Below, piece by piece: positions 1 to 53,932 of a stretch of DNA of 53,932 nucleotides. Source of the stretch: Sphingomonadaceae bacterium (lineage in GTDB: Bacteria > Pseudomonadota > Alphaproteobacteria > Sphingomonadales > Sphingomonadaceae); assembly GCA_019239915.1 (NCBI GenBank), contig JAFAZF010000041.1:1-53932 (forward strand), given 5' to 3'. The stretch's first letter is position 1; every line of letters starts with the position of its first letter. Position numbers and translations under genes: made by a program. Below the pieces are notes generated by a model. That model saw only the letters and a program-made list of their open reading frames with translations, had not been told where the DNA came from and ran no database searches.

Positions 1-1104
1 GCTGGTGTCGACCGCCACCTTGGCCGAGAGGCCGATGCGCAGCGGATTGCGGCGGAGCTCGGCCGGATCGAGCGCGATGCGCACGGGCACGCGCTGGACG
101 ATCTTGATCCAGTTGCCCGTGGCGTTCTGCGCCGGCAGCAGCGAGAAGGCGTTGCCGCTGCCCGCACCGAGGCCGAGGACATGGCCGTGGAAGGTGACGT
201 TGCCGCCATAAACGTCGGCGCGGATCGTCGCCGGCTGGCCGACGCGCAGATTCTGGAGCTGCGTCTCGCGGAAATTCGCGTCGAGCCACAGCGTGTCGAG
301 CGGCACCACCGCCATCAGCGGCGTCCCCGCCGCAACGCGCTGTCCGAGCTGGACGGTGCGCTGCGCGACGATGCCCGAAACCGGCGCGGTCAGGTTCATA
401 TAAGCGCGGCTGATCGCGGCGCGGCGCACGGCGGCGATCGCGGCGAGCACGGCGGGATTGTCGGCGACGCTGGTGCCCGAAACGCTGCTCTCGGCCTGGG
501 CGCGCTTGGCCTGGGCGAGCGCGACCGCGGCGTGCGCGGTCGTCACCGCATCCTGCGCGTGGCTGACTTCCTCGCCCGAGACGGCACCGTCCTTAGCGGC
601 GGCGCGACGACGCGCGAAATCGGCCTGCGCGCGGCCGAGATCGGCCTGCGCCTGCGCGATCTCGGCCGACGCCTCGTTGACCGCCGACTGATCGGCGCGG
701 ACGCCGCGCACCGCACGGCCGAGGTCGGCCTCGGCTTGCGCCAGCGCCACGTCCTGCGTTGCGGGATCGAGGTCGATCAGCGGCGCGCCGCGCTTCACCG
801 CCTGGGTGTTGTCGGCATGGAGCGCGAGCACGGTGCCGCCTTCGCGCGCGGTGATTGAGACGACGTCGCCGCCGACATAGGCATCGTCGGTCGCCTCGCT
901 CGGCGGTGCCAGCATGCGCATCACGATATAGCCGAGCGCGACGAGCACGATCACCACACCGAGGATGAGGAAGCCGAGGCGGCGCGCGCGCGGCTTTGCG
1001 GGCGCGGCACGGGGCGTCGCCTCGGGATGCGCCATGGCGTCCGTGTCGATGCTGTCCTCGACCGCCGGTTCGTCGCGGTCGATGGGGGGAGAACGGTCGG
1101 TCAT
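1..1104 (-). CDS. emrA: EmrA/HlyD-family efflux periplasmic adaptor (partial)
   Basis: Periplasmic adaptor of a tripartite drug efflux pump, linking an inner-membrane pump to an outer-membrane channel. The reading frame starts at an ATG at 1104 and is open to the left edge, so the C-terminus is missing. A cytoplasmic N-terminus is followed by one membrane segment (about residues 43-65), then a lipoyl half-motif (TDDAYVGGD), a long Ala/Gln-rich coiled-coil hairpin, and a second lipoyl half with the beta-barrel start (LTAPVSGIVAQRTVQLGQRV), which is typical of EmrA. The ATG overlaps the stop of the upstream outer membrane gene (ATGA), so the two are translationally coupled. An emrB-type MFS pump would be expected just beyond the window. 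The family is certain; the drug substrate is unknown. Confidence 0.93.
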   Translation of the reverse strand, partial: MTDRSPPIDRDEPAVEDSIDTDAMAHPEATPRAAPAKPRARRLGFLILGVVIVLVALGYIVMRMLAPPSEATDDAYVGGDVVSITAREGGTVLALHADNTQAVKRGAPLIDLDPATQDVALAQAEADLGRAVRGVRADQSAVNEASAEIAQAQADLGRAQADFARRRAAAKDGAVSGEEVSHAQDAVTTAHAAVALAQAKRAQAESSVSGTSVADNPAVLAAIAAVRRAAISRAYMNLTAPVSGIVAQRTVQLGQRVAAGTPLMAVVPLDTLWLDANFRETQLQNLRVGQPATIRADVYGGNVTFHGHVLGLGAGSGNAFSLLPAQNATGNWIKIVQRVPVRIALDPAELRRNPLRIGLSAKVAVDTS

Positions 1105-2567
1105 GAGCGGGGCTCCGCGGCGGGTGCCGAAGCGAGGGGACGGGAGGGATCGAAGCCGCCGCCGAGCGCGGCGATCAGCTGGATGCGGCGGGTGAGCGCG
1201 TCGGCCTGGAGCTGAACCAGATCCTGCTCTCCCTGGAGCAGGCGGAAGCCGCTGTCGATCGCGTCGAGCTGCGATCCCAGGCCTTCGGTGATGCGGACAT
1301 TATTGAGCCGCACCGTCTCGCGCAGGCTGGCGACGACCTCGTTCTGCTGGACGAGATCGGTGTCGGTCGTGCGGACGTTGGTGATCGCATCGGCGGATTC
1401 GCGCACTGCGCCGAGCACCGCGTCGTCATAGTCGGCGACGGCGGTGTCGAGATCGGCGGTCGCGCCGCGATATTGCGCGCGGAGCTTGCCGCCCTCGAAG
1501 ATCGGTATCGAGAGCATCGGGCCGCCGCCATAGGTCGCGGAGGCGGCGCTGATCAGGCTGCCGAGCCCGAACGAGGCGAAGCCCGCCAGCGCCGAGATGC
1601 TGACGTTCGGCATGAACGCGGCGCGCGCGATGCGGCGGCCGGCTTCGGTGGCATCGATGCGCGCCTGATCGGCGAGCAGATCGGGGCGGCGCACGAGCAG
1701 ATCGGCCGGCAAGGCATCGGGAACGCCGGGCGGCCGATCGAGCACGAGCGTCGGCTGCGTCACTTGCGGATAGAAGTCGGCACCGCGGCCGACCAGCGCC
1801 GCGATCGCGTGGACCAGCAGCTCATATTGGCGACCGGCACGCACCTTCGCCTGCTGTGCCTGCGCGAGCAGCGTGCGCGCGGTCTCCTCGTCGAGCCGGC
1901 TCGAAAGCTGGTCGCGGATCCGCGTCTGGATGAGCGAGAGCGCGCGCTGGCGGGTCTGCACGAAGCCGTCGGCGACCTCGATTTGGCGCTTCGCCTGGGC
2001 GAGCCCGACATAGGTTTCGGCGAGTGAGGTCGCGATCGTCAGCCGCGCTGCCGCGGCATCGAGCGTCGCCGCCTGTGCCGTCGCCCGCGCGCGATCGACG
2101 GCGGCACGCTGGCGGCCGAACAGATCGAGGTTCCAGCTGAGCGACGCGCCGACGATGCCGAGCCAGTGGCTCGGGCTGCTGCCGCCGCTGGTCGCGCCGC
2201 TGCTGCCGTTGTCGTCGGATGAGCTGCCGCCGATGAAGTTCTTGCTGTTGCGTAGATATTGGACGGTGCCGCCGCCGGTGACGTGCGGGAGCAGCCCGGA
2301 ATGCTCGGCGTCGATTTCCGCCTGCGCCGCGCGCACCCGCGCCAGCGCCTTCTCCAGCGAAGGGTTATCCGCAAGCGCGAGCGCGGTCAGCCGATCGAGC
2401 TGGGGATCGTCGAACGCCGTCCACCAATCTCCCGCCAATGAGGCCGATTGCGTCGAGAGACCCACCCGGCCGGACGCGACCTGTGTCACCTTGGGCGGAT
2501 CGTGCGGCACTGCGGCGCAGCTGGCGAGCAGCAGCGCGGCAAGCGCGGTGAAGCCGATCGCGCGCAT
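1101..2567 (-). CDS. NodT-family outer membrane efflux lipoprotein
   Basis: Outer membrane channel of the same efflux system. The protein has 488 residues, the usual length for NodT/OprM-like factors. It begins with a lipoprotein signal ending in LLASC (Cys17). It contains the two repeated OEP regions with typical motifs (DWWTAFDDPQLDRL near the start, LVRRPDLLADQARIDATEAGRRIA in the middle). It lies 2 bp after the marR stop and its own stop overlaps the adaptor ATG, so marR, this gene and emrA form one operon. Confidence 0.93.
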   Translation of the reverse strand: MRAIGFTALAALLLASCAAVPHDPPKVTQVASGRVGLSTQSASLAGDWWTAFDDPQLDRLTALALADNPSLEKALARVRAAQAEIDAEHSGLLPHVTGGGTVQYLRNSKNFIGGSSSDDNGSSGATSGGSSPSHWLGIVGASLSWNLDLFGRQRAAVDRARATAQAATLDAAAARLTIATSLAETYVGLAQAKRQIEVADGFVQTRQRALSLIQTRIRDQLSSRLDEETARTLLAQAQQAKVRAGRQYELLVHAIAALVGRGADFYPQVTQPTLVLDRPPGVPDALPADLLVRRPDLLADQARIDATEAGRRIARAAFMPNVSISALAGFASFGLGSLISAASATYGGGPMLSIPIFEGGKLRAQYRGATADLDTAVADYDDAVLGAVRESADAITNVRTTDTDLVQQNEVVASLRETVRLNNVRITEGLGSQLDAIDSGFRLLQGEQDLVQLQADALTRRIQLIAALGGGFDPSRPLASAPAAEPRS

Positions 2568-2569
2568 GA

Positions 2570-3049
2570 TCAGGCCGCCTCCCGCCGCTCGTCATCGACG
2601 AGCTTGCGTTCCGCGCGCGTCATCAGCTTGGTGAGGCTGGCGACGAGCGCTTCGAACTCGTCGCGCCCGAAGTCGGCAAGCAGCTCGTTCCAGGTGCCGA
2701 CGACGGTATCGGCGAGCGCGAGCATCTGGGCGTTCCCAGCCTCCGTCAGCTGCAGGCGCACGGTGCGCCGGTCGCTGCCGTCGCGGCTGCGCATGAGGAA
2801 GCCGCGCGCCTCGAGGCTGTCGACCAGCCGCGTCACCGAACCGGTGGTGTGGCCGAGATCGCGCGCGAGTTCACCCGGCGTGGCGACGACGCCATCCTCG
2901 ATCAGCTTGAGCGCGATCCACTGCGAAAAGCTGATGCCGTCGACGGGGAAGCGCGCCTCGATCAGCGCCGACATGAGCCGCTCGATCCGCCGGATAAGCC
3001 GACCGGGCGCGCGACTCGCCGCGCAATCGTCAAGCGTAAGGGCAACCAT
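2570..3049 (-). CDS. MarR-family transcriptional regulator
   Basis: Winged-helix repressor that probably controls its own efflux operon. I chose the ATG at 3049, giving about 159 residues, the normal MarR length. A longer frame reaches 3178 but would read through the palindromic operator. The recognition region is ATPGELARDLGHTTGSVTRLVDSLEARGF, followed by the conserved wing motif DGSDRRTVRLQLTEAG. It is the first gene of the operon with the outer membrane factor and adaptor, and a perfect palindrome lies just upstream of its start. The inducing ligand cannot be read from sequence. Confidence 0.92.
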   Translation of the reverse strand: MVALTLDDCAASRAPGRLIRRIERLMSALIEARFPVDGISFSQWIALKLIEDGVVATPGELARDLGHTTGSVTRLVDSLEARGFLMRSRDGSDRRTVRLQLTEAGNAQMLALADTVVGTWNELLADFGRDEFEALVASLTKLMTRAERKLVDDERREAA

Positions 3050-3066
3050 CCGGCCGACTCCGATAA

Positions 3067-3098
3067 ATCTGCCTAGGCAGATATATAGACGGCAGATA
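3067..3098. promoter_or_regulatory. Palindromic operator, likely MarR binding site
   Basis: A perfect 16-bp palindrome ATCTGCCTAGGCAGAT lies at 3067-3082. A third half-site GGCAGATA at 3091-3098 directly repeats the right arm. A possible -35 element for the minus strand (TTGAAA) is at 3100-3105. The site is 17 bp upstream of the marR start codon and in the gap shared with the divergent transporter gene, so it fits an autoregulatory operator. That the MarR protein binds it is inferred. Confidence 0.7.
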
Positions 3099-3234
3099 GT
3101 TTCAAGATGCTTTTCGCCGCGGCATGACTTTTTTGTCATCGGCCGATATCGGCGCTTCGCATCCGAGGCTTGCGGCACGGCGATGTTCGGGCAGAGTGAC
3201 CCGGTCGCCGTTCGGCATCGCGGGAGCGCGCGCT

Positions 3235-4557
3235 ATGGTGGAGCACAGCGGTGCGCAACGCAGCGGGGCTGCGATCCTCCCGCGTCGCGGCCTCGTCGCC
3301 GTGCTGATCGGCAACGCCCTCGAATTCTACGATTTCCTCACCTTCGCCTTCTTCGCGCCGCAGATCGGGCGCTGCTTCTTCCCGGGCACCAGCGAGGAGG
3401 ACAGGCTGTTGCTCGCGCTCGCGACGTTCGGCGCGGGCTTCCTCACCCGGCCGGTCGGCGGAATGTTGCTCGGGCGCTTTGCGGACCGGCGCGGGCGCCG
3501 GCCGGCGCTGCTGCTCTCCTTCGCACTGATGGGCGTCGCGATTGCCGGCGTCGGATTGACACCGGGCTACGCGACGATCGGGATCGCGGCGCCGCTGCTG
3601 GTGCTCGCCTTCCGTCTGATGCAGGGCTTCGCGCTCGGCGGCGATGTCGGCGCGGCCACCGCCTATCTGATCGAATGCGCGCCGCCCGATCGGCGTGGCC
3701 GCTTCGTGTCGCTGCAATATGTCACGCAGGAGAGCGCGAACATCGTCGCCGGCGCGATCGGCGCGGCGCTCGCGGCACTGCTGAGCCCCGCCGCGCTCGA
3801 CGGCTGGGGATGGCGCGTGCCGTTCCTGCTCGGAGCCTGCATCGTGCCGATCGGCCTCGTGCTGCGAGGGCAGCTCCACGAGACGCTGCCGGCCGATGAC
3901 GCGACGACGATCATGACGCCCGGATCAGGCGTGGACGACTATCGCCGCGCGGCGGCGCTAGGGTTCGTGCTCCTCGCCTGCGGCACGATCATGACCTACG
4001 GCAAGCTCTACATCACCATCTATGCCGAGGTCGTGCTGCATATGCGCGTGAGCATCGCGCTCGCCGCGACGGCGGTGGTCGGTCTCGCCGGCATGATCGG
4101 ATCGCTGCTCAGCGGCACGCTCTCGGATCGTTTCGGCCGCAAGCCGGTGATCCTGGTCGCGGGCGCGCTCGTGCTCGTCACGACGGTGCCGGGCTTCGCG
4201 ATGCTCGGGCAGCAACGCACGTTCGCCACGCTGCTCACGGTCAGCGGCCTGGTGTCGCTGCTCGTGGCGATCGCGATCGCGCCGGTGCTGGTCGGGCTGA
4301 CCGAGACGCTGCCTGCCCGCGTGCGCGCCGGCACGGTCGCGATCATCTACGCCTTCGCGATCGCCGTGTTCGGCGGCAGCACCCAATTCCTCGTCGCCTG
4401 GCTGACGAAGCTGAGCGGCAGTCGGCTCGTGCCGGCCTGGTATATGAGCGGCGCGGCGCTCGTATCGCTGGCGGCGGCGCTGCTGCTGCGCGAGAGCGCG
4501 CCACGCGTGCTGCGTGCGCGCCGTATCGCCCGGCTGCGTGCGCCGGTCTCCGTCTAG
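3235..4557 (+). CDS. MFS transporter, metabolite:H+ symporter (MHS) type
   Basis: Inner-membrane secondary transporter of about 440 residues with the 12-helix MFS pattern. Typical MHS features are NALEFYDFLTFAFFAPQIG in helix 1, the loop 2-3 motif GRFADRRGRRPALL and its second-half copy GTLSDRFGRKPVIL, plus RLMQGFALGGDVG. The family imports organic acids or similar metabolites with protons; the substrate here cannot be assigned. I used the ATG at 3235 because an upstream in-frame start adds a low-complexity tail without membrane character. It is divergent from marR and may share the operator region. Confidence 0.88.
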   Translation: MVEHSGAQRSGAAILPRRGLVAVLIGNALEFYDFLTFAFFAPQIGRCFFPGTSEEDRLLLALATFGAGFLTRPVGGMLLGRFADRRGRRPALLLSFALMGVAIAGVGLTPGYATIGIAAPLLVLAFRLMQGFALGGDVGAATAYLIECAPPDRRGRFVSLQYVTQESANIVAGAIGAALAALLSPAALDGWGWRVPFLLGACIVPIGLVLRGQLHETLPADDATTIMTPGSGVDDYRRAAALGFVLLACGTIMTYGKLYITIYAEVVLHMRVSIALAATAVVGLAGMIGSLLSGTLSDRFGRKPVILVAGALVLVTTVPGFAMLGQQRTFATLLTVSGLVSLLVAIAIAPVLVGLTETLPARVRAGTVAIIYAFAIAVFGGSTQFLVAWLTKLSGSRLVPAWYMSGAALVSLAAALLLRESAPRVLRARRIARLRAPVSV

Positions 4558-4564
4558 GACACCG

Positions 4565-5752
4565 CTAGCCCGCCAGCGACTCGGCCAGCCGCAGCATGAA
4601 GGCGGCGCCGCGCTCGATCTGCGACACCTCGATATATTCGTCGGGCTGGTGCGCCTGCTCGATCGAGCCGGGGCCGCAGATGATCGTCGCGAAACCCGCC
4701 TCCTGGAACTGGCCCGCCTCGGCGGCATAGGGGACGGCGCGGAGAGGCCCGTTGTCGCCGGCGAGCGCGCGCGCAATCCGTTCGGCGGCGCCGTCCGGCC
4801 GCAGCGCCATCGCCGGCGTGAAGGAGCGGCGCGTGACGGTGACGCCGGCCTCTGCGAAGCGCGCCTTCATCTCGCCGTCGAGGCGGTCGGCAAGGTCGAA
4901 GAACGGCTGGAGCAGCGCGACCGGATCGAGGCCCGGCGGACAGCGCAGATCGAACTGGAAGACGCATTCGCGGGAGAGGATGTTCACCGCCGTGCCGCCC
5001 TGCATCGTTCCGATCGTGAGCGTCGCGTGCTTCGGGCAAAAGGGCGAGCGCACGTTCGCTTGCCTTTCAAGGTCTTCGGCAAGCTCGCTGAGGCGCGTCA
5101 TCAGCTGGATCGCGATCATGTTTGCCGAAATCCCGAGATGGGTGAGGCTCGAATGGGCCTCGTGACCGGTGACGGTGACGCGATAGGTGGTGATGCCCTT
5201 GTGCGCGCCGACCACCTCCATGTCGGTCGGCTCGCCGACGATCACGGCGGCGGGCGCGGGCAGCCGCTTGCCGATCGCCGCGATCATCGCCGGCGCACCG
5301 AGGCAGCCCACCTCCTCGTCATAGGAGAAGGCGAGGTGGACGGGGCGGCTCAGCCTCCCCGGCTCGGCGAACAGCGGCGCGGCGGCGAGCGCGAGCGCGA
5401 GGAACGCCTTCATGTCCGCGCTGCCGCGCGCGTAGAGCCGGCCGCCGCGCTCGGTCAGCGCGAAGGGATCGCTGCTCCACGGCTGCCCGTCGACCGGCAC
5501 GACGTCGGTGTGGCCCGAGAGCACGACGCCGCCTTCCGCCATCGGGCCGAGCGTCGCGTAGAGATTGGCCTTGCTGCCGTCGGCATTGTTGACGCGAGTG
5601 GCATCGACGCCGAGGTGCGCCAGTTCGGCCTCGACTAGCTCGATCAGCGCGAGGTTCGAGAGCCGCGAGGTCGTGTCGATCGCGACGAGGCGCGCGAGCA
5701 GTTCTGTCGCTCGGGCGGCGAGCCGGTCGGGCTGGTGGAGGTCGGGAGCCAT
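4565..5752 (-). CDS. argE: Acetylornithine deacetylase
   Basis: M20-family zinc metallohydrolase of 395 residues. It removes acetate from N-acetylornithine to give ornithine in arginine synthesis. Visible metal and catalytic motifs are SGHTDVVPVDG (His81, Asp83), RGSADMKAFLA (Asp113) and the DEEVG pair (Glu146-Glu147). The dimerisation-domain motif VTVTGHEAHSS follows, with GPGSIEQAHQPDEYI near the end. It is convergent with the MHS transporter and follows the DUF2891 gene. A related M20 deacylase activity cannot be excluded, but the whole-length match to ArgE is good. Confidence 0.9.
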   Translation of the reverse strand: MAPDLHQPDRLAARATELLARLVAIDTTSRLSNLALIELVEAELAHLGVDATRVNNADGSKANLYATLGPMAEGGVVLSGHTDVVPVDGQPWSSDPFALTERGGRLYARGSADMKAFLALALAAAPLFAEPGRLSRPVHLAFSYDEEVGCLGAPAMIAAIGKRLPAPAAVIVGEPTDMEVVGAHKGITTYRVTVTGHEAHSSLTHLGISANMIAIQLMTRLSELAEDLERQANVRSPFCPKHATLTIGTMQGGTAVNILSRECVFQFDLRCPPGLDPVALLQPFFDLADRLDGEMKARFAEAGVTVTRRSFTPAMALRPDGAAERIARALAGDNGPLRAVPYAAEAGQFQEAGFATIICGPGSIEQAHQPDEYIEVSQIERGAAFMLRLAESLAG

Positions 5753-5782
5753 CGCCGCAGACTAATCGCGATCAAGCCAAGC

Positions 5783-6784
5783 TCAAGCCTCGAGCGCGAG
5801 CAGCGCGAACGTCGCCAGCCAGTGCGCGCCCATACAGTCGTCGGCGAGATGCGGCAGGCTTGCCGCGAGATGCCGCTCGGCGGCGTCGCGGGCGAGCGGT
5901 GCGACGGGGTGATCGGGCCCGAGCTCCCGCGCAAGCGTTCGCCAGCACCAGGCACGGCTGAGGTTGAGGCCGTCGAGATGCGCGATCTTGCCGTCGCTGC
6001 GATCCGATACGGCAGCCGGCGTGAACAATGTCGCCGGCGCGCCCGCTGCCAGCCGCGGCAGGAAGGCTTCGAACCATTTCGTCGCGCTGACGATGTCGAA
6101 TAGCTCGATCATAAACGCCGCCTCGACAAGCGTCGGCGAGAGGAACTCGTCGCCACCCGGCTCCCACGCCTGCGCGTCGCGATCGGAGTCGAACCAGTCG
6201 CGTGCGCGCTCGAGGATCAGCGCGCCGAACATGGGATCGCGGCCGGGCGCCCAGCGAGAGGCGAGCAGGCAGGCGAAGGCGGTGTTGAAGTGCGTGCCGG
6301 TGCGGATCGGGTAGGTGAGCTTCTGGATATAGCTCGCGAATTCATCCGCGATCAGCCGCGCGAGCGGCTCGAGGGCCGCCGCCCAGCCCGCTTCGTGCCG
6401 TGACGCCTCGTCGTGCAGCGCGAGCAGCCACGCCCAACCAGAGGGCCGTTCGAAACCTGCCGCGCCGGACCGCTCGAAATAGGCGAGCTCGACCGCGACC
6501 TTCTCGGGCACGAGCATAGTGTCGGCCAACTCTCGGATTGCCGCCCCCTCGGGCAGATCGGGGAAGCGCCGCGCGATCCGCGGCAACTGCCACCAGCCAT
6601 GCACGCAGCTGTGCCAATCGAAGCTGCCGTGGAAGATCGGGTGCAGCACGTCCGGCGGCGCGACGTCGTCCGGCCCGGTCATGATGTGATCGAGCTTGTG
6701 CGGATAGGTGCGGCCGATGTGGCCGAGCGTCAGCCGCGCGAAGCCGGCCGCCATCGCCTCCGTGAGCGCCATTCCGCTTGCCAT
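5783..6784 (-). CDS. DUF2891 family protein
   Basis: A protein of about 333 residues with the character of the DUF2891 family, whose function is unknown. Conserved-looking stretches are HPIFHGSFDWHSCVHGWW near the N-terminus, PIRTGTHFNTAFA in the middle and a C-terminal GAHWLATFALLAL. The repeated Trp/His-rich helices suggest an alpha/alpha barrel, which is inference. Several starts are possible (6808, 6784, 6772); 6784 avoids crowding the divergent protease gene that starts at 6817. The stop is about 30 bp upstream of argE on the same strand, so they may be cotranscribed. Confidence 0.82.
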   Translation of the reverse strand: MASGMALTEAMAAGFARLTLGHIGRTYPHKLDHIMTGPDDVAPPDVLHPIFHGSFDWHSCVHGWWQLPRIARRFPDLPEGAAIRELADTMLVPEKVAVELAYFERSGAAGFERPSGWAWLLALHDEASRHEAGWAAALEPLARLIADEFASYIQKLTYPIRTGTHFNTAFACLLASRWAPGRDPMFGALILERARDWFDSDRDAQAWEPGGDEFLSPTLVEAAFMIELFDIVSATKWFEAFLPRLAAGAPATLFTPAAVSDRSDGKIAHLDGLNLSRAWCWRTLARELGPDHPVAPLARDAAERHLAASLPHLADDCMGAHWLATFALLALEA

Positions 6785-6816
6785 GCGCGCGTTCACGCCC
6801 AATTGCACCGCCGATC

Positions 6817-8118
6817 ATGCGCTTGCTTCGGCCGTTGCTCCTGCTGTTTTGGATCGTGCTGGGCACCGGGCCGCTCGCCGCGCAGGCGCCGCTCGGCGCC
6901 ACTATCGAGACGCCCGATCAGGCGATCGCCGAGGACGCCGCGCAATATGCCAAGCGCTACGGGGTGACGATCGACGAGGCGGTGCGCCGGCTGCGCGCGC
7001 AGGAGGAGAGCGTGGCGGTGACGACCGCGCTCGCCGCGAGTTTTGCCGATCGGCTCGCCGGCATCGCCATCCAGCATCGCCCCGATTTCCGGATCGTCGT
7101 GCTGCTGACCGGCGCCGAACCGGTGCCCGATCGGACGATCGTCGCCGGCGGAATGGCGGTGCCGATCAGCTTCCATGTCGGCGCGCTCGCGACGCGCGCG
7201 GCGATCGATGCCGCGATGCGCGCGCATCAGGCGGAGCTCCGCGCCGGTTATCCGATCGTGCACGGCATGGGCCTCGACATGCGTACCGGCGAGCTGGTGC
7301 TGCTCGTCGATCGCGGCAGGGCGCAGGATTATGGCTTCGATCGCCTGCGCGCCGAGCTCGCGACGCTGACCGGCGTGCCGGTGCGGATCAGCCCGCTGGA
7401 CGGCCCCTCGGTCAATCTCGCGGTCGCGGGCGGCGGCCGGGTCGTCGGCATCGATCCCGCCGACAAGCGCCGTTACGCCTGCACCGCGGGCTTCGTCGTC
7501 CGCTACGAAAGCTATATGGGCGTCGCCACCGCCGCGCACTGCCCCGACCAGCTCGATTATGTCGAGCCGGACGGCGCCCGCGTACCGCTCGGCTATGCCG
7601 GGCAATGGGGTGCGCGCTATCAGGACGTGCAGATCGGCGTCGCGCCGGGACCGCTCGCGCCGCTGTTTCTCGCCGACGCGAAGCGCAGCGAGGCGCGGCC
7701 GGTCACGGGCGCGCGCAGCCGGCTGGCGACGCGCGCCGGCGATTATGTCTGCCATCGCGGCGAAGGCAGCGGCTATAGCTGCGCCGAGATCGACCTCGTC
7801 GACTATGCCCCGCCGGGCGACCTCTGCGCCGGCCCGTGCGAGCCGGTGTGGTTCGCGGTCGACGGGCCGGGCTGCAAGAGCGGCGACAGCGGCGGCCCGG
7901 TGTTCCTCGGCACCACCGCCTTCGGCATCGTCAAGGGCGAGACGCACGGCACGAACGGCGCCTGCGCGGGCTATTTCTACATGTCGACCGACTATCTGCC
8001 GATGGGCTGGTCGCTCGCAACCGCGCCCGCGATCGAGGTAGCGCCGGTGGTCGCGGCGCCAACATCGTCGGCGCCGGTGGCGGCAACGGGAGCCGCGACG
8101 GCCGGGCAGGGGCTGTGA
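6817..8118 (+). CDS. Secreted S1-family (chymotrypsin-like) serine protease with propeptide
   Basis: Exported trypsin-fold protease of 433 residues. A signal peptide (MRLLRPLLLLFWIVLGTGPLA) is followed by a propeptide-like region of about 190 residues, which recalls the streptogrisin/alpha-lytic protease layout. The catalytic domain then shows VATAAHC (His241), YQDVQIG (Asp270) and KSGDSGGPVF (Ser358), so the triad is intact. Several Cys pairs are present (ACTAG...AAHC, VCHRG...YSC). The C-terminus is an Ala/Pro/Thr-rich tail of about 30 residues. I chose the ATG directly before the signal peptide. The substrate is unknown. Confidence 0.85.
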   Translation: MRLLRPLLLLFWIVLGTGPLAAQAPLGATIETPDQAIAEDAAQYAKRYGVTIDEAVRRLRAQEESVAVTTALAASFADRLAGIAIQHRPDFRIVVLLTGAEPVPDRTIVAGGMAVPISFHVGALATRAAIDAAMRAHQAELRAGYPIVHGMGLDMRTGELVLLVDRGRAQDYGFDRLRAELATLTGVPVRISPLDGPSVNLAVAGGGRVVGIDPADKRRYACTAGFVVRYESYMGVATAAHCPDQLDYVEPDGARVPLGYAGQWGARYQDVQIGVAPGPLAPLFLADAKRSEARPVTGARSRLATRAGDYVCHRGEGSGYSCAEIDLVDYAPPGDLCAGPCEPVWFAVDGPGCKSGDSGGPVFLGTTAFGIVKGETHGTNGACAGYFYMSTDYLPMGWSLATAPAIEVAPVVAAPTSSAPVAATGAATAGQGL

Positions 8119-8136
8119 ATCCGGCTTGACCAACCA

Positions 8137-8151
8137 GAACATAACAGGAAC
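8137..8151 (+). promoter_or_regulatory. LexA (SOS) box
   Basis: GAACATAACAGGAAC matches the alphaproteobacterial LexA consensus GAAC-N7-GAAC exactly. It ends 5 bp before the imuA GTG start and overlaps the only visible ribosome-binding sequence (AGGAA at 8146-8150). Its position in front of the imuA-imuB-dnaE2 cassette, a classic LexA regulon member, makes the assignment strong. Confidence 0.88.
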
Positions 8152-8156
8152 ACTGG

Positions 8157-8813
8157 GTGGCTATGGATGCCGCCGAGTCGCCTGTCGATGCCCTATGGCC
8201 ATGCCCGGAGCCGCTGCTCGAGGAGGTGGCGGCGGCGGGTCCGCGCGATCGGGCCGCCGGTCTCGCCTTCGCGCTGGCGCGTGTGCCCGAAGGCGATACG
8301 CGACCGCTGCTGTTCGTGCTGCCGGGTGACTGGCGGCGCGACTGGGGCTTGCCATGCCCTCACGGGATCGCCGCGCCCGAGTTTCTGATCGTGCTGCCCC
8401 GCCGCGCCGAGGATGCGCTGTGGGCGATGGAGCAGGCGCTGCGCTCGGGGGCCTGCGCGGCGGTGATCGGCGCGATCGAGCAGGCGACGCTCACGCAGAC
8501 GCGGCGGCTCGATTTCGCGGCGCGTGAAGGCGGGGCGGGCGCGATCCTGCTCCGCCGCCACAATGACGGCCTCAGCGCGGCGCGGCGACGCTGGCGGATC
8601 GCGGCGGCGCCGAGCACGCCGCACCCGCTCACCGAGGAGGCTTTGGGCGCGCCGCGGCTGCGCGCCGATCTCATCCGCCGGCGCGATGGCGCGCCCGGCT
8701 CGTGGCTCATGGAGCAGGAGTATGCGTCGGGTCGTTTCGCTGTGGCTGACCGATTGGCCGATCACGGTCCGCCATCGGCTGCGGCGTCGGAGCGCGCCGG
8801 GCGCGCCGCTTGA
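8157..8813 (+). CDS. imuA: ImuA, mutasome accessory protein
   Basis: First gene of the SOS mutagenesis cassette, about 218 residues. ImuA is a RecA-like accessory factor that works with ImuB and DnaE2 in error-prone lesion bypass. It shows LLFVLPGDWRRDWGLPCPHG, LIVLPRRAEDALWAMEQALRSGACAAVIG and LRADLIRRRDGAPGSWLMEQ, the typical ImuA order. The start is a GTG at 8157, 6 bp after an AGGAA; an ATG at 8163 is the alternative. Its 3' end overlaps imuB by 92 bp. A LexA box immediately upstream indicates SOS induction. Confidence 0.88.
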   Translation: MAMDAAESPVDALWPCPEPLLEEVAAAGPRDRAAGLAFALARVPEGDTRPLLFVLPGDWRRDWGLPCPHGIAAPEFLIVLPRRAEDALWAMEQALRSGACAAVIGAIEQATLTQTRRLDFAAREGGAGAILLRRHNDGLSAARRRWRIAAAPSTPHPLTEEALGAPRLRADLIRRRDGAPGSWLMEQEYASGRFAVADRLADHGPPSAAASERAGRAA

Positions 8814-10341
8814 GGGCGCGCCGTTCGCGATCGTCGAGCGTGGCCCGCGCGGACTGAGCCTGCGCGCGGTCAACGCCGCCGCGCGCGGTGCCGGGCTGAT
8901 GCGCGGCCAGAGCCATGCCGATGCGCGCGCGATGCTGCCGTCGCTCGCCGGCGTGCCCGCCGATCGCGCCGAGGAGCGCGCGGCGCTGGTCGCGCTGGCC
9001 GACTGGTGCCGGCGCTGGTCGCCGCAGGTCGCGCTCGATGCCGGCGCGGACGGCACCGGCGACGGGCTCGAAGGGCTGCTGATCGACGTCACCGGCGTCG
9101 CGCATCTCTTCGGCGGCGAGGAGAAGCTCGTCGCCGACATCTATCGCCGGCTGGGCAAGGCGGAGATCCCGGCCCGCATTGCGCTTGCCGACACCGCCGG
9201 CGCCGCCTGGGCGATCGCGCGCTACGGTCGCGACGAGGCGCGCGTGATTGCGCCCGGCGGGCAGCGCGCCGCGCTGGCGGCGCTGCCGGTCGCTGCGCTG
9301 CGCGTCAATGCCGCTACGGTGGCCATGGCGCGGCGGCTCGGGCTGGTGCGGATCGGCAACCTCGTCGCGATGCCGCGCGCCGGGCTGGCGCGGCGCTTCC
9401 GCGGCGGCGGGAGCAAGGGGGGCGGGAGCAAAGGAGGCGGGCAAGGCGACGGCATCGCGCTGGTCCGCCGGCTCGATCAGGCGCTCGGGATCGAACCCGA
9501 GCCGCTCGTGCCGCTCGATCCGCCGCCGCGCCACATCGTTCGCGCGGTATTCGCCGAGCCGTTGCTCAACGCCGATCAGGTCGCAAATAGCCTCAATCAC
9601 TTGTCACCACTTCTAGCAAGGCAATTGGAGGAAGCGGAGCAGGGCGCCCGGGCGCTGACGCTCGCCGCCTATCGCACCGATGGTCGCGTCGTCGGGCTGG
9701 ACGTCCGGCTCGGCCGGCCGCAGCGCACGCCGGGGGTATGGCGGCGGCTGTTCGCCGAGGCGGGGCTCGGCCGCATCGATCCCGGCTTCGGCATCGACGC
9801 GCTGACGCTCGCCGCCGGCATCGTCGAGCCGCTGAGCGCGATACAGGCCGCGCTCGACGGCGAGGCGGAAGCGGGCGCCGAGCGGTTGTCGGCACTGATC
9901 GACCGGCTCGTCGCGCGGCTGGGCACGCGCGCCATCCGCGCGGCGCGGCCGCGCGCGAGCTGGTGGCCTGAGCGCGCCGCCCGTTTCGTGCCGGCGCAGG
10001 ACGCGCCGGCGATTGCCGCCGACGCCGATCCCGGGCGGGCGCGGCCGCTGCTGCTGCTCGATCCGCCCGAGCCGGTCGAGGCGGTGGTCTACGGCTTGCC
10101 CGAGGGGCCGCCGCAGCGCTTCACCTGGCGGCGCGTCGCGCGCCGCGTCGCCCGCGCCGAGGGGCCGGAGCGGATCGAGCCCGAATGGTGGCGCGAAAAG
10201 CGCGGGCGCGCGCTGCGCGATTATTGGCGCGTCGAGGACGAGGAGGGGGTACGTTACTGGCTCTATCGCGAAGGGCTGTACGGGCGCGCTGCGCCGGACG
10301 AGGCGGCACCGAGCTGGTGGATGCACGGGCTGTTCGGATGA
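8722..10341 (+). CDS. imuB: ImuB, Y-family polymerase-like mutasome protein
   Basis: Non-catalytic Y-family polymerase homologue of 539 residues that bridges ImuA, DnaE2 and the beta clamp. It starts with MRRVVSLWLTDWPITVRHR, where the first catalytic Asp region of true Y-family enzymes is altered. The palm motif reads LLIDVTGVAHLFGGEEKL instead of the catalytic SIDEAYLD type, as expected for ImuB. The C-terminus WWMHGLFG is typical. The start at 8722 has an upstream GGAGCAGGAG. An unusual Gly/Ser/Lys repeat sits at residues 228-242. Its stop overlaps the dnaE2 ATG (ATGA). Confidence 0.92.
   Translation: MRRVVSLWLTDWPITVRHRLRRRSAPGAPLEGAPFAIVERGPRGLSLRAVNAAARGAGLMRGQSHADARAMLPSLAGVPADRAEERAALVALADWCRRWSPQVALDAGADGTGDGLEGLLIDVTGVAHLFGGEEKLVADIYRRLGKAEIPARIALADTAGAAWAIARYGRDEARVIAPGGQRAALAALPVAALRVNAATVAMARRLGLVRIGNLVAMPRAGLARRFRGGGSKGGGSKGGGQGDGIALVRRLDQALGIEPEPLVPLDPPPRHIVRAVFAEPLLNADQVANSLNHLSPLLARQLEEAEQGARALTLAAYRTDGRVVGLDVRLGRPQRTPGVWRRLFAEAGLGRIDPGFGIDALTLAAGIVEPLSAIQAALDGEAEAGAERLSALIDRLVARLGTRAIRAARPRASWWPERAARFVPAQDAPAIAADADPGRARPLLLLDPPEPVEAVVYGLPEGPPQRFTWRRVARRVARAEGPERIEPEWWREKRGRALRDYWRVEDEEGVRYWLYREGLYGRAAPDEAAPSWWMHGLFG
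9403..9447 (+). repeat. 15-bp tandem repeat encoding GGGSK units in imuB
   Basis: Three consecutive 15-bp units encode GGGSK, GGGSK and GGGQG. They form a flexible linker between the RFRG and IALVRRLDQALG stretches of ImuB, where homologues normally run on directly. Unit length is a whole number of codons, so copy-number change keeps frame. The expansion looks recent because the units differ at only a few bases. Confidence 0.85.
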
Positions 10342-13300
10342 GCGGCGATGCGCCCAAATCCTGGCGAGCGCGGGTCCGCGAGCAGGCTGCGGAGGAGCCG
10401 GTCGATCCCACGCAAGGGCCGCCGCCCGGGCCGCCCTTTGCCGAACTCCGCGCCTGCACCAATTTCAGCTTTCTCGAAGGTGCGAGCCACCCGCACGAGA
10501 TGATCGCTGCGGCACGCGCACTCGGCCTGCATGCGATCACGATCGCCGACACCAACACGCTCGCCGGCATGGTCCGCACGCACGAGGCGGCGCGCAAGGA
10601 GCGCATCCGCCTGATCGTCGGTTGCCGGCTGGTCTTCACCGACGGCAGCGAGATGACCGTCCTGCCGCGCGACCGCGCCGCCTATGGCCGGCTGTGCCGC
10701 CTGCTGTCGATCGGCAAGAGCGAGGTCGTTCCCGATGAAAAGCGCGAGAAAAACAAGAATAATGTCATCCCGTTCCCCAGCTCTCGCCCCCCCGGCGAAA
10801 GCAGAGAGCCAGATCTGACGGTCGAGCAAGAACCCAGCCTGAGCCGGGATGACCAACCGGAGAGCAGCTGGCGCTCCAAGGGTCATATCACCAAGGCCGA
10901 GACGCGGCTGAGTTTCGACCAGGCTTGCGCTCTGGGCGAGGGGCTGATCGCGCTGGTGCCCGCGCCGACGAAGCTCGACGACGCCTTCGCCACCCGGCTC
11001 AAGGATTGGCGGCAGCGTTGGCCGGACGAGCTTTATCTCGCCGCGACGCCGCTCTGGCGCGGCGATGACCGTCTCCGCCTCGCGCGGCTCGCCGGCATCG
11101 CCCGTGCCGCGCAGGCGCCGATGGTGGCGACCAACGCCGCGCTCTATCACGGCCCCGAGCGCCGCGAACTGCAGGACGTGCTCGCCTGCGTGCGCATGGG
11201 CACGACCATCGCCGAGGCCGGTCTCGCGCTCGAGGCCCACGCCGAACGCCACCTCAAGCACGGTGCCGAGATGGCGGCGCTGTTCGCCGGCCATCCGGAG
11301 GCGATCGCGCATACGATCGCGATCGCCGACGCCTGCACCTTCTCGCTCGACGAACTGTCCTACAGCTATCCCGACGAGCCGGTGCCGCCCGGCTGGACGC
11401 CGGGACGACACCTGATCCATCTCGTCTACAAGGGCGCACGCGAGCGCTGGCCGGGCGGTGTGCCGGCGAAGATGCTGCCGATCATCGCCAAGGAGTTGCG
11501 GCTGATCCGCAAGCTTCGTTACGCAACTTATTTCATCACGGTGCACGACATCGTCCAGTGGGCGCGTCATCCCGATCGCAACATCCTCTGCCAAGGTCGC
11601 GGCTCGGCAGCGAATTCCGTCGTCTGCTATTGCCTGTTCGTGACCGCGATCGATCCGACGAAGCAGGACGTTCTCATTGAGCGCTTCATCTCGACCGACC
11701 GCCAGGAGCCGCCCGACATCGACGTCGATTTCGAGCACGAGCGGCGCGAGGAGGTGATGCAATACGTCTATCGCCGCTACGGCCGGCATCGTGCCGCGAT
11801 CGTCGCGACCGTCATCCATTATCGGTCGCGATCCGCGATCCGCGATGTCGGCAAGGCACTGGGACTAACCGAGGACATCACGGCGCGGCTTGCCGACACG
11901 GTGTGGGGCTCGTTCGGCCGCGGCATCAAGGACGAGCATGTCGATCGCACCGGGCTCGATCGGGATGATCCGCGCCTCGCCAAGGCGCTCGAGCTGACCG
12001 CGCTGCTCACCGCCAGCAACGAGCGCCCGGCATTTCCGCGCCATCTCTCGCAGCACGTTGGCGGTTATGTGCTGACCGATGGACCGTTGGTCGAGTCAGT
12101 CCCTGTCGGCAACGCCGCCATGCAGGATCGCACCTTCATCGAGTGGGACAAGGACGACATCGATGCGCTCAAGATGATGAAGGTCGATATCCTGGCGCTC
12201 GGCATGCTGACGGCGCTGCGCAAGGGGCTCGACATGCTGCGCGAGACATATGGGATGGCCGAGAAGAATGGTCGCCGGCTCGAACTCGCGACTATCGCTG
12301 AAAACGAGAAGAAGCGCGTCTATCGTATGCTGCAGAAAGCGGATTCGCTCGGCGTCTTCCAAGTCGAGAGTCGCGCGCAGATGAACATGCTGCCACGCCT
12401 CTTGCCAGAAAAATTCTATGATCTCGTCGTCCAGGTCGCGATCGTGCGGCCCGGGCCGATCCAGGGCAATATGGTCCACCCCTACCTCAAGAACCGCAAG
12501 ATCAAGCGCGAGACGGAGGCACGGGGCGAAGTTTATCAGGCGAACTTCCCCAAGCCGGATCCCGCCAACGGCCCGCCCGACGAGCTGGAAAAAATCCTCG
12601 GCAAGACATTGGGCGTGCCGCTCTTCCAGGAGCAGGCGATGAGGATCGCGCTCGACGCCGCCAAGTTCGACAGCAAGGAAGCCAACGAGCTGCGCAAGTC
12701 AATGGCGACCTTTCGCCATACTGGCACGATCAGCAATCATGAGAAGCGCATGGTCGATACGATGATCGAGCGCGGCTATGATCCCGACTTCGCCAAGAAT
12801 TGCTTTCGGCAGATCGAGGGCTTCGGTGAATACGGCTTTCCCGAAAGCCACGCCTGCTCGTTCGCGCACCTCGTTTACATCTCGGCCTGGCTCAAATGCG
12901 ATCATCCCGACGTGTTCGCCGCGGCTCTGCTCAACAGTCAGCCGATGGGCTTCTACGCGCCCGCGCAGATCGTCCGCGACGCGCGCGAACATAATGTTGA
13001 AGTCCGACATCCGGATATCAATGCAAGCGACTGGAATTGTACGCTAGAGAGGCGCGGTGGCCGTCGCCGTCGGGCCATGCGGCTCGGCTTGCGCATGATC
13101 CAGGGCTTCCGGCAGGATTGGGCCGAAACGCTCATCGAAGCCCGCGCCGCCGGTCTGTTCGAGAGCCTTGCCGAGCTCAAGCGGCGCACGGGCCTGCCCG
13201 GCGCCGCGCTCGACAGGCTGGCGGCGGCGGATGCGCTTGGTTCGCTCGATCTCGGGCGGCGGCAGGGCGCTTGGGCGGCGGCGGGGCTGCCGCGGCGCGC

Positions 13301-13865
13301 GCCGGCGCCGCTGTTCGAAGCGATGGGGCTCGACGAGGCGGACGGGCCGCCACCACCGGCACTGCCCGCGCCGAGCGCCGGCGAGGACGTGGTAAGCGAC
13401 TACCAGACGCTCAAGCTCAGCCTTAAGGGCCATCCCTGCGGTTTCCTGCGGCCGCGCCTCGATCGCGTCGGCGCGATTCCCTGTGCCCAGGTGGGCGCGA
13501 CGCGGGATGGGCGGCGCATCCGCACCGCCGGGGTCGTTCTCGTCCGCCAGCAGCCGGGCTCGGCCAAAGGCGTCGTCTTCCTCACCATCGAGGACGAGAC
13601 CGGCATCGCCAATCTCGTGTTGTGGCCGAGCGCGTTCGAGCGCTGGCGCCCGCAGGCGATGGGCGCGCGAATGCTCTTGGTGACGGGCCGTCTGCAGAAA
13701 TCGGAGGAAGGGATCGCGCATGTCGTCGTCGAGCGGCTCGACGATTGGAGCGCGCAATTGCGCGACCTTTCCGACGACATGGTCGGCGAACAACACGGCC
13801 GCACCACCGGCCGCCGCCATCCCCGCGACATGCGTATCATGCCGGCATCGCGTGATTTCCATTGA
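10338..13865 (+). CDS. dnaE2: Error-prone DNA polymerase DnaE2 (ImuC)
   Basis: C-family polymerase alpha subunit for SOS translesion synthesis, 1175 residues. It has an N-terminal PHP domain (FAELRACTNFSFLEGASHPHEMI), the catalytic motif PDIDVDFEHERREEVMQYVYRRYG, the second Asp motif KMMKVDILALGML, a helix-hairpin-helix region, an OB fold (ETGIANLVLWP) and the family-typical C-terminus HPRDMRIMPASRDFH. It is somewhat longer than common DnaE2 proteins because of an insertion of about 50 residues in the PHP region, which contains a 90-bp palindromic element (residues 143-172). The start overlaps the imuB stop. Confidence 0.95.
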   Translation: MSGDAPKSWRARVREQAAEEPVDPTQGPPPGPPFAELRACTNFSFLEGASHPHEMIAAARALGLHAITIADTNTLAGMVRTHEAARKERIRLIVGCRLVFTDGSEMTVLPRDRAAYGRLCRLLSIGKSEVVPDEKREKNKNNVIPFPSSRPPGESREPDLTVEQEPSLSRDDQPESSWRSKGHITKAETRLSFDQACALGEGLIALVPAPTKLDDAFATRLKDWRQRWPDELYLAATPLWRGDDRLRLARLAGIARAAQAPMVATNAALYHGPERRELQDVLACVRMGTTIAEAGLALEAHAERHLKHGAEMAALFAGHPEAIAHTIAIADACTFSLDELSYSYPDEPVPPGWTPGRHLIHLVYKGARERWPGGVPAKMLPIIAKELRLIRKLRYATYFITVHDIVQWARHPDRNILCQGRGSAANSVVCYCLFVTAIDPTKQDVLIERFISTDRQEPPDIDVDFEHERREEVMQYVYRRYGRHRAAIVATVIHYRSRSAIRDVGKALGLTEDITARLADTVWGSFGRGIKDEHVDRTGLDRDDPRLAKALELTALLTASNERPAFPRHLSQHVGGYVLTDGPLVESVPVGNAAMQDRTFIEWDKDDIDALKMMKVDILALGMLTALRKGLDMLRETYGMAEKNGRRLELATIAENEKKRVYRMLQKADSLGVFQVESRAQMNMLPRLLPEKFYDLVVQVAIVRPGPIQGNMVHPYLKNRKIKRETEARGEVYQANFPKPDPANGPPDELEKILGKTLGVPLFQEQAMRIALDAAKFDSKEANELRKSMATFRHTGTISNHEKRMVDTMIERGYDPDFAKNCFRQIEGFGEYGFPESHACSFAHLVYISAWLKCDHPDVFAAALLNSQPMGFYAPAQIVRDAREHNVEVRHPDINASDWNCTLERRGGRRRRAMRLGLRMIQGFRQDWAETLIEARAAGLFESLAELKRRTGLPGAALDRLAAADALGSLDLGRRQGAWAAAGLPRRAPAPLFEAMGLDEADGPPPPALPAPSAGEDVVSDYQTLKLSLKGHPCGFLRPRLDRVGAIPCAQVGATRDGRRIRTAGVVLVRQQPGSAKGVVFLTIEDETGIANLVLWPSAFERWRPQAMGARMLLVTGRLQKSEEGIAHVVVERLDDWSAQLRDLSDDMVGEQHGRTTGRRHPRDMRIMPASRDFH
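10764..10853. repeat. 90-bp palindromic element inserted in frame in dnaE2
   Basis: The element is bounded by 9-bp inverted repeats GTCATCCCG (10764-10772) and CGGGATGAC (10845-10853). Its length is exactly 30 codons and it starts on a codon boundary, so the frame stays open and codes VIPFPSSRPPGES...SRDD. An internal imperfect hairpin (CCCAGCCTGAGCCGGG) lies at the right end. It resembles intergenic REP-like repeats of sphingomonads (recalled, not searched). Confidence 0.65.
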
Positions 13866-13871
13866 TCCGCG

Positions 13872-13893
13872 GTGGGCCGATCCAAGCGCCCAC
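13872..13893. terminator. Short hairpin between convergent genes
   Basis: A 6-bp stem GTGGGC / GCCCAC with a 10-base loop lies in the 31-bp gap between the dnaE2 stop and the convergent SDR stop. There is no T-tract, so a role as a bidirectional terminator is only a suggestion. Confidence 0.3.
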
Positions 13894-13896
13894 ACC

Positions 13897-14676
13897 TCAG
13901 CCGGCGGCGGCGATCCCGCCCGTCACCGACAGGATCGAGCCGGTGACGTAACTGCTCGCCGGCGAGGCGAGGTAGAGGGCGGCGCCGGCGGACTCCGATG
14001 CGCCGCCCCACCGCCCCAGCGGCGTTTCGCGCAGCCACCAATCGCCGAAGCCGGGGCTCATATCGTTCAGGAACGGCCCGGCATTCTCGAACGTGCCGAG
14101 CAGGATCGCGTTCACGCGGATGCCGTGCGGCGCCAGCTCGGCGGCGAGGCAGCGCGTGAGATGGTTCACCCCCGCCTTGGCCACCGCATAAGGCGCGACC
14201 ATCGGCGGCGTCATGCGGCTCGCCGTCGAGCTCGTGTTGACGATCACGCCGCCATCGCCCTGCTCGATCATGATCCGGGCGACCGCGCGGGTGGCGAAGA
14301 ATACCAGATCGAGATTACCGGCAAAGACGGCGCGCCACTCGTCATCCTCATAGTCGATCACGGGCTTGGCGGCGCCGCCGCTGCCGGCATGGTTGAAGAG
14401 GATGTCGATGCGGCCGAGCTCGCGCCGCACCTGCTGGGCAAGCGCGTCGACCTGCGGCCGATCGGTGAGATCGGCGCGGATCGCCAGCGCGTGCCGCCCC
14501 ATCGCCCGGATCTCGTCGGCGAGCGGCTCGATCGCTGTCGCGGTGCGCGCCACCAGCGCGAGGTCCGCGCCCGCCTCGGCGAGCGCGAGCGCCATGTGCC
14601 GGCTGTTGGTATCGCCCACGCCCGCGATGATCGCGACCTTGCCGTCGAGCCGGAACGCTTCCGCGAGCGATGCCAT
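13897..14676 (-). CDS. SDR-family NAD(P)-dependent oxidoreductase
   Basis: Short-chain dehydrogenase/reductase of 259 residues. The Rossmann glycine motif is atypical (AGVGDTNSRHMA, in place of TGxxxGIG). NHAGSGG stands for the NNAG motif. The catalytic residues are visible in NTSSTASRMTPPMVAPYAVAKAG (Ser, Tyr-x3-Lys). The C-terminus SSYVTGSILSVTGGIAAAG is typical of the family. Substrate unknown. It stands alone on the minus strand, convergent with dnaE2 and divergent from the glycosyltransferase. Confidence 0.88.
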   Translation of the reverse strand: MASLAEAFRLDGKVAIIAGVGDTNSRHMALALAEAGADLALVARTATAIEPLADEIRAMGRHALAIRADLTDRPQVDALAQQVRRELGRIDILFNHAGSGGAAKPVIDYEDDEWRAVFAGNLDLVFFATRAVARIMIEQGDGGVIVNTSSTASRMTPPMVAPYAVAKAGVNHLTRCLAAELAPHGIRVNAILLGTFENAGPFLNDMSPGFGDWWLRETPLGRWGGASESAGAALYLASPASSYVTGSILSVTGGIAAAG

Positions 14677-14858
14677 GATCTCGTCCTCTCCCGGCGATGG
14701 CAGCTCGCCTTGTCGCCACGCTAAGCGGCAAAGCGGGGCGACGCCATCGATAACGGCGCCGCGCTTCGAAAGCGGGAGAACGGAAGGTGCTGACGACCGC
14801 TTTCCATCCCGGGTTGCCCTTAACCGGCTCGTAGCGCTCCTTCGGCTATCCCGAACGC

Positions 14859-15812
14859 GTGACGCTGCCTCGCGCCCCTTCGGTTTCCGTGATCGTGCCG
14901 GCCTATGGCGTCGCGCATCTGCTGGCGGACGCGCTCGCCTCGCTGCAGGCGCAGACGCGGGGCGACTGGGAGGCGATCGTCGTCGACGACGGTGCGCCGG
15001 ACGATGTCGCCGGTGCGTTCGCGCGTTTCGCCGATGACGATCGCGTCGGTCTCCTGCAAACCGACAATGGCGGCCTCGCTACCGCACGCAACCGCGCCGC
15101 GGCGATCGCGCGCGCGCCCTATCTCGCGCTGCTGGATGGTGACGATGCCTGGGAACCCGACTATGTCGCGACGATGCTTGCCGCGATCGAGGCCGATCCG
15201 GAAGTTGGCTTCGTCACCTGCGACGCCAGCTACTTCGGCCTCGCCGATCGTGCCGGGGAACGCTTCTCCCGCTTTAGCCGCCAGGATCCGCCGCTGACGC
15301 TGGAACGTGTGCTCCGGCGCCAGTTCAACATCTTCGTCGGCTGCATCATCCGCCGCGAGGCCTTCGACGCGATGGGCGGGTTCGACGGCGCGCTGCGATC
15401 TGTGGAGGATTTCGATCTGTGGGCGCGGCTGCTCGCCGCCGGCTGGCGCGGCGGCTACGTCGCGGCACCGCTGGTCCGCTACCGGCGCCGGCCTGGCTCG
15501 CTCTCGTCGAACGAGCGGACGATGCTGGCATGCGAGCAGGCGGTCTATGCCAAGCTCGCCGCCATGCTCGACGGCCGCTCCGAAGCCGCGACGGCGCGCG
15601 CGATGCTCGCCGACGTTGAGGCACGCGCCGCCTGGGCGGAAGGCGAGGCGCTGATCCTGTCGGGCGAGGCGCGCGCCGGCTTGCGCAAGCTTTCAGGGAT
15701 CGAGCAACGCTCGCTGCGCTGGAAGTTGGCGATGCCGGTGATGCGGATGATGCCGGCGCTGGCCGCGCCGCTGCTGCGTGTCAGGCCGCGATTGCCGGCG
15801 CCGCCGCGCTGA
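14859..15812 (+). CDS. Glycosyltransferase family 2 protein
   Basis: A GT-A fold glycosyltransferase of 317 residues, starting at a GTG. The nucleotide-sugar fold is seen in VSVIVPAYGVAHLLADALASL, VVDDGAPDD and the metal-binding LLDGDDAWEPDY. A later VEDFDLWARLLAAGWRGGYV carries the ED/W acceptor motif of GT2 enzymes. No membrane segment is obvious, so it is probably cytosolic or peripheral. Its last 32 bp overlap the convergent phosphopantetheinyl transferase gene. A link to the peptide cassette is possible by position only. Confidence 0.9.
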   Translation: MTLPRAPSVSVIVPAYGVAHLLADALASLQAQTRGDWEAIVVDDGAPDDVAGAFARFADDDRVGLLQTDNGGLATARNRAAAIARAPYLALLDGDDAWEPDYVATMLAAIEADPEVGFVTCDASYFGLADRAGERFSRFSRQDPPLTLERVLRRQFNIFVGCIIRREAFDAMGGFDGALRSVEDFDLWARLLAAGWRGGYVAAPLVRYRRRPGSLSSNERTMLACEQAVYAKLAAMLDGRSEAATARAMLADVEARAAWAEGEALILSGEARAGLRKLSGIEQRSLRWKLAMPVMRMMPALAAPLLRVRPRLPAPPR

Positions 15813-16455
15813 AAATCTCGATTGCGGGCATCGTCTCGCCCGCCGCGACGATCGCCGCGTGCAAACCCGGCAGCATCGCCAGGCCGGCGATCGACCAACC
15901 CTTCTGCGCCTTGACCATTCGCGCCGGCGTCTCCGGATCGACCGAGACCTCGAAGCCGTCGAGCGGGTGCGAGAGGCCCTCGCCGATCGCCTTCACATAG
16001 GCTTCCTTGCGCGCCCAGCAGTCGAAGAAGCCGGCGAGCCATCGTTCCGGTGGCAGCGCGTCGAGCGCGGCGATCTCGGCCGGCGCGAAGAAGCGTGCCG
16101 CGATCTCGGGCGAAGCGAGCGCCGGGTCGCGCCATTCGATGTCGCAGCCGAGCGGCATATCGCCGATCGCGATCATCGCGGTGTCGCGCGAATGCGAGAC
16201 GCTGAACTCGGGGCCGTCGATGACAGTGGGCTTGCCGTTGGCGCCGGCGCCGAACGCGAGCCGCGCGGGCGAGACGCCTAGATGCGGGGCGAGCACGCGG
16301 CGGAGCAGCGCCCGGCGCATGACGAAGCGCCGCCGATGGATGGCGAAGCGAAAGTTGTCCGCCTGCGCGCGCTCGGCATTGCTCAAGAGCGCGTGCGCCG
16401 CTTCCAGCTCAGGCGCCGACGCCGCCAGCGAGCAGAGATGGACCGCGATCGCCAA
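15781..16455 (-). CDS. 4'-phosphopantetheinyl transferase, Sfp type
   Basis: Transfers the phosphopantetheine arm from CoA to the conserved Ser of carrier proteins, presumably the two PCPs encoded just upstream. The protein has about 224 residues. Motifs are FSVSHSRDTAMIAIG, the Mg-binding PLGCDIEWRD and FFDCWARKEAYVKAIGEGLSHPLDGFEV, as in Sfp-type enzymes. No ATG gives a sensible N-terminus; the TTG at 16455 starts MAIAVHLCSLA, 4 bp after the NRPS stop, so TTG use is inferred. It is the last gene of the NRPS cassette. Confidence 0.88.
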   Translation of the reverse strand: MAIAVHLCSLAASAPELEAAHALLSNAERAQADNFRFAIHRRRFVMRRALLRRVLAPHLGVSPARLAFGAGANGKPTVIDGPEFSVSHSRDTAMIAIGDMPLGCDIEWRDPALASPEIAARFFAPAEIAALDALPPERWLAGFFDCWARKEAYVKAIGEGLSHPLDGFEVSVDPETPARMVKAQKGWSIAGLAMLPGLHAAIVAAGETMPAIEIFSAAAPAIAA

Positions 16456-16459
16456 GGAT

Positions 16460-19400
16460 CTATGCCGCGTCGGCGCGGCGCTCGGCTTCGCGGCGCAGGC
16501 GGCTGTCGTCGAGCAGCAGGCGCATGTGCCGCACCATGTCGGCGACATGCGGCTCCTCCAGCATCGTGCTGTGGCCGCCCGCAATTTCATGCGGCGAGAA
16601 CCAGCCGCGCACGACGCTCGCCCAGCCGTCGCGCGAATCGAGCACGTCGGGCCGTTCCTTGGGCTGGAACAGCGCGACGTCGCCGCGATAGATGCGCGGC
16701 CGATAGGCATAGGCGGCGCGATCGAGATCGGCGCGCAGCGCGCCGTGCGTGCCCTCGGCGGTGCGCGCCCGCGCAACCCCGGCGTCCTCGGCGAGCGCAT
16801 GGAGCCGATCGCGCAAATAGGTGCCGCGGCCGTCGCGCGCCTTCAGCCATTTGCGCAGGTGGAAGCGCAGCTTGCTCAGGCGCAGCCGCCACGGCCCGAT
16901 CGACTTGAGCGCACGCGGGTTCATCGCGTGGGCGAGGACGAGCAGCGGCACCTCCTCGCCGTCCGCAACGAGCCGCGATGCGACCGCGAAAGCGAGGATG
17001 CCGGACGTGCACCAGCCGCCGATATAATAGGGCCCGTGCGGCCGCTGCGCGCGCAGCGAGGCGACGACATGGCCGGCGAACTGCTCGAAGCTCAGCTGCT
17101 TGCCATATTCGCGCGCGATGATCGGATCGACCGGCAGACCGAGGAACGGCTGATCGGGACCGAGCCCCTGCGCGAGCGGCAGGAAGGCCGGGCCGGCGTC
17201 GAGCCAGATCAGCGGCGACTGCGTGCCCTGGGGCTGGATCGGCACGAGCGCGAACGGATCGCGCGCCTCGACGCTCGGTTCGTCGGCGGTGAGCCGCGCC
17301 GCCATCTCGTGCAGACGGTGGCCGCGGAAGAATTCGGCCATACCCATGCGGCGACCCCAATCCTGCTCGACGCGGCGGAGCAGCTTGGCGACGAGCAGCG
17401 AATGGCCGCCGAGCTCGAAGAAGCTGTCCTCGCGTCCGATCGTCTCGATGCCGAGTACCTCGCGCCAGATCGCGGCGAGCCGCTCCTCGGCGTCGCCATG
17501 GGGCGGGGCGGTATCGCGCGCTGCCATGCTGCCCTCGGGCGCGGGGAGTGCCTTGCGATCGATCTTGCGATTGGGCGTCATCGGCAGCGCGGCGAGCGTC
17601 TCGAAGCGCGACGGGATCATGTAATCGGGCAGCAGCGCGGCGAGATGGTCGCGCAGCGCCGCGGCGGTTGGCGTGTCGCCCGCCGGCACGACATAGCCGA
17701 CCAGCGCCTTCTCGCCGCTCGCGTCCGGCCAGCTGCGCACCGCCGCCGCGGCGACGTTCGGGTGCCTGGCGAGCGCGCCCTCGATCTCCTCGACCGCGAC
17801 GCGGAAGCCGCGAATCTTCTCCTCGGCATCGGTGCGGCCGAGACAATAGAGCGTGCCGTCCGGCGCGAAGCGCGCGAGGTCGCCGGTGCGGTAAAGCCGC
17901 ACGCCGGGCACGCCGCGCCGCTCGACGAAACGCTCGGCGGTGAGATCGGGCCGGCCGCGATAGCCGCGCGCGAGCCCGGTGCCGCCGATGTGGAGCTCGC
18001 CGACGACGCCGGCGGGAACGAGGTTGCCCGCGGCGTCGAGCACGAATGTGACGGTGTTGGCGATCGGATGGCCGATCGGCACGGTCTCGCCCGGCATGAT
18101 CCGTGCGACGGTCGACCAGATCGTCGTCTCGGTCGGCCCGTACATGTTCCAGAGCTGGCCGCAGCGGGTCAGCAGTTCGTCGGCAAGGCCACGCGAGAGC
18201 GACTCGCCGCCGCAGAGGATCTTCAGATCGCGCGTGCCGCGCCAGCCCGCCTCGATCAACGCGCGCCACGTCGCCGGCGTCGCCTGCATCACGCTCGGCT
18301 GCAGCGTCTCGATCAGCGCGCGCAGCCGCTCCGGATCGCGCGCCTCGTCGCGCGAGGCGAGCAGCAGGCGGCCGCCGCAGACCAGCGGCAGAAAGATCTC
18401 GAGCGCGGCGATGTCGAACGACAGCGTGGTGACGGCGAGCAGCGAATCGTCGCGGCCGAAGCCGGGCTCGTCGCACATCGCCAGCAGCAGGTTGGCGAGC
18501 GAGGCGTGGTTGATCTCGACGCCCTTGGGCTTGCCCGTCGAGCCGCTCGTATAGAGCACATAGGCGAGATCGTCGTCGGTGATCGCGGCGATGCCGCCGC
18601 CGGCGGGATCGGCATCGGCATGCACGTCGATCAGCGGCATCGGCCAACCGGGCAGCGTCGCGGCGAGCACGGGATCGCTGAGCAGCGCCGCCGGTGCCGC
18701 GTCCTCGACGATCTGATCGAGCCGCGCCGCCGGGAAGCCCGGATCGAGCGGCAGATAGGCCGCGCCCGTGCGCAGGATGCCGACGAGCGCCGCGACCATC
18801 GTCGGCGAGCGTTCGAGGTAGAGCGCGACGAGATCGCCTTTGCTGATGCCTCGGCCACGCAGCAGCGCCGCGATCCGCACCGCCTCGGCATCCAGCTCGG
18901 CATAGCTCCAGCGCAGTTCGCCCGAGACGATCGCGACGGCGTCCGGCGCCAGCTCCGCCTGGTCGGCGATCGCCTGTGGCAACGTGGTCGGCGGCAGCGG
19001 CCGCGCCGTCACCTGCCAGCCGCCGAGCTGCGCGTCGCGCTCCGGCGCGGTGAGCATCGGCAGATCGGCGATCGTCCGCTCGGGATCGTCGGCGATCGCT
19101 TCGAGCATCGTCAGCCAATGGCCGATCATGCGGCGGATCGTCATCGGATCGAACAGCTCGGTCGAATAGAGGAAGCGGCCGATCATTCCTTCGGGCCGCT
19201 CGTCGAGCTCGAGATAGAGATCGAACTTGGCGCCGCCGACGACGACGTCCATCTGCGTCAGGTCCCAGCCTGCGGGAAACGGATCGACCGGCGGCTCGAT
19301 CGAGAACAGGATGTTGAACAGCGGGTGCGCGCCGGGCGTGCGCTTGATGCCGAGATCGCGCACCACCTCGTCGAACGGCACCTCGCTCGCGCCGAGCGCG

Positions 19401-20488
19401 CCGAGCACGCTGTCGCGGACGCCGTTCAGATGCTCGGAGAAGCGCAGCGCCGAGCTGGGCCGCGTGCGCAGCGTCATCGTATTGAGGAAATAGCCGACGA
19501 CGCGTTCGAGCTCGGGGCGCCGGCGCAGATCGGTGACGCCGCCGACGAGGATGTCCTCCTCGCCGGTATAGCGATTCAGCATCGCCGTGAAGGCGGCGAG
19601 CAGCGTCATGTAGAGCGTGACGCCGTGCCGTTGCGAAAGCGCTCGGAGTTCTTCGAACAGTTCGAGCGGGATCAGGAAAGTTTCCATCGATCCCGCATGC
19701 GTCGGCACCGACGGCTTGGCGCGATCGCCGGGCAGCTCGAGCTTGGCCGGCGCGTCGGCGAGCGCGGTTCGCCAGTAGCCGAGCTGGCGCTGCATCGCCG
19801 GCGACTTGAGGTGTTCGCGCTGCCAGACGGCATAGTCGCCATAATGGAGCGTCGGCTCCGGCAGCGGTGAGGGCTCCCCCTTCTCGTAAGCGGCGTAGGT
19901 CGCCGCCAGTTCGGGCACGATCACGCGATAGATCGAGACGCCGTCGAAGATGATGTGGTGCAGCGTGAGGTAGAGGCGGTGCTCCTCGGCGCTCATCCTG
20001 ACGACGCGCGCGCGAAACAGCGGGCCCCGGGTGAAATCGATCGCCTCGCGCGCGTCGGCGCTGCCGAGCGCGAGCGCGGCGGCGTCGCGGTCCGCTTCCG
20101 GCAGGTGGCTCACGTCGCTGAGCGGGATCGCCAGCCGCTCGGCCGGGTGGATCGCCTGCACCGGCTCCGCGCCCGAAGCGTCGATCGTCGTGCGCCATGC
20201 CTCGTGGCGGCGCAGCACCTCGGCGACCGCGCGCTCCATCACGTCGTGGTCGTAGTACCCGAGGCGGTGGATCGTGATCGACTCGTTATAGAGCGGCACG
20301 TCGGGCGCCATCGCCGCATGCAGCCAGACCTGGCGCTGATCGGCCGAAAGCGGCACCGGAAGGCCGGCCGGCCGCGGCTGTACCCGATCGGGCGCCTGCG
20401 CCTTCTCCGCGCCGCCGTCGCCGCGCAGCATCCGCGCGAGCAGCTCGCGCTTGGCATCGGAAAGCGCCGGCGCCGCACTCATGTCCAT
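16460..20488 (-). CDS. Nonribosomal peptide synthetase, C-A(Gly)-PCP-TE
   Basis: A 1342-residue termination module. Condensation domain about 45-480, with intact HHIIFDG at 177-183. Adenylation domain about 500-985, with LYTSGSTGKPKG at 645-656, YGPTETT at 783-789 and Lys975 in NRKIDRK. The ten specificity residues read D692 I693 L696 Q735 L758 G760 M782 I790 W791 K975 (DILQLGMIWK), one change from the glycine code DILQLGLIWK. PCP with LGGHS, Ser1030. Thioesterase about 1085-1325, where GGWCTSG puts Cys1160 at the usual Ser position; His1306 (GGHSTML) is present, but the usual Asp after strand 6 is not (LLVLAHAMNP). It starts 1 bp after the P450 stop with GGGAG upstream. It probably joins the P450-modified starter to Gly and releases the dipeptide. 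Confidence 0.95.
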   Translation of the reverse strand: MDMSAAPALSDAKRELLARMLRGDGGAEKAQAPDRVQPRPAGLPVPLSADQRQVWLHAAMAPDVPLYNESITIHRLGYYDHDVMERAVAEVLRRHEAWRTTIDASGAEPVQAIHPAERLAIPLSDVSHLPEADRDAAALALGSADAREAIDFTRGPLFRARVVRMSAEEHRLYLTLHHIIFDGVSIYRVIVPELAATYAAYEKGEPSPLPEPTLHYGDYAVWQREHLKSPAMQRQLGYWRTALADAPAKLELPGDRAKPSVPTHAGSMETFLIPLELFEELRALSQRHGVTLYMTLLAAFTAMLNRYTGEEDILVGGVTDLRRRPELERVVGYFLNTMTLRTRPSSALRFSEHLNGVRDSVLGALGASEVPFDEVVRDLGIKRTPGAHPLFNILFSIEPPVDPFPAGWDLTQMDVVVGGAKFDLYLELDERPEGMIGRFLYSTELFDPMTIRRMIGHWLTMLEAIADDPERTIADLPMLTAPERDAQLGGWQVTARPLPPTTLPQAIADQAELAPDAVAIVSGELRWSYAELDAEAVRIAALLRGRGISKGDLVALYLERSPTMVAALVGILRTGAAYLPLDPGFPAARLDQIVEDAAPAALLSDPVLAATLPGWPMPLIDVHADADPAGGGIAAITDDDLAYVLYTSGSTGKPKGVEINHASLANLLLAMCDEPGFGRDDSLLAVTTLSFDIAALEIFLPLVCGGRLLLASRDEARDPERLRALIETLQPSVMQATPATWRALIEAGWRGTRDLKILCGGESLSRGLADELLTRCGQLWNMYGPTETTIWSTVARIMPGETVPIGHPIANTVTFVLDAAGNLVPAGVVGELHIGGTGLARGYRGRPDLTAERFVERRGVPGVRLYRTGDLARFAPDGTLYCLGRTDAEEKIRGFRVAVEEIEGALARHPNVAAAAVRSWPDASGEKALVGYVVPAGDTPTAAALRDHLAALLPDYMIPSRFETLAALPMTPNRKIDRKALPAPEGSMAARDTAPPHGDAEERLAAIWREVLGIETIGREDSFFELGGHSLLVAKLLRRVEQDWGRRMGMAEFFRGHRLHEMAARLTADEPSVEARDPFALVPIQPQGTQSPLIWLDAGPAFLPLAQGLGPDQPFLGLPVDPIIAREYGKQLSFEQFAGHVVASLRAQRPHGPYYIGGWCTSGILAFAVASRLVADGEEVPLLVLAHAMNPRALKSIGPWRLRLSKLRFHLRKWLKARDGRGTYLRDRLHALAEDAGVARARTAEGTHGALRADLDRAAYAYRPRIYRGDVALFQPKERPDVLDSRDGWASVVRGWFSPHEIAGGHSTMLEEPHVADMVRHMRLLLDDSRLRREAERRADAA

Positions 20489-20489
20489 C

Positions 20490-21770
20490 TCAAGCTCCCG
20501 AAGGGCGGTAGCGGATCGGCAGGCCGACCAGCCCGCGCAGGCCCGAGTTCGGGCGCCATTCGAGCGTCGCCTCGTCGGTGGCGAGCGCGATGTCGTCGAT
20601 CCGCTCGAGCAGCATCGCGTAGGCGGTGCGCGCCTCCATCCGCGCGAGCGGCGCGCCGAAGCAGAAATGCGTCGACCAGCCGAAGGCGAGGTGGCGATTG
20701 TCCTGCCGGCGCAGATCGAGCGTATCGGGATCGTCGAAGCGCTCGGGATCGCGGTTGCCGGCGGCCATCACCGCCATCACCGCCGCGCCCTGCTTGATCA
20801 GCTTGCCGCCGATTGTCGTGTCTGCCTTGGCGATGCGCGCGGTGTGCTGGCTCGGGCTCTCGAAACGCAGCAGCTCCTCGATCGCGGTTTCCATGATCTC
20901 CGGGTGCGCGCGCAGGTCGGCGAGCACGTCGGGTTGGCGGATCAGCGTGAGCAGGCCGTTGCCGATCAGGTTGGTGGTGGTCTCCTGGCCGCCGACCATC
21001 GTGACAATCGTGTTGGCGATCACCTCTTCCTCGGCGAGCCGCTCGCCATCGACCTCGGCAAGCATCAGCGCGCGGATCAGGCCGTCGCGCGGGTTCTTCT
21101 CCTGGTCGCGGATCGCGGCGCGGAAATAATCCTGCATCTCGGCGACGGTCCTGAGCACGCCACGAATGCGATCGGGGTTGTGCTGGAAGTTGCCGAGCAT
21201 CTCGGCGAAGCTCGCCGACCACGCCTTGAGCTGGCGATGATCCTCGAGCGGCACGCCGAGCAGTCCTGCGGCGACAAGCGCGGGAAAGGGCTCGGCAAAG
21301 TCCGCGATCAGGTCCATCTCGCCTTTCGGCGCGAGGCGATCGAGCAGATCCTTGGCGATCGCCTTGACCTTACTTGCCATCGCATCGACGCGGCGCGGCG
21401 TGAACGCGGCGTAGCAGAGCTTCTTCAGCCGCGTGTGCGCCGGCGGATCGAGGAACAGCATCTGCCGCGACATCATGTCGGCGACCGGCCCGAGCTTGGG
21501 CAGGCCGAGCGCGGTCATCTGCTTCTCGTCGGGCGTGCGATCGGCGGAGAAGGTCTGGAGGACGGTCAGCACGTCCTCGTAGCGCGTCACCACCCAGGTC
21601 GACATGAACGGGTCCCAATGGACCGGCGAGCGTTCGCGCAGGCTGGCGTAGAACGGATAGGGATCGGCATGGACCGCCGGATCGAGCAGCTGGAACAGGC
21701 TCAGGCTCGGATCGCTCGACGGATCGGCGGCCGGCTTCGCTCCAACAGCTATCGAGGTCGGCGCGTTCAT
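20490..21770 (-). CDS. Cytochrome P450 of the NRPS cassette
   Basis: A soluble bacterial class P450 of 426 residues. The I-helix motif is MVGGQETTTN (Glu263, Thr264/265), the K-helix ExxR is EELLR (Glu299, Arg302), and the haem ligand is Cys370 in FGWSTHFCFGAPLAR. The common FxxGxxxCxG signature has Ser in place of the first Gly. It lies between the two NRPS genes, with its ATG overlapping the A-PCP stop. P450s in this position commonly hydroxylate an amino acid bound to the carrier protein, for example at the beta carbon. The substrate Leu-PCP is inferred from the partner's code. A separate ferredoxin and reductase are not encoded here. Confidence 0.93.
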   Translation of the reverse strand: MNAPTSIAVGAKPAADPSSDPSLSLFQLLDPAVHADPYPFYASLRERSPVHWDPFMSTWVVTRYEDVLTVLQTFSADRTPDEKQMTALGLPKLGPVADMMSRQMLFLDPPAHTRLKKLCYAAFTPRRVDAMASKVKAIAKDLLDRLAPKGEMDLIADFAEPFPALVAAGLLGVPLEDHRQLKAWSASFAEMLGNFQHNPDRIRGVLRTVAEMQDYFRAAIRDQEKNPRDGLIRALMLAEVDGERLAEEEVIANTIVTMVGGQETTTNLIGNGLLTLIRQPDVLADLRAHPEIMETAIEELLRFESPSQHTARIAKADTTIGGKLIKQGAAVMAVMAAGNRDPERFDDPDTLDLRRQDNRHLAFGWSTHFCFGAPLARMEARTAYAMLLERIDDIALATDEATLEWRPNSGLRGLVGLPIRYRPSGA

Positions 21771-23593
21771 TCCGCCGCCCTCGCCTGGGCCTCCTCCTCG
21801 CTCATCGCGTCGAGCATGGCGAGCAGCACCTCCTCGATCTTGGCGGCGAGCTGGCGGATCGTCGGCGCCATGAACAGGTCGCGGAGCTGGAGATCGACGC
21901 CGAACGCTTCGTTGGCGCGCAGCACGACCTGCGTGCCGAGCAGCGAATGGCCGCCGAGCAGGAAGAAGTTGTCGTCGATGCCGACGCCGGTGCGGCCGAG
22001 CGCCGCCTCGAGGATCTCGAGCAGGCGGGCCTGTGCGGGCGTCTCCGCGGCGGCGGTGGCGGCCGACGTCAGCGCGTTGTGCGAACCGGGCGCGGGCAGC
22101 GCCTTGCGATCGAGCTTGCCGTTGGCGGTGAGCGGCAGCGCCGCCATCCGCACGAAGGCGGACGGAACCATGTAATCCGGCAGATGCTGGGCGCAGAACG
22201 CGCGCAGGTCCTCGGCGCTCGGCGCCTCGCCTGCGGGCACGATATAGGCGACGAGCTGCGTTTCTCCGCTGTCGTTGCGGGTCGCGACGGCGGCGGCAGC
22301 GAGCGCCGGATGGCGGGCGACGGTGGCCGCGACTTCGTCCGGCTCGACGCGGTGACCGCGGACCTTGGCCTGCCCGTCGGCGCGGCCGTGGAAGGCGAGA
22401 TCGCCATCGGCGCGCCACGAAGCGAGGTCGCCGGTGCGATAGAGCCGCTCGCCGTCATGCACGACGAAGCGCTCGGCGGTCAGGTCGGGGCGGCCGCGAT
22501 AGCCGCGCGCGAGCTGCGCGCCGCCGATGAAGATCTCGCCGATCTCGCCGGGCGCGACCGCATTCATGTCGGCATCGAGCAGGCGGACGAACGTGCCGTC
22601 GATCGGCTTGCCGATCGACGGCAGGCCGGACACGTCGCTGCCCGGCGCGATGACACCCGAGGTCGCGACCACGGTGCTCTCGGTCGGCCCGTAATTGTTG
22701 ACGAGCGCGAACGGCAGGTGCGCCGGCGGAGCGCGGTGCAGCGTGTCGGCGCCGGTGAGCAACGTGCGCAGGCGCGCGTCGACGGGCCAATCCATGTCGA
22801 GCAGCGGCTCGGCGAGCGCGGGCGGCGCGAAGGCGATGTCGATCCGGCGTTCGATCAGCCAGCGATGCAGGTGTGCCGGATCGGTGCGTGCCGCCTCGTC
22901 GATCAGCACGACGCAGGCGCCGGCGGTAAGATAGGGCCAGATCTCCCACACCGAGGCATCGAAGCCGAGCCCGGCGAGATGCGCGGCGCGGGTCTCCTCG
23001 GTGACAGCGAAGGCGGCGTTATGCCAGGCGATCAGCGCGGCGAGATTGGCGTGGCTGATCTCGACGCCCTTGGGCTCGCCGGTCGATCCCGAGGTGTAGA
23101 TCACATAGGCGAGCTGCTCGGGCGCGGTTGGGCCTGCGACATGGCCGGGATGCGCGGCGATCGCTGCGGCGTCGGCATCGAGCGCGACCAGCGGTGCCAC
23201 GGTCTCGCCGAGGCGCGCGGCGTGCGGCGCCTTGCTGACGATCGCAGTGAGGCCGGCATTGGCGCAGAGCGCGCGCAGCCGCTCGTCCGGCCATGCCGGA
23301 TCGAGCGGCAGGAAGCCGCCGCCCGCCTGCCACACGGCAAGTGCGGCGACGATCGCCTCATGGCTGCGATCGAGGCAGATCGCGACGAGCTTTTCCGGCC
23401 CGACCCCAAGCGCGGCAAGGTGCGCCGCGAGCCGGCCCGCCTGCTCATGCAGCGCGGCGTAGCTCAGCTTGCCGCAGGCGGCATCGAGCGCGGTGGCGTC
23501 GGGGCGCTGTGCGGCGAAGTCGGCGACGATGTCGGCGGCGGACCTGAAGACGGGCGCACCGCCTTCGGCTGGATGGATCGCGGTCATCTTCAT
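21767..23593 (-). CDS. Nonribosomal peptide synthetase loading module, A(Leu)-PCP
   Basis: A 608-residue stand-alone initiation module without condensation or thioesterase domain. Adenylation domain about 15-500: LAYVIYTSGSTGEPKG at 161-176, FDASVWEIW at 211-219, YGPTEST at 301-307, NGKLDRK at 491-497. The specificity residues D212 A213 W216 F255 L279 G281 N300 V308 V309 K493 spell DAWFLGNVVK, the published leucine code. PCP about 515-592 with LLGGHS, Ser550. A short acidic helix ends the protein and could be a docking element (inference). The stop overlaps the P450 ATG (ATGA). Start ATG 23593 or 23587. It is the first gene of the cassette, 138 bp after the Crp/Fnr regulator. Confidence 0.95.
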   Translation of the reverse strand: MKMTAIHPAEGGAPVFRSAADIVADFAAQRPDATALDAACGKLSYAALHEQAGRLAAHLAALGVGPEKLVAICLDRSHEAIVAALAVWQAGGGFLPLDPAWPDERLRALCANAGLTAIVSKAPHAARLGETVAPLVALDADAAAIAAHPGHVAGPTAPEQLAYVIYTSGSTGEPKGVEISHANLAALIAWHNAAFAVTEETRAAHLAGLGFDASVWEIWPYLTAGACVVLIDEAARTDPAHLHRWLIERRIDIAFAPPALAEPLLDMDWPVDARLRTLLTGADTLHRAPPAHLPFALVNNYGPTESTVVATSGVIAPGSDVSGLPSIGKPIDGTFVRLLDADMNAVAPGEIGEIFIGGAQLARGYRGRPDLTAERFVVHDGERLYRTGDLASWRADGDLAFHGRADGQAKVRGHRVEPDEVAATVARHPALAAAAVATRNDSGETQLVAYIVPAGEAPSAEDLRAFCAQHLPDYMVPSAFVRMAALPLTANGKLDRKALPAPGSHNALTSAATAAAETPAQARLLEILEAALGRTGVGIDDNFFLLGGHSLLGTQVVLRANEAFGVDLQLRDLFMAPTIRQLAAKIEEVLLAMLDAMSEEEAQARAAE

Positions 23594-23731
23594 GGCGCGG
23601 CGACAAAAGCATCGACAGCTTCAGAAATGCTTAAATCGCAGTGAGGAAGCGATAAAAAGCCGTCCCATTGCGGCGCAGGGGCGCACGTTCGCGCTCCTTG
23701 CTACCGGAACGACGGAAGGAAGCGTCGCTCG

Positions 23732-24481
23732 TCAGCGCTGATGAAGATCGAGCGCTTCGAACTGGAGATAGGCGGGATCGAATTCCGAGACGGCGGCCAG
23801 GCCTTTGCCGTCGTTGATCGTGATCTCGCGCCCTTTGACATCGATCAGGCCATCGCGCTTCAACGCGCCGAACATGCGGTTGACGTGCACCGCGGTGAGA
23901 CCGAGCGCGTCGCCGATGTGGTTCTGCGTTGCCGGGAACAGAAATCCCTCGGAAGAGCAGGCGCCGATCTGCTCATAGCGGAGCGCCATCTCGCACAGCA
24001 GGTGCGCCAGCCGCGCCTTGGCCGAACGGCGGCCGATCGACAGCAGCCACTGCGCCATGATCGCGAGATCGATCATGCAATCCCGCCAAAAGGCGGTCGC
24101 GACCGCGGGGTGGCGCGCGGCGATCTTGCGCAGCGCCACGTGCGGAATACGGATGATGGTGCTCGCCGTCAGCGCCTGCAGCGGCACGGTAACGAGCGGC
24201 GAGACAACGGAATGAAGATCCGCCATGTCTCCCGGAATGTGGAGCGCGATGATCTGCCGCTCGCCGGACGACGTCTGTCCGAAGCGACCGACAAGCCCCT
24301 CAACCACGAGACAGGCATGGTCGATCCGCTCACCGAGGCGTACGATGTCCTGATTGGCGCGCACGCGGTGCTCGATCGTCGGCAGCGACAGGATCGCTTC
24401 GATCTCGTCGCCGTCTAGCACCGAGCGCCGTGATATGCGTGCGAGGAAGGCGGACAAAGCGCCGCGATTGTTGTCAGGCAT
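23732..24481 (-). CDS. Crp/Fnr-family transcriptional regulator
   Basis: A regulator of about 249 residues with an N-terminal cyclic-nucleotide-binding fold (RANQDIVRLGERIDHACLVVEGLVGRFGQ; RQIIALHIPGDMADLHSV) and a C-terminal helix-turn-helix (TQNHIGDALGLTAVHVNRMFGALKRDGLIDVKGREI). It has no FNR-type Cys cluster at the N-terminus, so an Fe-S oxygen sensor is unlikely; the ligand is unknown. The ATG at 24481 is 11 bp after the M3 peptidase stop. It lies directly upstream of the NRPS cassette on the same strand and is a candidate controller, but no clear binding palindrome was found in the 138-bp gap. Confidence 0.9.
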   Translation of the reverse strand: MPDNNRGALSAFLARISRRSVLDGDEIEAILSLPTIEHRVRANQDIVRLGERIDHACLVVEGLVGRFGQTSSGERQIIALHIPGDMADLHSVVSPLVTVPLQALTASTIIRIPHVALRKIAARHPAVATAFWRDCMIDLAIMAQWLLSIGRRSAKARLAHLLCEMALRYEQIGACSSEGFLFPATQNHIGDALGLTAVHVNRMFGALKRDGLIDVKGREITINDGKGLAAVSEFDPAYLQFEALDLHQR

Positions 24482-24492
24482 TGGCAACCAGC

Positions 24493-26547
24493 TCAGCTGA
24501 CCAGACGTCGCGCGCGAAGCAGCGCGGTCTCGTCCGGATCGCGGCCGCGGAAGGCACGGTAGGAGATCATTGGGTCGCGCGAATCGCCGCGCGCGAGCAC
24601 CTCGTCACGGAAGCGGCCGGCGAGTTCGGCATCGAAGATGTCCCCCTTCTCCTCGAACGCAGCGAAGGCGTCGGCGTCGAGCACCTCCGCCCAGAGATAG
24701 GCGTAGTAGGAGGCCGCGTAGCCGCCGTCGAACACATGGGTGAAGTGGGGCAGGCCGTGGCGCATCGGGATCTCGTCGGGCATGCCGATGCGCTCCAGCG
24801 TCGCGCGCTCGATCGCACGGACGTCCGGCTTCTCCTCGGTCGAACGGTGGATCGCCAGGTCGACGATCGCCGAGCCGAGGAACTCGACGGTCGCGAAGCC
24901 CTGGCCGAACTCGTCGGCGCATTGGATCGCGTCGATCAGCGGCTCGGGCACGCCGAACGCGCGCAGCACCTCCGGCGCGGTGATCCAATGCTCCATGAAT
25001 TTGGAGGGGAACTCGACGAAGTCGCGCGCCACCGCGGTCCCCGATTGGCTCGGATAGGTGACGCGGCTGAGCAGCCCGTGCATGGCATGGCCGAATTCGT
25101 GGAACAGCGTGCGCGCCTCGTCGAGCGAGAGGCGCGTCTCGGCTATTTCCGGCGCCTTGGCGAAATTGGCGACGGTGTAGATGATCGGCAGCACCGTGCC
25201 GTCCAGTGTCTCCTGGACCTGGAGCGAGCCCATCCACGCGCCGCCATGCTTTTCCGGGCGGCTGAAGTAATCGGTGTAGAGCAGGCCGACGGGGCTGCCG
25301 GCGCGGGTCACGCACCAGGGCCGGACATCGGAGTGGTAGCCCGGCACGTCGGGCCGATATTCGAAGCTCAGCCCGTAGAGCCGGCTGGCGGCCGCGAACG
25401 CAGCATCGCGGACCGAATCGAGCGGGAGATGCTGCTTCACCGCTGCGCCATTGAGCGCGTAACGCTCGCGCCGGATGCGTTCGGAATAGAAGCGCCAGTC
25501 CCAGCCCGCGAGCCGGAACGCCGGCTCGCCCTTGGCGGCGGCATCGGCGTCGATCAGCGCCTGCAACGCCGCCGCTTCCACCTTGGCATGGGCAAGCGCG
25601 GGGGTCCACACACGCATCATCAGCCCGTCGGCGGCATCGGGCGCGCGCGCCATGCTGTCCTCGAGCGCATAGTCCGCATAGGTCGCGTTGCCGAGCAGCC
25701 GCGCCTTCTCGCCGCGGAGCGCGACGATCTCGTCGATGAGCGGGCGATTGTCGTGGGCGCCGCCATCGTTGCGACCGACGAACGCCCGCCAAATGCGCTC
25801 GCGAAGATCGCGCCGGGTCGAGAAGCCGAGGAAATCCTCGACGTCGCCACGGTCGAGCGTGAACACATAGCGCCCGTCATGGCCGCGCTTTTCGGCGCGG
25901 CGTGCGGCGGCACCGCGCACGCTATCGGGCAGGCCGTCGAGATCGGTCTCGTCGATCACCATCTCCCACTCCGCCGCGGCGGCGAGGACATTGTGACCGA
26001 ACTGGATCGAGAGCTGGCCGAGCCGCTCGTCGATCGCAGCGAACCGCTTCTTCGCCTCGGGATCGAGCCCTGCGCCGCCGGCGATGAAGCCGCGGTGGCT
26101 CATGTCGACGAGCCGCTCCTGCTCCTCGCTGAGCCCGGATAGCTTACGCTGTTGCCACACCGCGGCGATCCGCCCGAACAGCGCGGGATCATGGCTGAGC
26201 TCGGTGCCGTGACGCGTCAGCATCGTCGAAACCTCGGGCTCGATCGCACGCAACGCGTCGTCAGACTGCGCCGAGGAGAGCGACCAGAACAGCCGGGACA
26301 CCCGGCCGAGTCGCGCGCCGGAGCGCTCATAGGCGGCGAGCGTGTTCTCGAAGCTCGGCGGCTCGGCGTTACCGGTGATCGCGGCGACCTCCGCCTTGCC
26401 CTCGGCGATCGCGACGCGGAAGGCGGGCAGGAAATCCTCGGTGCGCACCGCGTCGAACGGCGGCGCGCCCAGCGGCAACGTCCAGGGCTCAAGCAGCGGA
26501 TTGGAGCTGCTGGCGTTCGTCTTCGGCCTCTCGATCGTCGCGGTCAC
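24493..26547 (-). CDS. dcp: M3-family metallopeptidase (peptidyl-dipeptidase / oligopeptidase A type)
   Basis: A cytosolic zinc oligopeptidase of 684 residues, the usual length for Dcp/OpdA. The zinc motif HEFGHAMH is at residues 483-490, with the third ligand expected in the following helix (RDFVEFPSKFMEHW). FTHVFDGGYAASYYAYLWAEVLDADAF near the C-terminus is strongly conserved in the family. It degrades short peptides, often removing C-terminal dipeptides. Its start overlaps the upstream transglutaminase gene by 59 bp. Whether it acts on the product of the adjacent NRPS is speculation. Confidence 0.92.
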   Translation of the reverse strand: MTATIERPKTNASSSNPLLEPWTLPLGAPPFDAVRTEDFLPAFRVAIAEGKAEVAAITGNAEPPSFENTLAAYERSGARLGRVSRLFWSLSSAQSDDALRAIEPEVSTMLTRHGTELSHDPALFGRIAAVWQQRKLSGLSEEQERLVDMSHRGFIAGGAGLDPEAKKRFAAIDERLGQLSIQFGHNVLAAAAEWEMVIDETDLDGLPDSVRGAAARRAEKRGHDGRYVFTLDRGDVEDFLGFSTRRDLRERIWRAFVGRNDGGAHDNRPLIDEIVALRGEKARLLGNATYADYALEDSMARAPDAADGLMMRVWTPALAHAKVEAAALQALIDADAAAKGEPAFRLAGWDWRFYSERIRRERYALNGAAVKQHLPLDSVRDAAFAAASRLYGLSFEYRPDVPGYHSDVRPWCVTRAGSPVGLLYTDYFSRPEKHGGAWMGSLQVQETLDGTVLPIIYTVANFAKAPEIAETRLSLDEARTLFHEFGHAMHGLLSRVTYPSQSGTAVARDFVEFPSKFMEHWITAPEVLRAFGVPEPLIDAIQCADEFGQGFATVEFLGSAIVDLAIHRSTEEKPDVRAIERATLERIGMPDEIPMRHGLPHFTHVFDGGYAASYYAYLWAEVLDADAFAAFEEKGDIFDAELAGRFRDEVLARGDSRDPMISYRAFRGRDPDETALLRARRLVS

Positions 26548-27355
26548 CTGCGTCCACCTCCTCGGTCACCACCGTGAAGTTCGTCAGCAGCGATGGCCCG
26601 AAGGTGGTGGTGAGCGCCGTGTCGGTCGCGTCGCGCCCCCGGGCCATGAGAATGCGGCCGATGCGCGGCTTATTGTGCCGCGCGTCGAGCGTATACCATC
26701 GCCCGCCCAAAAACACGTCAAACCATGCGGAGAAATCCATCGGGTCCGGGGCGGCCGGCACGCCGATGTCGCCGAGATAGCCGGTGCAGTAACGCGCGGG
26801 GATGTTCATGCAGCGGCACAGCGTGACGGCTAGATGTGCGAAGTCGCGGCAGACGCCGGCCTGCTCCTGATGCGCATCCCACGCGGTCTTGCTCGGCCGC
26901 GCGTGATGATAGCCGAACTCGATATGCTCGTGCGTGTAATCGACGATCGCCTGGACGCGGTCCCAGCCGGGTCGGGTCTTGGCGAACAATGCCCACGCGG
27001 TATCCGCGAGCTTGTCGGTCTCGCAGTAGCGTGAGCCGAGCAGGTAGACGAGCGCATCGTCGGGGAGATGGTCGATCGCGATCTGTTCGGCGTCGGGGGC
27101 GCGGAGATCGTGCGTGCCGGGATCCTCGATCACGAAGTCGCAGGTGAAGCGGATTCCGCCCTCGGGCACCGTCAGCCGCGTGCCGACATTGCCGAAGCCG
27201 TCCACGAAGTCGTACATCGGCACTTCGGGATAGGTGATGATCCGCTGCGGCGTGCGGAGGTCGCGATGCCGCGACGGATGGACGTTGAGCAGCGCGAGCG
27301 TGTGCGTCGGCGACTTGGTTTCGATCGTGATGTCGTATCCGGCCCGAATGAGCAT
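26489..27355 (-). CDS. Transglutaminase-like protein with Ser at the expected catalytic His
   Basis: A 288-residue protein with the transglutaminase/papain-like core. The nucleophile region is QEQAGVCRDFAHLAVTLCRCMNIPARYC (Cys169), and the Asp region is RWYTLDARHN (Asp224). Where the family usually has HAW, this protein reads FSAWFDVFLGG, with Ser209 in the His position. It has a beta-rich N-terminal domain but no signal peptide. It may be a protease, amidase or pseudoenzyme. It lies 18 bp after the second transglutaminase gene and its 3' end overlaps the M3 peptidase start. Confidence 0.87.
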   Translation of the reverse strand: MLIRAGYDITIETKSPTHTLALLNVHPSRHRDLRTPQRIITYPEVPMYDFVDGFGNVGTRLTVPEGGIRFTCDFVIEDPGTHDLRAPDAEQIAIDHLPDDALVYLLGSRYCETDKLADTAWALFAKTRPGWDRVQAIVDYTHEHIEFGYHHARPSKTAWDAHQEQAGVCRDFAHLAVTLCRCMNIPARYCTGYLGDIGVPAAPDPMDFSAWFDVFLGGRWYTLDARHNKPRIGRILMARGRDATDTALTTTFGPSLLTNFTVVTEEVDAGDRDDREAEDERQQLQSAA

Positions 27356-27373
27356 GGTGTGGGATGGCTTTCG

Positions 27374-28297
27374 TCAGAGGGCGTGGGCGCGCGCCGGTGA
27401 TGCCGGTTCGAACGCTGGTGGATCCTGTCGTTGCAGGGTGATCTCGACGGCGACGTCCATGCCGGCATAGCTGCCCGGCAGGCCGCTCCAGGTGCCCGAG
27501 AGCGGCACCGCCTGATAGGGATCGCGCGCGATCGCGGTGCGGATCAGCCCGCGATTGCCGATGATGCCGTTGGTCGGATCGAACTCGACCCAACCGGAGC
27601 CGGGCAGGAAGATGCGCACCCAGGCATGGGTGTTGCCGCCGCCGACCACGCCCTCGGAGAGCTTGGTCGAATAGACATAGCCAGAGACGAAGCGGGCGGC
27701 GAGGCCGAGCGCGCGTGCCGCCTCGATCATCAGCACGGCATAATCGCGGCAGGTGCCGGCCTTCCTGTCGAGCGTCTCGATCGGCGATTGCGTGCCCTTC
27801 TCGTGGCGCGGGACGTAGGTAAACTCGCGGCGGATGGTGCGGGTGATCTCGGCGAGCATCCTCAGCGTGTCGGTTCGCCCGTCCTCACGCACGAAACGCC
27901 GCGCCCAGCCGTCGACGACGCGCCAGGGATCGTGATGCTGGCGCTCGATTGAGCGCAGCAGGTCGGGCATGTCCTCGGAGGAATAGGTGAAAGGGTAGCG
28001 GCGGGCGTAATCCTCGATCTCGACGTCATCGGGCCCCATCGGCATGTGCTCGACGGTGGCGGTGCTGGTGAACACGAGTGCGGTGGCGCGGCCGTCGAAG
28101 CGCGCGATCGCAACCGAATTGCCGAACACGTCCTGCAGCCACCGCAGGTCCGACGGCGGCGGCTCGATATCGAGCCGGGCCTCGAGCAGCCGCTGGTCGT
28201 GGCTCTCGCGCGGGCGGACCATGATGCGATGCTCGCCGAACGCGACCGGCTGGCGATAGGCGTAGCGGGTCACGTGCGATATGGTCAGCGTCGGCAT
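27374..28297 (-). CDS. Transglutaminase-like cysteine protease family protein, intact triad
   Basis: A 307-residue protein with the bacterial transglutaminase N-terminal beta domain (about 1-95: ISHVTRYAYRQPVAFGEHRIMVRPR) and a core with a complete triad: Cys183 in KAGTCRDYAVLM, His224 in GGNTHAWVRIF and Asp240 in WVEFDPTNG. I chose the ATG at 28297; a longer frame exists but adds a non-homologous tail that runs into the divergent gene. Members are often found in pairs, as here. The substrate is unknown. Confidence 0.9.
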   Translation of the reverse strand: MPTLTISHVTRYAYRQPVAFGEHRIMVRPRESHDQRLLEARLDIEPPPSDLRWLQDVFGNSVAIARFDGRATALVFTSTATVEHMPMGPDDVEIEDYARRYPFTYSSEDMPDLLRSIERQHHDPWRVVDGWARRFVREDGRTDTLRMLAEITRTIRREFTYVPRHEKGTQSPIETLDRKAGTCRDYAVLMIEAARALGLAARFVSGYVYSTKLSEGVVGGGNTHAWVRIFLPGSGWVEFDPTNGIIGNRGLIRTAIARDPYQAVPLSGTWSGLPGSYAGMDVAVEITLQRQDPPAFEPASPARAHAL

Positions 28298-28316
28298 CGA
28301 GGAGGCTCGTTCCCGC

Positions 28317-29105
28317 GTGATCGAAGCGAACACCGTCGCGTTGCTGGGGCCGGATGAGCCGGCGCCGGTTGCGGTCACTAACCTAGATGGGCGTTCCCCG
28401 TTCCTCCTGATCGGCGATCATGCGGGGAAACGCGTCCCTCGCGCGCTCGCCGGATTGGGAATCGCGGAGGCCGAACTCGCCCGCCATATCGGCTGGGACA
28501 TCGGTGTCGCGAAGCTCGGCGAACTGCTTGCGGAGCGGCTGGACGCGCCGTTCATCGCCCAGGTCTATTCGCGGCTGGTGATCGATTGCAATCGCGATCC
28601 CGCGCGCGCCGACGCGATCCCGGCGGTCAGCGACGGCACCCCGATCCCGGCCAACCGCGATCTGTCGGAGGCGGCGCGGGCAGCGCGGATCGCCGCGATC
28701 CACGCCCCCTATCAGCAGGCGATCGCGAACGCGCTCGCGGCGCGCGATGGAGCTGGAATGCGCACCGTGCTGATCGCGCTGCACAGCTTCACGCCGCGCA
28801 TGAACGATTTCGACCGGCCGTGGCAGGCGGGAATTCTGCACTTCGGCCATGAGAACGGCTTCGCGCTGGCGCTGCTCGACGCACTCCGCGATCGTATCGA
28901 GGTCGTCGGCGACAACGAGCCCTACAAGATGGACGGCACCGACTACACCGTGCCCTTCCACGCCTTCGCCGCCGGCCGTCCCTATGCCGAGATCGAGATC
29001 CGGCAGGACCTGCTGGGCGCGGAGGGCGGCCCGGAACGCTGGTGCGCGTTGCTGACGGACGCGCTGGAAGCGGCGGAGGTGTCGTTGAGGTCCTCGCTCC
29101 CATAG
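28317..29105 (+). CDS. N-formylglutamate amidohydrolase family protein
   Basis: A zinc-dependent amidohydrolase of about 262 residues. Family motifs are FLLIGDHAGKRVPRAL, HIGWDIGV, YSRLVIDCNR, ALHSFTPRM and EIEIRQDLL. The known family reaction is hydrolysis of N-formylglutamate to formate and glutamate in histidine breakdown, but no other hut genes are near, so the true substrate may differ. I prefer the GTG at 28317, which has GGAGG 11 bp upstream; an ATG at 28281 would overlap the divergent transglutaminase gene. Confidence 0.87.
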   Translation: MIEANTVALLGPDEPAPVAVTNLDGRSPFLLIGDHAGKRVPRALAGLGIAEAELARHIGWDIGVAKLGELLAERLDAPFIAQVYSRLVIDCNRDPARADAIPAVSDGTPIPANRDLSEAARAARIAAIHAPYQQAIANALAARDGAGMRTVLIALHSFTPRMNDFDRPWQAGILHFGHENGFALALLDALRDRIEVVGDNEPYKMDGTDYTVPFHAFAAGRPYAEIEIRQDLLGAEGGPERWCALLTDALEAAEVSLRSSLP

Positions 29106-29198
29106 GTCTCAACGGTGCTCAGGCGAAGGCCGGAGCTTTCGAGCGAGCGCGCCGCGTGCCGGCAGGGCTCCGGCTTTCGCCGGAGCACCGGTCGAGAC
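29106..29198. repeat. Large imperfect inverted repeat (REP-like)
   Basis: Two arms of about 31 bp, starting GTCTCAACGGTGCTC and ending GAGCACCGGTCGAGAC, can pair across a loop of about 30 bases. The right arm contains its own perfect hairpin GCTCCGGC-TTTC-GCCGGAGC (29167-29186). The repeat fills the gap between the amidohydrolase stop and bioF and may help end transcription. Confidence 0.75.
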
Positions 29199-29238
29199 AG
29201 CGCTGACGTTCGTAAAAAATCTCACTACATGCGCCCGA

Positions 29239-30411
29239 ATGTCCGCTCTCGAACTGGCTTTCGCCGAATCCCTCGACGCGATCCGCGCGCGCGGCGAGCA
29301 TCGCGTGCTGGCGCCGGCCGCGATGGCGTCGGGCGGGCGGCTGGTGCGAGGCGCCGCCACGCTGCTCGATTTCGCCAGCAACGACTATCTCGGGCTTGCG
29401 CAGCACCCGCTGCTCAAGGAGCGCGCGGCGGATTGGGCGCGGCGCTACGGCAGCGGTGCGGGCGCCTCGCGCCTCGTCAGCGGCACCAGCGCGCAGCATC
29501 TCGCTGTCGAAGCCAAGCTCGCGGCGTTCAAGAAGACGGAGGCGGCGCTGATCTTCGCCTCCGGCTGGCAGGCCAATGCGGCGGTGCTGCCCGCGCTCAT
29601 CAAGGCGGCGCCGGGAACGCTCGTCTTCGCCGACAAGCTCAACCATGCCAGCCTCCACCACGGCATCGCGGCGGCGGGGGCGCGGCAGATTCGCTTCCGC
29701 CACAACGATCTCGATCACCTCGCCGAACTGCTCGCAGCGCGGCTAGGCGAGGCGGGGCCGCGTCTGATCGTCACCGAGAGCGTGTTCAGCATGGACGGTG
29801 ACCGCGTCGACGTCGCGCGGCTCAAGGCGATCGCGGCCGCCCACGACGCCTTCATCTATCTGGACGAGGCGCATGCGACCGGCGTGCTCGGCCCGCGTGG
29901 CGGCGGCCTCTCGGCGGCGGTGCCGGGCGGCGTCGATTGCGCGATGGGCACGTTCAGCAAAGCGCTCGGCGGATTCGGCGCCTATATCGCCGGATCGCGG
30001 CTGCTGATCGATTATCTCGTCAACGCCTGCTCGGGGCTGATCTTCACGACCGCACCGCCACCGGCGCTGCTGGGCGCGATCGACGCCGCGCTCGACTTCG
30101 TTCCGCAAATGGACGCCCCCCGCGCGCGACTTGCCGCGATGGGCGAGCATGTCCGCGCCGAGGCGCGGCGGCTTGGCTACGACACGGCGGGATCGACGAC
30201 GCAGATCGTGCCGGTCGTCGTCGGGGGCGCTGAGGAGACGCTGGCGCTCGGCCGGCGGCTGGCGGAGGCGGGCATCGCCGCCGGCACGATCCGCCCGCCG
30301 ACGGTGCCGAAGGGCACGAGCCGGCTGCGGCTTGCGCTGCGCGCGACGCACGACGATGCCGATATCGCGCGGCTGCTCGCCGCGCTCGCGCCCGTACCGT
30401 GCCCGGCATGA
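29239..30411 (+). CDS. bioF: 8-amino-7-oxononanoate synthase
   Basis: PLP-dependent enzyme of 390 residues that joins pimeloyl-ACP and alanine in biotin synthesis. Visible motifs are LLDFASNDYLGLAQHP, GSGASR-type GSGAGASRLVSGTSAQH, YLDEAHATGVLGPRGGG and the PLP lysine in GTFSKALGGFGAY. It leads the biotin operon; its stop overlaps the bioC ATG. Confidence 0.95.
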   Translation: MSALELAFAESLDAIRARGEHRVLAPAAMASGGRLVRGAATLLDFASNDYLGLAQHPLLKERAADWARRYGSGAGASRLVSGTSAQHLAVEAKLAAFKKTEAALIFASGWQANAAVLPALIKAAPGTLVFADKLNHASLHHGIAAAGARQIRFRHNDLDHLAELLAARLGEAGPRLIVTESVFSMDGDRVDVARLKAIAAAHDAFIYLDEAHATGVLGPRGGGLSAAVPGGVDCAMGTFSKALGGFGAYIAGSRLLIDYLVNACSGLIFTTAPPPALLGAIDAALDFVPQMDAPRARLAAMGEHVRAEARRLGYDTAGSTTQIVPVVVGGAEETLALGRRLAEAGIAAGTIRPPTVPKGTSRLRLALRATHDDADIARLLAALAPVPCPA

Positions 30412-31166
30412 AAGCGCGAATCGCGGCGGCCTTCGATACGGCCGAGGCGTATGACCGCCACGCGATCGTCCAGCGCGAGGCGGCGGGGCTGCTCGCGCGT
30501 CGGATCACCGCGCTGGCGCTGCCGCCTCGGCCCAGAGTGCTCGAGATCGGCTGCGGTACCGGCTTCCTCGGGCAGGCGCTCGCCGACCGGCTTTCCGACG
30601 CCGACTGGCTCGCGACCGACATCGCGCCAGCGATGCTGGAGCGTGCCCGTGCGCGCCTGGCCGATCGACGCGCGTTCCGCTTCGCGGTGATCGATGGCGA
30701 GGCGCCGGTGATCGACGATCGCTTCGATCTGATCTGCGCCAATCTCGCCTTCCAGTGGTTCGCCGATCTGCCGGGCGCGCTGGCACGGCTGCGCGGGCTG
30801 TTGGCGCCCAGTGGCATGCTCGCCTTCACTACCCTCGCCGAGGGCAGCTTCGCCGAATGGCGTGCGGCGCATGCAGCGGCGGGGCGGGAGCCAGGCACGC
30901 GCGACTATCCTGCGCTGCCCGCGCTGCAGGCGATGCTGCCGGGCGGCATGGTCGAGCCGATCACGCTGACGGAGCGGCACGCGACCGCCGCCGATTTCCT
31001 GCGCGCGCTCAAGGCGATCGGCGCGGGGGTGGCGCGGCCGGACCATCGCCCGCTCTCGCCCGTAGCGCTGCGCGCGGTGATGCGCCGCTTCGAGGAGGCG
31101 GGAGCGATCGCGCGCTACGAGGTCGCGCTGTGCGTCGCCGGCCGGACGGACGCGTCATGCGCCTGA
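30408..31166 (+). CDS. bioC: Malonyl-ACP O-methyltransferase
   Basis: SAM-dependent methyltransferase of 252 residues that methylates malonyl-ACP so fatty acid synthesis can build the pimeloyl chain. The N-terminus [26 protein letters not shown] is typical of BioC. The SAM site is [15 protein letters not shown], followed by [13 protein letters not shown] and [14 protein letters not shown]. The ATG overlaps the bioF stop, and the 3' end overlaps bioD by 10 bp. Confidence 0.92.
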
Positions 31167-31765
31167 TCATCACCGGCACCGATACCGGCATCGGTAAGAC
31201 CATGTTCGCCGCCGGCCTCGCCGCCGCTTTGAGTGCCACCTATTGGAAACCGATCCAGTCAGGATTGGAGGAAGAGAGCGACAGCGCCGCCGCCATGCGC
31301 TTGGGCGTGCGGACGGTGCTGCCGGAGGCCTATCGACTGACCGCGCCGCTGTCCCCGCACCGGGCCGCCGAGCTCGACGGCGTGACGATCGATCCCGCGC
31401 GGCTTTTGCTGCCCGATGCCGACCCGCTGGTGATCGAGGGCGCCGGCGGCGTGCTCGTGCCCGTGACGCGCGAGTTGCTGTTCGCCGATCTGTTCGCGCG
31501 CTGGGCGTTGCCGGTCGTGCTCGTCGCGCGCACCGCGCTCGGCACGATCAACCACAGCCTGCTCTCGATCGAGGCGCTGCGCTCGCGCGGACTGGACGTG
31601 CTCGGGATCGCCTTCGTCGGCGACGCCAACGCTGACAGCGAGGCGACGATCTGCGCGATCGGCGGCGTCAGGCGGCTCGGTCGGCTGCCGATGCTGGAGC
31701 GGGTGGATGCTGCGAGCCTCGCAACCGCTTTCGCCTCGAACTTCGAACCAGAGGATTTCTCCTAA
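31157..31765 (+). CDS. bioD: Dethiobiotin synthase
   Basis: ATP-dependent synthase of 202 residues that closes the ureido ring of dethiobiotin. The P-loop is [14 protein letters not shown], followed by [21 protein letters not shown] and [13 protein letters not shown], all typical of BioD. The start ATG lies inside the bioC 3' end, showing translational coupling. Confidence 0.94.
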
Positions 31766-31767
31766 GC

Positions 31768-31849
31768 CCGTTCGTCCCGAGCGAAGTCGAGGGACTTGCT
31801 ACGAGCAAGACGCTTGGATCACGTGCCTGACTTCGCTCGGCACGAACGG
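31768..31849. repeat. Inverted repeat, CCGTTCG family
   Basis: Arms CCGTTCGTCCCGAGCGAAGT and its near-complement ACTTCGCTCGGCACGAACGG flank a loop of about 30 bases, between bioD and bioA. It belongs to the same family as the elements at 33131-33215 and 40523-40644. Confidence 0.8.
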
Positions 31850-31872
31850 AATTTGGAGCTAGGGGCGTCGGA

Positions 31873-33123
31873 ATGATCTCTCCCGTCTGGCACCCGTTCA
31901 CGCAGCACGGCTTGAACGAACCGGTCCCGCTCGTCAGCCGCACCGAGGGTGCGGCGCTCCACACCGCCGACGGCCGCCGCATCGTCGACGCGATCTCCTC
32001 CTGGTGGGTGACGACGCACGGCCATCGCCATCCTCGCATCATGGCGGCGATCGCGGCGGAGACCGAGCGGCTCGATCAGCTCATCTTCGCCGGCTGGACG
32101 CACGCGCCCGCCGAACAGCTCGCGCAAGAACTCATCGCGATCATGCCTGCCGCGCTCGCGCACGTCTTCTATTCGGACAGCGGATCCACCGCGGTCGAGG
32201 TCGCGCTCAAGATGGCGCTCGGCTACTGGCTCAACATCGGGGAGCCGCGCCACCGCATCCTGACGCTTGCGCACGGCTACCATGGCGACACGATCGGCGG
32301 CATGTCGGTGGGCGCCCGCGGCGTCTACAACCGCGCTTATCAGCCGCTGCTGTTCGACGTCGGCACGCTGCCGTTCCCCGAGGGTGACGGGCGGTCGACG
32401 CTCGACGCGCTCGAAGCGGCGGCGCGTGCCGAAGACAAGCCGGCCGCGCTGATCGTCGAGCCGCTGGTGCTGGGGGCGGGCGGCATGCTGTTCTACGAGG
32501 CCGCCGTGCTCGGCGAAATGCGCGCGATCTGCGCGCGCCACGGCATCCTGTTCATCGCCGACGAGGTGATGACCGGCTGGGGCCGCACGGGCACGCTGCT
32601 CGCCTGCGAGCAGGCGGGCGTGGTGCCCGACATCCTCTGCCTGTCCAAGGGCCTGACCGGCGGCGCCGTCCCGCTTGCCGTCACGATGGCGAGCGCAGCC
32701 ATTTACGAGGCGCACCTGTCGGACGACCGCGGACGGATGTTCTTCCACTCATCGAGCTACACCGCCAATCCGATCGCCTGCGCGGCGGCTGTCGCGAACC
32801 TCGCGGTCTGGCGCGAAGAGCCGGTCACAGAGCGCATCGCGACGCTGATCGAGCGCCAGCGCGTGCGGCTGGCGCGGGTCGCGGCGCTGCCCGGCGTCAG
32901 CAACGCCCGCCACTGCGGCACGATCGCGGCGATGGAGATCGGCGGCAACGACGGCTATCTCGCCGACATCCAGCCGCGCCTCTATGCCTTCTTCCAGTCG
33001 CGCGATGTGCTGCTCCGCCCGATGGGCAACACCGTCTACGTCATGCCGCCCTATTGCATCGACGAGCCCGATCTCGATCGCTGCTATGACGCGATCGCGG
33101 AGGCGGCGGCGCGGTTCGCTTAA
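31873..33123 (+). CDS. bioA: Adenosylmethionine-8-amino-7-oxononanoate aminotransferase
   Basis: Class III PLP aminotransferase of 416 residues that makes 7,8-diaminononanoate from 8-amino-7-oxononanoate. It opens with VWHPFTQHGLNE, has SSWWVTTHGHRHP, the SDSGSTAVEVALKMA cofactor loop, IFIADEVMTGWGRTG and the PLP lysine in LCLSKGLTGGAVPLA. The 107-bp gap to bioD holds an inverted repeat, so bioA may have a partly separate expression level. Confidence 0.95.
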   Translation: MISPVWHPFTQHGLNEPVPLVSRTEGAALHTADGRRIVDAISSWWVTTHGHRHPRIMAAIAAETERLDQLIFAGWTHAPAEQLAQELIAIMPAALAHVFYSDSGSTAVEVALKMALGYWLNIGEPRHRILTLAHGYHGDTIGGMSVGARGVYNRAYQPLLFDVGTLPFPEGDGRSTLDALEAAARAEDKPAALIVEPLVLGAGGMLFYEAAVLGEMRAICARHGILFIADEVMTGWGRTGTLLACEQAGVVPDILCLSKGLTGGAVPLAVTMASAAIYEAHLSDDRGRMFFHSSSYTANPIACAAAVANLAVWREEPVTERIATLIERQRVRLARVAALPGVSNARHCGTIAAMEIGGNDGYLADIQPRLYAFFQSRDVLLRPMGNTVYVMPPYCIDEPDLDRCYDAIAEAAARFA

Positions 33124-33130
33124 GCCCAAC

Positions 33131-33215
33131 CCGTTCGTGCTGAGCTTGTCGAAGCACTGTCCTTCTTAGCCGCGAGGAAGAAAGAACAGCCCTTCGACAG
33201 GCTCAGGGCGAACGG
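33131..33215. repeat. Inverted repeat, CCGTTCG family
   Basis: Arms CCGTTCGTGCTGAGCTTGTC and GACAGGCTCAGGGCGAACGG can pair, with the complementarity continuing through GAAG/CTTC and CTGT/ACAG. It lies 8 bp after the bioA stop and before prfC. This sequence type is a common dispersed repeat in sphingomonads (recalled). It may act as a terminator stem. Confidence 0.85.
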
Positions 33216-33255
33216 ATGGTATCCGCCGCAATCAGTCGCTACATCGCGCCGCGAC

Positions 33256-34833
33256 ATGACGACCACCAACGGCGCCGATCGCCGCACCTTCGCGATCATC
33301 TCCCACCCCGATGCCGGCAAGACGACGCTGACCGAGAAGCTGCTGCTTTCCGGCGGCGCGATCCACCTTGCCGGAGAGGTCAAGGCGCGCGGCGCCAACC
33401 GTCGCGCGCGCTCCGACTGGATGAAGATCGAGCAGCAGCGCGGCATCTCCGTCACCTCTTCGGTGATGACGTTCGAGCGCGCCTATGAGGGCGAGACGCT
33501 CACCTTCAACCTGCTCGACACGCCCGGCCACGAGGACTTTTCCGAGGACACGTACCGCACGCTGACCGCGGTCGATTCCGCGGTGATGGTGATCGACGCC
33601 GCGCGCGGCATCGAGGCGCAGACGCTCAAGCTGTTCGAGGTCTGCCGCCTGCGCGACGTGCCGATCATCACCTTCGTCAACAAGGTCGATCGCGAGGGGC
33701 TAGCGCCTTACGCGCTGCTCGACGAGATCGCCGACAAACTCGCCCTCGACGTCACGCCGATGAACTGGCCGGTCGGCATGGGCGGGTTGTTCGAGGGACT
33801 GTTCGATCTCCGCACCCATGTGCTGACGCGGCCGGATCAGGCGCCGGAACCGCTCACCGGCCTCGATGATCCGCGGCTCGACGCGCTGCTCTCGGCCGAC
33901 GGCGTCGCGCGGCTGCGCGAAGAGGCGGAACTGGCGCTCGCCGGCTATGGCGCGCTCGATCACGAAGCCTATCGTGCCGGCAGCCAGACGCCGATCTTCT
34001 TCGGTTCGGCGCTACGCGAATATGGCGTCGAAGCGCTGATCGACGCGATCGGCGCGCTCGCGCCGCCGCCGCGACCGCAGCCCGCCTCGCCACGCGCGAT
34101 CGCGCCGGACGAACCCAACGTCGCGGGCTTCGTCTTCAAGGTGCAGGCGAACATGAACCCGCAGCATCGCGATCGCATCGCCTTCATGCGGCTCTGCTCG
34201 GGCAGGTTCCGCCGCGGCATGAAGCTGAAGCAGGTCCAGACGGGCAAGGCGATCGCGATCAACTCGCCGATCTTCTTCTTCGCGCAGGATCGCGAGATCG
34301 CCGACACCGCGCTGCCGGGCGACATCATCGGCATCCCCAATCATGGCGTGCTGCGCGTCGGCGATACGCTGACCGAAGGCGAAGCGATCGCCTTCACCGG
34401 CATCCCCAATTTCGCGCCCGAAATCCTCCGCCGCGTCCGCCTGCTCGATCCGACCAAGACGAAGCAGCTGCGCACGGCGCTCAACGACATGGCCGAGGAG
34501 GGCGTCACCCAGCTGTTCAAGCCGATGGTCGGCAGCCAGTGGATCGTCGGCGTCGTCGGTCAGCTCCAGCTCGAAGTGCTGATCTCGCGGCTGCAGGCGG
34601 AATATAATGTCGCCGCCGAATTCGAACCGGCGCCGTTCGAGACCGCGCGCTGGCTCGACGCGAGTGAGCCCGCCAAGCTCAAGGCGTTCATGGACGGCCG
34701 CAAGAATGCGATGGCCGAGGATCGCGACGGCGCGCCGGTGTTCCTCGCGCGCGACAATTGGGAGCTTTCCTATGTCAACGAGCGATCGCCGGACATCCGC
34801 TTCTCGGCAACGAAAGAGCGCGCGCACGCCTGA
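33256..34833 (+). CDS. prfC: Peptide chain release factor 3
   Basis: Translational GTPase of 525 residues that recycles RF1/RF2 after peptide release. G motifs: G1 SHPDAGKTT, the G2 region QQRGISVTSSV, G3 DTPGHEDFSEDTYRTL and G4 NKVDR. The RF3-specific ARRARSDWMKIE-type stretch and the C-terminal ERSPDIRFS are present. It appears to be monocistronic. Confidence 0.96.
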   Translation: MTTTNGADRRTFAIISHPDAGKTTLTEKLLLSGGAIHLAGEVKARGANRRARSDWMKIEQQRGISVTSSVMTFERAYEGETLTFNLLDTPGHEDFSEDTYRTLTAVDSAVMVIDAARGIEAQTLKLFEVCRLRDVPIITFVNKVDREGLAPYALLDEIADKLALDVTPMNWPVGMGGLFEGLFDLRTHVLTRPDQAPEPLTGLDDPRLDALLSADGVARLREEAELALAGYGALDHEAYRAGSQTPIFFGSALREYGVEALIDAIGALAPPPRPQPASPRAIAPDEPNVAGFVFKVQANMNPQHRDRIAFMRLCSGRFRRGMKLKQVQTGKAIAINSPIFFFAQDREIADTALPGDIIGIPNHGVLRVGDTLTEGEAIAFTGIPNFAPEILRRVRLLDPTKTKQLRTALNDMAEEGVTQLFKPMVGSQWIVGVVGQLQLEVLISRLQAEYNVAAEFEPAPFETARWLDASEPAKLKAFMDGRKNAMAEDRDGAPVFLARDNWELSYVNERSPDIRFSATKERAHA

Positions 34834-34850
34834 CCATTCTCGTTTCCCGC

Positions 34851-34873
34851 GCGATCGTTGCGCAACCGATCGC
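34851..34873 (+). terminator. Hairpin downstream of prfC
   Basis: A 7-bp stem GCGATCG / CGATCGC with a 9-base loop lies 17 bp after the prfC stop. There is no T-run, so terminator function is uncertain. Confidence 0.35.
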
Positions 34874-34917
34874 GATGAAGGGCGTTCGGGCGGTTTCGAT
34901 GACGGGAGACAGGGTCG

Positions 34918-35148
34918 ATGATCAGGACCATCGCCATGCCGCTCGCCGGTATCGCGTTCGCGCTGGCCGGCTGCAGCCAGGAGACGAAGAACGACGCCTC
35001 GGCGACCACCAGCTCCGCCGGAAACGACGCCGACAATATGCTGACCGCGGCGGGGAACGCCACCGACAACGCGTTCGACGCAGCGGGCAATGCGGTGAGC
35101 AACGCCGCCGACGCCACCGGCAACGCAGTCAGCAACGCGGTGCACTGA
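34918..35148 (+). CDS. Small Asn/Ala-rich lipoprotein
   Basis: A 76-residue protein with a lipoprotein signal (IAFALAGCSQ, lipid Cys at about residue 19). The mature part is built from repeats of the type NAxDNAxDAAGNAVSNA. It is similar in style to small entericidin-like or circumsporozoite-like low-complexity lipoproteins, but I cannot assign a function. A GGGAGA ribosome-binding site precedes the ATG. Confidence 0.75.
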   Translation: MIRTIAMPLAGIAFALAGCSQETKNDASATTSSAGNDADNMLTAAGNATDNAFDAAGNAVSNAADATGNAVSNAVH

Positions 35149-35238
35149 GTTCCGCCACGCAGCCGCTTAATCTATGTAATCATGGGAACATCCGGCGCCG
35201 CTTGCCGTTCGGCACGGCAGCGCAACAGGAGAGTTACC

Positions 35239-35817
35239 ATGATCCGGACCTTGTTCGCCGCCAGCGCGCTCGCGCTGACGGCCGCGGCCCCGCTTGCCGC
35301 GCAGCCGATGACCACCGCGGGCGGCGCCGGCACGATGAGCGCCAGCGACGTCGGTATGCAGCCGATGATGGGCGTGCCGCCGGCCGAGTTCGTCAAGCAG
35401 GCCGCCGCCAGCGATATGTTCGAGATCGAGAGCGCCAAGGTCGCGCTCGGCAAGAGCCGCACCAAGGGCGTGCAGGGCTTCGCGCAGATGATGATCCGCG
35501 ATCACACGACGACCACACGCCAGCTCAAGACCGCGCTGATGCACGACAAGTCGGTGCCGCCGCCGCCCGCCATGCTGCCGCCGGACAAGCAGGCGCTGCT
35601 CACGCAATTGCGCGGTACGCCGACCAAAGATTTCGATCATGTCTATTGGCAGCAGCAGCTCCAGGCGCACCAGCAGGCCTGGGCCCTGCATAAGGGCTTC
35701 TCGACGGACGGCAGCGATCCGGCGCTCCGGAAGGTCGCGGCCGGCGCGGTGCCGATCGTCGAGGAGCACCTCAAGATGATCAAGTCGGCGATGACCACTG
35801 CCGGCGGGCCGATGTAA
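35239..35817 (+). CDS. DUF4142 family protein, exported
   Basis: A 192-residue protein with a signal peptide (MIRTLFAASALALTAAAPLAAQ) and a mature alpha-helical DUF4142 domain. EFVKQAAASDMFEIESAKVALGKSRTKGVQGFAQMMIRDHTTTTRQL is the diagnostic start of this ferritin-like domain. The periplasmic function is unknown. A GGAG lies at the expected distance before the ATG at 35239. Confidence 0.9.
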   Translation: MIRTLFAASALALTAAAPLAAQPMTTAGGAGTMSASDVGMQPMMGVPPAEFVKQAAASDMFEIESAKVALGKSRTKGVQGFAQMMIRDHTTTTRQLKTALMHDKSVPPPPAMLPPDKQALLTQLRGTPTKDFDHVYWQQQLQAHQQAWALHKGFSTDGSDPALRKVAAGAVPIVEEHLKMIKSAMTTAGGPM

Positions 35818-35830
35818 TCAATAATCCCTT

Positions 35831-35930
35831 CCCTCCACAGGAGGGGCGTAGGGGTGGGGCAGTGCTGAAAGGGCTCGATGCTCCGAAGCGCTCCCCGCCG
35901 CCACGACCAAGCTCTTCAGTGAGTGGAGGG
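35831..35930. repeat. Degenerate inverted repeat between convergent genes
   Basis: CCCTCCAC (35831-35838) and GTGGAGGG (35923-35930) bound a G/C-rich block with GGAGGGGCGTAGGGGTGGGG inside. It fills the gap between the DUF4142 gene and the convergent ligase gene. It resembles a worn dispersed repeat; function unknown. Confidence 0.45.
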
Positions 35931-35937
35931 GCTCGCC

Positions 35938-37599
35938 TCAGCTCAATCCTTCGATCCGTCCCTGTGCGTCGAGCCTGATCCGTGTCGCTCCGGGCGTGCG
36001 GGGTAACCCGGGCATGGTCATCACGTCGCCGCAGATCGCGACGACGAAACCCGCGCCTGCGGACAGCCGCACTTCGCGCACCGGCAAGATGTGCCCCGAA
36101 GGCGCGCCGCGCAGCGCTTCGTCTGCGGAGAAGGAAACCGGCGTCTTGGCGATGCAGACGGGCAGGCGGCCATGCGCCGGCTCAATCCGGGCGAGCGTGC
36201 GCCGCGCCGCCGGTGCGAGCGCGATGCCGCCGGCGCCGTAGATGGTGCGCGCGATCGCCTCGATCTTGGCTTCGAGTGGGAGATCGAGTGGATAGGTGAA
36301 GCGGAGCGCCGGTGCGTCCGCCTCGCACAGCGTCGCGACATGATCGGCCAGCGCGATCGCGCCGGCGCCGCCCTCCGCCCAGTGCGTGCACAGGAACGCC
36401 TCGACGCCATGCTCGGCCTGGGCCCAGCCCGCGATGCGATCGAGCTCGGCATCGCTGTCGCCGGCGAAGTGGTTGATCGCGACGGCGACCGGCAGCCCGA
36501 AGCGCCGCATGTTGGCGATATGGCGGCCGAGATTGGCGAGCCCCGCCTCGAGCGCACCGGCATCGGGCTCGGCGACGCGACCGACGGTGGCGCCACCCTG
36601 ATATTTGAGCGCGCGCGCGGTCGCCACCACCACCACACAGGAGGGCGAGAGGCCGGCCGCGCGACACTTGATGTCGAGGAACTTCTCGGCGCCCAGATCC
36701 GCGCCGAACCCCGCCTCGGTGATGCAATAGTCGCCGAGCTTGAGCGCGGTGCGCGTCGCAATCACCGAGTTGCAGCCATGTGCGATGTTGGCGAAGGGGC
36801 CGCCGTGCATGAGCACGGGATTGCCCTCGAGCGTCTGCACGAGGTTCGGCTGGATCGCGTCCTTGAGCAGCACCGCGAGCGCGCCGGTTGCGTCGAGATC
36901 GGCGGCGGTCGCCTCGCGGCCGTCGCGAGTGCGGCCGATCACGATGCGGCCGATCCGCGCCTCGAGATCGTGAAGGTCCTCGGCGAGGCACAGGATCGCC
37001 ATGATCTCGGAGGCCACGGTGATGTCGAAGCCGGTCTCGCGCGAGACGCCTTCGCCGAGCCCGGTGACGACGCGGCGCAGCGCGCGATCGTTGGTGTCGA
37101 CGACGCGGCCCCAGCTCAGCGTCTTCGGATCGAGGCCGAGCGCGTTGCCCCAGTAGATATGGTTGTCGATCAGCGCGGCGAGCAGATTGTGCGCGGCGGT
37201 GATCGCATGGAAATCGCCGGTGAAATGGAGGTTGATCGCCTCCATGGGCGCGACCTGCGCGCGGCCGCCGCCGGTCGCACCTCCCTTGCGGCCGAACACC
37301 GGCCCCTGGCTCGGCTCGCGCAGCGCGATGACCGCGCGGCGGCCGGTGCGCGCCAGCGCGTCGCCGAGGCCGATCGTCGTCGTCGTCTTGCCCTCGCCGG
37401 GCGGCGTCGGGTTGATCGCGGTGACGAGGACGAGCTTGCCGTTCGGCTTGGCGCGCAGCGCATCGACGGTCGCCATGTCGATCTTCGCGAGATGGCGGCC
37501 GTGGCGATAGAGCGTCTCCGGCGCGAGGCCGATGTCGGCGGCGACCTCCTCGATCGGGCGGAGCGTGACGGTTCGGGCGATCTCGATATCGGTCGGCAT
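35938..37599 (-). CDS. fhs: Formate-tetrahydrofolate ligase
   Basis: ATP-dependent enzyme of about 553 residues that makes 10-formyl-tetrahydrofolate from formate. Motifs are [20 protein letters not shown] (P-loop), [57 protein letters not shown] and [13 protein letters not shown]. The ATG at 37599 is preceded by AGAGGA at a good distance; 37605 is the alternative. It follows the OPT gene by about 220 bp on the same strand. Confidence 0.95.
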
Positions 37600-37825
37600 G
37601 GCCATCCTCTAGCAGACCCGATGCCGGCTTGAAGGCCGGTTCGCGGGCACGATGCCGTCCGATTCGGGCCGCGGAAGGTGACAAAGGTATCGCGACGTCG
37701 ACCGCAGCGGGAGCCGAGCGGCCCGCATGAACCGGCGCGCTGTCACGGAGGTGGCGCCGGCGCGCGCTGACAGTGGCACGGTGTTCCCAACATTGCCAGC
37801 GCTCGCCCGGTGAGGACGCGCGGCC

Positions 37826-39790
37826 TCAGACCAACACGCCGAGCCGCTCGCCGGCGCGGCCGGCCCAGCGGTAGAGCAGCGCGAGCGCGGCGCCGAACAG
37901 GGCGAGGCCGATGATCGCCGCCGGCGTGGCGAAGCCGTCGCCGACCAGCGCGAGCGGCTCGTCCTTGCCGGTCGCGACGATCAGGGCGGCAAGCGCGACG
38001 CCGAATAGGCTCTCGCCGACGATGAAGCCGGAGGCGAGCAGCACGCCGATGCGCCGGGTGGCCGCGTCGCGATGCCGCTTCTCCCAGAGGTGGCCGATCA
38101 GCGCGCCGACGCTCACCGCCAGCGTCGCCGACAGCGGAAGGTAGATGCCGATGCCGACCGCGAGCGGCGGCAACCGCATCTTGCCGGCGCGGCCGAGCAG
38201 TGCGTCGATGCCGATCAGCAGGATGCCGATCGCCGCGCCCGAGCCGATCAGGCTCCAATCGAGCCCGGCGCCGAGCACGCCCTGGGCGAGCGCGGTGATC
38301 AGCGTCGCCTGCGGTGCCGGTAGCGCGGTGGTGCGGACCTGGCCGATCGTGCCGGCGAAGCCATAGGCCTTGTCGAGCAGATCGAGCACCGGCGGGATCA
38401 TCAGCGAGCCCGCGACGGTGCCGACCATCAGCGCGATCTGCTGCTTGGCGGGCGAGGCGGCGATCAGTTGGCCGGTCTTGAGATCCTGGAGGTTGTCGTT
38501 GGCGATCGTCGCGGCGGCGAAGATGATCGCGGTGGTGTAGAGCGCCAGCGCGGTGAGCTGCGGCACCGCGCCATGCCCGACCGCGGGCAGCACACCGATC
38601 GCGAGCAGCAGGCTGGCGCCGACGACGGCGAGGATACCGATGCCCGAAAGCGGACTGTTCGAGGAGCCGATCAGCCCCGCCATGTAGCCGCAGACCGACG
38701 AGACGAACACCGACACCACGAGCACATAGACCAGCCCCGCCACCGCGATCGGCAGCGCGAGATGCGCGAGCGGCCCTTCGGCGAGGAACGACCACAGCAA
38801 AGCGACGATCGGCACCGCGAGCGCCAGCGTGCCGAAGCCGAGAAGCGAGACGGGCAGGTCGCGCTCCTCGATCGGCAGCGCGGCCTCGCTCGTGCGCCGC
38901 AGCTTCGAGGCGGCGGCGGCTTCGCGCAAGCCCCGCCAAATCGGCGCCATCAGCGTCAGCAGCGTCCAGATCGCCGCCATGCCGATCACGCCCGCGCCGA
39001 TGAAGCGCACCTGGTGGCGCCAGACGTCCTGCGCCGCATCCGCCGCCGGACCGCCGACATGCTCGAACCACACCATCAGCGGCGTCGCGAAGCCGAAGGC
39101 GAAGACCGCGCCGACGAAGGTCGCGATGCCGACCGAGATGCCGACGAGATGGCCGACGCCGACCAGCGCGAACAGCAGGTCGACGGTGATCCCGGTGGCA
39201 CCGCCGCCGACGCGGAACCAGCGCTCGATATGGCCGCCGACGAGCTTGGTCGCGACGAGCGCCGGGAAGACGGCGGCGACGATCGATCCGGTGACGACCG
39301 CGCGCAGGCCGAGCCGGTTCTCGGCGTCGCCCTCGCGCGTGGTGCTGCCGACCTTCAGCACCTCCGCGGCGGCGACGCCTTCGGGGTAGGGCAGGTCCGA
39401 TCCGGTCACCAGCGCGCGGCGCAGCGGGATCGAGAGCAGCACGCCGAGCACGCCGCCGGTCGCGCAGAGCAGGAAGCTCGGCCAGAACGGGAAGCCATGC
39501 TTCCACCAGCCCATCATCACGAGGCCGGGGAGCACGAAGATGATCGAGCCCATCGCGCCCGCCGCGCTCGCGACGGTCTGGACGATGTTGTTCTCCCAGA
39601 TCGTGCTGCCCTTGGCGAGCCGGAGCAGCGCCATCGAGATCACCGCGGCCGGGATCGAGGTCGCGAAAGTGAGGCCGACCTTGAGCCCGAGATAGACATT
39701 GGCGGCGGTGAAGATCAGCGTGATCGCGCAGCCGAGCGCGAGCCCGCGCAGCGTCAGCTCTCTTCCGCGCTCCTCCTCGATCGGCCCCAT
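37826..39790 (-). CDS. OPT-family oligopeptide transporter
   Basis: Inner-membrane transporter of 654 residues with many hydrophobic segments. The N-terminus ELTLRGLALGCAITLIFTAANVYLGLKVGLTFATSIPAAVI is the standard start of bacterial OPT proteins. SDLPYPEGVAAAEVLKVG and SSNSPLSGIGILAVV are further family motifs. The family takes up peptides, often of 3-6 residues, or metal chelates; the substrate here is unknown. I used the ATG at 39790, which places the conserved N-terminus directly after the start. Confidence 0.92.
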   Translation of the reverse strand: MGPIEEERGRELTLRGLALGCAITLIFTAANVYLGLKVGLTFATSIPAAVISMALLRLAKGSTIWENNIVQTVASAAGAMGSIIFVLPGLVMMGWWKHGFPFWPSFLLCATGGVLGVLLSIPLRRALVTGSDLPYPEGVAAAEVLKVGSTTREGDAENRLGLRAVVTGSIVAAVFPALVATKLVGGHIERWFRVGGGATGITVDLLFALVGVGHLVGISVGIATFVGAVFAFGFATPLMVWFEHVGGPAADAAQDVWRHQVRFIGAGVIGMAAIWTLLTLMAPIWRGLREAAAASKLRRTSEAALPIEERDLPVSLLGFGTLALAVPIVALLWSFLAEGPLAHLALPIAVAGLVYVLVVSVFVSSVCGYMAGLIGSSNSPLSGIGILAVVGASLLLAIGVLPAVGHGAVPQLTALALYTTAIIFAAATIANDNLQDLKTGQLIAASPAKQQIALMVGTVAGSLMIPPVLDLLDKAYGFAGTIGQVRTTALPAPQATLITALAQGVLGAGLDWSLIGSGAAIGILLIGIDALLGRAGKMRLPPLAVGIGIYLPLSATLAVSVGALIGHLWEKRHRDAATRRIGVLLASGFIVGESLFGVALAALIVATGKDEPLALVGDGFATPAAIIGLALFGAALALLYRWAGRAGERLGVLV

Positions 39791-39911
39791 CGTCGCTCCT
39801 CGTCGCCCCGCTCGTGCCAGTGTGACGATTTGATAACCTTGAGCAAGAACCGAAATTTTAGGTGCGCTGCGGCAAAGGCATGCGCGGGGGGCGGCTGGTG
39901 TGGGAGCCGTC

Positions 39912-40475
39912 ATGGGCTTTGGAAAATTGCTGGCGGTGGCGGCGCTGACCTGCGCGGCCGTGCCGGCCACAGCGGAAGTGCTCGGCTTCGGCGGGCAGTG
40001 CGTGCCGACGGCGCGCACCATGTCCGGCGTGCAGCTGCACGGCGATGCCTGGACCTGGTGGGACCAGGCCGCGGGCGTCTACAAGCGTGGCGCGCGGGCG
40101 AAGGTCGGCGCGGTGCTCGTCTTCCGTCCTTCGGGGCGGATGAAGCTCGGCCATGTCGCGGTGATCAGCAAGCTGATCTCGCCGACGATCGCGATGGTCA
40201 CGCATTCGAACTGGTCGAGCTTCCACGGCGAGCGCGAGCAGATCGAGCGCGACGTGACGCTCGTCGACGTCTCCAAGAAGCACGACTGGAGCAAGGTCCG
40301 CGTCTGGTACAATTCGGTCGGCGGGCTCGGCGGCGGCGTCTACCCGACCTACGGCTTCATCTACGGCACGCCCGACAAGGCCGCCGGCAGCACCATGCGC
40401 ATCGCCAAGCCGTCGCGGCGGCTGACCGGTCCGTCACCCGACATCGTCGGCGCGGTGATCGATTCGCTGAGCTGA
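39912..40475 (+). CDS. CHAP-domain protein, exported
   Basis: A 187-residue protein with a signal peptide (MGFGKLLAVAALTCAAVPATA) and a CHAP amidase-like domain. The catalytic Cys is in FGGQCVPTARTM, and the His is in KLGHVAVISKL. Such enzymes cleave peptidoglycan peptide bonds in the periplasm. It lies divergent from the OPT gene. Confidence 0.86.
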   Translation: MGFGKLLAVAALTCAAVPATAEVLGFGGQCVPTARTMSGVQLHGDAWTWWDQAAGVYKRGARAKVGAVLVFRPSGRMKLGHVAVISKLISPTIAMVTHSNWSSFHGEREQIERDVTLVDVSKKHDWSKVRVWYNSVGGLGGGVYPTYGFIYGTPDKAAGSTMRIAKPSRRLTGPSPDIVGAVIDSLS

Positions 40476-40522
40476 GCGGCCCGCGCGGAGCGACCTCAGC
40501 CTACCTACGCTAAGGCAACATC

Positions 40523-40644
40523 GGCCGTTCGCTTCGAGCGGAGGGTCGAGCCTGTCGAGACCCGCAGTCGAGAAGGCGCGTTCGCGGCCGGTTCTCGACG
40601 AACGCGTCTGGGCTTCGCTCGACGCTGCTCGAACCGAGCGGACC
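40523..40644. repeat. Long inverted repeat, CCGTTCG family
   Basis: Outer arms GGCCGTTCGCTTCGAGCGGA and GCTGCTCGAACCGAGCGGACC and inner arms starting GTCGAGCC and ending GCTCGAC can pair. The element sits between the CHAP gene and the convergent hemerythrin-like gene and could separate their transcripts. Confidence 0.7.
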
Positions 40645-40663
40645 CGCTACGTCGCTGCCGAGC

Positions 40664-41092
40664 TCAGCGCAGGCGGACGGCACCGCGTCGCAGCGCTAGC
40701 GGGTAGAGGCAATCATTCTCGCGGCGCACGCGATCGAGCATGCGCGGCAGGATGGCGCGCGTCGCCGCGGCGAAGCCGGGCCAGTCGCCGCCGATCGCGG
40801 TATCGGGCCAGGCATCGAGATAGCCCACCCAATCGCCGCGCAGCGCGACGAACTCCTCGGCGAACATCTCGGCCGTGTCGGAAAGATCGGCGCTGCCGGC
40901 CTTGCTCATCTCCGGATAGATGAACTGCTCCTCGTAGGCGACATGATCGGCGATCGTCGCCTTGAGCTCGCCGAGCATGCCGGCGGCGCGGCCTGGTTGT
41001 GCTTCGTCTTCGTCGAGCAGCAGCAGGATCGCGCGGGCGCGCGTGCCGATGCCGTCATGCTCGTCGAGCAGCCGCGCGAGGCTGGCAGTCAT
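40664..41092 (-). CDS. Hemerythrin-like domain protein
   Basis: A four-helix protein of 142 residues. LARLLDEHDGIGTRARAIL and IADHVAYEEQFIYPEM fit the first two metal-binding helices of hemerythrin HHE domains. The last helix reads RVRRENDCLYPLAL, so some ligand His residues of classic members are missing and iron binding is uncertain. The ATG at 41092 was chosen; it follows a GGGGG-type ribosome site. Confidence 0.78.
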   Translation of the reverse strand: MTASLARLLDEHDGIGTRARAILLLLDEDEAQPGRAAGMLGELKATIADHVAYEEQFIYPEMSKAGSADLSDTAEMFAEEFVALRGDWVGYLDAWPDTAIGGDWPGFAAATRAILPRMLDRVRRENDCLYPLALRRGAVRLR

Positions 41093-41213
41093 GGCATTCC
41101 CCCCTTGAACGCACGAGCCTAGCAGCGGAAGGGTTAAGCCTTTGCCTGCTTGGCCCACGCGGGCGCGAAGATCGGCGCGGGCACCGAAACGGACGCGTCG
41201 CGTTCCTTATCGC

Positions 41214-41951
41214 ATGCGGATGGACACTCCGGCATCGGATCGGCTCGGCGCGGGCATCGCCGTCGCGATCGTGCATGGCCTGCTCGCCTATGCGCTGCTG
41301 CTCGGGTTGACTGGCAAGCTGCCGCAGAAGACCGCCGACGTGCTCAAGGTGTTCAACGTCACCGCGCCGCCGCCACCGCCGCCGGTTACGCCGCCGCCGC
41401 AGCCGAAATACCGCGCCCATGCCGGCCGCGCGTCGCCCGCCAACCTCCACGCCAAGCCGACCGAGATCGTCAAGCCGCCGCCGCGCGTGCCGCTGGTCGT
41501 GCCGCCGCCGATCGCCGCCGCACCGGTCGCCGGGCCGGGCGCGCAATCGAGCGCCGGCGCGAGCAACGTGCGCGGCCCGGGCACCGGCGCGGGCGGGCAG
41601 GGCAACGGCCTCGGCAGCGGCGGCGAGGGCAATGGCTTCGGAGGGGACTTCGAGCCGATACAGACCAAGGGTGATCTGAAGTTCTCGCGCTATCCGTTCG
41701 AGCTTAGCCACAGTGGCGTGACCCGCATCGGTGTCAGCATCTACATCCAGGCCGACGGGCGGGTAAGCGACTGCCGCGTAAAGCGATCAAGCGGCAACGC
41801 GCAGTTCGACGCGACCACCTGTGGTCTGATCCTGCAACGGTTTCGCTTCAAACCGCCCCACGACGCGCAGGGCAATCACGGCGGATGGTGGGACAACGAT
41901 TATTCTTGGGAGATCGAGGAGGACGACGAGAAGGGACCGGACGCGCGATAG
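41214..41951 (+). CDS. TonB-like energy transducer protein
   Basis: A protein of about 245 residues with one N-terminal membrane anchor (IAVAIVHGLLAYALLLGLTG), a Pro-rich periplasmic spacer (APPPPPPVTPPPQPK) and a Gly-rich stretch. The C-terminal TonB fold contains RIGVSIYIQADGRVSDCRVKRSSGNAQFDATTCGLILQRFRFKP. It would pass proton-motive energy to TonB-dependent receptors, though no ExbB/ExbD genes or receptor lie here. Start 41214 or 41220. Confidence 0.85.
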   Translation: MRMDTPASDRLGAGIAVAIVHGLLAYALLLGLTGKLPQKTADVLKVFNVTAPPPPPPVTPPPQPKYRAHAGRASPANLHAKPTEIVKPPPRVPLVVPPPIAAAPVAGPGAQSSAGASNVRGPGTGAGGQGNGLGSGGEGNGFGGDFEPIQTKGDLKFSRYPFELSHSGVTRIGVSIYIQADGRVSDCRVKRSSGNAQFDATTCGLILQRFRFKPPHDAQGNHGGWWDNDYSWEIEEDDEKGPDAR

Positions 41952-42078
41952 ACAGGCTGATTATGCGTCCGTAACGTTTTTCGCATCGGACGTGAAACGG
42001 CTTGCGCTGATCTGCGTTAGCAGGTGGGTCGAGCGGGTCGAAGGGCTCGTTCCGGATCGATTTCAGAGGAGATAGAAC

Positions 42079-42387
42079 GTGAAGGGCAAGCTCTCGATCA
42101 TCGCCATGGCGTCGCTCATCGCCACCCCGGTGGCGGTCTCCGTGCCGACGCAGGCGAGCGCGGAATATCATCACTATTACGGCCATGGCGGCCACTATCG
42201 CTACCGCTGCCGGCGCTCGAGCGGCACCACCGGCGCGATCGCCGGCGGCGTCGGCGGCGCAGTGATCGGCAACGCGATCGGCGGCGGCGTGCTCGGCACG
42301 GTGGCGGGCGGCGTCGGCGGTGCGCTGCTCGGCAAGCATCTCGACAAGAAGCACGACGCCGCGCAGAATCGCCGCAACGGCTGCTGA
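42079..42387 (+). CDS. Glycine-zipper protein, copy 1
   Basis: A 102-residue exported protein starting at GTG with GAGGAG 7 bp upstream. A signal peptide is followed by a His/Tyr-rich segment (YHHYYGHGGHYRYRC), then the glycine-zipper TTGAIAGGVGGAVIGNAIGGG and a basic tail KHLDKKHDAAQNRRNGC. Glycine-zipper proteins associate with the outer membrane or cell envelope. It is a tandem paralogue of the next gene, differing mainly in the signal peptide. Confidence 0.82.
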   Translation: MKGKLSIIAMASLIATPVAVSVPTQASAEYHHYYGHGGHYRYRCRRSSGTTGAIAGGVGGAVIGNAIGGGVLGTVAGGVGGALLGKHLDKKHDAAQNRRNGC

Positions 42388-42553
42388 GCGCCGCTGATCG
42401 TCACGAGCCGTCGGGATCACCAGCGGTCCCGGCGGCTTCGTGCGTCTGGAGACTTGGCGCGTTCATCGTCAGGTGCGGCGACGGACCGGCGGCCGCGTGC
42501 AACGGGTTCCGATCCGCTGCGTTGGCAGGCGACGCAGTTGGAGGAGTATCACC

Positions 42554-42868
42554 ATGAAAAACAGGCTTGTCGCGCTGAGCCTCGGCGCGTTGATCGTCGT
42601 CCCGGCGCTGCCCGCCCCGGCGCTCGCGCAATATGACAATTATCACGACCATCATTATTACGGCCGCGGCGACGACTATCGCTACCACTGCAAGCGCTCG
42701 AGCGGGACGACCGGCGCGATCGCGGGCGGCGTCGGCGGCGCGGTCGCGGGCAACGCACTCGGCGGCGGCGCGCTCGGCACGATCGCCGGTGGCGTCGGCG
42801 GCGCGTTGCTGGGTCAGCATCTCGACAAGAAGCACGACGCCGCGCAGAACCGCCGCAACGGCTGCTGA
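42554..42868 (+). CDS. Glycine-zipper protein, copy 2
   Basis: A 104-residue paralogue of the preceding gene. Its signal peptide MKNRLVALSLGALIVVPALPAPALA is unrelated to copy 1, but the mature part is nearly the same (RRSSGTTGAIAGGVGGAV versus KRSSGTTGAIAGGVGGAV, identical tail KHDAAQNRRNGC). The ATG at 42554 has GGAG upstream. Function unknown; probably cell envelope. Confidence 0.82.
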   Translation: MKNRLVALSLGALIVVPALPAPALAQYDNYHDHHYYGRGDDYRYHCKRSSGTTGAIAGGVGGAVAGNALGGGALGTIAGGVGGALLGQHLDKKHDAAQNRRNGC

Positions 42869-42874
42869 GCGACG

Positions 42875-43567
42875 TCACGCGGTGCGCCGAGATCCCGGCT
42901 GCTGATAGAAGATATGGCTGCGGATCTTGGCGACCTTGTCGAGCGATCGGCTCCATGAGGGCGCCACCCAATCGGCATGATAATGCGTCGCCGTGCCGAC
43001 GTCCGCGAACACCGCGCCGCTGAGCGCCTGGCGGGCGCGGGCGCGGGCGGCGTTCCAGCCGGAATGCTCGGGACGCCGCGCAATCGAACCGTCGCAGGTG
43101 AAGCTGAACTGGCAGCCGGTAGCACGGTCAGCCCCGGCATAGACGACGCCGCAGACAGTCTTCGGGAAGCCGGGCGCGCGAACCCGGTTGAGCACCACCT
43201 GCATCACCGCGCGCTGCCCGTCGGCATCGTCGCCGGCCTCGTAGATCGCGGCGGTCGCGAGGCAGTCGGTCGCCTGCAGACGCGCCGCCGGCGTCCCCCG
43301 GAACATGAAAGGCTTGGCGGAAGCGAGTTTGTCGCTCGCGAACGGCATGGCGGCGTTGATCGCGCGCGCCTGGGCGGGTGTCAGCGGCGAGACGGGCGGC
43401 GGCCCGAAGCCAGCGAGCGGCGGCCATAGCCGCTGGCTGACGATCGAGGCGGCGACCGCCAGCATCATCACGAGCAGCGCGGCGCGCTGCGTCCGCGCCA
43501 CCGTGGCGATAGCACGCGCCTGTCGCACATGGCGGCGGCTACGGCGTCGGCGATCGGCGTTGGTCAT
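42875..43567 (-). CDS. SleB-type cell wall hydrolase
   Basis: A 230-residue protein with a basic N-terminus and one membrane anchor (AALLVMMLAVAASIVSQRLW), then a hydrolase_2/SleB domain: CLATAAIYEAGDDADGQRAVMQVVLNRVRAPGFPKTVCGVVYAG, CQFSFTCDG and ATHYHADWVAPSW. These are the family's peptidoglycan-cutting motifs, with the active Glu in YEAG. It is probably periplasmic. It is convergent with the glycine-zipper gene, 6 bp apart. Confidence 0.9.
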   Translation of the reverse strand: MTNADRRRRSRRHVRQARAIATVARTQRAALLVMMLAVAASIVSQRLWPPLAGFGPPPVSPLTPAQARAINAAMPFASDKLASAKPFMFRGTPAARLQATDCLATAAIYEAGDDADGQRAVMQVVLNRVRAPGFPKTVCGVVYAGADRATGCQFSFTCDGSIARRPEHSGWNAARARARQALSGAVFADVGTATHYHADWVAPSWSRSLDKVAKIRSHIFYQQPGSRRTA

Positions 43568-43824
43568 GCTGGGTCATCGGGATCAGGAATAGCGGCAACC
43601 CCTTAGCATTCGGTGGAACGCTGTGGAGCATTGTTCGGTCGCTATGCTGCGACCGGGAGGGCTCGCCGGTCCCTGCACGCTTTGGCCTCCCTCCGCGCGG
43701 ATGTGCCGCGGATGTGGATGTGTGTCATCGTCGGGAAGGGAAGTTTGCCGGTCTCCGTCACCCTGCGGCGATCTCGTGAGGGATGCGATCGCCAAGCCGC
43801 CACGATCGAAGAAGCGCCCGCCCT

Positions 43825-45681
43825 TCAGGCCCGCCCCTCGATGCGGACCAGCAGCGACCCCTCGCTGACCTGACCGCCCTCCTGCGCCCTGAGCTCGGCC
43901 ACCGTGCCGTCGAACGGCGCGAGCAGCGCCTGCTCCATCTTCATGGCTTCCAGCACGACGAGCCGTTGCCCCTTGGTGACGGCATCGCCTTCCGCCACCG
44001 CGACCGCGAGCACACGGCCGGGCATCGGCGCCAGGATCGCACCGTCGCCGGCCGCGCCGGCGCCCGCGCCGTGATCGGCCCGGCAGGGCCCGAATGTCCA
44101 CGCCTCGCCGCCCAAAAACAGCACGTCGCCATGCCGCTCCGCCGCCGGCGCGGCGGCCGTGAGCGCGACCCGGAACGGGCGCTCCGCGACTTCCACCGCG
44201 ACCTCGCGATCGGGATCCGCATTGGCGCGAAAGCCTGCAAGGCAGGTCCAGGGGTCGCGGTCCAGCGAGGGCACGATCGCCGCCGCCGCGGCCTGCAGCA
44301 CGGCGTCCGAGGGCTCGGCGGCAGGCACCAGTGCTTTTGCGTGGCGCGCGATGAAGCCGGTGTCGACGCGCCCGCTCACGAAATCCGGGTGCGCCGCCGT
44401 GCGTGCGAGGAAGACGGCGTTGGTGCGGACCGGCCACACCTGGACGTGCCCTGCCGCAGCGGCGAGCGCGTGCGCCGCTGCGGTGCGGCTCGGCGCGTGG
44501 ACGATCAGCTTGGCGATCATCGGATCGTAGAAGGGCGTTACCTCGCCGCCCTCCTCGACGCCGCTATCGACGCGGATGCCGGCGGGGAAGCGAAGCCGCT
44601 CGAGCGGCCCCGTGGACGGCAGAAAGCCGCTGGTCGGGTTCTCGGCATAGAGGCGGGCCTCGATCGCCCAGCCCGAGATCGTCAGCTCCTCCTGCCGCTT
44701 TGGCAGCGGCTCGCCCGACGCGACCCGCAGCTGCCACTCGACGAGGTCCTGGCCGGTGATCGCCTCGGTCACAGGATGCTCGACCTGGAGGCGGGTGTTC
44801 ATCTCCATGAACCAGATACGGTCGGCGCGCAGGCCGGCGGACGCATCGGCGATGAACTCGATGGTGCCGGCACCGACATAGGCGACCGCCTGCGCCGCCT
44901 TTACCGCGGCGGCGCACACCGCCTCGCGCGTCGCTACGTCCATGCCGGTCGCAGGCGCCTCCTCGATCACCTTCTGGTGGCGGCGCTGGAGCGAGCAATC
45001 GCGCTCGAACAGATGGACGACCTCGCCCCGGCTGTCGCCGAACACCTGCACCTCGATATGGCGCGGGCTAAGGATGTACTTCTCCAGCAGCACGCGATCG
45101 TCGCCGAACGCCGCGGTGGCCTCGCGCCGGCAGCTCGCGAGCGCGTCGGCGAAGTCGTCCGCGTCGTCTACGCGCCGCATACCCTTGCCGCCGCCGCCTG
45201 CCACGGCCTTGATCAGCACGGGATAGCCGATCGCGTCGGCTTCGCGCCGCAGGCAGTCGGTGCTCTGGTCTTTGCCGAGATAGCCTGGCGTCACCGGCAC
45301 ACCGGCGGCGATCATCCGCTCCTTCGCCGCATCCTTCAGTCCCATCGCCCGGATGGCGGCGGGCGGCGCGCCGACCCACACCAGCCCGGCCGCCTGGACC
45401 GCTTCGGCAAATTCCGCATTTTCAGAGAGGAAACCGTAGCCCGGGTGGATCGCCTCGGCGCCGGTCGCGCGCGCCACCTCGATTATCCTATCCTGCCGCA
45501 GATAGCTGTCGCGCGCCGCCGCGCCGCCGATGCACGCCGCCTGGTCCGCCTCGCGCACGAAGGGCATCGCCGCGTCGACATCCGAATGGACGGCGATCGT
45601 GCGCACGCCCAGCCGCCGCGCGGTGCGGATGATCCGCCGCGCGATCTCGCCGCGATTGGCGATGAGCAGGCTCCCGATCAT
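43825..45681 (-). CDS. mccA: Methylcrotonyl-CoA carboxylase, biotin carboxylase/carrier subunit
   Basis: A 618-residue alpha subunit of an acyl-CoA carboxylase. The biotin carboxylase part starts LLIANRGEIARRIIRTARRLG and has the ATP-grasp motif AVAGGGGKGMR, with FMEMNTRLQVEHPVTE. The C-terminal carrier domain has EAMKM with biotinyl Lys at about 581. Its position after ivd and the carboxyltransferase gene supports a role in leucine breakdown, 3-methylcrotonyl-CoA to 3-methylglutaconyl-CoA. Confidence 0.93.
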   Translation of the reverse strand: MIGSLLIANRGEIARRIIRTARRLGVRTIAVHSDVDAAMPFVREADQAACIGGAAARDSYLRQDRIIEVARATGAEAIHPGYGFLSENAEFAEAVQAAGLVWVGAPPAAIRAMGLKDAAKERMIAAGVPVTPGYLGKDQSTDCLRREADAIGYPVLIKAVAGGGGKGMRRVDDADDFADALASCRREATAAFGDDRVLLEKYILSPRHIEVQVFGDSRGEVVHLFERDCSLQRRHQKVIEEAPATGMDVATREAVCAAAVKAAQAVAYVGAGTIEFIADASAGLRADRIWFMEMNTRLQVEHPVTEAITGQDLVEWQLRVASGEPLPKRQEELTISGWAIEARLYAENPTSGFLPSTGPLERLRFPAGIRVDSGVEEGGEVTPFYDPMIAKLIVHAPSRTAAAHALAAAAGHVQVWPVRTNAVFLARTAAHPDFVSGRVDTGFIARHAKALVPAAEPSDAVLQAAAAAIVPSLDRDPWTCLAGFRANADPDREVAVEVAERPFRVALTAAAPAAERHGDVLFLGGEAWTFGPCRADHGAGAGAAGDGAILAPMPGRVLAVAVAEGDAVTKGQRLVVLEAMKMEQALLAPFDGTVAELRAQEGGQVSEGSLLVRIEGRA

Positions 45682-45685
45682 CGCA

Positions 45686-47281
45686 TCACATCCTGAACAG
45701 GCCGAACTGCGCGCGATCGGGAACGGGCGCGTTCAGCGTGGCGGAGAGGGCGAGGCCGAGCACGTCGCGGGTCTGCACCGGATCGATCACACCATCATCC
45801 CACAGGCGCGCGGTGGCGTAGTAGGGATTGCCCTCACCCTCATATTTTTGGCGGATCGGCGCTTTGAAGGCCTCGGCTTCCTCGGGCGTCCACGTGTCGG
45901 CGTCACGGTGAACGGTGGCGAGCACCGAAGCCGCCTGCTCGCCGCCCATCACCGATATGCGGCTGTTCGGCCAAGTGAAGAGAAAGCGCGGCTGATAGGC
46001 GCGCCCGCACATGCCGTAGTTGCCGGCGCCGAAGCTGCCGCCGATCAGCACCGTGATCTTGGGCACGGAGGCGGTCGCCACCGCCGTGACGAGCTTGGCG
46101 CCATGTTTGGCGATGCCCTCCGCCTCATATCTGCCGCCGACCATGAAGCCCGAGATGTTCTGGAGGAACAGCAGGGGCACGCGGCGCTGGCAGGCGAGCT
46201 CGATGAAATGCGCGCCCTTTTGCGCGCTTTCCGAGAAGAGCACGCCATTGTTGGCGAGGATCGCCACCGGCAAGCCCCAGATCCGCGCGAAGCCGCACAC
46301 CAGGGTGGTACCGTAGAGCGCCTTGAACTCGTGCAGCTCGGATCCGTCGACGATGCGCGCGATCACCTCGCGCACATCATAGGGTGCGCGCAGGTCGCTC
46401 GGCACGATGCCGTAGAGTTCCTGCGGATCGAGCGCAGGCGGCCGCGGCTCCGCGATGTCGATGTCGACGGTCTTTGGCCGGTTGAGCGTGGCGACGATAT
46501 CGCGGACGATCAGCAGCGCATGCTCGTCATTCTCGGCGACGTGATCGACGACGCCGGACTTGCGCCCGTGCGTCTCGGCACCACCCAGCTCCTCCGCCGA
46601 GATGACCTCGCCCGTCGCCGCCTTCACCAGCGGCGGCCCGGCGAGGAAGATCGTACCCTGGTTGCGGACGATCACCGTCTCGTCCGACATGGCGGGCACA
46701 TAGGCGCCGCCGGCGGTGCAGCTTCCCATCACGCAGGCGATCTGGGGAATTCCTTCCGCCGACATCTGCGCCTGGTTGTAAAAGATGCGGCCAAAATGAT
46801 CGCGGTCGGGGAACACTTCGGCCTGGTGCGGCAGGTTGGCGCCGCCGGAATCGACCAGGTAGATGGAGGGCAGCCGATTCTCGCGCGCGATCTCCTGCGC
46901 GCGCAGGTGCTTTTTCACCGTCATCGGGAAATAGGCGCCGCCCTTCACCGTGGGATCGTTGGCGACGATCATGCACTCGCGCCCGGCGACCCGGCCGATG
47001 CCACCGATGAGGCCCGCGCCCGGCGCCTCGTCCCCGTAGAGCCCGTTGGCGGCGAGCTGACCGATCTCGAGGAAGGGCGAGAGCGGATCGAGCAGGCGGC
47101 GGACGCGGTCACGCGGCAGCAGCTTGCCGCGCGCGACATGGCGCTCGCGATGCGCGGACGATCCGCCGAGAGCCGCGGCGGCCACCTTCCGCCGCAGCGC
47201 CTCGGCCAGCGAACGGTTGTGCGCGGCGTTGGCGGCGAAGCCCTCCGACGCGAGGTCGACGAGGGTGGAGAGGCGCGTCAT
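45686..47281 (-). CDS. mccB: Methylcrotonyl-CoA carboxylase, carboxyltransferase subunit
   Basis: A 531-residue beta subunit of the carboxylase. Motifs are [72 protein letters not shown] and [19 protein letters not shown], which are close to MCC beta. The ATG at 47281 overlaps the ivd stop (ATGA) and it runs 4 bp from mccA, so the three genes form an operon. Confidence 0.94.
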
Positions 47282-48456
47282 TGGGCCTTCGGCGCGTCGG
47301 GGCCGATCAACTCGCGTCCGATCAGCATGCGCCGGACCTCGTTGGTGCCTGCGCCGATGTCGAGCAGCTTGGCATCGCGCCAGTAACGCTCGACCGGCCA
47401 ATCCTTCGTATATCCCGCGCCGCCCAGCGCCTGGACTGCCTGCTCGGCGACCTTCACCGCGCTTTCGGATGCGTAGAGGATCGCGCCTGCCGCATCGTGC
47501 CGCGTCGTCTGCCCGGCATCGCAGGCCCGCGCCACCGCATAGACGTAGGCGCGTGCCGAACTGAGCGCGACGACCATGTCCGCGACCTTGGCCTGCATGA
47601 GCTGGAAGCCACCGATCGCGGTGCCGAACTGCCGCCGCTCGCGGACATAAGGCAGCACCGTATCGAGACAGGCCTGCATGATGCCCAGCTGGATGCCGGA
47701 GAGCACCACGCGTTCATAATCCAGGCCGGACATCAGCACCTTTACGCCGCCGTCGAGCGGACCCATCACCTGCGCATCGGCTACGAAGCAGTCGTCGAAC
47801 ACCAGCTCGGCCGTGGGCGAGCCGCGCATGCCGACTTTCTCGATCTTCTGCCCGATCGAGAAGCCGGCGAAGTCCTTCTCGATCAGGAAGGCGGTGATGC
47901 CCTTGGAGCCCGCGCCCGGCGTGGTCTTGGCATAGACGACCAGCGTATCGGCTTGAGGCGCGTTGGTGATCCAGAACTTGGTGCCGCTGAGGCGGAAGCC
48001 GCCGTCCACCTTGTCGGCCCGCAGCTTCATCGAGACGACGTCGGATCCGGCACCCGCCTCGGACATGGCGAGCGAGCCGACATGCTCGCCCGAGACGAGC
48101 TTGGGGAGATATCTGGCCTTCTGCGCGGAATTGCCCCAGCGGCGGATCTGGTTGATGCAGAGGTTCGAATGCGCGCCGTAGGAGAGGCCGACCGAGGCGG
48201 AGGCGCGGCTCACCTCCTCGCAGGCGACGACGTGCTCGAGATAGCCGAGGCCGAGCCCACCGAACGCCTCTTCCACGGTGATGCCGTGCAGGCCGAGCGC
48301 TCCGATCGCGGGCCACAGCTCGCGCGGGAAGCTGTCCTCCGCGTCGATGCGCGCCGCGATCGGCGCGATGCGCTCGGCGGCGAAGCGACGGGTGGTGTCG
48401 CGGATCGTGTCCGCCATTTCGCCCAAGGCGAAATCGAGGTCGGCCATTGAGGGCAT
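47278..48456 (-). CDS. ivd: Isovaleryl-CoA dehydrogenase
   Basis: FAD flavoenzyme of 392 residues that oxidises isovaleryl-CoA to 3-methylcrotonyl-CoA in leucine catabolism. Motifs are [61 protein letters not shown] and the C-terminal [17 protein letters not shown]. The base Glu and the order with mccB-mccA support the IVD assignment over other acyl-CoA dehydrogenases. Start 48456 or 48447. Confidence 0.94.
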
Positions 48457-48492
48457 CCTCCTACCTATCGCGGCCGGTTATCTTATCGGTCA

Positions 48493-50985
48493 TCAAATCG
48501 TTCTCAAACCCTCGGCGGGCCGAACGGCAAGCGTCGAAACGGCAGCGATCAGCGCGATCGCCACGGTGACAAGCGCGGCGATGCCGAGTGTCGCCGCCAC
48601 CATGCCGATCGCCGGCGTCCATGCGATCGCGAACAGATGCGTGACGACGTACCAGCCGCTCGCAGAACCGACGGTCGCCGCGACCGCGCACAATATCCCC
48701 GCCAGCAGCAGATACTCCAGCAGCTGAACAAGGAGGAGCTGTCGTCGATCGGCGCCGAGCAGCTTGAGGACGACGTTGTCGTAGCGACGCGCCTCCCCGG
48801 AGGCGATGACCGCGCCGATCAGCACGACGAGCCCGGCCAGGATCGTCACTGCCGCGGCCGCGCGCACGGCGATCGCGACGCGGCCGAGTATGTCGCCGAT
48901 CTGGCCGATAAGATCTCCGGTGTCGACCAGCGTCACCGAGGGCAACGCTGCGGCGACGGCGCCGATGATCGCGCCGTCGCGGTCGGGCGGCGCATAGACG
49001 GTCGCGAGCACGCCGTGCGGCGCCTCCTCGATATATCCGGGCGAGAAGACGAGGGCGAAGTTGAGCCCCAGCCCGCCCCAGTCCACCTTGCGCAGCGCGG
49101 CGATGCGCGCGGGAATCTCGACGCCCAGCACCGCGACCGTGATCATGTCGCCGACCTTGAGGCCGAGGGCGCGCGCCGCGTCCTGCTCGAGCGAGACCAG
49201 TGGCGGGCCGCGATAGCCCGGTGCCCACCAACGGCCCGCCGTGACGCGATTGCGCGCCGGAACCGCCCCGGACCAGGTGATGGTGCGGTCGCCGCGCAGC
49301 AGCCAAGAGTCCGGCGGTTTCCTCATGTCGGCGATCCGCGCTCCGTCGAGCGCGACGATCGCACCGCGAAGGGACGGTGCGGTTTCGATCCGGGCGCTCG
49401 GCGCTGCGTGGACCACGGCGTTCCGAAAGATGGCCAGATCCTCCTGCTGGAGATCGATCGCGAAGAAGCGTGGCGCCTTCGCCGGCGCAGCCTCGCGAAG
49501 CTCGCCCGTCAGGCTGGCGTCGATCGTCGCCAGCGCGACGAAGAGGGAGAAGCTGAGCCCCAGCGCGACGACCAGCCGGTCGGTCTGTGCGCCGGGACGG
49601 TGGAGATTGGCGAGCGCGAGCCGCAGCAGCGGGCGCCGCGGACGCGGCAGCCGGGCGAGCGTCCAGCGCAGCGCCAAGCCCAGTGACCACAGCCCGAAAA
49701 GCAAGGCCATGGTGGCGGCTACGAAGCCGGCGGCGACGGTCCGGTCGCCCGCCGTCAGGATCGTCAGCGCGATCAACAGAGCAAGGAGCGTCGTCATCCC
49801 TGCGATCGTCGGGGTCCTTGGCCGCGCACGGGTAAGCCCAAGATCGCGAAGCAACGACGCCGCCGGTATCGACCTGGCGCGCATCAAGGCAGGCAGGGCG
49901 AACATCAAGCCGACGATCAGGCTGAGCGACGCCGCCACGCCGAGCGGTCGCGGATAGAGCGCCAGCGAGGGCATCAGCGGCAACGCCTTCCCGGCGAACC
50001 GGGCGACGATCGCCGGCACCGATGCGCCGAGCGCCAGCCCGCTCACCACGCCGGCACCGCCGACGATGCCGAGCTCGATCAGGAACAGCGCCGTGATCGT
50101 CCCCGAGCGCGCGCCGAGCACCTTGAGCGTCGCGATCATCCTGCTCTTGGCGCCGAGATAGACGCCGACACCGCTGCCGATGCCGACGGCCGCGATCGTC
50201 GAAGCGGCGAGACCGATGAGCAGCAGGAACTGACCGAGTTGACCGATGCTGCGGCGCAGGCTCTCGGCGGCCACGGCAGGCGTTCGCGCCGTCCAGCCCC
50301 CACTCGGAAACCGCTGAACGAGATGGTGGCCGAGCGACGCTGCTTCGCTACTCGGCGGCAGCAGGATGCGGTAGCTGCTCTCGTACAGACTGCCGGGCTG
50401 GATCGTCTGCGTCGCATCGAGGGCGGTCATGTCGACGATCGCGGTCGGACCGAAGCTGAAGCCCTGACCGAGCGCGCCGGGCTCCTGTGCGATCAGCCCG
50501 ATGACACGCAACTGCGCCGCTCCGATCCTGATCGTCCCGCCGACGTGGACGCCCAGCCGCTCGGCAAGCGCCGGGGCGATCGCCGCTTCCAAGCCGTGCG
50601 GTCGCGAGGCGATCGCTCCACGGACTAGCCGTAGTCGGCCGATCAGCGGCCACGCGGCGTCGACGGCCTTGAGCGTCACGAGAGTCGGCGTGGCGCCGCC
50701 CACGGCAGCGGCCATGCTGCGCGTCGAGACGAGCTCCGATACGCGGCCGAGCGCGGCGAAGGCATCGGCTTCCTCGACCGTCGCGCGGCGCTGCGAGACG
50801 CGCATCTCGAGATCGCCGCCGAGCATATCGCGGCTCTGGCCATCGATCGCCGCCAGGATGCTCGCCGACAGGCTGCCGATTCCGGCGAGCGCGGCCGTGC
50901 CGACGAAAAGGCAGATGGCAAGCAGCCAGAGACCGCGACCGCCCGCGCGCAAATCGCGCAACGCCAGTCGCCAAGCTTGGCTCAT
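48493..50985 (-). CDS. ABC transporter permease, FtsX-like (YbbP type)
   Basis: An 830-residue membrane protein with an N-terminal membrane segment, a large periplasmic domain, four central helices (LLLIGLAASTIAAVGIGSGVGVYLG), a second large soluble domain and four C-terminal helices. This is the double FtsX layout of YbbP. Such permeases act in lipid or lipoprotein extraction rather than import. The ATG at 50985 overlaps the ATPase stop, so the two form a pair. Confidence 0.92.
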   Translation of the reverse strand: MSQAWRLALRDLRAGGRGLWLLAICLFVGTAALAGIGSLSASILAAIDGQSRDMLGGDLEMRVSQRRATVEEADAFAALGRVSELVSTRSMAAAVGGATPTLVTLKAVDAAWPLIGRLRLVRGAIASRPHGLEAAIAPALAERLGVHVGGTIRIGAAQLRVIGLIAQEPGALGQGFSFGPTAIVDMTALDATQTIQPGSLYESSYRILLPPSSEAASLGHHLVQRFPSGGWTARTPAVAAESLRRSIGQLGQFLLLIGLAASTIAAVGIGSGVGVYLGAKSRMIATLKVLGARSGTITALFLIELGIVGGAGVVSGLALGASVPAIVARFAGKALPLMPSLALYPRPLGVAASLSLIVGLMFALPALMRARSIPAASLLRDLGLTRARPRTPTIAGMTTLLALLIALTILTAGDRTVAAGFVAATMALLFGLWSLGLALRWTLARLPRPRRPLLRLALANLHRPGAQTDRLVVALGLSFSLFVALATIDASLTGELREAAPAKAPRFFAIDLQQEDLAIFRNAVVHAAPSARIETAPSLRGAIVALDGARIADMRKPPDSWLLRGDRTITWSGAVPARNRVTAGRWWAPGYRGPPLVSLEQDAARALGLKVGDMITVAVLGVEIPARIAALRKVDWGGLGLNFALVFSPGYIEEAPHGVLATVYAPPDRDGAIIGAVAAALPSVTLVDTGDLIGQIGDILGRVAIAVRAAAAVTILAGLVVLIGAVIASGEARRYDNVVLKLLGADRRQLLLVQLLEYLLLAGILCAVAATVGSASGWYVVTHLFAIAWTPAIGMVAATLGIAALVTVAIALIAAVSTLAVRPAEGLRTI

Positions 50986-51656
50986 GCGATCCGTCGGTCG
51001 GCTACGATCCGCCCGTCGTTGAGTTCGATCACGCGACTGCAACGATCGGCGAGCGTCACATCATGCGTGATGACGAGCAAGGTAGCTCCCGTTGCGGCAT
51101 GGCGGTCGAAGAGGAGGTCCGCGATCGCCGCGCCGGTGACGCGATCGAGATTGCCGGTCGGTTCGTCGGCGAAGAGCAGGGCAGGGCGAGGTGCGAGTGC
51201 CCGGGCGATCGCGACCCGCTGCTGCTCGCCGCCGGAAAGCTGCGAAGGGTAGTGGCGCAGCCGTCGACCGAGACCGACGGCGGCAAGCTCCTCCTCGGCC
51301 CGGGCGAAGGCGTCGACCGCGCCCGCGAGCTCGAGCGGCACCGCGACGTTTTCGAGCGCGGTCATCGTCGGCAACAGGTGAAAGGCCTGGAGGACGATGC
51401 CGATGCGTCCGCGGCGTGCAACCGCAAGCGCGTCCTCGTCGAGCTGATCGAAGGCGAGGCCGGCGACGCGGATCGTGCCGCCGGTCGGCCGCTCCAGCCC
51501 GGCGAGCACGGCCATCAGCGAAGACTTGCCCGAACCCGAAGGCCCGAGCAATGCTACCCTCTCACCGGGCGAGACATCGAGATCGATGTCGTGGAGAATG
51601 TCGACGCGTGCGGGCGGGCGACCGAGCGCGAGGCTTACGCGCCGCGCCTCGATCAT
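50982..51656 (-). CDS. ABC transporter ATP-binding protein (YbbA/LolD type)
   Basis: A 224-residue ATPase with Walker A GPSGSGKSS, Q-loop VLQAFHLLPTMTALENV, signature LSGGEQQRVAIARAL, Walker B LLFADEPTGNLD and H-loop VITHD. It pairs with the FtsX-like permease that follows. It lies divergent from the TesA-like esterase gene, the same neighbourhood as ybbA-ybbP-tesA in many proteobacteria. Confidence 0.94.
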   Translation of the reverse strand: MIEARRVSLALGRPPARVDILHDIDLDVSPGERVALLGPSGSGKSSLMAVLAGLERPTGGTIRVAGLAFDQLDEDALAVARRGRIGIVLQAFHLLPTMTALENVAVPLELAGAVDAFARAEEELAAVGLGRRLRHYPSQLSGGEQQRVAIARALAPRPALLFADEPTGNLDRVTGAAIADLLFDRHAATGATLLVITHDVTLADRCSRVIELNDGRIVADRRIA

Positions 51657-51694
51657 GCTGCTATCGAGGGGCTGGGATGGCGACGGGAGCGGGG

Positions 51695-52342
51695 ATGGCA
51701 CGGCAGCGTCGATACGGGGCGGTGCGCCAGCTTGTCCACTTTCTCCTCGCGCTTTGCCTTGCGAGCCCGGGTCTCGCGGCGCGACCCGCGCCGCTGATCT
51801 GGGCGTTCGGCGACAGCCTGACCGCGGGCTATGGGCTGCCGCCCGCGCAGGGGTTCACCACGCAACTCCAAGCGGCGCTGCGACAGGCTGGCGTCGCGGC
51901 GACCGTGCGCAACGGCGGAATTTCGGGCGACACCGCGGCTCAGGCGCGGGCGCGACTGCTCTGGGGTCTGCGCGGACTCGGTGCCGCGCCCGATCTCGTG
52001 ATCGTCGAACTCGGCGCCAACGACATGCTGCGCGGCCTGCCGCCCGAGGCGGCGGCAGCCAATCTCGATGCCATCGTCGCCGAGCTCAAGCGACGGCGCA
52101 TCCCGACGCTGATCGCGGGGATGAAGGCCGCTCCCAATCTCGGCAGCGCCTACCGCCGGTCGTTCGACGCGATCTACCCCCGCCTTTCACATACCTACGG
52201 CGTGCGCCTCTATCCGTTCTTTCTGCAAGGTGTCGCCGGACGCCGCGCGTTGCTTCAGGCGGACGGACTGCACCCCAGCGCCGCTGGCGTCACAATCATC
52301 GTCCGCTCCATCCTGCCGAGCGTCCTTTCGTCCCTGCGCTAG
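51695..52342 (+). CDS. tesA: TesA-like SGNH esterase/lysophospholipase
   Basis: An exported SGNH hydrolase of 215 residues: signal peptide to about 30, then block I WAFGDSLTAGYGLP (Ser), block II NGGISGDTAAQ, block III LGANDMLRG and block V ADGLHPSAAG (Asp, His). The family hydrolyses acyl-thioesters, esters and lysophospholipids in the periplasm. ATG 51695 has GGGAG 5 bp upstream; ATG 51677 is the alternative. Adjacent to the divergent ABC pair. Confidence 0.93.
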   Translation: MARQRRYGAVRQLVHFLLALCLASPGLAARPAPLIWAFGDSLTAGYGLPPAQGFTTQLQAALRQAGVAATVRNGGISGDTAAQARARLLWGLRGLGAAPDLVIVELGANDMLRGLPPEAAAANLDAIVAELKRRRIPTLIAGMKAAPNLGSAYRRSFDAIYPRLSHTYGVRLYPFFLQGVAGRRALLQADGLHPSAAGVTIIVRSILPSVLSSLR

Positions 52343-52345
52343 ATG

Positions 52346-52652
52346 TCTGAGGGAGGCGGAGAAGCTGCTCGGCGTCATCGAGGCGGAGCAGACCGAGCAG
52401 GGCCGCACGGTCAGGAACGACCGGCTGATCGCCCGCACGGCGCTGTCGATCAACTATAGCGCGGCCGAGAGCGTCGCTGATCTCGGAGCATCGTTCGTCG
52501 ACCATCTCGGCCGCTTCTTCGTCAACTTCAACGAACTCAAGGGCAAGACCTTCAAGGTAATCGGGGTCGGTGACGCAGACCGGGCCGTCACGCTGCTGAG
52601 GAAGGCGATGACGAGCGTCCGGGGGGCCCAATCCGACGAGGGAGGCGAGTGA
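52346..52652 (+). pseudogene. C-terminal remnant of an inorganic pyrophosphatase
   Basis: An open stretch reads REAEKLLGVIEAEQTEQG, VRNDRLIART, DHLGRFFVNFNELKGKTF and KVIGVGDADRAVTLLRK. This matches the C-terminal third of a soluble type I inorganic pyrophosphatase variant (IGVIEAEQTEDG...RNDRLIAV...FFVNYxxLxGKxF). The N-terminal metal and diphosphate motifs (KYE, DxDPxD) are absent; the sequence upstream is the esterase gene and its stop. So a truncated relic is more likely than an active gene, although an expressed small protein starting near 52343 (ATG) in another frame was not supported. Confidence 0.6.
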
Positions 52653-52831
52653 TGGCGGAGAAGAAGGGCTGCGGCAGCGAGACCGGGAAGAGGCTAACGC
52701 GGGAGGGCTTTACGCTGGTGGATCGGCATCACTCGTCTGGCAGCAGCCTGAGGCAGGAGATGCGGATCCTGTTCCGGGTGGCACGGGCGAAATTTGACGC
52801 AGAGGTCCCGGAGCGCGGCTCGATATGCTAA
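52652..52831 (+). CDS. Small hypothetical protein (about 59 residues)
   Basis: A short frame whose ATG overlaps the stop of the pyrophosphatase remnant (TGATG). It begins MAEKKGCGSETGKRLTREGFTLVDRHHSSG and is basic and polar, with no membrane segment. I do not recognise it. Its stop overlaps the next start. Coding status is moderate. Confidence 0.4.
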   Translation: MAEKKGCGSETGKRLTREGFTLVDRHHSSGSSLRQEMRILFRVARAKFDAEVPERGSIC

Positions 52832-53121
52832 GTGCCCACATGGCGGGAATCGAGGAATACCGCGCGCTCGCTGCAGCCGATCGTGCTGCCGCCGAACAGG
52901 CGAGCCTCCCGCGCCGGCGGGCGCTGCTCGAGGCAAGTGCTGAGCGCTGGGAAGGTATTGCGCGCGCTGCGGCCGATCGGGCCCTACGTGCGGCGACATA
53001 CGAGATCGATCAGGAAGCCGCGCGTGCTGAACGCGAGAGTAAGGGGATCCTTGGGCAGGCAGGCACGCGCAGAAGCCGAAAGCGGCCTTCAGGACAAGCT
53101 GTAGCGCGTCGCTCATCATGA
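52825..53121 (+). CDS. Small Ala/Arg-rich helical hypothetical protein
   Basis: A 98-residue predicted helical protein, with MLSAHMAGIEEYRALAAADRAAAEQASLPRRRALLEASAERWEGIARAAADR giving a strong alternating Ala/Arg/Glu pattern. Similar short EYR...AAARW proteins are frequent in sphingomonads (recalled), without known function. An alternative start is the second Met at 52840. Confidence 0.55.
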   Translation: MLSAHMAGIEEYRALAAADRAAAEQASLPRRRALLEASAERWEGIARAAADRALRAATYEIDQEAARAERESKGILGQAGTRRSRKRPSGQAVARRSS

Positions 53122-53295
53122 CCGCTGAGTCGTTTACCAGATGCTATCCATCGTTTGCTAACGGGTTCTCGCGGCCATTGTCGCGACCGGCACCTCGACA
53201 ACTTGCTCCCTCCGGGGTGCCGGTCAACCAAGTGGTTGCCAAATTCCGCGTCTGGTCGCATCTCCGTCAGAACATTTGTGATTGTCGGGACGCCC

Positions 53296-53643
53296 ATGCC
53301 GACCTCCCATCACCTACTGCACATCAGCGGTGGTCCTGACCTCGAATTCACAGGTCGGATGATCGGCCAATTTGCCGAACCCGATGGGCACAGTGACAAG
53401 CAGGAACGGCACGAAGTCCGTCTTTGGCGAACCGTTGGCGGCGCCGTTATCGCCGAGTGCACGATCCATTTCGCAGATGTCTCAAAGCCGCCCCGTCGCC
53501 GAGCTGGCATTATGAAGGGACATTTCGGGGACGAGCCGGACGAGACGCAGCGACGAGAAATTATGTCCTTCTTCGACTGGTCGGCCGAGGCGAAGGCTCT
53601 TGCGAAGCGGCTCGGCTGGGATGTTGCGGAACATGTGCCGTAG
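53296..53643 (+). CDS. Hypothetical protein (115 residues)
   Basis: Begins MPTSHHLLHISGGPDLEFTGRMIGQFAEPDG and continues with HEVRLWRTVGGAVIAECTIHFADVSKPP and a C-terminal FFDWSAEAKALAKRLGWD. I do not recognise a family. A longer frame opens at 53155 but lacks a coding look in its first part, so 53296 is preferred. It has somewhat lower GC than the genes to its left. Confidence 0.5.
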   Translation: MPTSHHLLHISGGPDLEFTGRMIGQFAEPDGHSDKQERHEVRLWRTVGGAVIAECTIHFADVSKPPRRRAGIMKGHFGDEPDETQRREIMSFFDWSAEAKALAKRLGWDVAEHVP

Positions 53644-53758
53644 AGGCAGGTGGTAAATGGATGATCAATCGCTGCACCAGCTCGTACATAACCATGAGGG
53701 GGGCGATCCAGCGCATAAATTTCTGCCAACGAGTGACGCAAGCCAGATATGACGAGTC

Positions 53759-53932
53759 ATGGAGCTCGAAGGATCACTGCTGACAAACCTCGAAATGGCG
53801 GTCGCCGGTGCGCGGCGCTGGCGAGGGCGGCCCGTCTATCCTGACACGATCAAACATTGGTCTGCCGTGGTAGAGATCGCCCGCGCGGAGCTTGAGCAGG
53901 CCAGCCTTACTGACGCGACAGCTATCGCCTTC
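53759..53932 (+). CDS. Hypothetical protein, partial at right edge
   Basis: A frame from the ATG at 53759 stays open to the end of the window: MELEGSLLTNLEMAVAGARRW, then a region with VYPDTIKHWSAVVEIARAELEQ. It looks like a helical cytosolic protein. Only 58 residues are visible, so no assignment is possible. Confidence 0.4.
   Translation, partial: MELEGSLLTNLEMAVAGARRWRGRPVYPDTIKHWSAVVEIARAELEQASLTDATAIAF

Follow-up and report, generated by a model that had tools for sequence, protein, structure and literature searches.

Does a run of four closely packed genes on a sphingomonad contig constitute a complete peptide assembly line, and what would such a line make and release? The window, which is the whole stretch of DNA analyzed (53,932 bases), is the entire contig C20 of a 3.6-Mb host genome that is divided into 85 contigs and is 98% complete. 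The relevant features are the following.

14889–15812, convergent with the cassette: family 2 glycosyltransferase, downstream, overlapping the PPTase end
15781..16455, minus strand: Sfp-type 4'-phosphopantetheinyl transferase (PPTase), 224 residues, TTG start (Pfam ACPS, 63.1 bits)
16460..20488, minus strand: C–A–PCP–TE protein, 1342 residues (Pfam, five families); condensation motif HHIIFDG and adenylation code DILQLGMIW (predicted Gly), aligned in 12 cassettes
16463..17266, minus strand: thioesterase (TE) domain of the C–A–PCP–TE protein (12-row alignment, comparison TEs, PDB profile search); predicted Cys nucleophile (GGWCTSG), invariant His at the type I catalytic-Asp position and general-base His (GGH)
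20490..21770, minus strand: cytochrome P450, 426 residues (Pfam p450, 101.6 bits); Cys-ligand loop HFCFG, I-helix GGQETT
21767..23593, minus strand: A–PCP initiation protein, 608 residues (Pfam AMP-binding, 254.8 bits; PP-binding, 52.4 bits); adenylation code DAWFLGNVV (predicted Leu), carrier motif LGGHS
23732–24421, same direction as the cassette: Crp/Fnr-type regulator, upstream (Pfam)
Beyond the regulator, upstream: M3-family peptidase (best NCBIfam model Dcp, below its cut-off)

The A–PCP protein contains AMP-binding, AMP-binding_C and PP-binding domains, and the large synthetase contains Condensation, AMP-binding, AMP-binding_C, PP-binding and Thioesterase domains, each scoring above its curated Pfam cut-off, as do the p450 and ACPS matches. 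With HHIIFDG, LGGHS and the adenylation motifs all found, the two synthetases are a modular type I NRPS. The protein of ~220 residues that adjoins them carries an ACPS-superfamily domain and is an Sfp-type PPTase; an additional N-terminal PPTase Pfam model scores just under its own cut-off, and the best NCBIfam match, HetI, reaches 126.1 bits, under a cutoff of 370. The junctions read as an ATGA overlap, TGA-G-ATG (1 bp) and TAG-ATCC-TTG (4 bp).

A sequence-only reading of this DNA had claimed four minus-strand genes in the order A–PCP, P450, C–A–PCP–TE and PPTase between 15781 and 23593, joined by an overlap, a 1-bp gap and a 4-bp gap and encoding two A, two PCP, one C and one TE domain. Coordinates, junction sequences and Pfam agree with it on each count, and the Pfam domains and gene order support its description of a complete, self-contained two-module line. 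As to further modules, a Pfam Condensation search of the 85-contig genome returned no C domain besides the cassette's own; ACPS-family matches number two, the cassette PPTase and one on contig 62. Four genes in less than 8 kb, one of them the line's own PPTase, make this complete assembly line very small, and the entire set could be expressed together.

The cassette recurs within one sphingomonad family

Relatives were sought with the TE domain as the query, and only a subset of the preliminary candidates in each genome was scored (at most 6 in the larger searches). At E ≤ 1e-20, close relatives appeared in 2 of the 10 genus genomes searched; at E ≤ 1e-25, the family sample gave 7 of 397 genomes and the order sample 9 of 396. 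Each count includes the window's own genome. Together these amount to 12 distinct genomes with a close TE relative, all within one family, among ~621 Sphingomonadales, a denominator inferred from the genome numbering (G000–G620). A class-level sample of 385 genomes yielded the window's own genome and one distant match at 34%.

Eleven of the 12 TE-positive genomes, the window's included, carry A–PCP, P450, synthetase and PPTase in identical order. In the twelfth (G283), the contig begins inside the P450 gene, and the synthetase and PPTase are present with the A–PCP gene out of view. A PPTase match adjoins the synthetase at all 12 loci, 10 by gene call and two (L015 and L016) by tblastn. Identity to the window's proteins is 54–61% for the synthetase and 63–73% for the P450. 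In the three pairs of relatives computed, dN was lower than dS for every gene (ratio ~0.05–0.38), and the P450 had the lowest ratio of the four genes in each pair. Because the same order is found in other genomes and dN/dS lies at ~0.05–0.38, the gene set is beyond chance, and its conservation is enough to imply a selected product.

The cassette is therefore a recurrent family rather than an isolated case, a point that the sequence-only reading missed. Gene overlap varies among the cassettes: A–PCP runs into P450 in 5 of 11 and P450 into the synthetase gene in 8 of 12, counts that depend on the starts picked by a gene caller that over- or under-extends some of them (A–PCP of 791 residues in L029 and 502 in L028). 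With only 5 of the 11 A–PCP/P450 pairs overlapping, the P450 gene is not coupled to the loading gene everywhere. In the stretches fetched around the loci, no flanking gene family other than a flippase is shared by more than two loci, so the unit consists of these four genes.

Adenylation codes predict leucine and glycine

The nine code positions were placed through alignment to the GrsA numbering. The first A domain reads DAWFLGNVV in 10 of 11 readable rows, the window included, and DAWFLGDVV, an N-to-D change, in G542; the second reads DILQLGMIW or DILQLGVIW in all 12. Both codes are thus nearly constant although the synthetases are 54–61% identical to the window's.

DAWFLGNVVK is among the commonest codes of the Leu/Ile/Val set in a 2025 survey (PMC12283262) and occurs in Leu domains for a product containing 3-hydroxy-Leu (PMC7524897). 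The same survey gives DILQLGMIWK as the code of four Gly domains in modules with a glycine-cleaving monooxygenase (PMC12283262), and DILQLGVI has been read as Gly (PMC5466765). The codes strongly predict Leu for the first A domain and Gly for the second. This is the assignment that had been made from the window alone, and it gains from codes that stay nearly unchanged across 11 readable first and 12 second A domains.

A predicted hydroxyleucyl-glycine pathway

We propose, at a probability of about one half, that the cassette encodes a dipeptide synthetase that would load Leu, hydroxylate it on its carrier, join it to Gly and release the product, probably cyclized, through a Cys-type TE. The PPTase would arm both carrier proteins, and the A–PCP protein would load L-leucine. 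The P450 would hydroxylate Leu bound to the first PCP, most likely at the beta carbon, and the C domain, whose motif is ordinary, would couple the hydroxylated Leu to Gly carried by the second module. The Cys thioesterase would receive the dipeptide as a thioester and then release it, probably by ring closure rather than as the free acid; the ring could form through the free N-terminal amine (a cyclo-dipeptide) or through the new hydroxyl (a lactone or oligolactone). All of this chemistry, including the site and timing of P450 action and the mode of release, we infer from the genes. A second Condensation-family domain (epimerization or starter) appeared in neither the genome search nor the Pfam scan, and the N terminus should therefore be free for ring closure. 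The Gly predicted at the end of the chain led us to discard a beta-lactone product.

By analogy with the modules that pair DILQLGMIWK with a glycine-cleaving monooxygenase (PMC12283262), oxidation at Gly rather than at Leu is possible. According to Pfam, the second A domain here is not interrupted by a monooxygenase domain.

In each of the 11 cassettes that show both synthetase genes, the P450 gene separates them, which rather suggests action during assembly, and the P450 motifs are conserved across cassettes. When the P450 was searched alone in the 397 family genomes (E ≤ 1e-95, at most four candidates scored per genome), six matched, all of them TE-positive; in the seventh TE-positive family genome (G283), the gene is cut at the contig end. 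Within this sample, close P450 relatives are confined to cassette carriers.

Among solved structures, the best relatives of the P450 by family profile are P450BioI, which acts on carrier-bound chains, and PksS; a single-sequence search places 8yhn first, followed by PksS and P450BioI. These two enzymes head lists of generic relatives, and the similarity leaves the substrate of the P450 undefined.

The best NCBIfam model for the P450 is a cyclodipeptide-synthase-associated one (209.5 bits), and a free N-terminal amine together with a C-terminal Gly would favor cyclization. Both observations would fit a different sequence of events, in which cyclo(Leu-Gly) is made first and the P450 then oxidizes the free ring, much as CypX oxidizes cyclo(Leu-Leu) in pulcherrimin formation. 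We consider this order unlikely, given that the score falls far under the model's cutoff of 500, that unrelated models come close (the next at 196.1 bits) and that the gene is placed between the synthetase genes.

The thioesterase has an atypical active site

All 12 TEs of the family carry GGWCT(S/N)G, which identifies Cys as the predicted nucleophile, and all 12 have His at the position, just past the sixth strand, of the type I catalytic Asp. This placement of the His comes from an alignment with a cyanobacterial TE (L004) and from a profile alignment with AB3403. For comparison, we drew on TEs from 35 loci, 29 of which gave a profile hit, seven of these without a clear motif; an identical TE was read at two loci (L055 and L061), and the cyanobacterial L005–L007 are near copies of each other. 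None of the 21 distinct comparison TEs with a legible motif, tallied by eye, has His at the Asp position. Their nucleophile is Ser in 19 and Cys in two (L030 and L047), and the residue at the Asp position is Asp in 19, Glu in L041 and Gly in L047. In a separate alignment, which was read without L044 (probably in the wrong frame), type II TEs have Gly, Ser or Ala there. Loss of the Asp alone is therefore not unique to the cassette TEs, but the invariant His is.

In the 12-row alignment, two positions of the loop that follows the seventh strand are conserved: one is Asp throughout, and the other is always E or D. The Asp matches an Asp of L030, a TE that keeps the usual one intact; the E/D position precedes the type II catalytic Asp by one residue, and ordinary TEs are also acidic in this loop. 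Because of the L030 match and the one-residue offset, neither can be called a relocated acid. The TE is thus atypical, with a predicted Cys nucleophile and a His in place of the catalytic Asp, which the sequence-only reading missed, and the active site of this releasing enzyme deviates from the textbook triad.

With His in place of Asp, catalysis could be weaker or different. A structure model of the TE from a four-row alignment (mean pLDDT 51.6, below 50 in the key loop) and a Foldseek search with it (TM-scores ≤0.43 in the best 50 of 928 matches) were not used as active-site evidence.

A profile search of the PDB places the TE nearest to type I TEs such as 7dxo/7crn, AB3403 and NocB. The TE of NocB is hydrolytic (PMC6711958), and hydrolysis is a common outcome for TEs (PMC11298585), so that the cassette TE might merely hydrolyze the chain to linear hydroxy-Leu-Gly. 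That outcome seems improbable to us: the PDB title of 7crn is that of a cyclizing TE, a Cys nucleophile with His at the Asp position is unusual among the compared TEs, and a linear dipeptide would be exposed to cell peptidases. ObiF and SulM, whose TEs also use Cys, free their products through cyclization (PMC6668435 and PMC11298585), which counts for the cyclizing release that we prefer; against it stands AB3403, an uncharacterized case that has a Cys nucleophile too.

Genomic neighborhood and inheritance

The PPTase end of the window overlaps the convergent glycosyltransferase gene, and a polysaccharide flippase is the convergent neighbor in 6 of 11 relatives (neighbors grouped by BLAST; two of the six scanned by Pfam). 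Such surroundings could point to transfer of the dipeptide onto another molecule, such as a cell-surface glycan, instead of its being freed. We judge this very unlikely: flippases of this kind are widespread in the bacterial family (54 of 149 genomes, E ≤ 1e-60), the window and five of the relatives lack the linkage, and apart from the flippase every flanking family is confined to one or two loci. The flippase relative of the window's genome sits on another contig. The Crp/Fnr-type regulator is not a recurrent neighbor among the relatives' loci, and the gene calls in the longer flanks of three relatives (L034–L036) look unrelated by eye.

We compared the 12 synthetases with rpoB from 10 carriers, leaving out G272 (no match) and G283 (fragments only), in midpoint-rooted trees. 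The rpoB tree groups the window's genome with its genus mate G004 (100/100). In the synthetase tree, the window falls with G162, G376, G487, G567 and G590 (100/100), and G004 lies in the opposite clade. This conflict, together with the scattered distribution, suggests horizontal transfer, or two old copies that were differently lost. A further-reaching possibility is that of a new, horizontally moving minimal-NRPS family whose Cys-His-His type TE closes an unusual small hydroxy-Leu-Gly ring, an undescribed product class; we hold it to be somewhat unlikely.

None of the best literature matches, mostly non-subscription papers, describes the cassette in its title or opening abstract. The main text of a Sphingomonas gene-cluster survey contains no mention of P450, adenylation or thioesterase (PMC9716278); a Novosphingobium bin has one incomplete NRPS (PMC10681181), and PMC10204066 and PMC10880069 provide context. 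Overall, the cassette is genuine and conserved, an NRPS of an ordinary kind whose TE is atypical. Heterologous expression could both reveal its product and show what a Cys TE does when the usual Asp is missing.

Comparison with known systems

NovH/NovI and NikP1/NikQ pair a standalone A–PCP protein with a P450 for beta-hydroxylation of a carrier-bound amino acid. The cassette resembles them in its A–PCP protein adjoining a P450, but its predicted substrate is Leu, and it adds a C–A–PCP–TE protein predicted for Gly instead of providing a free hydroxy amino acid.

Several candidate matches were rejected as the same system. Four cyanobacterial TEs at 28–34% identity, which came from a scan of named genomes, have a Ser nucleophile and the usual Asp, and the Cys TE of an alphaproteobacterial genome (G894) retains the Asp, at a locus that resembles a PKS/NRPS hybrid by eye. 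Plasmid searches gave 2758 records with matches, all below 60% identity, and the best 15 of the 2758 are generic NRPSs. The scan of named genomes used patterns from the window TE only, which close relatives differing in those short stretches can escape.

According to PMC11298585 and PMC6668435, SulM and ObiF1 alone among NRPS TEs reposition the Asp; both have a Cys nucleophile and close a four-membered ring, which forms on the side chain of the last residue. Like them, the cassette TE has Cys and no Asp at the usual site past the sixth strand. The residue at that site is Gly in ObiF1 and an invariant His in the cassette TEs, whose chain is predicted to end in Gly (12 of 12 codes), without a beta nucleophile. 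The analogy with ObiF and SulM is limited in that a terminal Gly has no side chain for ring closure. An initial assignment as a clean ObiF/SulM match was withdrawn after alignment with type II TEs, and neither entry name appears among the 56 PDB sequences that match the TE profile (E ≤ 1). Because it is nearer to 7dxo/7crn, AB3403 and NocB by profile and because of the predicted Gly end, we do not file the TE with ObiF/SulM.

The third-best PDB profile match to the TE, spanning profile positions 22–253 of 268, is AB3403 (PDB 4zxh), a four-domain NRPS of Acinetobacter baumannii that is listed as uncharacterized (PMC11298585). AB3403 shares the Cys nucleophile of the cassette TE but, in the profile alignment and the same paper (PMC11298585), retains the Asp that the cassette TEs replace with His.

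Genes flanking the cassette

The genes around the cassette in the window include the following:

10185-13865 (+), DnaE2-type error-prone DNA polymerase
14889-15812 (+), family 2 glycosyltransferase, convergent to the PPTase gene
23732-24421 (-), Crp/Fnr-type regulator (Pfam)
26489-28378 (-), transglutaminase-like gene 1
28281-29105 (+), transglutaminase-like gene 2

The end of the PPTase gene overlaps the 3' end of the glycosyltransferase gene by 32 bp. Flanking-gene comparison places a polysaccharide flippase in this convergent position in six relatives; in L014, a locus from one relative, the flippase is followed by a stretch 33% identical to the glycosyltransferase. Upstream, the co-directional regulator gene precedes the A-PCP gene by 138 bp, and the same comparison found no recurrence of this regulator beside the cassette among the relatives compared.

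The DnaE2-type gene lies near the cassette. Separately, an N-formylglutamate amidohydrolase-type gene lies beside the pair of neighbouring transglutaminase-like genes.

Cysteine thioesterases outside the cassette family

In the assembly line of the alphaproteobacterial genome G894 (loci L030 and L033), the thioesterase has a cysteine nucleophile and retains the usual aspartate, possibly representing an intermediate form. The thioesterase of comparison locus L047, read by eye, also has a cysteine nucleophile, with glycine at the usual aspartate position; both features match the published description of ObiF1.
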